Shown here: positions 1 to 64,000 of the stretch, in pieces
How the letters are laid out: every line of letters starts with the position of its first letter
Position numbering within the stretch: position 1 is the first letter of the stretch
Assembly: GCA_963662155.1 (NCBI GenBank)
Contig: OY759268.1
Span: forward strand, 58,320,969-58,384,968
Direction of reading: 5' to 3'
DNA: 64,000 bases
Origin: Lamellibrachia columna
Lineage: Eukaryota > Annelida > Polychaeta > Sabellida > Siboglinidae
Position numbers and translations under genes: made by a program
The notes under the pieces: model-generated
What the model was told of the DNA's origin: nothing
What the model saw: only the letters and a program-made list of their open reading frames with translations
The model's database searches: none

Positions 1-297
1 CTTTCATTAGACAGTCCATTTGTCTACATATACAATACACCGAGATTTCCATGGAGTAATATGTTCAGTAGTCAGTACGTTCCCTGACGCAAGTTATTTA
101 GCTTTCATTAGGCAGTCCATTTGTCTACATATACAATACACCGAGATTTCCATGGAGTAATATGTGCAGTAGTCAGTACGTTCTCTGACGCAAGTTGTTT
201 AGCTTTCATTAGGCAGTCCATTTGTCTTCATATACAATACACCGAGATTTCCATGGAGTAATATGTGCAGTAGTCAGTACGTTCTCTGACGCAAGTT
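1..297. repeat. 101-bp tandem repeat, 3 copies
   Basis: Three near-identical units begin at 1, 102 and 203, each opening with CTTTCATTAG and containing CCATGGAGTAATATG. A few substitutions separate them. The array may continue to the left of the window. No coding potential seen. Confidence 0.9.
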
Positions 298-303
298 GCG
301 GAA

Positions 304-411
304 ATTGTCAATTTAGGGCATCCTTCTTAAAATAAAATTTTCAATTTAGGGCATCCTTCTTAAAATAAAATTGTCAATTTAGGGCATCCTTCTTAAAATA
401 AAATTTTCGGA
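304..411. repeat. 33-bp tandem repeat, 3 copies
   Basis: The core CAATTTAGGGCATCCTTCTT recurs at 309, 342 and 375. It directly follows the 101-bp array. The stretch 412-687 after it holds no gene, but 588-675 resembles 61985-62080, so it belongs to a dispersed repeat family. Confidence 0.9.
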
Positions 412-687
412 GGTTTCGCAAGAGATATGGCAGAGCAGGCCCCGTGATTACTCATCTAGATGCACCAATCTAATCTAATCTAACACCAAGATTAGGTCTG
501 ATTTCCACACTAAGTTATGTCCACTCCATTCCCCAAACCCGCCCTGGATCCCCGTCTATTATTAGTCAGTCAAATTTATGTTTTATACAATAATTTTAAT
601 TGTAATTTCCACAAGCACATTGAGCAACACAGCGACATTTACGCAAAAAACGAGCGGCAAAATTCACAGTTGTTTTCTCTTAACATT

Positions 688-3621
688 TAGTACTGGAGTC
701 TAAGACATTTAATACCTGATAGTACTGGAGTATAAGACATTTAATACCTGATAGTACTGGAGTATAAGACATTTAATACCTGATAGTACTGGAGTCTAAG
801 ACATTTAATACTTGATAGTACTGGAGTATAAGACATTTAATACCTGATAGTACTGGAGTCTAAGACATTTAATACTTGATAGTACTGGTGTCTAAGACAT
901 TTAATACCTGATAGTACTGGAGTCTAAGACATTTAATACCTGATAGTACTGGAGTCTAAGACATTTAATACCTGATAGTACTGGAGTCTAAGACATTTAA
1001 TACCTGATAGTACTGGTGTCTAAGACATTTAATACATCATAGTACTGGAGTCTAAGACATTTAATACTTGATAGTACTGGAGTCTAAGACATTTAATACC
1101 TGATAGTACTGGTGTTTAAGACATTTAATACATGATAGTACTGGTGTCTAAGACATTTAATACCTGATAGTACTGGAGTCTAAGACATCTAATACCTGAT
1201 AGTACTGGAGTCTAAGACATTTAATACCTGATAGAACTGGTGTCTAAGAAATGTAATACCTTATAGTACTGGAGTCTAAGACATTTAATACCTGATAGTA
1301 CTGGTGTCTAAGACATTTAATACCTGATAGTACTGGAGTCTAAGACATTTAATACCTGATAGTACTGGTGTCTAAGACATTGAATACCTGATAGTACTGG
1401 AGTCTAAGACATTTAATACCTGATAGTACTGGTGTCTAAGAAATTTAATACCTGATAGTACTGGAGTCTAAGACATTTAATACCTGATAGTACTGGTGTC
1501 TAAGACATTTAATACCTGATATTACTGGTGTCTAAGAAATTTATTACCTGATAGTACTGGAGTATAAGACATTTAATACCTGATAGTACTGGTGTCTAAG
1601 ACATTGAATACCTGATAGTACTGGAGTCTAAGACATTTAATACCTGATAGTACTGGTGTCTAAGAAATTTAATACCTGATAGTACTGGAGTCTAAGACAT
1701 TTAGTACCTGATAGTACTGGTGTCTAAGACATTTAATACCTGATAGTACTGGTGTCTAAGACATTTAATACCTGATAGTACTGGAGTCTAAGACATTTAA
1801 TACCTGATAGTACTGGAGTCTAAGACATTTAATACCTGATAGTACTGGTGTCTAAGACATTTAATACCTGATAGTACTGGTGTCTAAGACATTTAATACC
1901 TGATAGTACTGGAGTCTAAGACATTTAATACCTGATAGTACTGGAGTCTAAGACATTTAATACCTGATAGTACTGGAGTATAAGACATTTAATACCTGAT
2001 AGTACTGGTGTCTAAGACATTTAATACCTGATAGTACTGGTGTCTAAGACATTTAATACCTTATAGTACTGGAGTCTAAGACATTTAATACCTGATAGTA
2101 CTGGTGTCTAAGACATTTAATACCTGATAATACTGGAGTCTAAGACATTTAATACCTGATAGTACTGGTGTCTAAAACATTTAATACCTGATAGTACTGG
2201 AGTCTAAGACATTTAATACCTGATAGTACTGGAGTCTAAGACATTTAATACCTGATAGTACTGGTGTCTAAGACATTTAATACCTGATAGTACTGGTGTC
2301 TAAGACATTTAATACCTGATAGTACTGGTGTCTAAGACATTTAATACTTGATAGTACTGGAGTCTAAGACATTTAATACCTGATAGTACTGGTGTCTAAG
2401 ACATTTAATACCTGATAGTACTGGTGTCTAAGTAATTTAATACCTGATCATACTGGAGTCTAAGACATTTAATACATGATATTACTGGAGTCTAAGACAT
2501 TTAATACCTGATATTACTGGTGTCTAAGAAATTTAATACCTGATAGTACTGGTGTCTAAGACATTTAATACCTGATAGCACTGGTGTCTAAGACATTTAA
2601 TACCTGATAGTACTGAAGTCTAAGACATTTAATACCTGATAGTACTGGAGTCTAAAACATTTAATACCTGATAGTACTGGAGTCTAAGACATTTAATACC
2701 TGATAGTACTGGAGTCTAAGACATTTAATACCTGATAGTACTGAAGTCTAAGACATTTAATACCTGATAGTACTGGAGTCTAAGACATTTAATACCTGAT
2801 AGTACTGGTGTGTAAGACATTTAATACCTGATAGTACTGGTGTCTAAGACATTTAATACCTGATAGTACTGGTGTCTAAGACATTTAATACCTGATAGTA
2901 CTGGAGTCTAATACATTTAATACCTGATAGTACTGGAGTCTAAGACATTTAATACCTGATAGTACTGGAGTCTAAGACATTTAATACCTGATAATACTGG
3001 AGTCTAAGACATTTAATACCTGATAGTACTGGTGTCTAAGACATTTAATACCTGATAGTACTGGTGTCTAAGACATTTAATACCTGATAGTACTGGTGTC
3101 TAAGAAATTTAATACCTGATAGTACTGGTGTCTAAGAAATTTAATACCTGATAGTACTGGTGTCTAAGAAAGTTAATACCTGATAGTACTGGAGTCTAAG
3201 ACATTTAATACCTGATAGTACTGGAGTCTAAGACATTTAATACCTGATAGTACTGGTGTCTAAGACATTTAATACCTGATAGTACTAGTGTCTAAGTAAT
3301 TTAATACCTGATAGTACTGGAGTCTAAGACATTTAATACCTGATAGTACTGGAGTCTAAGACATTTAATACCTGATATTACTGGTGTCTAAGAAATTTAT
3401 TACCTGATAGTACTGGTGTCTAAGACATTTAATACCTGATAGTACTGGTGTCTAAGACATTTAATACCTGATAGTACTGGAGTCTAATACATTTAATACC
3501 TGATAGTACTGGAGTCTAAGACATTTAATACCTGATAGTACTGGTGTCTAAGACATTTAATACCTGATAGTACTGGTGTCTAAGACATTTAATACCTGAT
3601 AGTACTGGTGTCTAAGAAATT
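688..3621. repeat. 32-bp minisatellite, about 92 copies
   Basis: The unit begins TAGTACTGGAGTCTAAGACA and ends TTTAATACCTGA. It repeats with period 32 for about 2.9 kb. The main variants are GAG/GTG at the tenth base, ACATTT/AAATTT and CCTGA/CTTGA, and they are interspersed rather than blocked. The borders match a single-copy counterpart near 62105-62135. It lies downstream of the 3' end of the DEG/ENaC gene. Confidence 0.95.
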
Positions 3622-3693
3622 CCAGGCATATCCAACATTTAACGCACACATTGGCCTGTAAACTAGGCAATAATTAATGTATGTTTGTAACAT

Positions 3694-4018
3694 ATTTCAC
3701 TCGGGAAATGCAATAACACACGTACATTCACCACATAATATTTCACTCGAGAAATGCAATAACACACGTACAGTCACCACATAATATTTCACTCGGGAAA
3801 TGCAATAACACACGTACAGTCACCGCATAAAATTTCACTCGGGAAATGCAATAACACACGTACAGTCACCACATACTATTTCACTCGGGAAATGCAATAA
3901 CACACGTACAGTCACCACATAATATTTCACTCGGGAAATGCAATAACACACGTACAGTCACCACATAATATTTCACTCGGGAAATGCAATAACACACGTA
4001 CAGTCACCACATAATATT
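3694..4018. repeat. 46-bp tandem repeat, about 7 copies
   Basis: Units of TTTCACTCGGGAAATGCAAT followed by AACACACGTACAGTCACCAC repeat with period 46. A single diverged copy sits at 62207-62245 in the related repeat on the right. From 4019 to 4505 I see only sequence related to 62250-62400 and the downstream flank of the channel gene. Confidence 0.9.
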
Positions 4019-4505
4019 TTACAAATGTACATCAAGTGAATTGTCTGACGGAAAGTAATTTCTTCATATGCGCATGTCAAATGGCCACATATGCAAGGGG
4101 ACTCATGCGACGCAGTAATGGAGAGTTTCCCTTGCCTACCCCGATAGACCAGGGCCTGCAGACCATAATCTGTTCACCACGTTTTCAAAACTAACAAAAC
4201 TGTATCTAGGCATTGTCGACACTGAGCACCGAGTTGCCCACGGAGACCACTGATTATCGTCTCTCGGTAAAAGTGAATAATCATCATCGACTACAACGGT
4301 ATGCATAGTCATTTAACAGAATGATTAATTTGTCCATGTAAACACTGTCATGGGCAACAGATGAACGTGTGCAACGATTGGTCGGGCACATGCGAAGAGA
4401 CCACGTGCGAAGCAGCCGGGCATGCGCGGGGTAGCATCGACCGGCTAATATCTCATTCATGTTGATCCTCGCAGGCTAACATGTATGAGAACATCAAGCT
4501 TGACA

Positions 4506-4696
4506 TCACGTATGTGTTACGATTCCTGGAAGCGTATCTCCGAGTTCAATCTCCGTCTCCGTGTTCGATGATCGCCGTGGTCGCCTTTTCTCCTTTCGCC
4601 GTTGGCTTGCCAATGTGATCGCGAAGGCGTCTACTGCTTCGAAGAGGGTTATGACGCTCGCGCCAATGAGTAACCCCATCGAACCTCCGATGTCAC
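4506..4696 (-). CDS. DEG/ENaC channel, last exon (TM2 and C-terminal tail)
   Basis: This exon encodes the pore-lining second membrane segment and short cytoplasmic tail of a trimeric, usually amiloride-sensitive cation channel. The peptide opens GDIGGSMGLLIGASVITLFE. The GAS triplet sits where the family has its G/S-x-S selectivity filter, and the E after it is the conserved end of TM2. A basic run (RRKEKRRPRRSS) then precedes the TGA stop at 4506-4508. The 3' splice site TGTTACAG lies immediately before 4696, and the exon enters in phase 1. That matches the phase-1 donor at 9084 of the preceding exon. The longer open frame up to 4790 reads through the acceptor and is not coding. Family assignment is secure; substrate and ligand cannot be told. 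Confidence 0.88.
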
Positions 4697-6770
4697 CTGT
4701 AACACGCATGCGCAACTGTACTAATCTCTGCCCCATGTGGTATAAAATCTGCCACTCCGTAAAATAAAATAAACGTCTGCCTCGAAACAACTAACTTACG
4801 ATACAATATTCGACATCATCAATACGAGCAGGTCACATAATTAATAGACACGTCAAACCCATAACTACACCAATATAAAACGATTTACGGGCTGACACCT
4901 ATATAATGCATGTCTAAACTCTCACCATGTCGTACTACGTAAAAGTTTCATATTTATGCATTCATAGCAGTTGCTGAAAGACAATGTACGTAAATGATCG
5001 ACAACGCCATCTGCTGCTTCCGTTGGGAAACAGACTACAACTCCATTAGGAAAAACAATAGAAAATGTAACCTGTTCGGTTATTACCCATCGACTTAGGA
5101 TAAGAGGGTAATGCCGCATTGTAGTGTACTGATATTGTAGCATTTCTGCTATTGTTTGTATCATAACATTATTATTTCCTGTTTCTTAATTTATTAGTTA
5201 AACCTTTCAAGGATGAATGACTGGATCAACCTTTGTTGAAGCCGACCAATGTTATTTCATTTGTTTGCACAAACATGCCAGTGTCCTTGTCCACGGTGTT
5301 GGATTGTTTATCTTAGAGAATGATGCATATTAAGTAGGCAAGGATCAGAGAATTACCCAATGTAATGGGTGTTTTCATAGTGGACTAGACCAGGAGACAG
5401 TGATTGGTGAACTAATGTTATGTGTTATCTCAGAAACAAAGAGAATAAAATGAGACTGGATACACGTGTGAGGCATCTCGTACAGCAGGTTACGATGAAG
5501 TAGAGAGGACACAGAAAGGTCGTGTAGCCCAGCATGGGCGCCCGGGTGTCAGACAATGGACACGTGTGAGTCAACAGCGTGTAAGGTATAACTTTGAGCG
5601 AAGAGGTAGAAATGTCTATGCTCCCCTCAAGTTAAGAAGTAGAGTATGAAACGTGTGAAATGAAGTGACTGAAAAGACAGCCGATATGCGCAGCGAATAT
5701 CGAAGCGGCGTGGCGATGTCAAACGTCACTAGCGAGACGACACCCCTGATGCGAAGGAAGACGGTCGCGACAACCGTAGCAGTACGCCTGAACGACGGCA
5801 GAGCACAGAATCGTCTCTACACAACGTTCGCTGCACGACGGCTGGAGCAGTACGCCACAGCGACAGCAGACAACTGTATCGTCTCTGCACTACGTTCGCT
5901 GTGCGACGACCTTAGACGGCCACCTCAGATGGAGAAACTCGAGTGTTCCGCGACCCGCCACCGAACGCCTGGGGCAGAATGAACGGTTCGTGACAACGTA
6001 GAGAAGGGACAGAACTGTTATTTAGGCATAGAACCCCGGAACTGACTGTGTTGCTCTTATAACAGGGTTGTGTGATAGTAAGACATGTCGAGGTACGTAA
6101 GCAAACACAGCTGCGTTTTATATTTAGCCATGATGAATATAACGACATAGTTTACTTTGGGTTGATGTTTGGATAGCGATGGGTCATGTTAGATGCTATT
6201 AATAGTTATTTCGCAGGTTGAATAATTCCCTGGTCAATTACTAGAGAATCGGAGTTATATGCATATAATAATTACATACACCCAGGAGTCTACTTGTTTC
6301 CTTGTAAACTTAGTAACTATTGTGTATTAAATGTTTATTTTTCTTTCACTTGTCTTTGTTGTCTTGTTCATTTGTGCAACAACCATTCACGAGCGTTGAA
6401 TTATAGAAATGAGACTTTCCAATTAGACCTGAGCGAAACTAATGAGCGGAAACCCCGCCAATCCGTGATATATATGCATCGCGTATTATCATCCATGAAA
6501 ACGAAGTCACTCAGCGTAGAAAGTGAATTGTACTGGTCGTTGCTCCTGCCGTTGTTAAAATGGGCGACTTCCAATTCGCAGAAGCCGACAAAGCCATGCG
6601 CCATACGGAACAATACCGAACAAAGCCTGTCATTCAAAACCAACCAGTTATCGTAGATGACGTCAGCACCGGCGAACAACCTGATGATCTTTTGGGTGGT
6701 AACAATTAAATATGTAGGTCCCCTATTATTACAACGCCCCAGACATGCCCCACCTTCCCCTATGCTTGCT
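4697..6770. other. DEG/ENaC intron 7, 3' part: no gene seen
   Basis: This is intronic, on the minus strand of the channel gene. A diverged direct duplication of roughly 85 bp is visible around 5805-5920, where 'atcgtctct' plus 'cgttcgctg' occurs twice. Short open frames here lack recognisable motifs and I do not call them. Confidence 0.6.
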
Positions 6771-7141
6771 ACATGTTAATGCTCTCACTTCAGACAGCTC
6801 AAACTATGGCAAGTGACTCTCACTCGGCCGATACATGTTAATGCTCTCACTTCAGACAGCTCAAACTATGGCAAGTGACTCTCACTCGGCCGATACATGA
6901 TAATGCTCTCACTTCAGACAGCTCAAACTATGTCAAGTGACTCTCACTCGGCCGATACATGTTAATGCTCTCACTTCAGAGAGCTCAATCTATGGCAAGT
7001 GACTCTCACTCGGCCGATACATGTTAATGCTCTCACTTCAGACAGCTCAAACTATGGCAAGTGACTCTCACTCGGCCGATACATGTTAATGCTCTCACTT
7101 CAGACAGCTCAAACTATGTCAAGTGACTCTCACTCGGCCGA
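6771..7141. repeat. 62-bp tandem repeat, 6 copies
   Basis: Units of ACATGTTAATGCTCTCACTT followed by CAGACAGCTCAAACTATG repeat with period 62 inside intron 7 of the channel gene. Only scattered substitutions separate the copies. The 7142-7859 stretch after it holds nothing I recognise. Confidence 0.9.
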
Positions 7142-7850
7142 AACATTCTTTGAACATTTAAAAATGTGAGCTGTCTCACCTGAAATTGACACTGTTGGTT
7201 GCAATAAAATGGTGCCCGCAAAAGGGGATTATCGAGATTAGCCGCGCACAAACTGTTCCAACATTATCCGTATCAGTAGCAACAACAACGAAATAGTATG
7301 GAATGACTCCCTGCATGTTATTTATAGTATCGTGGACGTGCTTTTGGAAAATTTAAACGAGGACACTAGTATGACTATATGGCATTCTTTACCCTCTATT
7401 GACCTCTCACATTGCAGAAAGGTACGTTTTAAAGGGCGTCTAAATTTGATATAATTAGGCAATTTCTCTCGTTCAAACAGCAACACCGATCCAGGTATTG
7501 TAAAGTATTTCAGTTAAACAATAACCGAGCTATTCTAGGTATCTAACAAAGTTAACAATACAAACAAGCCTTACTTAACAAGTCAATGAGAGTGTAGGCC
7601 TCAAGCGGCTCGTATTCCTGCACACGCAGGTCGCGCATGTAGACATTCAGCTCCAGGAAGTTGCGACTGAAACACATTCAGACGAAGATTATTATCTAAT
7701 TAATCACGAAAAATAATAACAAATGTATGTATTTTACTACCAATACATACATTTGCTGGGCCGACTCCTTACGTGTCTTCCCATATCAAAACAAAATAAT
7801 CTATGGAATTCTAAAAAAAAGCCAAAGAAATATACAGTGTATAGTACCAT

Positions 7851-7993
<143 letters not shown>

Positions 7994-8595
7994 CTACCAA
8001 TTATATAAAATTAGTTTGCGTCTACTTAAATTGTCTACAGATTATATGTATAGCATTTTGTACAATTCCACAGAACATAGTATATTACTGCTAACATAAG
8101 ACTGTATATAATGCAATAGAATACTTCAAATGTTACAGAAATTTCCGGAAAAAAATGCTATGTCATATTCTATAAAAAAAAGTATATAATAGTTTTCTGA
8201 ATTATACACACCGGTCTCTCAAAAAATATATTCTATAACAAAATTATAGATTCTTTTTTACTAAGGGTTACCTTTTGGAGAGTTTTTTGGCTGGTTAGTT
8301 GTGTTACATTGCTTTATGTCGCGGGACGCGGAACATCTGGTCATTTTTAATACAATAACACGCATAAATTCCGTCGAATAATCTTCTTGAAATTAGCATG
8401 TGTTGCGTGGCGAACTTCAAGTTACGCCATGCATGTTAGCTTAGCTAATATAATTAATATTTGGAATACACTAGGCCAAATGGAATAAGATGGTATTATT
8501 GCAAAACGTTAAGTCAATTCTACGAAAAGCGGGACATTTCTTTCTATCGCCGGACGCGGCACATCTTCAAATTGCCTAACTGTCCATGGAATACG

Positions 8596-8776
8596 GGACG
8601 TGCGGGATTAGAAGGTTGTAGTTGTCGGAGTTCTCCCAATATTTACCTTCCATTATGATCCACCAAGTAGCGAGTTGGTAATACTGGACGTGCGGTATTA
8701 GAAGGGTGTGTAGTTGTCGGAGTTCTCCGAATCTTTACGTTCCATTATGATCCACCAAGTAGCGAGTTGGTAATAG
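8596..8776. repeat. 90-bp direct duplication
   Basis: GGACGTGCGG at 8596 recurs at 8686. Both are followed by TAGTTGTCGGAGTTCTCC and ATTATGATCCACCAAGTAGC. Two copies with a few changes. The remaining 7991-9083 intron sequence shows no gene. Confidence 0.85.
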
Positions 8777-9083
8777 GAAGGTCTTTTGCAAAACATTACG
8801 TGACAGAACATTACATCTGGTGAAATGCATGATTATCTCGCCGAATACATGTCTTATTAGAAGTGTATGTATTTACTGCATGTTGCAGCTGTACGTACAA
8901 AGGTGCAGACGCGAAAAGGTTAATATGAGAGCAAAATACCTGAAAAACGTTCCGTCCAATCGATTCGTTTCAAGGAAAGATTCCAACCTTTTCATTAACG
9001 ATATAAAGTACTGCAACGAATCACTTCTGAACCGGTCCACGGTGGCAAAACGTTTGTTATACATACGAAACCAGTCATCTCAC

Positions 9084-12000
9084 CACGAACTAGCTTCCCT
9101 CGAAATGATTTGGTTTGTTTGTCATCCTCGAACTTGAAATACTCGCGCATAGCAGCTTTCTCGGAAGCGGTAGCAACTTTGTAGTGGCCGTATAGTTTAA
9201 CAAAGACTGCCCGGAGAATAGGTTCGTCTTCCGCTTCGATAAAGCACGCGCAGTTGACCCGATAAACATTTGCTGCGTCAACCCATAATTTAGCGGTAGT
9301 TTCTCTCATTCTAGAAATGGATTCTTGATACTGTTCAACAATCGGCGTTATTCTGACCGACGTAAGTTCGCCGGCGAAGTGTAATTTGCTGATGTTTATT
9401 CCGTTCTCCAAGTCGTTCTTGTATTTTGTAATTTTAGGGAGTATGCCTGTCTTGTCAAACTTATCCGTGATGTCCCACATTTTGACAAAGTCAAAATAGC
9501 AAACGTTACTCTGAAAATAAGTTCTTATGGCAAAATCACGTGCTTTATATTCTTCGAATCTTTTCCGTGCTTTAATAATACGCTGGAGAGGTTGTCGTAT
9601 GACGAACGACTCGTATTCTGTGAGTTCTCTGTCGAATTCGATTGAAGCCTGCCAGAACCTGTTTGTATAATTGAGAACTGTGTTTTTTTTGTGTGTTTCG
9701 TGGCCATCGGCTGTGCAGATATGAAACAACCCCTCGATGTTTTCTATATATTTGTTAATGTGTCCTCTGAGCCGTGTGTGCGTCTCATTCATTTCCTTGC
9801 TTTGCTTGAACAATTCTGCGGTTAGATAGAATGAGTCATAACTGCCGTTCGGCGTAACTGTATAGTTCGTCAATGGGACAGCATTGCAATATGTGTCGTG
9901 CACTCTGTCGAGGTTGTACAACACTCTCTTCGAAGTGGTCAGTTTGTCTCCCAGACGTAACTGTATAGTTCGTCAATGGGACAACATTGCAGTATGTGTC
10001 GTGCACTCTGTCTAGGTTGTATAACACTCTCTTCGAAGAGGTCAGTTTGTCTCCCAGACGTAACTGTATAGTTCGTCAATGGGACAGCATTGCAGTATGC
10101 GTCGTGCGCTCTGTCTAGGTTGTATAACACTATCTTCGAAGTGGTCAGTTTGTCTCCCAGACGAAACTGTATAGTTCGTCAATGGGACATCATTGCAGTA
10201 TGTGTCGTGCACTCTGTCTAGGTTGTACAACACTCTCTTCGAAGTGGTAAGTTTGTCTCCCAGACGTAACTGTATAGTTCGTCAATGGGACAGCATTGCA
10301 GTATGTGTCGTGCGCTCTCTCCAGGTTGTACAACACTCTCTTCGAAGCGGTCACTTTGTCTCCCAGACGTAACTGTATAGTTCGTCAATGGGACAGCATT
10401 GCAGTATGCGTCGTGCACTCTGTCTAGGTTGTATAACACTCTCTTCGAAGTGGTCAGTTTGTCTCCCTGACGTAACTGTATAGTTCGTCAATGGGACAGC
10501 ATTGCAGTATGTGTCGTGCACTCTGTCTAGGTTGTATAACACTCTCTTCGAAGCGGTCAGTTTGTCTCCCAGACGTAACTGTATAGTTCGTCAATGGGAC
10601 AACATTGCAGTATGTGTCGTGCGCTCTGTCTAGGTTGTATAACACTCTCTTCGAAGTGGTCAGTTTGTCTCCCAGACGTAACTGTATAGTTCGTCAATGG
10701 GACAACATTGCAGTATGTGTCGTGCGTTCTGTCTAGGTTGTATAACACTCTCTTCGAAGTGGTCAGTTTGTCTCCCAGACGAAACTGTATAGTTCGTCAA
10801 TGGGACAACATTGCAGTATGCGTCGTGCGCTCTGTCTAGGTTGTATAACACTCTCTTCGAAGTGGTCAGTTTGTCTCCCAGACGTAACTGTATAGTTCGT
10901 CAATGGGACAGCATTGCAGTACGTGTCGTGCACTCTGTCTAGGTTGTATAACATTCTCTTCGAAGCGGTCAGTTTGTCTCCCAGACGTAACTGTATAGTT
11001 CGTCAATGGGACAACATTGCAGTACGTGTCGTGCACTCTGTCTAGGTTGTATAACACTCTCTTCGAAGTGGTCAGTTTGTCTCCCATACGTAACTGTATA
11101 GTTCGTCAATGGGACAGCATTGCAGTACGTGTCGTGCAATCTGTCTAGGTTGTATAACACTCTCTTCGAAGCGGTCAGTTTGTCTCCCAGACGTAACTGT
11201 ATAGTTCGTCAATGGGACAACATTGCAGTATGTGTCGTGCACTCTGTCTAGGTTGTATAACACTCTCTTCGAAGTGGTCAGTTTGTCTCCCAGACGTAAC
11301 TGTATAGTTCGTCAATGGGACAGCATTGCAGTATGTGTCGTGCACTCTGTCTAGGTTGTATAACACTCTCTTCGAAGCGGTAAGTTTGTCTCCCAGACGT
11401 AACTGTATAGTTCGTCAATGGGACAGCATTGCAGTATGCGTCGTGCACTCTGTCTAGGTTGTATAACACTCTCTTCTAAGTGGTCAGTTTGTCTCCCAGA
11501 CGTAACTGTATAGTTCGTCAATGGGACAGCATTGCAGTATGTGTCGTGCGCTCTGTCTAGGTTGTATAACACTCTCTTCGAAGTGGTCAGTTTGTCTCCC
11601 AGACGTAACTGTATAGTTCGTCAATGGGACAGCATTGCAGTACGTGTCGTGCACTCTGTCTAGGTTGTATAACACTCTCTTCGAAGCGGTCAGTTTGTCT
11701 CCCAGACGTAACTGTATAGTTCGTCAATGGGACAACATTGCACTATGTGTCGTGCACTCTGTCTAGGTTGTATAACACTCTCTTCGAAGTGGTCAGTTTG
11801 TCTCCCAGACGTAACTGTATAGTTCGTCAATGGGACAGCATTGCAGAACGTGTCGTGCACTCTGTCTAGGTTGTATAACACTCTCTTCGAAGTGGTCAGT
11901 TTGTCTCCCAGACGTAACTGTATAGTTCGTCAATGGGACAGCATTGCAGTATGTGTCGTGCACTCTGTCTAGGTTGTATAACACTCTCTTCGAAGTGGTC

Positions 12001-13998
12001 AGTTTGTCTCCCAGACGTAACTGTATAGTTCGTCAATGGGACAACATTGCAGTATGTGTCGTGCACTCTGTCTAGGTTGTATAACACTCTCTTCGAAGTG
12101 GTCAGTTTGTCTCCCAGACGTAACTGTATAGTTCGTCAATGGGACAACATTGCAGTATGTGTCGTGCACTCTGTCTAGGTTGTATAACACTCTCTTCGAA
12201 GTGGTCAGTTTGTCTCCCAGACGTAACTGTATAGTTCGTCAATGGGACAGCATTGCAGTATGTGTCGTGCGCTCTGTCTAGGTTGTATAACACTCTCTTC
12301 GAAGTGGTCAGTTTGTCTCCCAGACGTAACTGTATAGTTCGTCAATGGGACAACATTGCAGTATGCGTCGTGCACTCTGTCTAGGTTGTACAACACTCTC
12401 TTCGAAGTGGTCAGTTTGTCTCCCAGACGTAACTGTATAGTTCGTCAATGGGACAACATTGCAGTATGTGTCGTGCACTCTGTCTAGGTTGTATAACACT
12501 CTCTTCGAAGTGGTCAGTTTGTCTCCCAGACGTAACTCTATAGTTCGTCAATGGGACAGCATTGCAGTATGTGTCGTGCACTCTGTCTAGGTTGTATAAC
12601 ACTCTCTTCGAAGTGGTCAGTTTGTCTCCCAGACGTAACTGTATAGTTCGTCAATGGGACAGCATTGCAGTATGTGTCGTGCACTCTGTCTAGGTTGTAT
12701 AACACTCTCTTCGAAGTGGTCAGTTTGTCTCCCAGACGTAACTGTATAGTTCGTCAATGGGACAGCATTGCAGTATGTGTCGTGCACTCTGTCTAGGTTG
12801 TATAACACTCTCTTCGAAGTGGTCAGTTTGTCTCCCAGACGTAACTGTATAGTTCGTCAATGGGACAGCATTGCAGTATGTGTCGTGCACTCTGTCTAGG
12901 TTGTATAACACTCTCTTCGAAGTGGTCAGTTTGTCTCCCAGACGTAACTGTATAGTTCGTCAATGGGACAGCATTGCAGTATGTGTCGTGCACTCTGTCT
13001 AGGTTGTATAACACTCTCTTCGAAGTGGTCAGTTTGTCTCCCAGACGTAACTGTATAGTTCAGCAATGGGACAGCATTGCAGTATGTGTCGTGCACTCTG
13101 TCTAAGTTGTATAACACTCTCTTCGAAGTGGTCAGTTTGTCTCCCAGACGTAACTGTATAGTTCGTCAATGGGACAGCATTGCAGTATGTGTCGTGCACT
13201 CTGTCTAGGTTGTATAACACTCTCTTCGAAGCGGTAAGTTTGTCTCCCAGACGTAACTGTATAGTTCGTCAATGGGACAGCATTGCAGTATGCGTCGTGC
13301 ACTCTGTCTAGGTTGTATAACACTCTCTTCTAAGTGGTCAGTTTGTCTCCCAGACGTAACTGTATAGTTCGTCAATGGGACAGCATTGCAGTATGCGTCG
13401 TGCGCTCTGTCTACGTTGTATAACACTCTCTTTGAAGCGATAAGTTTTTCTCCCAGACGCAGTCGAAGGGCTGTTCGCAAGTATTCTTTTTCAATCAATC
13501 CTACTGAATCTCTGAGTGTTTTGGAGAACTCCAACGAGTCAGAGGTACAATCATGCAAATTCATTTCATCCCAACCGACAACAAAACGATTATGTAAGAT
13601 GTCCTGCATTTTCTGAAATCCTAATTCATTTACATATTCATAGCATATGCAAGCCATCATATCGTTTATTACATATTGTTTATAGTCTAATATTTTCCGC
13701 AGTGTCTTCCATTTTGGTAGCCCTCTTTGAATTTGTTCAATCTCCTTAATGTTAGCTCGCCGTTTGTCCGGTAACAGGCGCTCCTGGGTGTCGATAGATT
13801 CACCCATTTGCTCTCTCACATTCCTGAGGTATTTCTCAGACAACTCGAATTGTTTTGTTCCGTTCTCTTTGGCAGCGTAGCTAACTGACGTTTTGTAATG
13901 CACTATATCGCACTCTTTAGGGCACACGCAGGTAGTATTGGCCGGCTTCTGTCTCGTAGTGTCCACGCGTCTGGCTGACTGGTTTCTGTTAAATGATT
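9084..13998 (-). CDS. DEG/ENaC channel, long extracellular exon interrupted by 103-bp array
   Basis: The exon enters after TTTTTCAG in phase 1 at 13998 and reads through ANTTCVCPKECDIVHYKTSV. This is the conserved Cys-rich end of the family's extracellular domain, with C-x-C and PKEC. It leaves by a CGTG|GTGAGA donor at 9084, phase 1. Without the array it would encode about 470 residues, far more than the few tens usually found between this motif and TM2. The extra part is rich in charged, helix-type sequence and I do not recognise it. Thirty-five 103-bp units (9853-13459) duplicate the segment reading GEKLIASKRVLYN to NYTVT. Because 103 is not a multiple of 3, the third frame meets stops and the far side is out of register. 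As assembled, this allele should be truncated unless the array is spliced out or is an assembly or haplotype variant. Confidence 0.8.
9853..13459. repeat. 103-bp minisatellite, 35 copies, inside coding exon
   Basis: The unit carries TAACTGTATAGTTCGTCAAT on the plus strand and repeats every 103 bp, for example minus-strand VLYN start codons at 9924, 10027, 10130 and on to 13426. Variants such as TGG/CGG in the TTCGAAGTGG block and CAGCATT/CAACATT are mixed along the array. The native copy is the rightmost (13426) and the leftmost joins the downstream coding sequence. The many 63-residue open frames in this stretch are repeat artefacts. Confidence 0.97.
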
Positions 13999-14030
13999 CT
14001 GAAAAACAAACTATGTCTTAGACATCAATG

Positions 14031-14274
14031 CAGTTCATCAAATGGTCAGTGACGTATCGAGGATCTTGTAAAGGGGGAGCCAGGGGGCAAGCTTAGTCAC
14101 CAATTAGTTTACCACGCTACCATGTAGATGAACAACTCGTTATATACGGAACAGTTCATCAAATGGTCAGTGACGTATCGAGGATCTTGTAAAGGGGGAG
14201 CCGGGGGGCTAGCTTAGTCACCAATTAGTTTACCACGCTACCATGTAGATGAACAACTCGTTATATACGGAACA
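14031..14274. repeat. 121-bp direct duplication
   Basis: CAGTTCATCAAATGGTCAGT at 14031 recurs at 14152 with near-identical following sequence to ACTCGTTATATACGGAACAG. It lies in intron 6 of the channel gene. A related 'tcacccc/caattagttcacc' motif occurs at 42640-42680. The 14275-14835 stretch shows no gene. Confidence 0.9.
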
Positions 14275-14835
14275 GAATCAAAATAAACATGGGATGCTGA
14301 CACTTGATGACTACGCGACCAAACACTCAATTAGTTCTAGGAAATCGTTGCAGCTGAGACTTGTTAACACGCTGCGAAGTGTTACGTGCCTCGCCCCAGA
14401 TCGAAGGTCCGACTGGAATACACTGAAGCAAAGCAAACTCTCAATCAAGCGAGCTGCTAAGTCGAAACGGGATAAGTTTAATAAACAAAAGCCAAAATAG
14501 GTTGCAACGGTTGAGTTTACACAACATGGCCATATCCTATTGGCAAGTATAAAACTATGTGTATACAAATACATTTTCATGTCGTGAGCGAATATTGCTA
14601 GAATACAGGTACCCGTGACGTAAGGTATGGCTCGGCTCATGAAATTAAAATGCTGTGAGTTCAACAAGGTTTTTCTGTAGTAAACCACTGGCATGATATT
14701 CTTGATTGTAGTTGAAAATAGTTATATTTCATAAATTGTTATGCGTGCATAGGTCGAACACCGTCACTTTTGTTTTCCTTTAAGTATCATTCAATCGTTG
14801 ACATATCACCCTAAATTATTTCAGTAGAGGCTTAC

Positions 14836-14892
14836 CTATTGCTGGCAGCAGGCAGCTTGTATATCGGGATACGTTACACACGGGCGGTTCGT
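14836..14892 (-). CDS. DEG/ENaC channel, 57-nt micro-exon
   Basis: The exon encodes DEPPVCNVSRYTSCLLPAI, with the two cysteines spaced as in the P-x-C...C-x-x-PA segment that precedes the CPxPC motif in this family. It is bounded by GATCATAG before 14892 and GTAAGC after 14836. It enters and leaves in phase 1, matching the exons at 19056-19215 and 9084-13998. It would be missed by any ORF-length cutoff. Its identity rests on phase, splice sites and cysteine spacing together. Confidence 0.78.
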   Translation of the reverse strand, partial: TNRPCVTYPDIQAACCQQ

Positions 14893-16434
14893 CTATGATC
14901 AGTAATGCAACAGATAAGTATTTAGTGTATTCGTTGCTTCGTCTAATACTACGCAGCAGAAGGGGGGTGTGTAGTGCCATTTGCACAGGAACTATTTTGA
15001 TTTTGAATAATTTCAACATATTGTTTATATGGAGTATATGGTCGAATCTCATGAACCATTAGCACACGGTATTCGAGGGTCTTGTTCGTGGGAAAAGGTG
15101 CTTAAAAGCTATCCCTGTGGTTGTTCATGCCATATAGCATTTTCTATAGGTTTGACAGACATTGTGGGCTGTACGATTCAATAAAGGGTTCAAGTTGCCC
15201 CACCACTAAGAACTGCATCACATACCCATAAGAATGTCACAGTAATCAAACCGTCGATGTTCAAGGATTTAAAAAACTTAGACACTGAGTCCAAATGTGA
15301 TATTTCACTGATTTTATTTCCTTTGGCTATTTTTCCTCCTCACGAATCCAGAAAGTAGGGCTGACAAAAGTTTTAAAATATCGACATGTATAATCAGTAT
15401 CAAGTTCCACGAGACCCTCCATATATACACTACGATGATATAATTAAGAAACTATTATGAATTAAGTGATGTCTGTACCAAAATTAAAAAAGGAATTGAA
15501 AGTAAGTTGTGGTCAATAAAAGCTTCATCCTCTTGAACCCATTTACGTCAATAATTACAAAAGTTAAGGTGATTAATGACATATACTTTATTATGATTAC
15601 GTACCTTTGGTAAGGTATCTTCATAAAATACTGGTACCTTTCTGGACACAATTTCTTCTGAGTGGAAAATTAATTGCATGATTTCTGCCTCAAGAATCCT
15701 CTGCCTCACGAATCCACAGTATTTAAAAAAATTACCATCCACCCAATTATTGTACATTAGAAGGACCACGAATGAAACATCCAGTGTTAGAGCTTTGTGG
15801 GACTCATATAGGATCGAATTCACACCGTTACAACGGCACATTCGTTTCCAAACAAGGTCATACCACAAAACTAGATACACTACACATCGGATTCATCCAG
15901 CAGCTATTGCCGTAATAAACCACAGGAGCGACTTTGTATTAAATGCCTCCTTCATCTCAATGGAAAGTAGACGTGTGAAAGCTTGAAACACCAGAAAAAA
16001 TTGTTAACATGATGCCGAGGAGTAGTATATGACCATCATATGAAAACATTGCTCGTCAGCTGGACCAACAACTATCAAAAGTTGTCGGCCGGAACACATT
16101 TTAAGAACTTAGAACTTGAAAAAATATAATAATCAATATATTTGGTCTTCATTTGGTTTTTATTTCCTGTTTACATATCAATGAACATAGGAGGTGATAG
16201 TTTATAAATGTACGGCAATCTCCGTGCCCTCAAAAACTATCGGAATCAGCCGAGTTGAATCACTCTAGTCCAATTCAACTGCTGCTACACCCTCATCCTG
16301 ATATTGTTATATTACCCCATGAGCTGTCCGTTTAGTTGTAACAACAGGACGAATAGTTACGGGAAGCTTGTCCTCCGTGTTCTGCCATGGCCTGGTCGAC
16401 TTTTGTGTTTTCTAACTATTTCTGCCTGACGATT
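14893..16434. other. DEG/ENaC intron 5: no gene seen
   Basis: AT-rich intronic sequence. Open frames up to about 110 codons at 15548-15986 overlap each other on both strands. They have no motif, no splice context and no codon bias that I can see. Confidence 0.6.
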
Positions 16435-16435
16435 C

Positions 16436-17281
16436 ACGTTTGCCACTTGTCACTGGACGTTTAGTACATTGGACATTCACATTTACAGATACACAAAACA
16501 ACGTTTGTCACTTGTCACTGGACGTTTAGTACGTTGGACATTCACATTTACAGGTACACAAAACAACGTTTGTCACTTGTCACTGGACGTTTAGTACGTT
16601 GGACATTCACATTTACAGATACACAAAACAACCTTTGTCACTTGTCACTGGACATTTAGTACGTTGGACATTCACATTTACAGATACACAAAACAACGTT
16701 TGTCACTTGTCACTGGACATTTAGTACGTTGGACATTCACATTTACAGATACACAAAACAACGTTTGTCACTTGTCACTGGACATTTAGTACGTTGGACA
16801 TTCACATTTACAGATACACAAAACAACGTGTGTCACTTGTCACTGGACGTTTAGTACGTTGGACATTCACATTTACAAATACACAAAACAACGTTTGTCA
16901 CTTGTCACTGGACGTTTAGTACGTTGGACATTCACATTTACAGATACACAAAACAACGTTTGTCACTTGTCACTGGACGTTTAGTACGTTGGACATTCAC
17001 ATTTACAGATACACAAAACAACGTTTGTCACTTGTCACTGGACATTTAGTACGTTGGACATTCACATTTACAGATACACAAAACAACGTTTGCCACTTGT
17101 CACTGGACGTTTAGTACGTTGGACATTCACATTTACAGATACACAAAACAACGTTTGCCACTTGTCACTGGACGTTTAGTACGTTGGACATTCACATTTA
17201 CAGATACACAAAACAACGTTTGCCACTTGTCACTGGACATTTAGTACGTTGGACATTCACATTTACAGATACACAAAACAA
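16436..17281. repeat. 65-bp minisatellite, 13 copies
   Basis: Units of CGTTTGTCACTTGTCACTGG followed by ACGTTTAGTACGTTGGACAT repeat with period 65, with GACGTTT/GACATTT alternation. It lies within intron 5 of the channel gene. The following 17282-19055 intron sequence has no recognisable gene. Confidence 0.95.
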
Positions 17282-19055
17282 CTATATTTTTGATTAAACA
17301 ATTCAATGAATGCCTAGTCGGTAAGCTATTACCATAACCATCTCGATCCCTGATAAATATGAAAAATATAGTTGCTAGGTGTTTTGATAGCACCAGTATG
17401 TTTTCTACCAGTCATACTCATCAAAATATGAATATATAGTAATGGTATTCATTAAACACGCATTATAAATAAAGGTATTGTTTGGATTTATGAGGCAGGT
17501 GTGAGTAAAACATCTTAAAGCGACATGGTCTGCTCGTTTTTTATCGTAAAATCAAGTTATATGATATAAATTATACATTCTAACATAATACTGACCACCT
17601 AAATGAAGTAGAAGCAATTTTGAAACCAATACTTACATGTTAAATAAATTAGACGTCGCTGGAAGAGGCGGAGCTTAGAAATGTCAGCGCTTGTCACTTA
17701 TAGACGACTTCTGTGGCAACTGATAATTCATCGAGACAGCAGATCACCCGACACGGAACTGGGTGGTACAGCGAATAACGTTCAGTGGGGCTCTATATAA
17801 TTAAGTTTTCATTGTTCTCTGCTAAAATACGTCGGAACTAATTCGTAAGTTATTTCGTCGACTAATGACAATCGAAAATAATAACCTGGAGATGAACAGC
17901 CGAAAACGTATATCATCAATTAACACACGTCGTACGAAAGTTGGTTAAACATTAAAAACGATAATAGGTACAATCGATAATTATTTCACTTCGTCTTTCT
18001 ACCAATCTCAAAACATTGTTTTGGGAATGCACATATCCCGTGCCACTTGATATTGCGATTCACCGTGCACCAATACCATATTTTCCGGTCCGCAGCCGAT
18101 GTGCTGGGTTTAGGTAGCCTACCTACTGTAATAATCTTAATACGAACTTTTTCGTGTACAGGGCTAAAATGCATTAGTACTATCTTATCTATAATGCCAT
18201 AACATTTGTATATCTGTCGTAATAGTTATTTTTGAAGATATTTGCATTATTTGGTTTTGCATACATTAACGTTGTCGGAGGATTAAGCCCCGCCTCCTCT
18301 GTAGCCGGTAAACACCAGAGTTCGCGGGCTCACTGATTTCGACCGTTTCTGGCAAAATACCAACCAAAGTTTCGGCCTTATTATACGTGTTTTGGCGGGT
18401 TGTATACTTTGAACATATTTATTCTAGTATCAAGAATATTATATTAGTGAAACATAAATAAACGAGGACCAGAACAACTCGTTTTAACGGTTAAAGTCAT
18501 ACCACAGGGAACTTATTCGGACTTAATGATCGACATATTTGTTTCAAGCCACTCAATATGTCTACTGTGTGCAAGCAAAACAAAACAAAAGATATTCAAA
18601 TATGTTTTGACACATCTGAAAACACCACATTCCAACGGTTCACGAGATTCGACCACATGTAGTTTAGACACAAGATTGCATTTGTGTAAATATCGGGTAG
18701 CGGGGCTGTGTTTTATGTGATTCACTTTGTCATTGTTGGCATGATAATAATAATATTGAAAATATTCACGCTGGGAGAAAACTCAGGCAAGGTACAGTTG
18801 TAGAAATAATGACTAACACTAGGAAATAATTTTATTCAACTATATCCTTCCTCAAATAATACTCCATGCAGTATCGTGAAATTATTGGCCTTATTTAAGG
18901 AAAGCCTTATATATTTAAATATTAGACATATGTTGTTGAAGCTCTGTGTTATACGGTTGTTGTATCTACCGTTATAAAACACCAACGTGCATGCATTTTA
19001 CATATAGTGACAAGAAATTAAGTTAGCACGTTGTATCATAATTAACTCTGTTTAC

Positions 19056-19215
19056 CTGAATGGACATATGGCATATAGTAATCTCTGCAGCCACAAGTGT
19101 CGACAACGAAGTTAGTGATGCATTCTCTGTAGCAGGCCGCCTGCGAGTAGCGATCGAAGTAGCGCAGCTTCCGGTGTTTCACACATTCACCGTGTGGTGG
19201 CGGCAGGTTGGTCTC
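19056..19215 (-). CDS. DEG/ENaC channel, cysteine-rich exon
   Basis: The peptide opens ETNLPPPHGECVKHRKLRYF and continues through SQAACYRECITNFVVDTCGC to RDYYMP. The block C...Y-x-x-x-A-C-x-x-x-C-x(6,8)-C-x-C is the signature of the extracellular thumb/cysteine-rich domain. The acceptor ATTGTAG lies before 19215 and the donor TTCAG|GTAAAC after 19056. It enters in phase 0, fitting the phase-0 donor of the exon at 19453, and leaves in phase 1. Every expected cysteine appears present, so this part of the channel looks functional. Confidence 0.9.
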
Positions 19216-19452
19216 CTACAATATCGACATTCAACGGACAACTAAGAGCATCAACACAACCTCAATCTCGTCATGATTCTCGCCGTTTGATCGATTTTCT
19301 ATATATAATTAGTTCAGCATCATTTAAGCATTAAGCTTTAAGCAACTCTGACACAAGAACAGAACAATGAGTACGGTTAATTTTGCTATTTGTTGGCCAG
19401 ATTCTAGTATTGTTGCTGCGCCACCATTGAAAACAAACAAGATGCTACTTAC

Positions 19453-19634
19453 TTTCGAAACGCTTACTGCAACAAATGTGTACATTCCTGCTGGGACGTG
19501 ACCTCCAAAGTCCTGCACCAGTGGTATGGCATCTTGATGGTGGAGAAGAAACTTCAGTGCCACTGCGTTGTGTGGACCCTGCATGTATTCGTACTGTTCA
19601 ATGTTCACGACCAGTTCCAGTCCATTCTTGACTC
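19453..19634 (-). CDS. DEG/ENaC channel, beta-ball/finger exon
   Basis: The exon reads NGLELVVNIEQYEYMQGPHN, then FLLHHQDAIPLVQDFGGHVP and AGMYTFVAVSVSK. G-L-x-L-x-x-N-I-E-Q-x-E-Y followed by H-x-Q...P and 'G..TFVAVS' is diagnostic for DEG/ENaC extracellular domains. The acceptor TTTTGTAG precedes 19634 (phase 1 entry) and the donor AAA|GTAAGT follows 19453 (phase 0 exit). It is the first exon after the Polinton-bearing intron. Its acceptor lies only 74 bp from the transposon's target duplication. Confidence 0.92.
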
Positions 19635-19708
19635 CTACAAAACATCGACACTTTCTGCAGTGAAACTGTTGGCATCATACAAATGGATGTAGAAGAAAAC
19701 AATTATAG

Positions 19709-19714
19709 TTTAGT
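19709..19714. repeat. Polinton target site duplication, left copy (TTTAGT)
   Basis: TTTAGT directly abuts the outer end of the left terminal inverted repeat and is repeated at 37704-37709. Six bases is the duplication length typical of Polinton integrases. Confidence 0.95.
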
Positions 19715-19926
19715 AGTAGTTAGCAGAGGTTTTTGGGACCCCCTTATCGGTCCATCAAAAGATCAAAGTAAAACGACCCTAATATCGCCCACCGCTAATG
19801 AGTGCGCGCAGCCAATGAGAAAGCAGCATTAGACCTTGGAGCGCCCCCTGGCGGCGGCGGCGGCGCAGCGTGGCGCGCATGCGCGTGCCGCGCCCCTAGC
19901 GACCGGAGGAGGAACGAACAGTGACC
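19715..19926. repeat. Polinton left terminal inverted repeat, 212 bp
   Basis: It begins AGTAGTTAGCAGAGGTTTTT and is the reverse complement of 37492-37703. Comparing base by base by eye, I find no mismatch, including the GGC-trinucleotide run. Such identity implies a recent insertion or repeat homogenisation. Confidence 0.96.
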
Positions 19927-20211
19927 TAGTTACGTGTATGTGCCGAAGGGTCGTTGACCCAGTAAGGAGACGAACGCAATCGTACGGTGCACACGTATTT
20001 TATTAAATACAACAAAGCGGCAGCAGTACAAACGAGGCGATCGTATGCGATTGGATACAACGAGCCGGGTATGATGAAGATGATGATGATGAAGTCGAGG
20101 CGACTTGCGAATGGTGACCATCGCGCCAGAGGTCGCGAACTTACGGGTGTCTCCACCGCGCCAGAGGTTCGAGGGTGAGCTTACGGGTGGAGCGACCACC
20201 GCGCCAGAGGC
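19927..20211. other. Polinton left subterminal region: no gene seen
   Basis: It contains a GATGAT-rich tract at 20075-20095 and a diverged direct repeat ('cttacgggtg' with 'ccgcgccagagg') at 20115-20215. Short open frames overlap on both strands and are not supported. Confidence 0.6.
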
Positions 20212-20691
20212 TCAGTATGACACGTTATAGTACGGTATACCCTTTTTTAGCAGCCTGATCCAATCGAACACGCGACAATCGTTAGCGACCAGATCGGTGT
20301 GGAAAGCGTTGACGAAAGTTCTCATAGGAGCGCCGTTACAACGAAGCATGATATAAGTGACGCAATATTGTCCGCAAACGTTAGACAGAGGACTCTGGAG
20401 TCTCGTGCTGTTATGAGTCCACTCGGAACAGTGTTTGTTCAAGAAGGTGCGGAACGCCGCGTGACGAGGCGGCAGACCGTACGAACAGAAGTATTCGCCG
20501 CGCCCGTCGGAGGACAGGTACAGTGCTATCCAGTGTTCGCCCGGTTCGTCGGCGTCGTCGGTGTTGCACACGAAGGCGATCGGCAGAGCGTCAATTGTTG
20601 CAGGCAGTCCATCTCGGGGTACGACGCCACCAAAGACGGATGCGGTCTTCGGATCCATCGCCAGTAGACGGGCGATCTGCAGGGTGTCCAT
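20212..20691 (-). CDS. PRO: Adenain-like cysteine protease (PRO)
   Basis: This 159-residue protein is the Polinton maturation protease, expected to process capsid or core proteins during assembly. His53 lies in GEHWIALY, Gln99 in the LQSPLSNVCG block, and the nucleophile Cys106 follows Gln99 by seven residues, as in adenovirus-type (C5 family) proteases. The third catalytic position, usually an acid in an 'F-[DE]-x-[FY]-G' turn, reads FCSYG here, so Cys69 replaces it. That substitution is unusual but need not abolish activity. The ATG is at 20691, one base after the capsid gene's TGA stop, so the two are likely co-expressed. Length is normal for the family. Confidence 0.9.
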   Translation of the reverse strand: MDTLQIARLLAMDPKTASVFGGVVPRDGLPATIDALPIAFVCNTDDADEPGEHWIALYLSSDGRGEYFCSYGLPPRHAAFRTFLNKHCSEWTHNSTRLQSPLSNVCGQYCVTYIMLRCNGAPMRTFVNAFHTDLVANDCRVFDWIRLLKKGIPYYNVSY

Positions 20692-20692
20692 C

Positions 20693-22009
20693 TCAGTAGT
20701 CGTAGATGACGTTGCGGTTCTTGTCGATTTCCAGCACGGACTCGAATTCGGCGTAGGCGACGACGTTCACGGTGGTCTGAAGCGCTGCACGGAAATGAAA
20801 TTCTAAGCGCAGGTTGCCCTTTTGTACCATATTAAAGCAGGGACCGTCGCACTGGTCGGGGGTCAGGTCGAAACAGAAGTAGGTGTAGCCGTCTCGGTAC
20901 TCTTCGCGTGTCAGACAGTTCCCCTCGTCCTGCCACACCTTGCCGGTCGAGGTGAACATGCTCGCGTAGCTCCTGGCGAAGAGGTTGTCTGCGAAGTTGG
21001 GCTGGAAGGGTTTGGCGGGTATCTGACGACCGTCGACGTACACGGCGACGAAGCTGATGTCGTTGTTCTTGGCGTGAAACGGGTTTGTGGCGTACGTGCC
21101 GTTGTAGGCGTCGTTGTCGATGCAGCACAGTACGAGACGTTTCGGCAGGGAGCCGAGGAACAGGTTCTCGTGCGTGTGCGACAGAGCGCCCGTGGGAATG
21201 GAGTACACCTTGGTTTCGACGGGTCGTAACGCATACTTGACCGTGGTCCGAGCGAGAGCCAAGATGTGAGCCTTCTGCACGGCCGGAGCGACGGTGGCCT
21301 TCTTGACGAACAAGGACGCGTTGACGACGGTTATCAAGTACTCGTTCGCTCCAGCAGCCATCAGCGCAAACTCGGGCTTACTGCGCACCAGGCGTAACTT
21401 GACGTCGACGCCGTTGATCAGGAATTTATCCTGCAGAAACATATCCACGTGGAGACGACCTATCATGTCGACCACGCGACTGTTGGATATGTACTCTCGA
21501 CGAGTCACGAACCCGGGGTTAGGATCGGGTCCGGCGGCTAGCTCGGTGGCGTGCATGCGACTGGCCTTGTCCTTGTACCACAGCTGATTCGTCATCTGCG
21601 TCGACTTGGCGTCGGATCCGTAACTCAACAGCGTCTCTATGAAGGCTCGATACGGGTACGCGTTGAAGGACGAAGAGGTCACGAGCGTGTTGTTCAGGGA
21701 GAGGGCGACATTGCTGAACAGCGCATGCAACCAGTTGTTCACCGGTCCCACGGGTTCGTCCGCGTCGATAGGGTTACCGTTGGCTCGCGTCACCTTCACC
21801 TGCAAGTGTAGCATCGTGTTGGCGAGATCCATGTAATCGTCTCCCGATCCGGGGATGAAGAATTCTATCGGTCCTCCAGAGTCCAGAGAGGCCGTGGGTT
21901 GATGTTCCACCACGTGACTCTCGACGATGCAGGTCTGAGTGGGGGGTACGGTAAAGAGATCCAGCTCGGTCTTGACTCCCTCGCACGACTGTCTATGCAC
22001 GAACGCCAT
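20693..22009 (-). CDS. MCP: Major capsid protein, double jelly-roll type
   Basis: This 438-residue protein is the Polinton major capsid protein, predicted to form trimeric capsomers by two jelly-roll folds. Residues 48-62 (IEFFIPGSGDDYMDL) and the later AYPYRAFIETLLSYG block are hallmark segments of animal Polinton capsid proteins. In many invertebrate genome annotations such proteins appear as uncharacterised F54H12.2-like. The C-terminus ends RNVIYDY, also typical. The ATG at 22009 overlaps the upstream small basic gene by 17 bp. The frame is uninterrupted. It sits between the protease and the virion-type genes, the usual order. Confidence 0.93.
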   Translation of the reverse strand: MAFVHRQSCEGVKTELDLFTVPPTQTCIVESHVVEHQPTASLDSGGPIEFFIPGSGDDYMDLANTMLHLQVKVTRANGNPIDADEPVGPVNNWLHALFSNVALSLNNTLVTSSSFNAYPYRAFIETLLSYGSDAKSTQMTNQLWYKDKASRMHATELAAGPDPNPGFVTRREYISNSRVVDMIGRLHVDMFLQDKFLINGVDVKLRLVRSKPEFALMAAGANEYLITVVNASLFVKKATVAPAVQKAHILALARTTVKYALRPVETKVYSIPTGALSHTHENLFLGSLPKRLVLCCIDNDAYNGTYATNPFHAKNNDISFVAVYVDGRQIPAKPFQPNFADNLFARSYASMFTSTGKVWQDEGNCLTREEYRDGYTYFCFDLTPDQCDGPCFNMVQKGNLRLEFHFRAALQTTVNVVAYAEFESVLEIDKNRNVIYDY

Positions 22010-22397
22010 CTTTGTCGTCGGCGTCGAATATGTCGGCAGCGCGTTTCGGGGACGTCCTTTTCTTGCGGCGGCGCTTGACTGCAGTGAATGTCGCCTTTGC
22101 GGCCGTTCGTTTTATACGTTTACCAGGAGGGGCTCGAATACTGCCGATGGCGTCGGTGACGCGTCTTTTGGCAGCCGTTTTTATGTTCTGACCCGATAAG
22201 ACGTCGCCGGCTATGCGAACGCCGGTCTTCAACGCTCCCCTGCCCAACGCCACGGCACCTCTCTTGATGAGCGGCATGGCGCTGCGCAACAGACTGCCGA
22301 ACAGACTGCCCAGTCCGTGACCTCGCTGGTATTGCGCACCGGCGAAGTAGGGCAGCGCACCGCCAGCCTGGCGCGCGTAATAATCGTTGTAATTCAT
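21993..22397 (-). CDS. Small basic virion-type protein
   Basis: A 134-residue protein. The N-terminal half is glycine-rich and amphipathic (GLGSLFGSLLRSAMPLIKRG at 29-48). The C-terminal half is strongly basic (KRRRKKRTSPKR near 107-118) before an acidic DADDKD tail. Such proteins recur next to the major capsid gene in animal Polintons. They resemble adenovirus core or membrane-lytic minor proteins in layout, but I cannot show homology. A DNA-condensing or membrane-active internal virion role is inferred. The ATG at 22397 overlaps the last base of the minor capsid gene's stop codon. Confidence 0.75.
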   Translation of the reverse strand: MNYNDYYARQAGGALPYFAGAQYQRGHGLGSLFGSLLRSAMPLIKRGAVALGRGALKTGVRIAGDVLSGQNIKTAAKRRVTDAIGSIRAPPGKRIKRTAAKATFTAVKRRRKKRTSPKRAADIFDADDKDGVRA

Positions 22398-23227
22398 CAG
22401 AACAGTCCGGGCTTGCGTCGACGAAAATGAAGCGTCACCGTCACTCTACCGTATTCGAATGGCACGCGTCGACCCATGTCGTTCCTTATATCCACCTCTA
22501 TCGAGGCGAAGTTCGAACGCAACAGCGGTACGTAGTGCACGTTGGTGAAACGAGCGGACACCGTGTCGCCGTTACGTCCGCTGATCGGAACGGCGCGCAA
22601 CAGAGGTGCGAGAGTGTCGCCCACATTACGCGGCTCCACGACGTCCGTGTAGATGTAGAGGGTGTCGAACCCCTGCGTCAGGTTCACCACATCGTCGGCC
22701 TCGATGTGGAAGGGGTACGACGAGTCGGGATGGCGGGTGTCGATGGGGAGGACGGGAGACGACACACCCGACTCCACCGGGCTGGCTACGGGTCCGCGGA
22801 ATCCCAACAAGGTCGCCACCGCGCTGTGGTACGGTATGGTGAACAGGGTGTTCGCCGTCATGTGTAACGTCATTTTCTGAGTGACGGTACTATAACTGAG
22901 CTGAGCCTGTGTCTCATACGTCCGCATATTGGACAGTCCCTTGTTGACGTGATACAGCAACGTAAACGGATCGTCGTAATACCCACACGGCAACTTCGAA
23001 CGTATGGACGAGTCCGTAGTATCGATCGTGTTGAGGAAGAACCAGACGTCGGTATCCGTGACGTTGTACCAGGTGTGCGGATACTGGACCTCGGCCAACC
23101 CACACTCCCACTCGCCGGTAAGATCGATGCGTTGGGGCAAGGCCGTGACGTAATGGGTCAAGGTGTTGTCGGGGTGCATCTTCATGGAAGCGTTGCTAGG
23201 CAGCGTCATGTAGAAATCAGTCGCCAT
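22397..23227 (-). CDS. mCP: Minor capsid protein (penton-type jelly roll)
   Basis: This 276-residue protein is the Polinton minor capsid protein expected at the capsid vertices. The N-terminus, with TLPSNASMKMHPDNTLTHYV then L-x-G-x-W-E-C-x-L-x-E-x-x-YPHTWYN, is the recognisable family signature. A C-terminal strand series ends in a basic HFRRRKPGLF. The ATG at 23227 overlaps the upstream membrane-protein gene by 11 bp. It is intact and of usual length. Confidence 0.88.
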   Translation of the reverse strand: MATDFYMTLPSNASMKMHPDNTLTHYVTALPQRIDLTGEWECGLAEVQYPHTWYNVTDTDVWFFLNTIDTTDSSIRSKLPCGYYDDPFTLLYHVNKGLSNMRTYETQAQLSYSTVTQKMTLHMTANTLFTIPYHSAVATLLGFRGPVASPVESGVSSPVLPIDTRHPDSSYPFHIEADDVVNLTQGFDTLYIYTDVVEPRNVGDTLAPLLRAVPISGRNGDTVSARFTNVHYVPLLRSNFASIEVDIRNDMGRRVPFEYGRVTVTLHFRRRKPGLF

Positions 23228-23531
23228 TGCGTCTCAACGTGGGATTGGGCAGTAGGTAACCCAACGAACTACTCAACAGAGCCGTCCACAGATTAGAATC
23301 GCCGCGACCTGTCGTCAGGTTGTAAATGCTGATCAGAATGACCGTGTACAGGACGACGACCTGACACAGAAACACGATCTCCTCTTTGGGACACGCGGTA
23401 CCGAAAATATGCCAGGGAGTGCTGTCTGGCTCGTTCGGTGCAGCGTCAGTACAATCCGTGCCCTGTTCCTTCTCCTCCTCCTCGTCGATGGTGGTGAGGC
23501 AGGTCGGTGGTGGTGTCGCGTCGTGTGTCAT
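23217..23531 (-). CDS. Conserved Polinton transmembrane protein
   Basis: A 104-residue protein. An acidic, disordered N-terminus (EEEEKEQ at 17-23) precedes PKEEIVFLCQVVVLYTVILI, a clear membrane segment at about residues 51-70. A second hydrophobic stretch (LWTALLSSSLGYLLP, 81-95) follows. The PKEEIVFLCQ...NLT...W..LLSS.LGYLLP.P pattern recurs in Polintons beside the minor capsid gene. Its function is unknown; a virion membrane component is a reasonable guess. It has a normal ATG at 23531. Confidence 0.8.
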   Translation of the reverse strand: MTHDATPPPTCLTTIDEEEEKEQGTDCTDAAPNEPDSTPWHIFGTACPKEEIVFLCQVVVLYTVILISIYNLTTGRGDSNLWTALLSSSLGYLLPNPTLRRNGD

Positions 23532-23561
23532 TCCTCGAATGCAGTGTCGTCATGTACGCGG

Positions 23562-24632
23562 CTAGGCTTTATAGTTGACGAGTCCCTTGGCATCGATCCA
23601 GCTGTTGTAGTAGGAGCCATAGCCGAACCATTTCACCAAAGCTTCCTTACGTTTACCAACCGTACGGCGTTTCAGTACCGCTTCAACACGGTACACTTTA
23701 TCAAAGGGTACCGTCACCTTCTGCAGCTCCAGTTCGTAGAAGGTACCCTCCAGCACTTCGCCGAGATCGTCCCGCAAGCGATACACGGGTGGGTCGGAGG
23801 GGTGAACCTCGTGTACCGTGAACACCTCTTCGCTCCAGTTCGTCTCGTAGCCCTTTTCGAACGTGCGTTTGTACTTGCTGACACGCACGCGATCCGACAA
23901 GTGCAACTTGGGCACGCCCTTACCGTCGTGACCGTACAGACGTTGCCACACCTCTTCTTGGTTCTGTGCATTCACCTGTGACGGAGCCATACCGATCATG
24001 CGGTGACGGGCATTGTTATACGATCGCATCAAGTCCGGAAGGACGTCGACGTACCGCCACGTCTGTTTTTTCGTGAAGTAGCGCCACATGCGCGTCTTCA
24101 ACGTTCGGTTGAACCGTTCCACGACGGCTGCCTTCGTCTCCGCGTTGTGCGTGGAGAAGTGATGGATGTCGTAACTCCGCAATATAGACTGAACGGATTT
24201 GTTCCGAAATTCTCTGCCGTCATCTGTCTGCAACGTCTGTGGCCAACCGTCGACGAACGTGGATTGCAGCGCTTTTACCAACGACGCCGCGGACTTGTTC
24301 TTCATGGGAACACACCAGGCCACTTTCGAGAAGACGTCGATCACCGTGAGGAGAAAGGTCATACCGTTGTTGACGCGTTTGACCTTCGACATGTCCACGA
24401 GATCGGCCTGCCACTGCTGATGCATACCACCCACGATGACTTGTCGTCTCTTGAAATGACGTCTCGCTGGTTTGTGTAAGGTGTAGGCGTCCTGTGCCGA
24501 CAACCATGCTGTGACGGCCTTCTGTGGCAGACGCGTGACGCGTCGCAAGCCAGCGACGCCGCCATAACTGCCTACCTTCGTGGGATCGAAGTAGACCTCA
24601 CGCATGGAGCGTTCTTCTCCCCTCTGAGTCAT
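23562..24632 (-). CDS. INT: Polinton integrase: DDE core plus chromodomain
   Basis: This retroviral-type integrase inserts the element with a 6-bp target duplication. Numbering from the ATG at 24632 gives a 356-residue protein. Catalytic Asp77 is in WQADLVDM, Asp137 in TDDGREF and Glu172 in VVERFNRTL, with the standard D-35-E spacing. A C-terminal chromodomain (about 314-356) reads YRVEAVLKRR...ALVKWFGYGSYYNSWI and probably targets chromatin. The in-frame codon before 24632 is TTG, so 24632 is the first possible start. The ATG at 24605, giving MREVYFDP, fits the family start as well. A zinc-binding HHCC motif is not apparent. The gene is complete. Confidence 0.94.
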   Translation of the reverse strand: MTQRGEERSMREVYFDPTKVGSYGGVAGLRRVTRLPQKAVTAWLSAQDAYTLHKPARRHFKRRQVIVGGMHQQWQADLVDMSKVKRVNNGMTFLLTVIDVFSKVAWCVPMKNKSAASLVKALQSTFVDGWPQTLQTDDGREFRNKSVQSILRSYDIHHFSTHNAETKAAVVERFNRTLKTRMWRYFTKKQTWRYVDVLPDLMRSYNNARHRMIGMAPSQVNAQNQEEVWQRLYGHDGKGVPKLHLSDRVRVSKYKRTFEKGYETNWSEEVFTVHEVHPSDPPVYRLRDDLGEVLEGTFYELELQKVTVPFDKVYRVEAVLKRRTVGKRKEALVKWFGYGSYYNSWIDAKGLVNYKA

Positions 24633-24777
24633 CAAAAGAGGTGGAGGATCGAAGTGTTGACGGAGGCGGTGACGTTGACTTCAGATTCCCACTGCTGACG
24701 AATGACGAGGAGCACGCCGACGTGTATTAGGACGCACACTATGGCACCCACAATGACAGCGGTGGAACAACAACGAT

Positions 24778-24912
24778 CTAGCGGAGTAACCATAGTCGGA
24801 ATAACAGCTGTTGTAGAAGAATGTCGGCTGCAACGTCTCCCAGCACGGTAAGTCCTTCGAACAATAGTGCAGCGACGATGGATCGGTACGTGTCCTGTGG
24901 ATCGATGAGCAT
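24778..24912 (-). CDS. Short membrane protein, diverged duplicate
   Basis: From the first ATG (24912) this encodes 44 residues, beginning MLIDPQDTYRSIVAALLFEG and then a hydrophobic helix ending LLFRLWLLR. It is a paralogue of the gene just upstream (24941-25165), which begins MSPDPQDAVYRSIVGAIF. The surrounding non-coding bases are also duplicated. An upstream TTG would lengthen it to 60 residues but is not a credible eukaryotic start. It may be a functional small membrane protein or a decaying copy. The 24633-24777 gap shows no other gene. Confidence 0.5.
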   Translation of the reverse strand: MLIDPQDTYRSIVAALLFEGLTVLGDVAADILLQQLLFRLWLLR

Positions 24913-24940
24913 GACTGCTACGGAGACGCGTCGTACCACC

Positions 24941-25165
24941 TTATACGTTCTTCCATCCAACCAATGACGACGGCGAAGCCTTGCGCGATGCGGGGGGAGG
25001 GTGGGTGGGTGGACGAGGAATGGTCCATTCGTCGAGCGATGGAGGTTCGAATAACGCCTGTTGCATAAAACTTTGGAGTATACCGTGAGCCATCATGTAA
25101 AGTCCACTGATAAATATCGCACCGACGATGGAACGGTACACGGCGTCCTGTGGATCGGGCGACAT
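24941..25165 (-). CDS. Small membrane protein, 74 residues
   Basis: It starts at the ATG at 25165 (MSPDPQDAVYRSIVGAIFIS) and has one hydrophobic segment at about residues 10-35. A proline-rich stretch (IPRPPTHPPP) follows, ending ASPSSLVGWKNV. The terminal SRKA-SPSSLVGW motif matches the C-terminus of the next upstream gene (SRKALSSLAGWDNL). This shows that a block of about 230 bp spanning one gene's end and the next gene's start was duplicated. A GTG nine bases upstream is rejected as a start. I do not recognise a function. Confidence 0.6.
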   Translation of the reverse strand: MSPDPQDAVYRSIVGAIFISGLYMMAHGILQSFMQQALFEPPSLDEWTIPRPPTHPPPASRKASPSSLVGWKNV

Positions 25166-25201
25166 GACGAACACTGTGCTACGGACACGCAGCGTACCAT
25201 C

Positions 25202-25987
25202 CTATAGGTTGTCCCAACCAGCCAATGACGACAGAGCCTTGCGTGATTCGGGGGGTGGGGTGGGCATGGTATGTTCCATTCGACGGCTCTGACGGGCGAG
25301 GGGTGTCCAACTTAGCGATCTTCGTGCACTACCTGCAGCAGCAGCAGCACGCAGAGGAGTACGTGACCGACGAGAGGGAGAGATCGACGGCTCCGGACGT
25401 ATGTAGGCTCTCCTGGAGACGTTGCCGACCAACGTCATGGGTAGGTTGATGGCACGGAGTTGTCGTGCGAAAGGCTGCCAACCCGTCGGAGCGGTCTTTC
25501 TCTTACGCAACAGATCGTTAACGAGATCCACCACGTTACTTCCGACAACCGGCGCGCCCTCGTGTATCAGTTCGCCGCGAGCGGTCCACTCGACATCTCT
25601 CTTGAGATGCTCCATCAAACGGCTGGCCTTGGCCCGCATGGTCTTGGGAACGGTGGCCAAGACGGTGGCCTCCAGTCCGCTAATAGGAGCGCGGACTGCA
25701 CCCGCCGACCCCGACTCCGACGCCACCTCCGACTCGTTCACCGTGACCACGCGTAGCGGTTCCTTGATGCGTTTATCGGCCAAGACGTTGTAACGCTGCA
25801 ACACCTGATTATACAGGGTCACCTTGGTCCAGTCGTCTAGGTCCGTTCTATCCAGGATGGTCTTCATCTCGTCATCGAGGGCTTGCACCTTCCTGCCTAA
25901 GGTGTCGGTCGCGAGTGGGGGTGGGGGTGACCGAAGCGTGTCCAACAGTCGCGGGTCCACCAAGGCCATCTTGCGTGCGTGCTCCAT
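25202..25987 (-). CDS. Conserved Polinton protein of unknown function (261 aa)
   Basis: The N-terminus has MALVDPRLLDTLRSPPPPLA, then LDDEMKTILDRTDLDDWTKV and TLYNQVLQRYNVL, a helical region. The middle has a VPKTMRAKASRLMEHLK block and the sequence WTARGELIHEGAPVVGSNVV followed by DLVNDLLRKRK. Both blocks recur in proteins of animal Polintons between the ATPase and integrase genes. The C-terminal 60 residues are Ser/Arg/Ala-rich and low in complexity. A structural or scaffolding role is inferred from context only. The ATG at 25987 lies four bases after the stop of the upstream gene. Confidence 0.75.
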   Translation of the reverse strand: MEHARKMALVDPRLLDTLRSPPPPLATDTLGRKVQALDDEMKTILDRTDLDDWTKVTLYNQVLQRYNVLADKRIKEPLRVVTVNESEVASESGSAGAVRAPISGLEATVLATVPKTMRAKASRLMEHLKRDVEWTARGELIHEGAPVVGSNVVDLVNDLLRKRKTAPTGWQPFARQLRAINLPMTLVGNVSRRAYIRPEPSISPSRRSRTPLRAAAAAGSARRSLSWTPLARQSRRMEHTMPTPPPESRKALSSLAGWDNL

Positions 25988-25991
25988 GTAT

Positions 25992-26360
25992 CTACCTTTT
26001 GTTCAGCACCTCTCGGAGCAAGGGTAGCAAGACCGAACTGGCCAACGGTGCTAGGAAGGCCGATAGGAAACCGCCGCTCTGTCCCTCACCAACCTGTGGT
26101 TGCAGCAGTAGACGTCTTCTCCTGGCAGCTGGCGTTCGTCTATTAGCCAACGCGCGTAACTTCGTCCTGTATTTATTCAATCGTTGCCTCTGTAAAGGGG
26201 ACAATGGAATGTTTTTTGTTAGTATGTTGTATGCACACTCGGCTAGTGCACACAGCAGATCGGAGTCGGCGTTGGCGATTATGGCCTTTTTAATTTTGTT
26301 GTTCTTGACTCTGGCCAGAGCCTGTATGCACACGATGTGTCTCTTCACCCGGGCAGACAT
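25992..26360 (-). CDS. Small basic conserved Polinton protein (122 aa)
   Basis: It starts at the ATG at 26360 (MSARVKRHIVCIQALARVKN). A helical block, DSDLLCALAECAYNILTKNI followed by PLSPLQRQRLNKYRTKLRAL, precedes a basic run (ARRRRLLL). A C-terminal hydrophobic GGFLSAFLAPLASSVLLPLL segment ends the protein. The 'CECAYNvL...PLsp.q..rL..yk..lr.L' block is common in Polintons, virus-like in style, with no assigned activity. The longer open frame to 26603 begins with GTG and overlaps the ATPase, so it is rejected. It lies 37 bp after the ATPase stop. Confidence 0.72.
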   Translation of the reverse strand: MSARVKRHIVCIQALARVKNNKIKKAIIANADSDLLCALAECAYNILTKNIPLSPLQRQRLNKYRTKLRALANRRTPAARRRRLLLQPQVGEGQSGGFLSAFLAPLASSVLLPLLREVLNKR

Positions 26361-26397
26361 GATGCGAATGAAGAGACTATCCACACACTCGGTCGTT

Positions 26398-27054
26398 TTA
26401 TACCTTCGGCAAGTACACGTACTGAACACCGTCGTCTGGAAAGATGGCCGTACGCAGACGCATGTCCTCGGGCGTGTCCTGTTTGAGATCGACCAACAGA
26501 TAACCGTACGGTACCGCCGTGGCGTCTTTAAACGCCGCTTGCACGAACTTGCCGCGTCCCGGATACATCTGTCGAGCCAAGGTCGCCATCTGCGATGAGT
26601 CACGTGGATTCTTGAACACCACCATGTACTGCGAATTCAGACTGATGGTGCGACTCTCCTTGTTTTTAGGGAACAGGTTCTGTACGAGATACAGCACGGA
26701 CGTGTTCCTGTGGTGACTTTTTTTAGTGAACAAGGTCGTGACCCGTTCGTCCGTTTCTGCCATGAGATCGTCTATGACGATGAGGTTCCTCGTTGTCGGA
26801 TCGAACATGGCCGCAGTCGGTAACCCTTCCTCGAATCGCACGTGACCCAATTCCGTCGTTGCGTAAGCCTCTTGCCATTCTCCGTAACACCACGTGATCT
26901 GCTGGGGAGGTGGAACGATCATCGCAGCGGCGTGACGCAACATACGCGTCACGAAAGTACTCTTGCCGCACCCCGTCGGTCCGGCGACGATGCACGTGAA
27001 GGGGTGTTTCCATCGCGCATCCATGATTGCGTGTGCAACGAATGCAGCGTGCAT
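26398..27054 (-). CDS. ATPase: FtsK/HerA-type genome packaging ATPase
   Basis: This 218-residue P-loop ATPase is predicted to pump DNA into the Polinton capsid. Walker A is GPTGCGKST at residues 25-33 and Walker B is NLIVIDDLM at 90-98, with Asp95/Asp96. A downstream KKSHHRNTSVLYLVQNLFPK segment (sensor-like Asn/Gln) and a NPRDSSQMATLARQMYPG block match the family. The length is typical of adenovirus/Polinton-type packaging ATPases, which lack extra domains. It starts at the ATG at 27054, 11 bp beyond the polymerase stop. It is intact. Confidence 0.92.
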   Translation of the reverse strand: MHAAFVAHAIMDARWKHPFTCIVAGPTGCGKSTFVTRMLRHAAAMIVPPPQQITWCYGEWQEAYATTELGHVRFEEGLPTAAMFDPTTRNLIVIDDLMAETDERVTTLFTKKSHHRNTSVLYLVQNLFPKNKESRTISLNSQYMVVFKNPRDSSQMATLARQMYPGRGKFVQAAFKDATAVPYGYLLVDLKQDTPEDMRLRTAIFPDDGVQYVYLPKV

Positions 27055-27065
27055 CGCCTTTTCTA

Positions 27066-30000
27066 CTATACGTCCACCGGACCCGTGGTCACCCCGTCCT
27101 CGTGCACCACGCGTTTGGCGTAAAAGAAGGTGAGTGCATCCCGATTCTGCACGTACGTCATGACGGTGGAGTTATGCACCCGGAAACCCCGGTTCGTACC
27201 GCCTCCGCTCCGACGGTTGGTGAGCACCTCCAGGAACGAGTCCTTGTCTATGGTGTTGTGCCGTTTGCTCAACCCTTTGGTGCTGTACTTGTCGGTGGCG
27301 CCGAAACAGTAGTACGTCTTGCTACACAACCCCACGAACCCCGCACCGGACCACTCGACCTTGAACAGACCCGGCGTCCTCTTGTCGAACGCTCTGCGTG
27401 CCTTGCAGCACGCCTCGTCGCCGACCCACGGTCTATTGGCGAGACGACAGCGCACGTAGTCGTTCCGATGGTCGTCGCAACATTCGGACGGCAGCCATTC
27501 CGACCGATGGCGGAAATAATGGGCTCGCAGTGTCGGGGTCACGAGGTCGTCGACGGACTCGGCGGCCAAGGCTAAATAGGCACTATCCGTATCCATCTCG
27601 CAGTACTCGAACAGAGGGCGCTCCACGTACCTGACGATGAAATCGTAATAGAACTGCAACATGCGCAACTTGGCGTACTGCAGAACGAAGAATCCCACGT
27701 GTACGGGTAGGGTGTACTTGACGGTCTTCTTGTTCAGTTCTATCTCGTACGCGTCGTCGACGACCATGTCGAGTTGACGGAATCGTTTATCGTTGACGAG
27801 GAGCGATGCCGCCTTCTCCGTGCAGTAGCTGACGTCACGATGTCGGTCGACGTTGGTGATGGTCTTTCCGTAGCCCGAGTTCCCCAGCAACTTCATGGTG
27901 TCCGCGATGATGGTCCTGTCTCGGTGAACGTCGCCCTCGCGTCGGGCCTTGGACACTGCATCGCCGAACCGTCGGAAACACGGAACGGGATCGTATTCGA
28001 CGACCTGGTACACGTGCAGCACCTCGAGACCGTGGTCCAGATACCATCGCAGCAGTGGCGTTGCGAGCAGTATCTTGTCGCCGCAATAACTACCCACGAG
28101 CATGCGACGCGGAGTCTTCATTATGTCGTGCTCTTCGGCGTATCGGCGCATGAACGGACCGAGATCCTCCCGTTGCATACCGATGTTCTTGAACACGGGC
28201 TGCATCTCGGCAAAGTGCGCGCGCAACGCTTCCGGTACGCGTACGTCGCACTCGATCATGCCGAACACGGTTCCGGCACGCACTCCGTTCAGGATCTGTT
28301 GTGACGTCATCGTCCATTGCACGTGTCGACGTCGGGGAAATGCTGCATCCACACACTTGCGTACGGCCGGTGTTCGTCTCATCTCCTTCCACTCGCATTC
28401 CCACAACTCGACGACCGTGACAAAGTGTCGTAGGTAGGCAGTGGTCTTTCGGGTCTCGGCGAGCAGTTGCGCCATGGGTTTCCCGTTGACGGCGTTCACC
28501 TCCTCTCGGTTGCACGAGCAACCGTGAAAGAAGCAACCTTGGAACTGATAAGCCGTCTTCGTCTCGCTGCACCATCCGTCCACCCGATGTTTGCCTATGC
28601 GCTTCTCTCGTCCGTTGATCTGATGCCGTATGGACCGTCCCGTGCGTTCGGATTCCCACGTCAACCATTCTCCGGCCATCTGTCCGTACAGCTGCGCCGA
28701 TTCGGGGCGGAAGTCCTTCTCCGCTCGTCGTCGCGTGTACCATCCCATAGGCATGTCCTGCATGAGCGACCACAGGTACAGTGCGTTCGCATCGTATCCG
28801 ACGATCGCTCGACAGGGACGAGCCGCCTCTCCGTACTCGTTCCGACGTAGCGTGGTGACCCCTGTCTCGTGATAGCGATGAAAGATGATCGAAGGCCCGC
28901 CTACAATGTTCGCTTTGACGAGGTCGTGCAGGTCTTTGTTCTTCTCGTTGAAGATGGTAAAGTAGGTCTTCTCTGGCAGGTCGTTGAACAGGTACCGCAG
29001 GGTCAGACCGGGTACGCTGATACCTTGCTTGAACATGTCTATTCCCCGTTGTCGATAGAACGCGAACTGTCTGTCGATGGCCTGTAGAAAGGGAACCACG
29101 TCCCTGTTGTTGTACCAGACGAGAAAGTCGCGCAACGTCGTCATGCCATTGACGCGCCAGGCCTCCTGACAACTGGCGTAATCCTCGTCTGAAATCCCTT
29201 CGTTCTTCAGTCGACTGAAGAAGGCCTCTTTCGGTGGAAGTGCGGTGTCGTCGAATCTCTCCAGCCTGTCCATGTACTCGTACGGGAAATGACCTTTCGT
29301 CACCTCGCATCCGTACGCTTTCAGATACTTGTCGTAGCTGAACCCGGGGGCTATGTAGTTGATCATGTCTACGAATTTCAGCTGATCCGTCGAAAGACAC
29401 ATGAAAGTGTTGTTGCGTTTGATTACGAACATTGACCCGATGCCGTCGGTCTCGACTTTCCTGTTGCCCTCCTGCTCCCTCTCGTCCGCGGCCTCGTCCT
29501 GTTCCACGTCGGTCTTTGAAGTCGTCAGGAAGTACGGTATGAGGAACTGTTTGATGGCATTGAGATCATACTTCCCCGAATTGAACCCGACGACGGGTAA
29601 CTGACGCATCCATCCATACATTTGTCCCATCAGCGTTTTGTACGGATTGGTTGCCGCTCGCCCTTTCTTCTCGCCGGCCTCCCGTGCAGCTGCGTCCCGT
29701 GCAGCCTCCTCCCGTGCGTCCCATTTCGTCACCTCTTCTGCGAGTTGTTCCAGCACATGATCGTACGAGTCTTTGATGTTGTCGTACGCGGCCTCACTCA
29801 TCGCTTGCAGGACAGTCATCATGGTGCTCACCAACTTGTTGGCGTCTCCGTCCGTGACGATGCATGTCACCTGTTCGTGTCCGGGTACGTTGGATGCCAC
29901 GCTGACGCTCAACGGGACGTGACGCGCAACCCAGTGAACCTGGGCACTGTCCTCCGGAAGGTGTTCGGTGTCGAACCAACACTCGAAGTCGAAGGTGGCT

Positions 30001-31598
30001 CGGTACGGATAGTACTGCAACGCTTCGGCCACTCGGATGTTCTCGTCTGCCAGACGTTCGAACACCGATGGAGTCGAATGGTACACGCCACCAGGATAGA
30101 CTCGGCGCACACCCCCCGTACACGTGCTCTCGTGGTTGCGTAGATGCCATGCGTCTTTCCACAACGAGTCACCGCACTTCCGACATCTGTACGAGTGACA
30201 GTACATGCGTCTATCCTGGATGTAGGAAAAATGCGTCCCGTGCAGATTGAGGTAGAGTGTGTCCGGGTACTTACATACCGAGCGACGAACGAGTTCTGCG
30301 GTCGACTTTCCACCATCCTCCTCCTCTGCCTCATCTCCATCCGGTTTTACGAGACTGTACACGCACACGTTTGTTTCGAACGTGGTCTCGACACGATAGA
30401 GGTCGTCCATCGTGACCCCGGCAAATGCTGCCATGGGTACGCCGTCTTGGGCGTACGTTGCGTACAGCGTCTCCACAGCCGGTTTCAATCGACGCCGTTC
30501 ACATCCGCGATGCAGGGCCAGACATCGAAAGAGACACAGGTTGTCATTGTACCTTTTGCTATACTGGGGCTCCGTGTCCAATGCGATGACGGCTTTGTTC
30601 CTCTTGATGTACATGGGAAGGTCGGTCATTCCTACACATCCTATCGGGTGATCGATGATGCGACTGACGAAAAATGTGACATTGGTCACGAGTTCGCACA
30701 CCCACGCCGAATCCGGTCTTTGATTGATGGCCCATTGCAAGACGTCGGTTTCGCGGATGCGTTCGAGGAACTTATCAAAGTCCTTGCTGTTGGTGATGAG
30801 ACTGGGCTCGTCCAGGTAGCGTCCACAGCAGTTGCATGAGGGATGGTAGTACTTGTATTGACCCGTGTTCTTGTTCCTCAGAACGAACCCGTAACTGAGG
30901 TTAATCTTGAACGCGTTGGTCTGTTCCTGGAACACGTTCCTCAACGACGGCTCTAGAACGGTCGTGTCCAGCGTCGTTACTCTGTAATCGTACCTGCACT
31001 GAAGAGGACCTCTCGTTACACGTGTCCGTATGGTCGACCAGTGCGCTCGTACGACATCTAACAGTTCCGGCGACAGGTTGTCGGCGAAGGGGAGTCGGAC
31101 AGGTGGGTCTATAGGGTCGGCATCGGTAACGAGTGGATGGATGGGTGTGGTGTCTTCCCTGATTGATATCTTAGGCGATGGTGGCGTCGTGTCGTCGTCG
31201 TCGGCGGTACACGCATTTCGTACGTGTCTGGTCAGGGTACGGCGTTTATTGAACGTCATTCCACATTTCGCACATGTGTACACTGTGGTCTGTTTTCTAT
31301 TACTGCTACTGCTACTGCTACGGCTACGGTTACTGCTAAGACGACATACGGACCTCACATGGTCTTGCAGATCGTCCCATATGTCGAACGTTGCATCACA
31401 TTTACAGGAATACTTGGTTCTCTTTGCCTGCTCGCTAGGTGGCACCTCCCGTGGCACCTCCCGTGGCACATCTAGTGGTGGCGCCACCGAATACGTATGT
31501 TCGATCACTGCCGGTGTCGCATGACTCGCTAGGTGGTGTTTGAGCGCTGCATAGGTGTCGAGCACCTGTCCACAGTGACGACATTGGTGTCTTTTCAT
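27066..31598 (-). CDS. POLB: Protein-primed family B DNA polymerase with N-terminal zinc fingers
   Basis: This 1510-residue polymerase should copy the linear element from its ends by protein priming. Exonuclease motifs are Asp537/Glu539 (TFDFECWFD), Asn673...Asp678 (FNSGKYD) and Tyr829...Asp833 (YNNRD). Polymerase motif A is at Asp936 (GYDANALYLWSLM), motif B at Lys1236-Gly1244 (KLLGNSGYG) and motif C at Asp1336/Asp1338 (MDTDSAY). Three C2H2/C2HC zinc fingers open the protein (first C6, C9, H22, H26); another finger-like C-x2-C...H-x4-C lies near residue 480. A Cys355 block (DNLCLFRCL) with His456 (GTHFSYI) resembles an OTU-protease arrangement. A VDGW...YQFQGCFFHGC insert (1007-1027) resembles a nuclease-like element. 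The last two readings are inference. A TATA box sits 57-63 bp upstream of the ATG. Confidence 0.94.
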   Translation of the reverse strand: MKRHQCRHCGQVLDTYAALKHHLASHATPAVIEHTYSVAPPLDVPREVPREVPPSEQAKRTKYSCKCDATFDIWDDLQDHVRSVCRLSSNRSRSSSSSSNRKQTTVYTCAKCGMTFNKRRTLTRHVRNACTADDDDTTPPSPKISIREDTTPIHPLVTDADPIDPPVRLPFADNLSPELLDVVRAHWSTIRTRVTRGPLQCRYDYRVTTLDTTVLEPSLRNVFQEQTNAFKINLSYGFVLRNKNTGQYKYYHPSCNCCGRYLDEPSLITNSKDFDKFLERIRETDVLQWAINQRPDSAWVCELVTNVTFFVSRIIDHPIGCVGMTDLPMYIKRNKAVIALDTEPQYSKRYNDNLCLFRCLALHRGCERRRLKPAVETLYATYAQDGVPMAAFAGVTMDDLYRVETTFETNVCVYSLVKPDGDEAEEEDGGKSTAELVRRSVCKYPDTLYLNLHGTHFSYIQDRRMYCHSYRCRKCGDSLWKDAWHLRNHESTCTGGVRRVYPGGVYHSTPSVFERLADENIRVAEALQYYPYRATFDFECWFDTEHLPEDSAQVHWVARHVPLSVSVASNVPGHEQVTCIVTDGDANKLVSTMMTVLQAMSEAAYDNIKDSYDHVLEQLAEEVTKWDAREEAARDAAAREAGEKKGRAATNPYKTLMGQMYGWMRQLPVVGFNSGKYDLNAIKQFLIPYFLTTSKTDVEQDEAADEREQEGNRKVETDGIGSMFVIKRNNTFMCLSTDQLKFVDMINYIAPGFSYDKYLKAYGCEVTKGHFPYEYMDRLERFDDTALPPKEAFFSRLKNEGISDEDYASCQEAWRVNGMTTLRDFLVWYNNRDVVPFLQAIDRQFAFYRQRGIDMFKQGISVPGLTLRYLFNDLPEKTYFTIFNEKNKDLHDLVKANIVGGPSIIFHRYHETGVTTLRRNEYGEAARPCRAIVGYDANALYLWSLMQDMPMGWYTRRRAEKDFRPESAQLYGQMAGEWLTWESERTGRSIRHQINGREKRIGKHRVDGWCSETKTAYQFQGCFFHGCSCNREEVNAVNGKPMAQLLAETRKTTAYLRHFVTVVELWECEWKEMRRTPAVRKCVDAAFPRRRHVQWTMTSQQILNGVRAGTVFGMIECDVRVPEALRAHFAEMQPVFKNIGMQREDLGPFMRRYAEEHDIMKTPRRMLVGSYCGDKILLATPLLRWYLDHGLEVLHVYQVVEYDPVPCFRRFGDAVSKARREGDVHRDRTIIADTMKLLGNSGYGKTITNVDRHRDVSYCTEKAASLLVNDKRFRQLDMVVDDAYEIELNKKTVKYTLPVHVGFFVLQYAKLRMLQFYYDFIVRYVERPLFEYCEMDTDSAYLALAAESVDDLVTPTLRAHYFRHRSEWLPSECCDDHRNDYVRCRLANRPWVGDEACCKARRAFDKRTPGLFKVEWSGAGFVGLCSKTYYCFGATDKYSTKGLSKRHNTIDKDSFLEVLTNRRSGGGTNRGFRVHNSTVMTYVQNRDALTFFYAKRVVHEDGVTTGPVDV

Positions 31599-31654
31599 GC
31601 TGCTCTGCTCTGCTCTACGTGTCTACAACTGAGAGAGTGCGGTTCTTAGTACAG

Positions 31655-31661
31655 TTATATA
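31655..31661 (-). promoter_or_regulatory. TATA box of the polymerase gene
   Basis: TATATAA on the minus strand, in the context CTATATAAC, 57-63 bp upstream of the polymerase ATG at 31598. The same CTATATAA core occurs before two accessory genes (34987-34993 and 35802-35808). Position and match support a core promoter; the start of transcription is not visible. Confidence 0.6.
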
Positions 31662-31742
31662 GTGGTGGTGGTGGTGGTGGTGATGGTGGTGGTGATGGTG
31701 GTGGTGGTGGTGGTGGTGGTGGTGGTGGTGGTGATGATGGTG
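31662..31742. repeat. (GGT)n microsatellite
   Basis: GGT/GAT trinucleotides directly upstream of the polymerase TATA box. The stretch 31743-32254 that follows has 'cttgtgggttt' twice (31969, 32060) and a (GA)n tract at 32195-32221. I support no gene there. Confidence 0.95.
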
Positions 31743-32254
31743 GAGGTTATTGGTGAAGGGTGTATCACCTATGGTGGTATTGGCAACTGTGTGTCCCGCT
31801 ATCCATGGCTACGGGTTATATTTCAACTCATGACAACACCACTCACAACACGTTTCGTTCATTGTAAGACGTTTTATTGCGTATATAAAGACATAGCGAT
31901 ATACATAATATATACATATACATATACACGGTTAGACCTATATAATTACTATGATGATGTTGATTACTTGTGGGTTTGTGGGAATGTTACATCCTCGCCA
32001 GTGACCCCTAGCTTACGGTCGGTTATCGACACGCCAGTGGCTAGTACAATGATTATTAACTTGTGGGTTTTTACACCGCGACAGAGGTTCCGTACAATGA
32101 TGTAATATATAGGTTGGTATGTATATTTATATATATGTATTACTATATGTCTTGCAAATACAATATGTGCGCGAATACATACATACAATACAGGCGAGAG
32201 AGAGAGAGAGCGAGAGAGAGACACTACCTACTAATATTCCGTTGCAAACGGTGC

Positions 32255-32371
32255 TTATTGAAATGCGGGGGTTGCAATCATGAAATCAACAATTATCTGT
32301 ATTAAATTATGTATTGTGCGTCTTCTCTCGTCCCTTGCTAGCACGGGTGCTTCCTCTTCCTCCCTCTCCTC
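32255..32371 (-). CDS. Exon-like cassette D (acidic, 38 aa, terminal)
   Basis: It opens directly after TTATGTAG and reads EERVREEEAPVLARDERRRT, then a hydrophobic helix (IHNLIQIIVDFMI), ending in TAA at 32255. Acidic start, [EV]AP-V, R-[DE]E-x-RR and hydrophobic end are shared with cassettes A-C upstream. There is no ATG at its head, so it makes sense only as a spliced 3'-terminal exon entered in phase 0. Coding status is inferred from the paralogy and the repeated acceptor. Confidence 0.42.
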   Translation of the reverse strand, partial: EEREEEEAPVLARDERRRTIHNLIQIIVDFMIATPAFQ

Positions 32372-32391
32372 CTACATAACAAGAAATGCGT

Positions 32392-32532
32392 CTACTGTAT
32401 TCGTATACTGATATAATGTTTTCTATTATCTTTACTAATTTCAATAATGTGGTCAGCAATGTCGTTCATTAAATCATGTAATGGACGTCTCATCTCGTCC
32501 CTTGCTGGCACCTCGTCCTCCCTCTCCTGCTC
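32392..32532 (-). CDS. Exon-like cassette C (acidic, 46 aa, terminal)
   Basis: It opens after GTTATGTAG with EQEREDEVPARDEMRRPLHD, then LMNDIADHIIEISKDN, and ends in TAG at 32392. It is closest to cassette D: the DNA encoding VPARDE and LARDE, and the acceptor, are nearly the same. It has no usable ATG at its start. As a spliced terminal exon in phase 0 it would append a 46-residue tail. Whether it is expressed is unknown. Confidence 0.42.
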   Translation of the reverse strand, partial: EQEREDEVPARDEMRRPLHDLMNDIADHIIEISKDNRKHYISIRIQ

Positions 32533-32550
32533 CTACATAACACAATAGAT

Positions 32551-32652
32551 CTACTGTTCATCGTTTGTTGATATCATGTATTCAAGTATCATGAACACTA
32601 ATTGTCGGCATGCACGTCTACGCAGTTCAATCGGTGACACAGGTACGTCATC
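32551..32652 (-). CDS. Exon-like cassette B (33 aa, terminal)
   Basis: It opens after GTTCTGTAG with DDVPVSPIELRRRACRQLVF, then MILEYMISTNDEQ, and ends in TAG at 32551. It shares the acidic-VPV-...-ELRR-hydrophobic layout with its neighbours but is shorter and the most diverged. Same phase-0 entry. Low to moderate confidence as a coding exon. Confidence 0.38.
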   Translation of the reverse strand, partial: DDVPVSPIELRRRACRQLVFMILEYMISTNDEQ

Positions 32653-32744
32653 CTACAGAACAAATTTAAGGATACCAATATATCACTCCATATTACGTCA
32701 TACACCAACTACTTCTAACTAGGTTATGTTTACTACTGCTACTA

Positions 32745-32852
32745 CTAATAATAATACTCTGTTGACGACGTCATATACGCGGAGACCAATACTTCAGATA
32801 GCTCCCGAATGCTGGCTGGGAGGACGGGTGCCTCGTCGTCATACTCTTCACT
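32745..32852 (-). CDS. Exon-like cassette A (35 aa, terminal)
   Basis: It opens after GTTATGTAG with SEEYDDEAPVLPASIRELSE and ends STEYYY before TAG at 32745. EAPVL is shared with cassette D. The acceptor could alternatively be the AG two bases later, which would change phase. It lies about 100 bp beyond the stop of the acidic 276-residue frame. Its coding role depends on splicing. Confidence 0.4.
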   Translation of the reverse strand, partial: SEEYDDEAPVLPASIRELSEVLVSAYMTSSTEYYY

Positions 32853-32954
32853 CTACATAACACCAATGTTAATATTACTAATAATACAATTATTACGTTT
32901 ACTACTAATTACCACCTATTTAAACACCAACAACAACATCTACTACTATGCCTA

Positions 32955-33384
32955 CTACCTAAGCGGTCGCGTTATTGCCCGCGGTTGACGGATGGCACAT
33001 CGCACGTATCGCTTTATGCGTTCTTGATACTCGGCGGAGAGTACCGTGCCGGCCAGTGCCCGACACACGTCGACCGTCACCTCTTCCACCGTGGCAGGGG
33101 CGGTTCTCCGCCACAGTTGAGTAATCATACGTGCGAGGTGCAGTTGCATTTTGTGGAAACACACCTTGTCCGTCTTGTCCGCGTCTTCTTCTTCTTCTTC
33201 GGTGTCGGCGGTGGCGTCGTCGTCGTCGTCCTCTTCGTGGGCATGCGCCGTCGACGTCAACGGCTGCGGCTCCGGCTCCGGCTTTGCGTGTGTGATCGTA
33301 CGTTGATCGGGGATGTCCACCTGTTCGCCGTCGCGGGTCAATACGACGGTTTTATCAGGGAATACATAGAGGGTCGTCAGGGAT

Positions 33385-33422
<38 letters not shown>

Positions 33423-33785
33423 CTGCTTGCGTTGGACGAGTGGTGGCGACGCGGGACTAAATTCGAAGTCCGCATCGTCGGCTTTCGCGGGCTCGGGGGA
33501 TGAGGCAATCGCATCCTCATCCTCACTGTAGTAATGGGGAGGGGTGTTTATAATGCACGCGTCTTCCACGGACTCAGAGTCCGATTCGATGGCCCACGGT
33601 GGTAGCAACTCCTCTTGGTTTGGCGGTGGCGAGTCGGCATTGGTCAGGGGTGATGGTGGGTAGAACGAGGTTGTCATCGAGGATGTCTTCAGCCTCTTCG
33701 CCGCTTGTGTCACCTTATCCTCGGTGTCGTGGTACAGCGCCGCCAGGTCGCGTTTATACGCGTTCTGGAGTTGCTCCAGGCCCAT
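32955..33785 (-). CDS. Acidic accessory protein (276 aa), unknown function
   Basis: The protein opens MGLEQLQNAYKRDLAALYHD. Low-complexity acidic tracts follow, including a run of 12 Asp at about 121-132 encoded by a (GTC)n-type repeat on the plus strand, and a second Glu/Asp tract near 187-202. The C-terminal 75 residues, KMQLHLARMITQLWRRTAP then VEEVTVDVCRALAGTVLSAE, look folded and helical. I do not recognise the family. The ATG at 33785 comes immediately after TTCAATAG, so the frame could begin at that ATG or be joined there by splicing. The start overlaps the neighbouring frame by 32 bp in another phase. Confidence 0.6.
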
Positions 33786-34380
33786 CTATTGAACAGAACG
33801 CATCGGTTACATTACGTGGGTTATAGTATTCCGCGTCGCCCTGCATATCGTTATTGTCGTATGTTTCGTACATACTCTTTCTAACCAATTCGGTCACTCG
33901 GTTACGCCATTTCATGGTCCCGCACGTTGCGATGACATCTATAGATAGCCACCGCAAGACGTGCATGACCATGCTGGTCGATGGCACGTAACGATCCTTA
34001 TCATCGTTTAGATTCATTATGCGTTCAACCTCGTCACTGGCATATCGCACACTGGCGGCCTCTAGCGCCTTATAGAATATGTTTTCATTGGTCATGGCTT
34101 CGGATCTATCACGTATCCTATCTAGACCGCTAACAGTAGCCTCCATATCATCGCTACTGCTAATGCTATAATGTGACGACGCACTGTTCTCCCCCTGGTC
34201 GTCATCTGATATTACAATCATTGGTGGCGGCGAACCGCTGTCCACCGAGGAGGAGAACAGTATTTCCGCACTGTTAGCCTGTAACAATTGCATTACCTTA
34301 GCGCGTCCATCGCCGTCGATGATGTCATCGCCGCTTCCGGTTGCCACTGCCGTGGCTGCCGCAGCGACGATCGAGCCAGC
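33754..34380 (-). CDS. Accessory ORF/exon, Ser/Asp-rich N-terminus, unknown function
   Basis: The frame is open from just after TTGACAG (34380, QAGSIVAAAA-type start in phase 0) to TGA at 33754, about 208 codons. The first in-frame ATG is at 34293 and would give 179 residues. The sequence has a SGSPPPMIVISDDDQGENSA stretch resembling SUMO-interaction or acidic-tail motifs, and a helical C-terminal part (MVMHVLRWLSIDVIATCGTM, then KWRNRVTELVRKSMYETYD). The GTG at 34347 is not a credible start. It lies 16 bp after the stop of the NADAR-OB gene, suggesting a second 3' module reached by splicing or a separate gene. Function unknown. Confidence 0.5.
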   Translation of the reverse strand, partial: AGSIVAAAATAVATGSGDDIIDGDGRAKVMQLLQANSAEILFSSSVDSGSPPPMIVISDDDQGENSASSHYSISSSDDMEATVSGLDRIRDRSEAMTNENIFYKALEAASVRYASDEVERIMNLNDDKDRYVPSTSMVMHVLRWLSIDVIATCGTMKWRNRVTELVRKSMYETYDNNDMQGDAEYYNPRNVTDAFCSIDGPGATPERV

Positions 34381-34396
34381 CTGTCAACGGAATGGT

Positions 34397-35605
34397 TCAC
34401 ACTGTGACTACTTCCATGTTGGCCACCGTGTAATTTACGTACGGTCCTGCCATACGTTTACGAATGGTCACCATGACTCGGGCCCCCCGCAGCAGGTCCA
34501 GTGCTGCATACCGCTCGGCATCTGACGTCATGTTTATGTAATCGTTCCCCGTGTATCCTAGCAACTGGACAGCCTTGTCATTAAATATGGTTCCCCACAC
34601 TTCGCTGCCGATGGCGTCTTGTAGGAGGACACGCATGGCGAACCGATACACTACACCCCGCTGCCATCGATGAATGGGACACACAAAGCCGTTGTTTTCG
34701 GGAATGACCCGTTTGTTGCACTGCTGACATGATGGATAAACGATATATTTCTCTTGAACGGCGATTTGTACTATGGTTAACGGTCGTCTTATTATATAGG
34801 TACCGTTACCTACCTGCTTCTCGAGTTGGCTCAGAGTGGTCATCATCTCAGCGTCCTGGTCGCTGGTTGTCTTGGTGACGGTGGTGGCGGCCATTTCTAC
34901 GTCTCTGCTGGTGCTGTTCGTGAAGGGTTTCGAAGTCGTCTGTGAAGCGGAGAGCGGTTGTATGCCTCGATCACTCCGAGTCGGGCTTATATAGCCCTCT
35001 CCCCGACTGTGGCGCGCTTTCTTATCGTCGCCCCTTGGTCGAGCGCGTGACGCCGATGCTGATGCTGCATGTCTGGTATCTGCGTCCGACCCTTGGTCGA
35101 TCACGTGATGCGACCGCTGGATGTCTGCCATCTGGCTGTACTCTGGAGTCTGATGTAATCGTATGGCCTCGCGTACTAGCATGGTTATATGACCTAGCAT
35201 GTTCTGACCGGCTTGACCACTGTATGTAAGTGCACCCCAGTATCCTTCCCGACTCTTGACCCATTCCTGCAACTGGGAATGCCCAGTGTCCAACAGTCGT
35301 TTACGTAGGGTTGGATCGCGATATTTAACGGTCACTAACCCATACATTAATGCATATCGTTGTCTCGTCCATTCTGCGCGTAACATTTCCTTTTCTCGTA
35401 TGTACTTGCTGAGCTGTTTCGCCTGTAGACCCGTGCGCGTGGCCAGCATCCTTTGCGCCGTCTGCATGTCGTCATGATGCATGCACTTCCGCCATTGATA
35501 CGCGCTTTCGACACTGGTGAATTCTCTATTACAGGCGTGTATCCTGCAGGCGTAGAAATTGGACAGGAACTGTTTACCACCTTTAAACCGTATAGGTTGG
35601 TTCAT
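34397..35605 (-). CDS. NADAR (YbiA-like) domain fused to an RPA1 C-terminal-like zinc OB fold
   Basis: This is a 402-residue frame from the ATG at 35605. Residues 5-149 form a NADAR/YbiA domain: FLSNFY (13-18), SVESAYQ (31-37), AK at 62-63, W79, TG at 107-108 and WGALTYSGQAGQNMLG (123-138). Members act on ADP-ribose-linked or N-glycosidic bonds; some bacterial ones reverse guanine ADP-ribosylation of DNA. Residues 150-280 form a low-complexity linker. Residues 287-402 look like the C-terminal OB fold of RPA1: zinc ligands C293, C296, C309 and H312, then YRFAMRVLLQDAIGSEVWGT and IFNDKAVQLLGYTGNDY, an ssDNA-binding fold. A phase-0 splice donor lies at Q264, and an internal TATA box and ATG (M238, 34894) could yield the OB part alone. 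An early, host-countering role is inferred. Confidence 0.8.
   Translation of the reverse strand: MNQPIRFKGGKQFLSNFYACRIHACNREFTSVESAYQWRKCMHHDDMQTAQRMLATRTGLQAKQLSKYIREKEMLRAEWTRQRYALMYGLVTVKYRDPTLRKRLLDTGHSQLQEWVKSREGYWGALTYSGQAGQNMLGHITMLVREAIRLHQTPEYSQMADIQRSHHVIDQGSDADTRHAASASASRARPRGDDKKARHSRGEGYISPTRSDRGIQPLSASQTTSKPFTNSTSRDVEMAATTVTKTTSDQDAEMMTTLSQLEKQVGNGTYIIRRPLTIVQIAVQEKYIVYPSCQQCNKRVIPENNGFVCPIHRWQRGVVYRFAMRVLLQDAIGSEVWGTIFNDKAVQLLGYTGNDYINMTSDAERYAALDLLRGARVMVTIRKRMAGPYVNYTVANMEVVTV
34808..34816 (-). other. Candidate 5' splice site CAG|GTAGGT in phase 0
   Basis: On the minus strand, CAG (codon for Q264) ends at 34814 and GTAGGT begins at 34813. It matches the donor consensus closely and lies exactly between codons. 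The acceptors downstream at 34380, 33785, 32852, 32652, 32532 and 32371 open frames in the same phase. If unused, translation continues into the OB fold. Confidence 0.5.
34987..34993 (-). promoter_or_regulatory. Internal TATA box inside the NADAR-OB gene
   Basis: TATATAA on the minus strand, in GGCTATATAAGCC, about 93-99 bp upstream of an ATG at 34894 with a good start context (GAAATGG). That spacing equals that of the plus-strand gene (TATA 35802, ATG 35895). It could drive a transcript whose first coding exon is the 27 codons up to the donor at 34813, or the OB domain alone. Confidence 0.45.
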
Positions 35606-35801
35606 GGTGACTTTATGACGTTAACATGTACAGTTACTGTCTTAACTACGCGTCGTTCTAGCACTGTAGAGTACGTAACCCCCTGCTTTTTTCCTTGCGT
35701 GATGGATGCCCGGTGTTGGTAGGCTGACAGTTGCCGGCCGCTTATCTGTTTTCTGATTAGTGTGGTATTGTTCCGAGGCTGATGTAAGTTCTAGCATGCT
35801 C

Positions 35802-35808
35802 TATATAA
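35802..35808 (+). promoter_or_regulatory. TATA box of the plus-strand accessory gene
   Basis: TATATAA in CTCTATATAAGACG, 87-93 bp upstream of the ATG at 35895. It lies in the 289-bp space between two divergent genes (35606-35894), so this is probably a bidirectional promoter region. Confidence 0.6.
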
Positions 35809-35894
35809 GACGTCTGGGTTCGTCGTGTCGTCATACCAACCGCCATTGTCGTCGACACCGTTAGTAGTTCTTCGATTCCACACACACACGCACA

Positions 35895-36712
35895 ATGTCT
35901 GTATTCGCCTTGCGCGATTGCATGGAGTTCGTCGTCGTCGCGGAACTCCTGCAGTCGGTACCTCTATTGCAGGGTATTGTGTGAGTATTTCTTTTATTTA
36001 TTTATTTATTTATTTCTATTTTGTTACTTTCATAGCTCTCCATAGCTCATACCTGTTTTAACTTATGCCTTTGCATATTGTGACTCTGATTGTGTCCTTT
36101 ACTTATTACAGCATTCCATGTTTCAACTGGGCGTGCGTGCTCATAGAGTTGATGGAGGACGCCCCCCTACGCCGGAGCTGCCAGGCGACCGTCCTGTTTC
36201 GGGAGGCGCTCTACGACGCCGGTCTCCTGTCGGCCTTCGGTGTACATGCCAGCCGTTGGCGCCACGTCATGGCTGCCATTGCGTTTCACTACGGCGATGG
36301 ATTTCGCAATACCTCGACCGCCTCCACAGAGTCGTGGGATGACGACTTGGCCGCCATCGACGCCGCCGTCACCGACGCTCACGCAGCCGACGAGGACTTC
36401 GACGACGCCGGAGAGTGGGACGACGACATAGCCGCCATAGACACCGCCACCGACGCCCACGAGGTCGAGGTGATGGCCTTCCGGGCCCATATGACCAAAT
36501 GGGAGCGGGTGATGCATGAGTTGGTCCTCATCCACGCCCCATTGTCCGCAACCGTTTTCCGTCACATTCACCTCGGTCCCGTCCATCTCCCATCACTCTT
36601 CCGGCGTCGTCGATCTGTATCGTTACGCATTGCGTTGGCGCGCAAGTTGACCACTCGCGCCATCCGACGGTCGTTGCTGACGGCATTCAACACCGTTCCA
36701 ACATGCCCTTGA
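35895..36712 (+). CDS. Spliced accessory gene, acidic repeat protein (228 aa), unknown function
   Basis: Exon 1 is 35895-35980 (ATG after CACACACGCACA, ends at GTGAGT). Exon 2 is 36112-36712 (after TTATTACAG). The 131-nt T-rich intron interrupts in phase 2, and the combined coding length is 687 nt with no internal stop. Without splicing, exon 1 would stop at once. The product has a short hydrophobic helix at the start and a middle with two copies of a WDDDxAAID motif (SWDDDLAAIDAAV and EWDDDIAAIDTAT). It ends in a basic tail (FRRRRSVSLRIALARKLTTR). No family is recognised. Its TATA box, divergent orientation and place by the terminus suggest a regulatory or early gene, but this is inference. 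Confidence 0.72.
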
Positions 36713-36781
36713 CTTTATTATAACTACCGTTGTTGTTGGCGGTATTAAACACCGTTCCAACATGAACTTGACTTTATTATA

Positions 36782-36782
<1 letters not shown>

Positions 36783-36854
<72 letters not shown>
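36783..36854. repeat. (ACT)n microsatellite
   Basis: About 24 uninterrupted ACT trinucleotides within the Polinton right arm. Confidence 0.97.
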
Positions 36855-37379
36855 GCTTTTATATTTGTACTTGTTCTTTTTTCGTTTTATTAAATTTGCA
36901 TCACCTTATATTCTCGTCTTGTATTGCGTTCTTGTTTCAACTGCGTGTTGGCACATTATATTATATTATATTTTATGTCCATTTTCGTCCTGCTACATTT
37001 TATTTAACGAACGGTCCGATTTCCCTCGTCCAGCGGTTATATTGTAGCCATGCATGTCGACTATTTATTCCCTTTTACACATTCGTCTTATCTTTATCGG
37101 TTTTAATTTTATCACGTATTATGTCCACTACATATAACAGGCTATAACATGCAGCGGTCCCACATCAATGTCGTCACTGCAACTTAGTTGCTGTTTATCG
37201 CTTATTAGCTCAGCTAACTTGCTACATTGTACAGATTAGCGTCCTTTGATCTCGCGCTATGGCTCACAGCTGGATAAACGCTTCGGCTTACAGTTAACTC
37301 CAGTCGTTCGGACGTCCAGTTGTCATTAGCTAACCACTCGGACTGGTCACTCCGTCGAGGTCACGGTCACGTGTTGTCG

Positions 37380-37441
37380 TGGGTGGGTGGGTGGGTGGGT
37401 GGGTGGGTGGGTGGGTGGGTGGGTGGGTGGTGGTGGGTGGG
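37380..37441. repeat. (GGGT)n microsatellite
   Basis: About 15 GGGT units with one interruption (GGTGGTGGGT) near the end, 50 bp inside the right terminal inverted repeat. A G-rich strand like this may form quadruplexes. Confidence 0.95.
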
Positions 37442-37491
37442 TGATATTACGTGTATTTTCTTTGTTCCTATGTCCATCATAGATGACCACC

Positions 37492-37703
37492 GGTCACTGT
37501 TCGTTCCTCCTCCGGTCGCTAGGGGCGCGGCACGCGCATGCGCGCCACGCTGCGCCGCCGCCGCCGCCAGGGGGCGCTCCAAGGTCTAATGCTGCTTTCT
37601 CATTGGCTGCGCGCACTCATTAGCGGTGGGCGATATTAGGGTCGTTTTACTTTGATCTTTTGATGGACCGATAAGGGGGTCCCAAAAACCTCTGCTAACT
37701 ACT
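37492..37703. repeat. Polinton right terminal inverted repeat, 212 bp
   Basis: Reverse complement of 19715-19926, ending CCTCTGCTAACTACT. I see no mismatch between the two ends. Confidence 0.96.
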
Positions 37704-37709
37704 TTTAGT
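37704..37709. repeat. Polinton target site duplication, right copy (TTTAGT)
   Basis: Identical to 19709-19714 and directly adjoining the right terminal repeat. Confidence 0.95.
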
Positions 37710-37901
37710 TATTAAATATTTAATGTAATATTTAGAAACCAGCAGAGCATCCGGCTAATCTGTTGAAAAAGAAGCTGTAAGTTTCAAGTGTACAACATTT
37801 ATCCATATATCTTTATACCTGTTATTTGATAGTCGTCATCTGATATGGTTTACAAGCCTAAAGGTGCACATGTAATTGTTGCATAAGGCATAATTATTTA
37901 C

Positions 37902-38020
37902 CAGTTGCATTGATCGTGGAGTTGGTGTTGTTCCTGGCGGTGAACGTGTAACACACTCCAGCATCAGTTACGGTCACCGGGAAATCTTCGTGACTGCATG
38001 GCGTTCCCTTCCACCGACAA
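37902..38020 (-). CDS. DEG/ENaC channel, exon 3
   Basis: The exon encodes SCRWKGTPCSHEDFPVTVTD, then AGVCYTFTARNNTNSTINAT. C-x-[WF]-x-G-x-P-C...DF...G-x-CYTF is the family's extracellular palm motif. The acceptor TGTTAG precedes 38020 and completes a Ser codon from the exon at 39534 (phase 2). The donor ACTG|GTAAAT lies after 37902 (phase 1). The acceptor and the first 30 or so bases are the first unit of a 22-copy 60-bp array, so upstream copies offer identical acceptors in the same frame. The Polinton-bearing intron begins at 37901. Confidence 0.87.
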
Positions 38021-39312
38021 CTAACATGACAGTGTACGTGTACATGTACGTGACTGCATGGCGTTCCCTTCCACCGACAACTGACATGACAGTGTACGTG
38101 TACATGTACGTGACTGCATGGCGTTCCCTTCCACCGACAACTGACATGACAGTGTACGTGTACATGTACGTGACTGCATGGCGTTCCCTTCCACCGACAA
38201 CTAACATGACAGTGTACGTGTACATGTACGTGACTGCATGGCGTTCCCTTCCACCGACAACTAACATGACAGTGTACGTGTACATGTACGTGACTGCATG
38301 GCCTTCCCTTCCACCGACAACTAACATGACAGTGTACGTGTGCATGTACGTGACTGCATGGCCTTCCCTTCCACCGACAACTAACATGACAGTGTACGTG
38401 AACATGTACGTGACTGCATGGCGTTCCCTTCCACCGACAACTAACATGACAGTGTACGTGTACATGTACGTGACTGCATGGCGTTCCCTTCCACCGACAA
38501 CTAACATGACAGTGTACGTGTACATGTACGTGACTGCATGGCGTTCCCTTCCACCGACAACTAACATGACAGTGTACGTGTACATGTACGTGACTGCATG
38601 GCGTTCCCTTCCACCGACAACTAACATGACAGTGTACGTGTACATGTACGTGACTGCATGGCGTTCCCTTCCACCGACAACTAACATGACAGTGTACGTG
38701 TACATGTACGTGACTGCATGGCGTTCCCTTCAACCGACAACTAACATGACAGTGTACGTGTACATGTACGTGACTGCATGGCGTTCCCTTCCACCGACAA
38801 CTAACATGACAGTGTACGTGTACATGTACGTGATTGCATGGCGTTCCCTTCCACCGACAACTAACATGACAGTGTACGTGTACATGTACGTGACTGCATG
38901 GCGTTCCCTTCCACCGACAACTAACATGACAGTGTACGTGAACATGTACGTGACTGCATGGCGTTCCCTTCCACCGACAACTAACATGACAGTGTACGTG
39001 TACATGTACGTGACTGCATGGCGTTCCCTTCCACCGACAACTAACATGACAGTGTACGTGTACATGTACGTGACTGCATGGCGTTCCCTTCCACCGACAA
39101 CTAACATGACAGTGTACGTGTACATGTACGTGACTGCATGGCGTTCCCTTCCACCGACAACTAACATGACAGTGTACGTGTACATGTACGTGACTGCATG
39201 GCGTTCCCTTCCACCGACAACTAACATGACAGTGTACGTGTACATGTACGTGACTGCATGGCGTTCCCTTCCACCGACAACTAACATGACAGTGTACGTG
39301 TACATGTACGTG
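37991..39312. repeat. 60-bp minisatellite, 22 copies, duplicating a splice acceptor
   Basis: The unit reads TGACTGCATGGCGTTCCCTT on the plus strand, then CCACCGACAACTAACATGAC AGTGTACG. The period is exactly 60 and substitutions are few. On the minus strand each unit carries the exon 3 acceptor (TTAG or CAG at 38021 + 60n) and its first codons. Because 60 is a multiple of 3, the array stays open in several frames on both strands. The long frames of 474-477 codons here reflect that and are not independent genes. Confidence 0.97.
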
Positions 39313-39533
39313 GAGTTGAATACACATCGACGAAAAACATATATCGAACTATTATATAATCATATTCAACAATGTTTGATGGGTGATATTGATCACAATA
39401 CCCAATTAGTATAAATATCATTAAATCACAACCATTGCAATTACTGTCATCATCGATATCTTCAAAGTCATTATTTTAAGTAATATACTGTAATATTTAT
39501 CTGCATGAGTCGGCAGGCTGTGAAGACACTCAC

Positions 39534-39695
39534 GACGCAATCACGTCTTCCTTGCGGTGGGCGTGCTGCAGGTAGACATCAAGCATCGATTGGTTGCCGA
39601 CGCCCCACCTGTTTGTTAACGTGGTGGATATGTTTGTCCGAGTGTACATGTCGTACAACCAATGGAACGAGTCGCTTTTCGCCGCGGCCGATATT
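39534..39695 (-). CDS. DEG/ENaC channel, exon 2
   Basis: The exon enters after TGTTGCAG in phase 2 and continues the TM1 exon as R|ISAAAKSDSFHWLYDMYT. It ends HRKEDVIA with a TC|GTGAGT donor in phase 2, fitting exon 3. This part is a poorly conserved extracellular stretch of the channel, so its assignment rests mainly on phase and position between the TM1 exon and the palm exon. The longer open frame to 39733 extends beyond the acceptor. Confidence 0.72.
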
Positions 39696-39950
39696 CTGCA
39701 ACATTCGCCGTCAATGTCCAGTGTGTGTACCAAAGAAAGTAACTATTCTTGGCATATAGCACAAGTACACATACATAAGTTCTCACTGAAACATTAATGT
39801 TCCAGCTTGTGTGATTCTAGTCGATGTAGATAGAGCGCTTTCGTGACCTTTCTTCTTAATTAGTATACCCCATGTCCCTTGAAGCGTTGGAACGTTATAG
39901 CACATATTTTTTCTTTTAGTGTTATGTAACTGACAACCCATCCTCGGTTT

Positions 39951-40436
39951 ACGGTCATCTCACTGGTACGGTCACCCCGCCATTACGGTCACCTCACTGG
40001 TACGGTCACCCCGCCATTACGGTCATCTCACTGGTACGGTCACCCCGCCATTACGGTCACCTCACTGGTACGGTCACCCCGCCATTACGGTCATCTCACT
40101 GGTACGGTGACCCCGCCATTACTGTCATCTCACTGGTACGGTCACCCCGCCATTACGGTCACCTCACTGGTACGGTCACCCCGCCATTACGGTCATCTCA
40201 CTGGTACGGTCACCCCGCCATTACGGTCACCTCACTGGTACGGTCACCCCGCCATTACGGTCATCTCACTGGTACGGTGACCCCGCCATTACGGTCATCT
40301 CACTGGTACGGTCACCCCGCCATTACGGTCACCTCACTGGTACGGTCACCCCGCCATTACGGTCATCTCACTGGTACGGTCACCCCGCCATTACGGTCAT
40401 CTCACTGGTTCGGTCACCCCGCCATTACGGTCACCC
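39951..40436. repeat. 34-bp minisatellite, about 14 copies
   Basis: Units of ACGGTCACCTCACTGGTACG followed by GTCACCCCGCCATT alternate CATCTC/CACCTC. It lies in intron 1 of the channel gene. Motifs such as 'ttacggtcagtcacgg' continue to 40560, and 'taaggtcactt...gtgaccttaatag' occurs at 41615-41660, suggesting derivation from a DNA transposon end. The 40437-42244 remainder shows no supported gene. Confidence 0.92.
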
Positions 40437-42244
40437 TGGTTCAGTCCCAAATGATTTCCCGTAGTAAAGAATAGGACGTTGGTCCCGCTAATAAGGTCAC
40501 CTCGTTATTCAGGAATACGGTCAGTAACCAAGTGCGAAACTGGCCCGGTGTTACGGTCAGTCACGGCCGAGCAGCCACGATCTGCTTCCAGGCCGGGCGG
40601 CCGCCAAAGACAAAGGTGACGCCAGCAGTACGAAGCCAAGCACTTGTAAACTTCGGAACCGATGAAAGAAGCAAGACCCCAGTCATCTTAAGTAACACTT
40701 TGAGCTTCAATTCTTAGCAGATGAGTAGATTTTGAATTCCAATTCTTAGCGTGATAGTAGATTTCACAGAAAAATACGACGGCTGTGGCTTCGACGCTGA
40801 ATTATTTCTGTAATTATATATTTTAACAACTGTTTTATTTATTATAGTATATGCGAAAGGAAGCGAAGGCGAAAAGACTTGTCAGGAACCAACAGATTTT
40901 AAAAGCGAAAAAATCGATTTGATCAGAGATGGCTAGCCTATCGCAAATGCCGTTTACATTGGCTGAATGGTACAATATCGGTTAATCCAAAATGGGGATA
41001 ATTTAGAAAAACGAGGAAATTCATCGAGGTGTGCGAGAGCAACGAACTGGCCAGTAGGAAGCTATCAACGCATTCTTCCGTCAACGGCGACGCTGACCAT
41101 GTAAGTGACAATACGAAGACGCACAATGCGTGTGACTTACGTAGTGTCTTCGATAAACAATACAAAAGCAAGATCCCCATTCTTCTTAGGTAACACTTTT
41201 AACATAATTTTGAAATGAATGAGTAGATTTTACAGAACAACACAGTGGCAAGGTCTTTGACGCTAACAGTAAGGTGCCACGAAATTGGCGCTTGATTGTT
41301 TGTTTAACGCCCGAGGAGCTCTGCTGGAGTAGCAGGCCTAGTGGTTGGAAAAGGCAACCGGGCTGTGAGACGGGGTAATCTAAAGCCTTTTAACTGGTAG
41401 ATGATCTTGTGCATGTTGCACCCCTGTATGTACTTAGCATACTTTAGGAACGCAAGTACATAACTCTACTCATATATAATACATACACCACATTACACAT
41501 GATATACAGTGTATTTGCTAAATATGCATTGGTGTTAAAATGACGCATGTGTAAAACAACTTTCCCAATTCCCATGATGCTTCAGTGCCCATATTCACTA
41601 TTAAAGCCACCTCGATATTAAGGTCACTTTTGCCCAGTCCCGTGGGTGACCTTAATAGTAGGGTTCCACTATAATTCGTTCTTCTGCCATTATATCACAT
41701 GCTTTGCTCTCAACAATTGTATTTTTTTCATGTCTGACCATTTAATCTTTTCACTTTTCTCTTCCATAATCTTATGATTTAGATGCTCTCTTTGGCAATC
41801 TCCCAACACCAACACATTTGTTCAGAACGTGTCCTCTACGGTGAAGTCTGCTGTTCCCAAGAAGTGTTACTTTCATATCCATGTATATTCATTCCAATAT
41901 TTGGGTATTTTGTCCTACAAGCATTACGTACCGAAGCAGATGTCTTCGACTTCGTAGATAGGATGACTTGAGTTGACGTGGGCATCACCATACTTTAGTT
42001 ATTACAATCAATATTGAACTAACGGAACACGTATAATTTGCCTATGCGTTTTTTGTCAAAGATGTATATAAAAACAATAATAATAATAAACTTCTATAGC
42101 TCCAACATCATCAGGAACCTGAGCTCAGAGGCGCAAAAAAAAACACAATCATTAAGTGTATTCATGAACAGGGACGCACAAAAGCTGTTATCAGTATATA
42201 GCTAATGTTGTAAGTGAGAACGTGTAAACATCGATACGCGATAC

Positions 42245-42478
42245 CTGAAGGCGTTTTGGTTGCAAATGGTGACGGCGGGAAAGACGACAGGTCCTTGTTG
42301 TGACATCGATGTCTTTATTCTGACAGGCCAGCTTAAGTACTGTCTCACTAAATGTTGACAGTGGATGACGAATATCGAGGTGCTGATCAGTACGATTGTG
42401 AACCAGAGAATCATACAACAGACGAACGTGTCCGATGGGGTTTCAACAACGCAGAACCATCGCTCCGATAGCGCTTCT
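42245..42478 (-). CDS. DEG/ENaC channel, TM1 exon (5' limit uncertain)
   Basis: The peptide includes SDTFVCCMILWFTIVLISTS then IFVIHC, the first membrane helix, followed by PVVFPAVTICNQNAFR. FPAVTICNxN-x-[FY]-R is the post-TM1 signature of the family. The donor TTCAG|GTATCG ends the exon at 42245 in phase 2. The frame is open up to 42492, but an in-frame TGA lies just beyond and there is no ATG. The exon must therefore begin at an acceptor, perhaps near 42478, and earlier 5' exons lie upstream. The N-terminal cytoplasmic part is not identified. Confidence 0.82.
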
Positions 42479-42492
42479 CGTATCCGTTCCAA

Positions 42493-42722
42493 ACGAAGGA
42501 GTCAGGGCATTGTGGGGTGGTCGCATCGGTTCGAAAAAAATCCCCAAAAAATATATTATTTGGAGAAAGTCCCTAACGCGCACCCCACTGCCCTGACGGA
42601 CGACAACATGCCAGTGGCATATCTAGGATCTCACAATGGGGGGACTTAGTCACCCCATTAGTTCACCCTGCTACCATATAGCGTCGAAACGGGAAAAATA
42701 TGGAACAAAAATGAAGCCAAGG
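42493..42722. other. Upstream intronic or 5' region: no gene seen
   Basis: AT-rich sequence with a poly-A-like run near 42533 and a 'ggatctcacaatggggggacttagtcaccccattag' segment, written here only as a position marker at 42625-42662 in pieces: GGATCTCACAATGGGG. The segment resembles the duplicated motif at 14070-14110, and so is a dispersed repeat. Confidence 0.5.
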
Positions 42723-43573
42723 TACGAGGGACATGGCCCAGTGGCCTCCCCCTAAATACGAGGGACATGGTCCAATGGCCTCCCCCTAAATACGAGGGAC
42801 ATGGTCCAATGGCCTCCCCCTAAATACGAGGGACATGGTCCAATGGCCTCCCCCTAAATACGAGGGACATGGTCCAATGGCCTCCCCCTAAATACGAGGG
42901 ACATGGTCCAATGGCCTCCCCCTAAATACGAGGGACATGGTCCAATGGCCTCCCCCTAAATACGAGGGACATGGTCCAATGGCCTCCCCCTAAATACGAG
43001 GGACATGGTACAGTGGCCTCCCCCTAAATACGAGGGACATGGCCCAATGGCCTCCCCCTAAATACGAGGAACATGGTCCAATGGCCTCCCCCTAAATACG
43101 AGGGACATGGTCCAATGGCCTCCCCCTAAATACGAGGGACATGGTCCAATGGCCTCCCCCTAAATACGAGGGACATGGTCCAGTGGCCTCCCCCTAAATA
43201 CGAGGGACATGGTCCAATGGCCTCCCCCTAAATACGAGGGACATGGTCCAATGGCCTCCCCTAAATACGAGGGACATGGTCCAATGGCCTCCCCCTAAAT
43301 ACGAGGGACATGGTCCAATGGCCTCCCCCTAAATACGAGGGACGTGGTCCAGTGGCCTCCCCTAAATACGAAGGACATGGTCCAATGGCCTCCCCCTAAA
43401 TACGAGGGACATGGTCCAATGGCCTCCCCCTAAATACGAGGGACATGGTCCAATGGCCTCCCCTAAATACGAGGGACATGGTCCAATGGCCTCCCCCTAA
43501 ATACGAGGGACATGGTCCAATGGCCTCCCCCTAAATACGAGGGACATGGTCCAATGGCCTCCCCCTAAATACG
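42723..43573. repeat. 34-bp minisatellite, about 25 copies
   Basis: Units of TACGAGGGACATGGTCCAAT followed by GGCCTCCCCCTAAA. A few units have lost one C (33 bp), for example near 43258, 43361 and 43450. GC-rich compared with its surroundings. Confidence 0.95.
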
Positions 43574-44206
43574 CCACTGTCCTGAGCATTAACACATTAA
43601 TAATATTAACTTTCATACTGTAAGAAAATATTAACTGTTATGCTGTAAAACAAAATGCTGCAATGCCGCCGCCCGAAGATTGAAACTGGTATTGATGTAT
43701 ATTGACACTATTGTGGATACCACAACGGAAACATCCGAGGAATTCATCACAGTTAGGGTCAATCGCCAGAGATATGCCTCCTTTCCAGGTACTGTGGACT
43801 CCGTTTAACAGAATCACGGGTAACAGAATCAGCCGTTTAGTAGAATCAAAATGGCTGGGACGGAATCATTACATATTCCCGCCGCGTCAAAATGCGCCGC
43901 TTAACAGAATCACGTCATCCGCTTATTAGAGTCAAATAAACAAAAACAATAAATTGTACCTGTTGCATCGTACATGTAGCGTCTAACCGGAATGAAACCG
44001 TTTACATTAGAACGTTCGCTACCACTAATTTTGACTTTGTCACAACAAACCTAGACAAACACATAATGAAATATGGCGGCAACGGTGAAGAAACGTGAAT
44101 AAGTATTGACATAATAGTGTATGCTAAACATTAAATAAGTATCACCGCAATAAGGCAGCTTGTCGGCTAAACGCCAGTGAGCGATAAAACATGTCAGATC
44201 CGGACA
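43574..44206. other. No gene; dispersed repeat copy
   Basis: The segment 43995-44065 (GAACGTTCGCTACCACTAAT and following) recurs at about 47625-47692, so a dispersed repeat family is present at both sites. Irregular 'taacagaatca' motifs occur at 43805-43935. No coding sequence supported. Confidence 0.55.
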
Positions 44207-44852
44207 CCCAAGCGAAGGTGAAGTAGCGCTAGTGCGCGCCAGCAGTATCAGTAGCATCACAGCTGTGTCAACGGTCGTACAGAATGTTCCGTTTCCATCC
44301 AAGCGAAGGTGAAGTAGCGCTAGAGGGCGCCAGCAGTATCAGTAGCATCACAGCTGTGTCAACGGTCGTACAGAATGTTCCGTGTCCATCCAAGCGAAGG
44401 TGAAGTAGCGCTAGAGGGCGCCAGCAGTATCAGTAGCATCACAGCTGTGTCAACGGTCGTACAGAATGTTCCGTGTCCATCCAAGCGAAGGTGAAGTAGC
44501 GCTAGAGGGCGCCAGCAGTATCAGTAGCATCACAGCTGTGTCAACGGTCGTACAGAATGTTCCGTGTCCATCCAAGCGAAGGTGAAGTAGCGCTAGAGGG
44601 CGCCAGCAGTATCAGTAGCATCACAGCTGTGTCAACGGTCGTACAGAATGTTCCGTGTCCATCCAAGCGAAGGTGAAGTAGCGCTAGAGGGCGCCAGCAG
44701 TATCAGTAGCATCACAGCTGTGTCAACGGTCGTACAGAATGTTCCGTGTCCACCCAAGCGAAGGTGAAGTAGCGCTAGAGGGCGCCAGCAGTATCAGTAG
44801 CATCACAGCTGTGTCAACGGTCGTACAGAATGTTCCGTGTCCATCCAAGCTG
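44207..44852. repeat. 91-bp minisatellite, 7 copies
   Basis: Units of CCAAGCGAAGGTGAAGTAGC followed by GCTAGAGGGCGCCAGCAGTA. The first unit differs (GTGCGCGCC in place of GAGGGCGCC). The copies are otherwise nearly identical. An (ACCTT)n-type tract follows at 45012-45060. Confidence 0.95.
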
Positions 44853-45395
44853 ATAATGGACGCAGGTCAACTCACCAACAACTGGAAGCGCTTCAAAATG
44901 GCAACGCCAAATTATGAAATACCTTCCTACATGAAGAATCGACCGGCAGAAGTGCGGGCTGCCACACTCAATTGCTGCCTAGCCTAGGGGAGTAGGCCAT
45001 GGATGTACTAGCTTACCTTATTTTACCTTACCTTACCTTATTTTACCTTACCTTACCTTAGGATGTTCTGGTCGTAGGATTCTTGTATTTTCTTCATCAT
45101 CCAACAACAACTCAAGAGTTCTGGTTCCAGTTATTAATGTGCTTCAAAGGTACAAAAAATTGCCTGGTTGGACCAGCATTTTTCAGGCGTGTGTTTATGC
45201 ATTTTGTCTGTAGTACTGATTCAGTACGGGATTGATTGCCGCTCGCATCCGGACCTGAACGGACTACTGCCTGGGAGAAGCAAATGAGACGTACGAACGA
45301 TACGTATTCTTTACAAGAGACCAACAAATCGGCGAGAAGTGTTACTCATGTTTGGCAGCGCTCCACAATATCGGTAATAAGATTAACTTCAAAAC

Positions 45396-45717
45396 ATGGA
45401 AGACAGCCTCGTACGATATATGATTGTCCTGGGAGTTGTCAGCAAAGACAGCCTCGTACGATATATGATTGTCCTGGGAGTTGTCAGCAAAGACAGCCTC
45501 GTACGATATATGATTGTCCTGGGAGTTGTCAGCAAAGACAGCCTCGTACGATATATGATTGTCCTGGGAGTTGTCAGCAAAGACAGCCTCGTACGATATA
45601 TGATTGTCCTGGGAGTTGTCAGCAAAGACAGCCTCGTACGATATATGATTGTCCTGGGAGTTGTCAGCAAAGACAGCCTCGTACGATATATGATTGTCCT
45701 GGGAGTTGTCAGCAAAG
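45396..45717. repeat. 45-bp minisatellite, 7 copies
   Basis: Units of GACAGCCTCGTACGATATAT followed by GATTGTCCTGGGAGTTGTCA. The length is a multiple of three, so frames of about 150 codons stay open on both strands. These are repeat artefacts. Confidence 0.95.
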
Positions 45718-46004
45718 CGACTAGAAATAGATTACTGGCTGCAGATAAGCTAACGAAGAAATCGTGCGTACACATCTGCAGAGGTGGTGAGATAATGTGG
45801 TCACAAATAACCTCGCTATTACCCGCTAACATTCCACCAGATGACGTGCACAGTGTGAAATCCAGAAGAGACCGAACTTAGCGTCTATATTTGCAACAAA
45901 AGAGCCGACGTCGGCGAACGACGTACGTGGCAGTGGTATAATCATCGGCGTTAACGGCGGCGGAGACGATGCCAGAAAGAAAGAGAAGTGTCCAGCGTTG
46001 GGAG

Positions 46005-47412
46005 AACGGTGCTGAAAATGTGGTAGGAGGAATCATTTCGCTAAGATGTGCCAATCGAAAAACACGCGGAGGGTGCATACAGTGAACCGTCAATCAGAGG
46101 ACTCGGACACTGAATCAGACACAACCGTCGATGACAGAAATCCACATTTTCTGACCATTTCACAAGAACATGGACGATCTGTCCACGCGGTCACCTCAAC
46201 AAGAGACCTCATTTTACGTCGATTTCACCATCAAGCATAAAATCATTGTGTTCCAGATTGATTTTGGTGCATCAGTGAATCTTTTATATGCGAAATTTAT
46301 CTGACGCCCCAATGACGCCAACGACGAACACGTTTACGATGTGGAACAATTCCACAGTGACCCCGATTGGAGAGTGCACATTAATTCTGGGGAATCCAAC
46401 GATATACCAAACTTACAATGTGCCGTTTGTTGTAGTGGAGCAGGAAGACTTCATACATACCTTTCTTTGGAATTCGTGCTGCACAAGAAATGCAGATCAT
46501 TACTATCGACAGAGAAAACGGTCAGTGCCCGTGTAGCAAACCAACTGGACCCTCTGCCACAATACTAATATGTGTTTGGCAGTGAACTCGGTTGTTTACC
46601 CGCAGAAGCATACGTCTCAGTTGACACAAATATGACGGCAACAATATCGCGGATTCGTAAACTATCTTTCGATATTCCAATCCCGACTCAGCAGCTCACA
46701 AAGAAAGATGTTCATTGGAACTAGTCGACTGCACAAGAAGAGGCCTTCCTCGAAATCAAACGGCTCGTTAGTGCTGCGATATTATGATGCGGACAAAAAA
46801 TAACAATTATGTGTGATGCATCACAACCCGTTCATGGAGCTGCATTGCTTCAGGAAGGGAGACATGTCGCTTTTTTAAGTCGAGCTCTATCCGAAACCGA
46901 AGCACGATACCCGCAAATAGAGAGAGGCCGAGAGGTTTCACCAATGTACTTTTGACCGTGGGATCATCGTACTGTCAGACCACGAACCACCAGAGAACAT
47001 TATGTAGAAACCACGAGGAAGTGCACCAAAACGATTTCAAGGCATGATGCTGCCGTTCCAACGGTATGATGTTGAAATGGTATATTTACAGGGGAAGCCA
47101 ATGTTCCTGGCTGACACACTCTCCACATCACATATATCAGTGGTTAGACAAACGTCACATGAATAGTTCAACAACAATATTATTGTCGTAAAGTAAGAGG
47201 CAACCTGCTACCCTTCACAGGAAGGTACACAGACAAACATCGACATCCAGCGAGAACACAACCGGACTGGACCCTCAACCAACTGCTCATGAACGACAAC
47301 CGCCAGATGACTATAACTTAAACGGTGGTACCCGCGTTGAGCAAAGTAGCAACTCACCTGTCGCTACCAGTTCTGGCCGAATCGTCAAGGTCCCTGCCCG
47401 ACACAAAGAGTG
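46005..47412 (+). pseudogene. Decayed Ty3/gypsy gag-pol fragment
   Basis: In order along the plus strand there are several motifs. A CCHC zinc knuckle reads CGRRNHFAKMC (46019-46051) with a stop between its first two cysteines. A protease-like QIDFGASVNLL lies near 46255-46285, with the usual DSG/DTG altered. A connection segment EEAFLEIKRLVSAAIL follows at about 46738-46785. An RNase H region reads CDASQPVHGAALLQEG near 46815-46860, then ALSETEARYPQIE, and a LADTLS block lies near 47110. Multiple stops and frameshifts, and loss of most of the reverse transcriptase, mark it as dead. An SSGRIVKVPARH-like end lies at 47370-47405. No LTRs were recognised. Confidence 0.72.
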
Positions 47413-48840
47413 ACGTGCTGTACCAACGACTGTGGATGATTCTTAACCGGTTGACATATGCGATCATCCAGGGGATCTGAAGGCATTCTACCGTCTCCCC
47501 AATTCACACACATTTTCTATTTTGTGTGCAATGACTTAATTTTCTTTAGGAAAGAGAATGTAACATTATCCATGTTGCGTCTAACCGTGGAGGGCCCTAG
47601 CGGCTCTACCCGGTTTGAGACATTTGACATTAAAACGTTCGCTACCACTAACTTCGACTTTGTCATAACATATCTAGACAAATACATAACGAAACTGTAG
47701 CTAAAAATAACAGGTTTTCGTGGAAAAGCCCAATGTTTTTTTAATCAGTGTTTTTGATGCAAAAAACGGTACACCGTACAGGTAAGGCGGTAAAACATGA
47801 CATACGTTGAAATAGTATTTACAGTAAGCGTTGCAACGCGAACAAGCCTTCACGTAACTAAGTCGCGACTTTCGTCTAAATAAGAACATTTGTCGTTTGA
47901 GAATACAATTTACGAAATTTCGTCGCTACTATTCAGCTATTCAATATGGACGAAACAAAACTCAATTGTTTGACCCGGGGCCTTTGACGGACATTCATTT
48001 CCACGTCATTCGGAGTCCAATTATTTTTTTAGGAAACGCAGCTTAAGGTGAGACAAAAGTCATGGTTTTCTGGCTGTGCACCTAAAACAGGTAATACAGA
48101 TTAATCATGTGCAACTAAAATTAACAATAGTGGTTTACTCAGAATGGGTTCTAATACAGCGATATTCTGTTCAATTCTCCCTTCAAGTGGGGGCTGACAT
48201 GTTTACCAGCGCGACCGATAAGCGCATGCGCCGTTCTATAAAATCGGGTAACCTTGATTACCGTATTACGTATTAATCGCGGCAGGTATATACACAACCA
48301 ACGCAAAGTCTCGATGCAACAGGAAGTCATATATGGAAGGGACTAGTTTAGTAAACAAAGGCCAACATGTATTATTTAAGTTTAGTTTGGACGCAAGCAG
48401 CATGGCCATATCCTATTGACAAGCATAAGAGTAGGTGTTTACAAATATATTTTCATTTCGGGAACGAATAGTGCCACACTATTGCACCAGAGACGTAGGA
48501 TTATCGAACAGTAATTAAGATGTTGTGTGTTCAAAAATGTTTCCCCAACAAACAACTGGCCTCATATTTTAATTGTATTTGTAAAATGGTTGTTTTAATA
48601 AATTTTAATAAATTTTATATGTGCGTAGGCCCAAAACCATTACTTTTATTTCCTCTTAACATCACGACATTGCTGTATTCAGTTTTATGTTCAATACATG
48701 GAATATCGTGATTATACTTCTTTACTAAAATGAAGGTAATTTGATTGGTAATATGCGCATTATCTGAAGTCCAACAAAACGTATTGGGTGGGTGGTGGTT
48801 TGGACCCTTACTAAACACTGTACATGTTTTGGACTTTGAT
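47413..48840. other. No gene; dispersed repeat copy
   Basis: 47620-47692 is a second copy of the 43995-44065 repeat. 'catggccatatcctattg' with 'tgtttacaaatatattttcat' at 48403-48455 also occurs at 14525-14580 and 54535-54590, which marks another dispersed family. No supported coding sequence. Confidence 0.55.
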
Positions 48841-48989
48841 GATACCACCCCTAATGATACCACCCCTAATGATACCACCCCAATGATACCACCCCTAATG
48901 ATACCACCCCTAATGATACCACCCCTAATGATACCACCCCTAATGATACCACCCCTAATGATACCACCCCTAATGATACCACCCCTAAT
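48841..48989. repeat. 15-bp minisatellite, 10 copies
   Basis: Units of GATACCACCCCTAAT; the third unit has lost one base. Open frames through it are repeat artefacts. Confidence 0.95.
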
Positions 48990-49053
48990 CACTGGTGCAT
49001 AGATCAGCAACTTTACGAAATGTGACAAAGAAGCAATACGATCTACAATGTTT

Positions 49054-49055
49054 CA

Positions 49056-49135
<80 letters not shown>

Positions 49136-49137
49136 CA
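49054..49137. repeat. (ACGC)n microsatellite
   Basis: About 20 uninterrupted tetranucleotides. Nothing recognisable from 49138 to 50400, apart from two similar 'gcgatattt(c/t)ac(g/a)cagta' segments at 49257 and 49570. Confidence 0.96.
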
Positions 49138-50423
49138 CAGACGTACAGGTCGTCGTTTAAACATCCCCGGTCTTGACGAGACTCATTAGCAGGGCCAATT
49201 AGTGGCTCCGTCTGTGTCGCAACATTGGAACTGGTCCCAATTCTCCAACAACCGGGTGCGATATTTCACGCAGTAGCCAATCGGCGACCGCTACGACCGA
49301 CAGGTGCGGGACTGGATCTGAATCTGAAAACATTCTCAACGCTCTGTTAGAGCCAAACGAGAAGGAATTGGACGCATAGGTTTAACGGAGCTCGTCGTGA
49401 CCTTTCATCAAAACTCAACTGGTGATTGGCTGTAGTAAATAGGTCGTACTCGCAATTTCTAATAGTATCATGATAAGATCAAAATGTGATACATATCGTT
49501 CATGTTGAAATTGGTAGCTCCGACTGCGTGGTAAAAGTGGAACTGGTTCCAATTGTACCACGATCTGGTGCGATATTTTACACAGTAGACAATCAGCGAC
49601 CGCTACGACCAACATCTGATACAAATCGTTCATGTAACGTTAGACTTCAGGAACTGTCTCACCTGCGTGCGTTGCTTGTCGACTCAGTTACGTTTCGCAG
49701 CCCGTGAAAGGTGGTCTTTTCACAGAACGTCTTTAAGGCAGGACCCCACCCCTTCCTGCGTTCGTCTGTTTCCTCTCCGGCGCCACAGCGCTGCGGCGAC
49801 GCCGCAATCATAGAGCTGGTGTTTCCATGGCGACAAAAACGGACACGTCGCTACAAGATAGTCCGGGTGTCGTTGTTATGTCGAGACAACTGAGCATACA
49901 CGACGCAACTGCTACAGTAGTTCTATCACGCCGACTGAATTAGTTGATAGGTCGTTCATTCTCCCTTCGGACCCTTTTCTAAGTGCCGTGCAATACATAG
50001 AGCGACCGATATATTGCAATTACAATATTATGACATTGATAACAGCGTGGCATTTAATATCTTTAAACTATTTATGAAGCATGTTTATCGACATTTATCA
50101 CCATTCAACAATAGTGTAGTTGTAGGCCTTTGTGTGTTCTTAAATGCCAGAATTGCAAAGGCAACTAGGTGGAAACATTACTAAACATGAAAACTGCAAA
50201 AAGAAGGAAACGCAACATAGGAAAGCATTTCAGTGAAAGAGTTTTGGGTTCAACACCAGGAATAGGCGTAGATTATCGTAGGAGTATTTGGTGGAAAAAT
50301 TAACATGTAGACATATATATTATATAGATGCATTATAAATTTTAATGCATTTGTCATTATTATTGTAAATTTAGAATGTGTTTTAACCAGCTTGTCTGTT
50401 TTTACACAGTTTATTCTCTAAAC

Positions 50424-50456
<33 letters not shown>

Positions 50457-50689
50457 GTATACATACACATATACATATACATATTTAACATAAGCAAATT
50501 TATGTAAAGTTTATTCTCTAAACTACATATACATATACATATACATATTTAACATAAGCAAATTTATGTAAAGCGCCCGAGAGCATTTTATTTTAACTGG
50601 ATTCAGGCGCTATAGAGATTCATATTATTAATATTAGACTCTAACTAATTTTATATAATTTGTAGTAATCTATATAATATTATTTTTAT

Positions 50690-50990
50690 AAACAGTTCTT
50701 CTATAGGAGGACCAGGGAGGAGCCGGCCACATTGTTCATAAACAGTTCTTCTATAGGGGGACCAGGGAGGAGCCGGCCACATTGTTTATAAACAGTTCTT
50801 CTATAGGGGGACCAGGGAGGAGCCGGCCACATTGTTTATAAACAGTTCTTCTATAGGGGGACCAGGGAGGAGCCGGCCACATTGTTTATAAACAGTTCTT
50901 CTATAGGGGGACCAGGGAGGAGCCGGCCACATTGTTTATAAACAGTTCTTCTATAGGGGGACCAGGGAGGAGCGGGCCACATTTTATCTT
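50690..50990. repeat. 50-bp minisatellite, 6 copies
   Basis: Units of TTATAAACAGTTCTTCTATA followed by GGGGGACCAGGGAGGAGCCG. A duplicated (ACATAT)n tract lies just before it at 50420-50575. Confidence 0.94.
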
Positions 50991-51818
50991 TCTGGCCATA
51001 AAATCTTGCTGTTTGATCTGATATGAAAAAGTTTGGGTAAAAATGAAAGTCAGTGGCCTTGGCTATTGCTATTAAATCCACATGAAAACACAAATGAATC
51101 ATGCGCGACCTGCGTGTGCAGGAATACGAGCAGCTTGAGGCATACACTCTCATTTGACTTGGTAAGTAAGGCTTGTTTGCATTGTAACCTTTTTTGCTAA
51201 GTAAAGATCAGTTATTTTGTTGACAGATCATTGAAACGCTTAGCAAATAGTTTGTAAGTGACTGTCACGATAACAATATTAATCACATATATATCCATCT
51301 ATGCCTTGGTACTTGGTGTTGCCAATCAATATCTCTCGAGATTGCGAGACATAATACTGGCAGTCATGCAACGGCTGGCCGTGTTGATATCCATTCGACG
51401 TTCACAAACGTATGTTTAACATAGGATTCTCAGAACGAGGCTGCTGTGCATTATCTGGATGGATACAGCACGGTAATAAGACAACCTGATTGGTCTAGAG
51501 CATTAATTTTACCGTGATATATCAACCCAAATAACAAACGGCAACCTCGTTCTGAGAATTCGCCTGATGGTTGTATCATTTCGAACGCGACCGAATACGC
51601 GCGTTGGCCTAGACACGCGACTGTTCGAACGTCACGCCTGTTTTCTCTTATTGTTGTGGTTTGCGTAATCTGCGTCAAACTTCCGCATCAGTTCCTTCGA
51701 ACGATCGGAATGCTTCATGAAACCGGCTCAGCAGCTAACTTACAAATGTAGGAAGTGAACAAGCACGATCAAGTGTTAATTAACCGTTATAATTAACCTT
51801 TATAACAGGAATAACAGA

Positions 51819-51930
51819 CTGTTTGTTGATGTCACTCGAGTGTCACCAGCCATATAACATGACATGTTATATGCCTGCGACACTCGTGATGTTATATGAT
51901 TTGTAACACTCGAGTGACATCAACAAACAG
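51819..51930. repeat. Imperfect palindrome with 25-bp perfect arms
   Basis: The left arm 51819-51843 (CTGTTTGTTGATGTCACTCG and 5 more bases) is the exact reverse complement of 51906-51930. Inside lies a second perfect inverted pair, CATATAACATG/CATGTTATATG. It may be a MITE-like foldback element or a hairpin. No flanking duplication is evident. Confidence 0.85.
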
Positions 51931-52800
51931 TGCATTATTCCCTAATTATGGTAACGTGCACAACGTTGTCAACAATTGTACGCATTTGTTCGGGTAGCGT
52001 TACGGACAGCTGTACTTAATGACAACAAAGAATAATTCGATTGTTCGTAATAGCGGGGTGAACTTCGATAAAAATAAAACTGAGACCGTGGGGCCGTAGA
52101 TCGTAGAACCGCTGAAAAGTTGACGACCCAGAGCGTCTAGGAGAAGTAACATAGCAAACATACGTACTCACGTTCATTTTATTATGATTATTGCCTCACT
52201 AAACATTTGGACATCAACGAACCGGATGCGCGATAGGCTAAATCATTTGAGGATGGAGTTTTAAATATGATCCGCGGAAGTAGATACAATAGATACAACG
52301 AGTAGACGCCGGATCACGCGGCCAATATAACGAGTCATCGACCGACGATCGGGCAATCGAAATTAACGTCATTTAAGCGTCCTAAATAATTAATTTGTAA
52401 TTTATTACCATAGCCGTTCTCACCTAACCGTGCGTGGCTCGGACAGAATTTCGGTAACTCGACAAAGAGTCAAGCAATGAAGTGACCTTTTGTGACAATG
52501 ATAATCAACATTAGGCCGCTGTTACAAATGTCGCGTCGTTGAAAATTTTAATAGCAAGCGGAAATCGTAACGATCCTCGTAATGCCAAATTACTCAGGTG
52601 TGTAATACACAAATTAAACGACGACTTTGTGTGCAACCTGGTGATAATAGATTAGAGTTGACAGTGAAATTGTGTTTAACAATATATAAGAGTATAAGTT
52701 TTACTTAAGATAGAATGACCAACTACGTAATGTGTTTCCTTTAAATATAACGCGGTGTGGCCACAGGGAACAATGTGACATCTAAGCACACGTGGCCTCA

Positions 52801-53035
52801 AAGCTCAACTTGACCAGACAACTCGGAATGACTTAAGAATTCAGCATGACCCAAGAGCTCAAGCATGGCTTAAGACATTCAAGTGACCCAACAACTCAGT
52901 GTGACTCAAGAGTGTAGTGTGACCTAAGATTTCAATTTGACCCAGCAACTCAGTGTGACTCAGGAGTTCCGTATGACCCAAGAGCTCAGTGTGACCCAAA
53001 AACTCAATGTCACCCAAGAGCACGCAGGCACGCAC
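52801..53035. repeat. Degenerate about 20-bp repeat
   Basis: Irregular copies of 'gacccaagagctcagtgt' are followed by an (ACGC)-like tract to 53065. Open frames (ELLGHT repeats on the minus strand) are repeat artefacts. Confidence 0.75.
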
Positions 53036-53321
53036 GTATGCACGCGTGCGCGCGCACGCACACGCGCAGTAATTCCTAGGAAAGTGGTGATTGCGCGTGA
53101 TGAGTGATTTCTTTCCAAGCACGTTTACATCGGATACGTTTTTACGAAAAGTAGGCGTTGCTACTGAAGTGGTTTGCGATAATAACTCTTGTAAGTTAAA
53201 AATTATAATAGTTACAATATAATAAATATAAATTGAATAACTAGTTCGAATTATTTGTAGGACAAAGTTAATAAAAACAAGAAGAAGAAGACAACTGAAC
53301 TAAAACTCGGCTACTTCTGAC

Positions 53322-53490
53322 ACGGCAGCACGATTGATGGGATGAGGAAAGGTCACGTAGTTGACTGCGCTGGTATTGACGGCAGCACGATTGATGGGAT
53401 GAGAAAAGGTCACGTAGATGACTGCGCTGGTATTGACGGCAGCATGATTGATGGGATGAGGAAAGGTCACGTAGATGACTGCGCTGGTAT
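53322..53490. repeat. 57-bp tandem repeat, 3 copies
   Basis: Units of GGCAGCACGATTGATGGGAT followed by GAGGAAAGGTCACGTAGATG. The short open frame through it is not supported as a gene. Confidence 0.92.
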
Positions 53491-53817
53491 TGGTGTATTA
53501 CTCAATGCGCAGTACGCCTTTGCCTACTCCTTCATGGGCTACTATCACGGAATCCAATTTTATATCCATGTTTTTATTTTTTAATGATAACATGTATTGT
53601 TGTTAAATTGTTATCCACAATTTATTAAACTTATTTTGCACTACAAAGGTTTTGGTTAGGCGTAATACTCGGTGTATTCATAAAGGTCGTAACACAAATT
53701 CAGCGTACTACGAATTTGTGTCCAGTTGTCCGACCCCAGACATACGAGGACACGGTCATCAAAGGATATTGGTTTTGATTCAAAAAGGTATTATCACACT
53801 TTTCGGTAACTAAGAAT

Positions 53818-53818
<1 letters not shown>

Positions 53819-53873
<55 letters not shown>

Positions 53874-53887
53874 TACGTGCGTGCGTG
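53819..53887. repeat. (GTGC)n microsatellite
   Basis: Tetranucleotide run preceded by (GT)n. The following 53888-55850 shows no supported gene. A 54520-54600 segment is related to 14525-14580 and 48403-48455. Confidence 0.95.
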
Positions 53888-55071
53888 TCTCTAAATATAT
53901 AATCAGCGCCTTATGAGGCAGCAAGTGATTTAAATATTCTTTTTAGTCTTTAAAATCTTTTAGTTTATTAGATATCTTATAATCTACCATTTAAGTAGAA
54001 AGTTTATGAATTATTTATGTAGCCGTTATTTGTATAAAGGGTAAGATGAAACTAGATGAAACGAGATTCATGCGATGTCCTTTGGTGTCAAGTCATGTCA
54101 AGTCAAGTCAAGTTTTAATCTATATTACCATACAATGGTGTATGAGATAAATATACATTGTCCAAGGTACTTGCAAGTACTTTTAAAGTAATAAGAACAG
54201 TCAATGTAAGTTAAACTTTCCTATTATAATTTTGATCAATTTACAAATTCTTACACAGAGAGAACTTGAAAGAATTGGGGTGATTAATGAAATGTCTAGT
54301 CAGAAATGTATTTATTTGGTCTCTTAGAGTGTCATATTGAAACAATATATGAAATTGACCCCCAATCTCATTTCTATTATACAAAGTACAAGGCGAGACA
54401 ATATATCACTCATATATTAGCCCAAGACATGGCTGTTTGGAGATAAATATCATAAGTTATAATAACCATGCTCTCTGAAGGAGTTAAGGGTGATATATAT
54501 TATATTGATTTACGTTGCGTTTGGACACAAACAGCATGTTCATGTCCTATTGGAAAGTATGGGATCAGGTGTTTACAGATAGATTTTCATTTGGTGATCG
54601 AATATAGCCGTACAAGGAATCAGACACGCACGACCGTACTGCATTTTGCTTGACTTATGGATTTTAACAAATGATCGACCGAATGAACGAATCAACGATT
54701 GCTTAGTGACAATGGCATCCTCCAGGTGGATGCCCGTCGCTCGTAGCCTGTATTTCGGAAGCAGATGTTAATTTGTGATAATAGGCGACGCAAGTGATTC
54801 TTGTTTCGAGGCGTTAGATGACGAGGTAATGCACTTCCGGCCCCGAAGTTGTGCACACCGTAACACGCTATAGGTCACTATAAAATAAACCATTGGTATT
54901 ACTAGTGTCACATTTTAATGCTAGTTGTTTTAATAAATAATATAATAAATGTGTTATTGTTTGTTCTCTCTGTTTTAATTCCAAATGTGTTTATTTTCTG
55001 AAATGCCATAGCGGGCAGCGTATCGCTGAGGTCCGAAAGTGACATTTATGAGCAAATTTGCATAAAACCAA

Positions 55072-55394
55072 CATGGCGGCTGACGGGACTTGTGTCCCCT
55101 ATACTAAGTTCGCTCGGGCACAATTAATAGCGGTTGCTTACGGATGCAAACATCCTGCTCAAGTCTGCGATTACGTGCGCCCGTTCGGACATAGTTAAAT
55201 TGCTTTCTCGGGTAGGACTATGCCAGTCGAGCTGCTCTGATTTTTATTACCGTAAAGTTGTCATTTACGAACGGGCGTACTCTCTTAAGAATACTGCGTC
55301 GGACGGGCAGCTTAATGACGAATCTAACGGTGTAACGCACTACTTTCCTACCCCAATATTAGCACAGTTGTGTCCCGACTACTTGACCATTTAG
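55072..55394 (+). other. Possible coding remnant, unrecognised
   Basis: An ATG at 55072 in ACATGGCGGCT opens a 41-codon frame (MAADGTCVPYTKFARAQLIA...) that stops before 55200. A different frame then stays open to 55394. GC content and codon-like composition are higher than around it. It could be a frameshifted fragment of a transposon gene or an exon. I do not recognise either part. Confidence 0.25.
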
Positions 55395-55979
55395 TCGACA
55401 CAACATAAGCCGCCTTTCCACCGAGGGTCTCATCAATCCACACACACCTCGATGAATATCTTTCCAATTTAGTGTAACTGTTTACAATAAGTACATCTAC
55501 AAAGCAAAGTAGAGCGAAATCTGATCTAATAACTTAAGGGAACAATCAGGGTATAACATATTAGTAATACATACAAAACAATGTGCAGGTGGTATTGAAA
55601 ACTAATCGTGACCGTGAGATATGTTATATATTAACATCATTATATTATAATATAAATTGTGTTAATATACATTTGTAATTCATTGTTGAGTACCCATTAA
55701 ACTCTAGTATTATGTTAAAATATTCCATATCATAGCACCCCTAACTCCTACAGAGCGTAAGTTTATTATGACTGATAACATTTAACTCCAAATAGCCTTG
55801 TCTAGGGCTAACGTGGTCGAATAATGGTCGAATATTTGAAAATATACTCTTGTCTTGTCTTGTTTAACATACTGTCCAAAACTATGCAGTCAAATTGTCA
55901 GGGTTATATACGCATGGAATGATTGCTGCTTAGCCGTGTCTGGTTGGATCTGAGTGGGTTAGAGCTGGCTTTAATTGTT

Positions 55980-56590
55980 GGGGTGATGCTGGTTATTGTT
56001 TCTGGTAGTGAGTTCCACTATTTTACTGTCCTGGATAAATAGGAGAAATACTTGTAACATTTCTTTCTGGTGTGGATGGTATTTAAGGCTTTGCTATATA
56101 GATGCCGTGATTGACGTTGTACAAGCAGTAGATGTCCGACTGGCAAGTACAAATGACCGTTGATGGCTGTATTGAATATGGTGATACGTCTGATTGTTCT
56201 TCTGGTGGTTGGCTGTTCCCAAAGTAAATTCTCCATTCTTTCTAACCTACCGCCCCCCGTTTCGCCGGTTGTGTAGTCATTGTAAAAAAAAGCGTGCCGC
56301 CCTTCTTTGCACCTTCGTTATTTTGTAAATGAGAAATTGCGTGTAGGGTTCCCATACGGATGAAGAGCATTCCAAAAACGAAAGAACAAGGGATGTGTAG
56401 GCAATTGTTTTGATGTTTTGATGGCATGTGTACAGGTTGTGTCTAACAAACGCAAGAGTACGGTTTGCTGAGGTTGTTATCTAATGGATGTGATTATTCC
56501 AGGTGAGGTCTTTGGTGATACGCACTCCAAGGTATAATTGGTTGTAAGTTTTTTCGAGCATTGAATCTCCCAGTGTGTAATTAATGCGTC
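55980..56590 (-). pseudogene. Jockey/CR1-like LINE, 3' reverse transcriptase fragment
   Basis: On the minus strand the pieces read, in order, INYTLGDSMLEKTYNQLYLG then VRITKDLTWNNHI, next a KVQRRAARF-type block near 56290-56310, then WEQPTTRRTIRRITIFNTAI and SRTVKWWNSLP-like residues near 56025. These are the typical C-terminal segments of jockey/CR1 ORF2, but they lie in different frames with stops between. The fragment is 5' truncated, as usual for LINEs, and dead. Confidence 0.7.
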
Positions 56591-56598
56591 TCACGGTT

Positions 56599-56811
56599 CG
56601 TTCTTGTGCGTGTCTCACAACAAGACACGAACACGTTATTGTGCGTGTCTCACAACAAGACACGAATACGTTCTTGTGCGTGTCTCACATCAAGACACGA
56701 ACACGTTATTGTGCGTGTCTCACAACAAGACACAAACACGTTCTTGTGCGTGTCTCACATCAAGACACGAACACGTTATTGTGCGTGTCTCACAACAAGA
56801 CACGAATACGA
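56599..56811. repeat. 35-bp minisatellite, 6 copies, each a potential hairpin
   Basis: Units of GTTATTGTGCGTGTCTCACA followed by ACAAGACACGAACAC. CGTGTCT and AGACACG within each unit are inverted repeats around a 9-base loop. Frames through it are open but not genic. It directly abuts the LINE fragment. The 56812-57330 stretch shows no gene. Confidence 0.93.
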
Positions 56812-57334
56812 CGAGTTCCGGTAAATCTATTATTTATCCGACTTGCACAGAAACATTGCTCGGTCATCATTTCAACGACATCCGTTCTTACATGTCTTCA
56901 TATGACGGCCAGTTCTACAGTAACAAAAGGTGTTTATGTTCTATGCGTATTTATAAATAGTTTGATGAATTATTTGATGGCTTTCACATATGTGACATTT
57001 TGTTTAATTTAAACCCTCGAAAACACAGGAGTGTCATGTTGTACACGGTAGTCCACCTATGTACGAGCAACGCGCACAACGTTGACTGGGATGAGACCAC
57101 CATTGATTTTCCATTATAACGTTTCATTTGATTCTTGTAAAATGTTTCCAACAAATTTCTCTAAACTTTCTCGGCACATTTAACCTTAAATAACACGCAT
57201 GTTTTGCGAAATTCGTGAAAATAACATATCTCCTTTATTTGTTTTTAGAAAACCGCACTCAAAGCTGATACCCGTCAATTTCTACCGAACCCGGTATTAC
57301 GGGCCGAAAGTATCCCGTGCCATGTAAGGCTTTC

Positions 57335-58486
57335 AGGCGCCGTATGCTCAGGAACAAGCTGGTTTCAGAAGAGGCAAGTCTTGCATCGACGACATTTTCA
57401 CGTTACGGCAGATTTTGGAACAAAGCACGGAATGGAACAGTACGATCTACATTTCCTTCATTGACTTTGAAAAGGCCTTAGAGAATCCTTGTGGAGAATA
57501 CCTCGTCACTACGGGATCCCACAAGTCGCCTGTAACAACCATCTGACGCGCAGCTTCAGCACCAAATCCGGAGTAAAACAGGGATGCATTCTCTCACCAG
57601 TTCTGTTGTTCCTCGCCATTGACTGGCTGATGACATTAATCAATACAAAAGGAAATAAGTGCAGCAGATGAACACTTACCTAAATCATGCAAGATTGGAC
57701 TATGCAGATGATATCGGACTGCTGTCTAGCAGGCACAAGGACATGCAAGAAAGGATGGACAAACTCACAACAACAGCACCACAGATCGGGCTAAGACTCA
57801 ACACAGCAAAAATCAAACTGACGAGGAACAACTAGAAGACAGACGACTCCATTACCGTAATCAACAGTGATGCCTTGGAAGAGGTTCAGGACTTTGTATA
57901 CATGGGAAGAAAATCACAACAGATGAAGATTCAGCAAAATATGCCATGGATAAAATCAGAAAGGCTAGCCAGATTTCGCTATGCTGAAGTCCATCTGGAA
58001 ATCCTGGCAATTGAAATTGAAAACAAAACTGAGACTGTGCAACAGTAATGTTATCAGTGTACTTCTCTACGGCTTCGAGTGCTGGAAACTGACAGCCAAG
58101 CTAGCACACAAGCTTGAGACCTTCCAAAACAGGTGTCTAGGAAGATCGTAAGAGTATTTTGGCCCAACACCATCACCAATGAAGAGGTGCTCCGTATAAC
58201 AGACGCAACATCCTAGGCCACATAAATTAAGAGGAGAAGATGGAGATGGCTTGGGCACGTGTGCCGAATGTCACCTGGCGCACTGCCCAAGAGAGCCTTA
58301 CGCTGAACAGCGGATGGCAGAAGGAACATGGAGATGAACAGTGGGAAAGGAGATTAAAGAAAGCGGCCTAACGTGGGACACCATCACCAAACGGGCTGCA
58401 GACCGACAGCAATGGCGCTCACCTGTTGAAGCCTTCTGTGCCACCTGGCACGAAGAGTATTGACTGAGTGAGTGAGTGAGTGAGTG
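57335..58486 (+). pseudogene. RTE-like LINE reverse transcriptase fragment
   Basis: The plus strand encodes EQAGFRRGKSCIDDIFTLRQ, then ISFIDFEKAL (motif A region), HYGIPQV, KSGVKQGCILSPVLLFLAID (motif B) and LDYADDIGLLSS (YADD, motif C). Thumb and C-terminal blocks follow, YGFECWKLTAK and RWLGHVCRMSPGALPKRAL. Frameshifts and stops separate them, so it is inactive. It ends in (TGAG)n at 58463-58486, the kind of 3' microsatellite left by RTE-type elements. Confidence 0.8.
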
Positions 58487-58489
58487 CTT

Positions 58490-59037
58490 AGCCTTATATA
58501 CCACTTTGTACCCTGTGATCACATTACTTTACATTAAAGACCCCATCATCAACTGATTTAACCTGTCACGAATCCAGTTCGTTGATGTCTTAATATGTAG
58601 AATGCGAATAGCTTAAGTAGTATATGCAGCCGGTTTAATAAAAAAGTGCGTATCTCTCTCAAATCATCGAAATAACTGACTTTTTCCGTTAGAACTGGTA
58701 AGGCTCAAAATAATGGATATCCAGATACGGTAAATACAGTGTGGGTACAAGGCTGATCATGGGCGTGACTTCCATCCTCTCTCCGATCACATGACACAGT
58801 TACGAAATTTCACCAAGGGCGTTTCGATTTTCACTTCAGTAAATTTGTGGTCAAGCATTAAACAATGTAATAGTTTGTCTCAAGGGTTCACAAAAAACTA
58901 TATACAAAAGTTGCACAAACGAGCTAGCATGTCATAGTGTCATAGCATGTCATAGCATGTCATAGCATGTCGTAGTGGATATTAGGTAGGCTTTAATTTT
59001 CGCAAAATGAATTTGAAATGAGACGAGCAAAAAGTCG
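58490..59037. repeat. Member of a dispersed repeat family (58.5-63.4 kb)
   Basis: Segments such as 'ccggtttaataaaaaagtgcg' (58630) recur near 61495 and 63155, and 'gtgacttccatcctctc' (58768) recurs at 61620. No coding capacity seen. TCATAGCATG is repeated at 58930-58975. Confidence 0.65.
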
Positions 59038-59385
59038 AATTGTGGAGGAACCTCTAAAGGCACATTACGTAGTTGGTCATCTTCTGTGAACTAATACTTG
59101 TTCTATTATGTTGTATTACTGAATTTGTGGAGGAACCTCTAAAGGCACATTACGTAGTTGGTCATCTTCTCTGAAATAACACTTGTTCTATTATGTTGTA
59201 TTACTGAATTTGTGGAGGAACCTCTAAAGGCACATTACGTAGTTGGTCATCTTCTGTGAAATAACACTTGTTCTATTATGTTGTATTACTGAATTTGTGG
59301 AGGAACCTCTAAAGGCACATTACGTAGTTGGTCATCTTCTGTGAACTAATACTTGTTCTATTATGTTGTATTACTGAATTTGGTG
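59038..59385. repeat. 85-bp tandem repeat, 4 copies
   Basis: AGGAACCTCTAAAGGCACAT recurs at 59046, 59131, 59216 and 59301. A diverged single copy is at 62543-62625. Confidence 0.93.
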
Positions 59386-59639
59386 AATATATCGACGTAA
59401 CACAAAATCATCGTTTATTTGTTGTGCTACACACTTGATTAATTTGGCATTACGTGGATCATGTAGTCTTTGAACGACTTGATATTTCCAGCAGCGGCCT
59501 AATGTTGATTACAATCGTCACCAGAGGTCACTTCATTGTTTAACTAATACTTGTACTATTATATTGTATTATTCTACTTAATGAATATATCGACGTAACC
59601 TTTTGTCAAAGTGACATTTTCAATGCAAGCAATTATGGC

Positions 59640-60770
59640 AAGGTGGCACACGAAGTCATGGTGTAGAGTGAGTGCTACAAGGCGGCACACGAAGTCATGG
59701 TGTAGAGTGTGTGCTACAAGGTGGCACCCGAAGTCATGGTGTAGATTGTGTGCTACAAGGTGGCACACGAAGTCATGGTGTAGATTGTGTGCTACAAGGT
59801 GGCACACGAAGTCATGGCGTAGAGTGAGTGCTACAAGGTGGCACACGAAGTCATGGTGTAGAGTGTGTGCTACAAGGTGGCACACGAAGTCATGGTGTAG
59901 AGTGAGTGCTACAAGGTGGCACACGAAGTCATGGTGTAGAGTGAGTGCTACAAGGTGGCACACGAAGTCATGGTGTAGAGTGAGTGCTACAAGGTGGCAC
60001 ACGAAGTCATGGTGTAGAGTGAGTGCTACAAGGTGGCACACGAAGTCATGGTGTAGAGTGTGTGCTACAAGGTGGCACACGAAGTCATGGTGTAGAGTGA
60101 GTGCTACAAGGTGGCACACGAAGTCATGGTGTAGAGTGTGTGCTACAAGGTGGCACACGAAGTCATGGTGTAGAGTGAGTGCTACAAGGTGGCACACGAA
60201 GTCATGGTGTAGAGTGAGTGCTACAAGGTGGCACACGAAGTCATGGTGTAGAGTGTGTGCTACAAGGTGGCACACGAAGTCATGGTGTAGAGTGAGTGCT
60301 ACAAGGTGGCACACGAAGTCATGGTGTAGAGTGAGTGCTACAAGGTGGCACACGAAGTCATGGTGTAGAGTGTGTGCTACAAGGTGGCACACGAAGTCAT
60401 GGTGTAGATTGTGTGCTACAAGGTGGCACACGAAGTCATGGTGTAGAGTGTGTGCTACAAGGTGGCACACGAAGTCATGGTGTAGAGTGAGTGCTACAAG
60501 GTGGCACACGAAGTCATGGTGTAGAGTGTGTGCTACAAGGTGGCACACGAAGTCATGGTGTAGAGTGAGTGCTACAAGGTGGCACACGAAGTCATGATGT
60601 AGAGTGTGTGCTACAAGGTGGCACACGAAGTCATGGTGTAGAGTGAGTGCTACAAGGTGGCACACGAAGTCATGGTGTAGAGTGAGTGCTACAAGGTGGC
60701 ACACGAAGTCATGATGTAGAGTGAGTGCTACAAGGTGGCACACGAAGTCATGGTGTAGATTGTGTGCTAC
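59640..60770. repeat. 39-bp minisatellite, 29 copies
   Basis: Units of GTGGCACACGAAGTCATGGT followed by GTAGAGTGAGTGCTACAAG, with AGTGAG/AGTGTG/ATTGTG variants. It is a multiple of three and stop-free, giving spurious frames of 328 (plus) and 400 (minus) codons. A single ancestral-looking unit is at 62680-62720. Confidence 0.96.
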
Positions 60771-61984
60771 AAACATGATTAATTTGGAATAAGTGGATCA
60801 CTACAACTACCGCTTGTTTGTGTAGTCTTTCAACGACTTGACATTTCCGGCAGCGGCCTAATGTTGATTGACATCGTCACCAAAGGGCGCGTCATTGTTT
60901 AACTTTTTGTCGAGTTACCGAAATTCCGTCCGAGCCACGCACTGTTCCGTGACTATGTTAAGGCGATAATTGACAAATTAATTTTTCAAGGGGTTTAATT
61001 GCATTAATGTCGCTTCGCCCAAACGACAGTTGTTGACTCATTATAATGGCTTTGTCATCGGCCGTCTGCTCGTCGCATCAAAAAAGTGCGTATTTTTATT
61101 TCAAATCGTCGAAAGAATTGACTGTTCGTTAGATCTAGTGACTTACAAAGTCAATACAGAACCGACCTTTAGCCTTCGACCCATTGAACTTGTCGATCAT
61201 ACGTCTTTTGCGAGAGCAGCGACAGTCGACAAAATAAACAATGATATATGAGATTGCTCCAAGTATTGAAGCACTCAGGTTCGTGAATTTTCCATTTTCA
61301 CTTCCATTGATGTTTAGGTCAAACATCAAATAATTTAATAGTTTGTCTGATGATTTAACAACAACTACATAAATAAATAAAGTGATTACACTGCGTTACA
61401 TATAAAACTGATTTAGCCTATCGCGAAACCGGTTCGTTGATGTCCTAATATGTGGTGTGTGAATAGCTTAAGTAAAATCCGCAGTCGGTTTAAGAATAAA
61501 GGGCGTATTTTTTAAAATTATCGAAATAATTGACTTTTGTTTGTTAGATCTGGTAAGGCTAAAATAGTAGATATCGTAAAACGATAAATACTTTGTGTGG
61601 TCAAGGCTGACCATGGGCGTGACTTCTATCCTCTCGCCGATCACATGACACAGTTACGAAATTTCACCAAGTGCGTTTTCATTTTCAATTAATTAAATTC
61701 TGGATCACCAGTTCACAAAAACTACATACAAAAGTTGCAGAAACAAGCTAGCATGTCGTAGTGGATGCTGGGTAGGTTTGAGTTTTCGCAAAATGAATTT
61801 GAAATGAGACGAAGAAAAATCGTATAAAAAGTGCGTATTTTTATTTCAAATCTTTCAACCCAATGAACTTATCGATCACGTCATGTCTTTAGCGAAAGCA
61901 ACGACATTCGACAACATAAACCGTGATACCTGACGTTGCACCAAACATTGAAACATCCAAGTTCATGAGTTTTCCATTTTCCAA
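60771..61984. other. Dispersed repeat family copies: no gene
   Basis: Contains at least two diverged copies of the family also seen at 58490-59640 and 62600-63420 ('gtgcgtatttttatttcaaatc', 'gaatttgaaatgagacga'). No coding sequence supported. Confidence 0.6.
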
Positions 61985-62410
61985 TTAATAATTGTAATTG
62001 TATTTTCCACGTGCACATTGAGCAACACAGCAACACTTACAGTTGTACGCAAACTACAAGCGGTAAAATGTACAGTTGTTTTCTCTTTAAATTGGTTTGA
62101 TTGATGTATTTAATACACGTGTGTCTAAGCAATTTCAGGCATATCCATCATTTAACGCACACATGGACCTGTAAACTAGGCTATAGTCAATGTATGTTTG
62201 CAACATATTTCACAGTGCAATAACACACGTAAACTCACCACGTAAAAGTTTACAAATGTACGTCAAGTGAATTGTCTGACGGAAAGTCATTCCTTCATAT
62301 GCGCATGTCAAATGGCCACATATGCAAGGGGACTCCTACGATGCAGTACGGGAGAGTGCAGAGACTTTCCCTGTCCTGCCTCCGATGGATCAGGGCCTGA
62401 TGCTTTCTGG
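61985..62410. repeat. Diverged counterpart of the left-end repeat (588-4150)
   Basis: 62000-62090 matches 600-680, 62115-62240 matches 3605-3735 and 62240-62400 matches 4015-4155, in the same order and strand. Here the 32-bp unit and the 46-bp unit are present about once each. It therefore shows the unexpanded state of the same element. Confidence 0.8.
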
Positions 62411-63667
62411 ATTGTTTACCCGAACGAATGTTTACGAATACTGCAATAATGACATCAGCGACACTGAATGTATTAAAATGTATAACATATCGTTTTTTAA
62501 AAATAATAAAAATAATGAAACGAGCAAAAAATCGTATTGAGGAGGGTCCTTTAAAGGCACATTACGTAGTTGGTCATCTTCTACGAAAAAATACTTGTAT
62601 TATTATATTGTATTACTCTATTTAGTCAGCACATCGACGTAACCTTTTGTTAATGTAACATTTTCCCTGTAAGCTATTATGGCAAGGTGGCACAACAAGT
62701 CATCATTTATAGTGTGTACTACACACATGATTAATTTGGCATTACGTGGATCACTACAATTACCGCTTGTTTGCGTTATCTTTCAACAATTTGACATTTC
62801 CAGCAGTGGCCTAATGTTGATTAACATCATCACCAAAGGGCAGGTCATTGTTTGCCTCTTTTACGAGTTACCAAAATTCCGTCCGAGACACGCAAGATTC
62901 CGTGACTATAGCTAAGGCGATAAATGACAAATTAATTAATCAATGCGTTTAATGGCATTAATGTCGCTTCGGCCAAACGGCAGCTGTTGACTCGTCATAA
63001 TGGCTGTGTCACCCGGCGTCTGCTCGTCGTATCTGGTTCCGCGGATCGCCTTTAAGAATCCATCCTCAATTGATTTAGCCAATCGCCAATCCGGTTCGTT
63101 GATGTCCAACTATTTAGTGGTAGATTAGTTTAAGTAACACTTGCATTAGATATAATAAAAAGTGCGTATTTTTATTTCCAATCGTCGAAAGAATTGATTG
63201 ATCGTTAGATCTGATCGCAACATCTGAACGGAGCCGATCTTTAGCCTTCAACCCACTGAATGTGTGGATCTTGTATTTCGCGAGAGTAACGACAGTCGAC
63301 AACATAAACAGTGATACATGAGATTGCACGAAGCACTGAAACACTCAGGTTCGTGAGTTTTCCATTTTCACTTAAATTTATGTTTGCTCAAATATCAAAT
63401 AATTTAACAGTTTGTCCGATGATTAATTATTTTGAAGTGTGACGACATTGTTACGTGTCTTACGTAGGTATTGACGAAGTATAACTCAAGAATAACAATT
63501 TGAAGTGTAGCGTGAACAGAAGCTTTACCAGCCAACCCAGTCTGATAAAACAACTAGCGTGGCGTCATCTAGCGGGTTGTAATAACATTATAACGCAACA
63601 TCCTTCCCCTTATGGAGAGGCATACAAATTACATATACTTTAGTATAGTATTTTGTATAAATTATAG
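62411..63667. other. Dispersed repeat family copies: no gene
   Basis: 62540-62720 resembles single units of the 85-bp and 39-bp arrays. 62730-63420 resembles 60780-61340. Nothing coding is recognised from here to 63667. Confidence 0.6.
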
Positions 63668-63675
63668 ATGCACAA

Positions 63676-64000
63676 ATTAAATGAACATAGTGACAAGCAT
63701 TAGTCAACTATAAAACGTCTGTATAAGCGTGCTTCATTTGTTTAAATGTCACCAAATTAAATGAACATAGTGACAAGCATTAGTCAACTATAGAACGTCT
63801 GTATAAGCTTCATTTGTTTAAATGTCACCAAATTAAATGAACATTGTGACAAGCATTAGTCAACTATAGAACGTCTGTATAAGCTTCATTTGTTTAAATG
63901 TCACCAAATTAAATGAACATTGTGACAAGCATTAGTCAACTATAGAACGTCTGTATAAGCTTCATTTGTTTAAATGTCACCAAATTAAATGAACATAGTG
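63676..64000. repeat. 76-bp minisatellite, at least 4 copies, runs off the window
   Basis: ACCAAATTAAATGAACATAG recurs at about 63751, 63827, 63903 and 63979. The first copy near 63674 lacks part of the unit. The array continues past 64000. Confidence 0.92.

Follow-up and report, generated by a model that had tools for sequence, protein, structure and literature searches.

The Polinton and its gene content

The window, that is, the whole stretch of 64,000 nucleotides of Lamellibrachia columna DNA that was analysed, contains an intact Polinton of 17,989 bp, defined by perfect 212-bp terminal inverted repeats (TIRs), a tttagt duplication and AGTAGT...ACTACT ends, with the 6-bp target site duplication (TSD) present on both sides. 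The AGT.../...ACT end motif matches that given for vertebrate Mavericks in the available text of PMC8097293. The element and its recognisable parts are the following:

19715..37703, no strand: Polinton element, 17,989 bp (TIRs, ends and TSD)
19709..19714, no strand: left TSD, tttagt (read in sequence)
19715..19926, plus strand: left TIR, 212 nt (inverted-repeat comparison)
20212..20691, minus strand: candidate adenovirus-type protease (Peptidase_C5 E 0.047, below cut-off)
23562..24635, minus strand: integrase, rve and chromodomain (Pfam rve 46.8 bits, Chromo 31.7 bits, both above cut-off)
26398..27054, minus strand: candidate packaging ATPase (weak IVa2/A32 matches, below cut-off)
27066..31598, minus strand: candidate protein-primed PolB, 1510 aa (Pfam DNA_pol_B_2 E 3.5e-4, below cut-off)
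34397..35605, minus strand: merged NADAR–OB open frame, 402 codons (ORF and Pfam; 93 of 100 fetched copies open throughout)
37492..37703, minus strand: right TIR, 212 nt, 100% complementary to the left one (inverted-repeat comparison)
37704..37709, no strand: right TSD, tttagt (read in sequence)

No solved polymerase was matched when the PDB was searched with the candidate PolB, and no capsid genes of the element were identified by Pfam or PHROGs. A viral contig database was searched with the 402-aa protein, an OB profile and PolB, none of which found a relative there, and with a NADAR profile, which found five loci at 29–34% identity.

Several further observations concern this element. The candidate PolB (27066–31598, minus strand) has N-terminal C2H2 fingers (Pfam, below cut-off), and one stretch of it, DNLCLFRCLALH, is in our view reminiscent of OTU-type proteases. 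Downstream of the OB gene, window positions 32955–33785 (minus strand) encode an acidic protein with a long Asp run. On the plus strand, within 35802–36100, an ATG at 35896 has TATATAAG 94 nt upstream (hand count) and is followed by a donor-like GTGAGT near 35982 and then by a T-rich stretch; this is likely a spliced gene whose upstream region is common with that of the NADAR gene. Just beyond the right end of the Polinton, the repeat of a minisatellite at 37894–39414 keeps both strands open over long distances (CHVSCRWKGTPCSHVHVHVH and relatives); the resulting ORFs are repeats and not genes.

NADAR and zinc OB domains in a single frame

The merged frame joins a NADAR domain (Pfam E 2.7e-16) to a zinc OB fold like DBD-C of RPA1 (Pfam E 5.7e-12). 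Its parts and one motif upstream of it, all on the minus strand, are given here in the order of reading:

35799..35807, minus strand: TATATAGAG, 202 nt upstream of the NADAR ATG (motif read)
35141..35605, minus strand: NADAR gene/domain, residues 1–155 (Pfam, PDB profile, residue alignment, fold match)
34895..35140, minus strand: 'linker', residues 156–237, presumed promoter and 5' leader of the OB gene (TATA, conservation)
35010..35026, minus strand: GATAAGAAAGCGCGCCA block upstream of the TATA box (alignment of split and fused loci)
34987..34993, minus strand: TATATAA box, 99 nt upstream of the OB ATG (read in sequence; shuffles)
34397..34894, minus strand: OB (SSB-like) gene from its own ATG (M238), 165 aa (split homologues; context GAAATGG)
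34400..34822, minus strand: RPA1 DBD-C-like OB core, residues 262–402 (Pfam Rep_fac-A_C above cut-off, PDB profile, structure)

Residues E33, K40, W79, R83, E114, E120 and W123 of the NADAR domain align with E43, K50, W89, R93, E125, D130 and W133 of the P. nicotianae enzyme, the alignment having an offset of 2 between the structure chain index and the paper numbering; E120 at D130 is a substitution, as is K67 at P. nicotianae R79. The roles of the P. nicotianae residues in ADP-ribose binding and catalysis are described in the available text of PMC11543638. Apart from one E114Q, the aligned ADP-ribose residues are unvaried in 98 loci of the same genome, and among 21 family members E33, W79, R83, E114 and W123 are invariant and K40 nearly so. 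Since E125, which is E114 here, marks the YbiA subfamily, the Polinton NADAR looks active and YbiA-like. It also matches phrog_1017 (E 1e-31). The NADAR hydrolases of P. nicotianae (8bau) and E. coli (YbiA, 2b3w) have the same fold and the same ADP-ribose residues, including E114 = E125, but the Polinton protein is a distant, predicted hydrolase (20–22% in the fold match) that adjoins an SSB gene and is merged with it in one family.

According to the available texts, tested NADAR enzymes remove ADP-ribose from guanine in ssDNA and RNA (PMC11543638, PMC10789625, PMC11833690), and the targets proposed for viral NADARs are soluble ADP-ribose signals or macromolecular ADP-ribosylation (PMC9503650). 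By analogy, the Polinton NADAR may act on guanine-linked ADP-ribose or on soluble ADP-ribose signals. Guanine-ADP-ribosylating proteins are described in some invertebrates (pierisin in butterflies), and pierisin has a counterpart in shellfish.

The profile match of the OB part includes a zinc ribbon placed between the first strands; its ligands (C293, C296, C309 and H312) are unvaried in 98 fused loci, and the start at M238 lies in the context GAAATGG, which we take to be strong by the usual rule. A low-confidence structure model of the 165-aa protein was matched to OB folds that include RPA1 chains, these only up to their residues 597–606; in this model, which ends with the last strand (residues 152–164), the C-terminal helix of RPA trimerisation is absent. 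A zinc ribbon inside the OB fold is common to RPA1 DBD-C, Teb1 OB-C, archaeal RPA and, by prediction, the Polinton OB. The ligands are however C3H in the Polinton and C4 in eukaryotic RPA1 (archaeal RPAs having either C4 or C3H, according to the available text of PMC8329085), and the Polinton OB is a single small protein lacking the other OB folds of RPA1 as well as its trimerisation helix. It is best read as the element's SSB.

The initial annotation had read a single 402-codon frame inside a Polinton, with a YbiA/NADAR-type N-terminus and a C-terminal zinc OB fold like that of RPA1. These points are borne out by one open frame from 35605 to 34397 (minus strand), by a 17,989-bp element with TIRs, TSD and integrase, by Pfam, PDB profile and fold match for the NADAR part and by Pfam and the zinc ligands for the OB part. 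Residues 1–150 matched the NADAR fold, and residues 287–402 an OB fold, but the latter with a low-confidence model.

Copies of the frame were sought in the same 880-Mb assembly by a protein search in which 103 of 1923 candidates were scored. It returned 104 rows, 99 of them spanning residues 1–402 and 95 of these stop-free. Among 100 fused loci that were fetched, 93 are open from ATG to stop, four have one stop each (residues 28, 71, 103 and 314), L088 has an 11-nt insertion near codon 25 (after codon 22–25), L087 carries several indels and L089 is truncated. The damage falls in NADAR in five of these seven loci, in OB in two and in the linker in none (1.4 expected); an in-frame 9-nt deletion at codon 240 is common to 14 fetched loci. 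Because a protein search favours open frames, a frame-blind DNA search was added, the best 40 of whose 618 candidates are all full length, 38 being stop-free; comparison by eye found all 40 already in the protein-search list. The median pairwise divergence of the fused copies is 1.6%. A frame due to chance or assembly error was rejected, as about 100 copies carry it.

Selection was counted on 98 fused loci (L087 and L089 dropped, the homologous columns of L088 kept), with an omega-like ratio scored against the gene's own mutation spectrum; the comparison of linker and leader drops L087, L088 and L089 and covers 97 copies. OB residues 262–402 are under purifying selection and form the most constrained part (omega-like 0.30, p 3e-5), whereas for NADAR the evidence of purifying selection is only suggestive (0.67, p 0.07). 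The linker gives 0.61 (p 0.055), and residues 238–261 give 2.79 on 15 variants. No stop occurs among the 53 linker variants (2.5 expected), nor any indel in the 97 copies, compared with one indel event in the 95 nt of the 5' leader; in 20 copies the 400-nt 5' flank has six indel events and the linker none. Substitution density per site is 0.215 in the linker, 0.189 in the leader, 0.138 in NADAR and 0.113 in OB. Taken together, this hints weakly at retention of the joined frame itself, with sampling and promoter constraint as confounding factors.

Separate genes and promoter-like DNA in related families

A search of the same genome with a split OB protein placed all 150 scored OB matches (1205 candidates) in frames of 178–296 aa, too short to hold NADAR and OB together. 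Thirty-two split loci were read in DNA, 12 of them the best by score and 20 chosen for variety; as L118 lies within L111, 31 are distinct. A full NADAR match stands upstream of OB in 28 of the 31. The upstream NADAR is in two pieces in L133, and it is degenerate in L130 and L136, where OB and its TATA box are intact, so OB can persist without NADAR. In the 27 split loci with a full NADAR and the OB ATG, the NADAR stop lies 124–221 nt before that ATG, with all three frames relative to OB (0, 1 and 2) represented.

Database relatives are mostly separate proteins as well, with NADARs of about 150–198 aa and OB proteins of about 156–158 aa that start with MAAQ or MASQ; several contigs, taken as identical where their lengths are equal, apparently carry both. 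The NADAR-only and OB-only database searches had length limits barring 402-aa proteins; their results establish the existence of split forms but have no bearing on the rarity of fused ones. A full-length search gave six clusters, one of them (P0001) with both Pfam domains, and on this ground a widespread NADAR–OB fusion was rejected. Across relatives, the single frame is conserved in the window's clade only; the split loci that were read are arranged otherwise. Assembly frameshifts as the origin of the split relatives were also rejected, because NADAR ends and OB starts are found repeatedly, in many clusters, and because the split state occurs in chromosome-scale contigs of the same genome.

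The split loci also cast light on the DNA between the two domains. TATATAA lies 88–100 nt upstream of the OB ATG in all 30 distinct split loci having that ATG (L113 is without it), and 97 of the 98 fused loci keep the box as TATATAAG. When the linker was shuffled by dinucleotides, TATATAA fell 60–130 nt upstream of the ATG in 2 of 5000 shuffles; between the box and M238 there is no other ATG. When 16 split loci are aligned with the fused one, a long conserved DNA block is seen to end in the TATATAA box; in the 17 columns of the GATAAGAAAGCGCGCCA block the fused copy and 15 of the 16 split loci agree, the remaining one having one substitution. Near the conserved box the split alignment has indels of 1 to 4 nt that would break any frame, and the box region translates as YINP in some proteins and as LYKP or VYKP in others, which fits a single DNA motif read in different frames. 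Similar TATA boxes stand at two other genes of the element, namely TATATAAC 63 nt upstream of the candidate PolB start and the box 94 nt upstream of the plus-strand ATG at 35896, while several of its other ORFs lack a TATA in the 250 nt before them. The fused linker is the same region as the promoter-like spacer of the split loci.

A tree of the OB domain was built from 46 rows (7 fused loci, 23 split loci and 16 selected database clusters), with a midpoint root and a bootstrap that was not yet stable. The fused rows come together in a single group (support 100/100), nested in a group of 26 rows (97/96) that otherwise consists of 19 split rows. With any root outside the 26-row group, the joining happened once and is derived. 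Given the split genes of related families and this tree, sequence comparison makes the co-occurrence of NADAR and SSB ancestral and shared, and their in-frame joining derived in one clade.

A proposed merger of a gene pair across a promoter

The reading that we favour, with a probability of roughly 0.7, is that tandem genes for a NADAR hydrolase and an SSB, the OB gene having its own promoter, were merged in frame once. The Polinton would carry two adjacent genes on the same strand, one for a YbiA-type NADAR ADP-ribosyl hydrolase and the other, with its own TATA promoter and ATG, for a stand-alone SSB of the RPA1 DBD-C type; in the ancestor of one family the intergenic stop would have been lost, so that a single frame crosses the promoter of the second gene. 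Probably the window's family still makes the OB protein alone, from M238, and possibly a joined read-through protein as well, from the upstream promoter. We infer from sequence that both genes are transcribed and translated, and likewise all their activities. The OB protein would coat the strand displaced in protein-primed replication. SSBs of protein-primed replicons, of the phage phi29/Bam35 type, coat strands displaced in this way and have the same expected role, although they presumably belong to a different protein family, the Polinton OB being an RPA1-type fold. NADAR, for its part, would strip guanine-linked ADP-ribose off viral DNA or RNA or clear soluble ADP-ribose signals, an activity that would counter a host ADP-ribosyltransferase response.

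The initial annotation had gone further, proposing that the fusion targets an ADP-ribose eraser to ssDNA. This proposal is weakened because NADAR and OB are separate in related families and the linker carries the presumed TATA promoter of OB. In its full form it makes the joined protein the functional product, with OB holding NADAR on ssDNA intermediates where guanine ADP-ribose would be removed. Most copies do have an open frame, namely 93 of the 100 loci fetched and 38 of the top 40 DNA-search matches, and the linker has no stops or indels and is spared in all seven disrupted loci, 1.4 hits being expected; moreover, in the texts available, the NADARs tested take guanine-linked ADP-ribose in ssDNA as a substrate (PMC10789625, PMC11543638), and on RNA a NADAR that binds nucleic acid was the more active (PMC11833690). 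Nevertheless, the 100 loci were drawn from a protein search favouring open frames, related families of the same genome are split in all three relative frames, the linker contains promoter-like DNA, and its substitution density equals that of the leader and is above those of both domains. We think that this explanation is unlikely. A variant in which one Polinton family uses the promoter and leader of its SSB gene as a coding linker too, nested promoters giving both a free SSB for replication and a NADAR–SSB that patrols the element's ssDNA and removes guanine ADP-ribose added by a host DNA ADP-ribosyltransferase, seems to us quite improbable; if true, it would amount to a dual-use promoter/linker and a targeted DNA de-ADP-ribosylase.

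The open frame might also be a neutral accident of a young family in which both proteins are made separately only. A median divergence of 1.6% leaves little time to break a frame, and the linker evolves as fast as the leader, but the mild constraint on the linker (no stops, no indels, omega-like 0.61) speaks against it. This explanation, which departs from the merger of tandem genes only by excluding the joined product, has real weight, even if on balance we doubt it. Very improbable, finally, is a spliced mRNA that joins NADAR to the downstream acidic gene and skips OB, on the pattern of Lamellibrachia satsuma P0006, which runs from NADAR through the first OB residues into a region like the window ORF 33785–32955. 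A CAG/GTAGGTAA at codon 265 would suit it; P0006, however, is an annotated gene model, and no part of the frame is more constrained than the OB core.

As regards the merger of tandem genes, the closest precedents in mobile DNA are NADARs of retroelements, found at the N-terminus of an Ectocarpus Gypsy Pol and in the ORF1 of an oyster Tx1 LINE (PMC12477816, available text). These were likewise recruited by a eukaryotic mobile element, but here the carrier is a Polinton, which resembles a DNA virus and in which the NADAR adjoins an SSB of the replication type. The available text of PMC9503650 records NADARs in NCLDVs, phages and RNA viruses, which, like that of the Polinton, are viral ADP-ribose-processing enzymes, thought to counter host NAD/ADP-ribose systems; those of DNA viruses are typically stand-alone, and no Polinton, adintovirus or Maverick is named in it. 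Our literature search, mostly without subscription papers, found no paper with both NADAR and Polinton and, in the texts available, no Polinton RPA-type SSB. NADAR and RPA terms are absent from the Polinton and virus papers PMC11071308, PMC10328495 and PMC11071296, and a co-mention of Polinton and ADP-ribose holds the two topics apart in the part of the text that was checked. The claim of the initial annotation that the fusion is undescribed stands insofar as this search found no description, although NADAR in transposable elements is already in print (PMC12477816, available text). We regard as provisionally new the pairing, in a Polinton, of NADAR and RPA-type SSB genes that a single successful family has merged in frame across a presumed promoter.

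The role of animal NADARs is stated as open in the available text of PMC11125620. A many-copy NADAR beside an SSB points to guanine ADP-ribosylation or ADP-ribose signals as possible weapons of marine invertebrate hosts against DNA parasites; the two proteins offer a testable pair. Besides, the locus would show how a gene fusion can begin, with a stop lost and a frame reading through the promoter of the next gene, the same bases still carrying both promoter and coding use. As a separate observation, the same genome holds hundreds of Polinton copies in several coexisting families (1205 and 1923 first-look candidates), which is a very heavy load.
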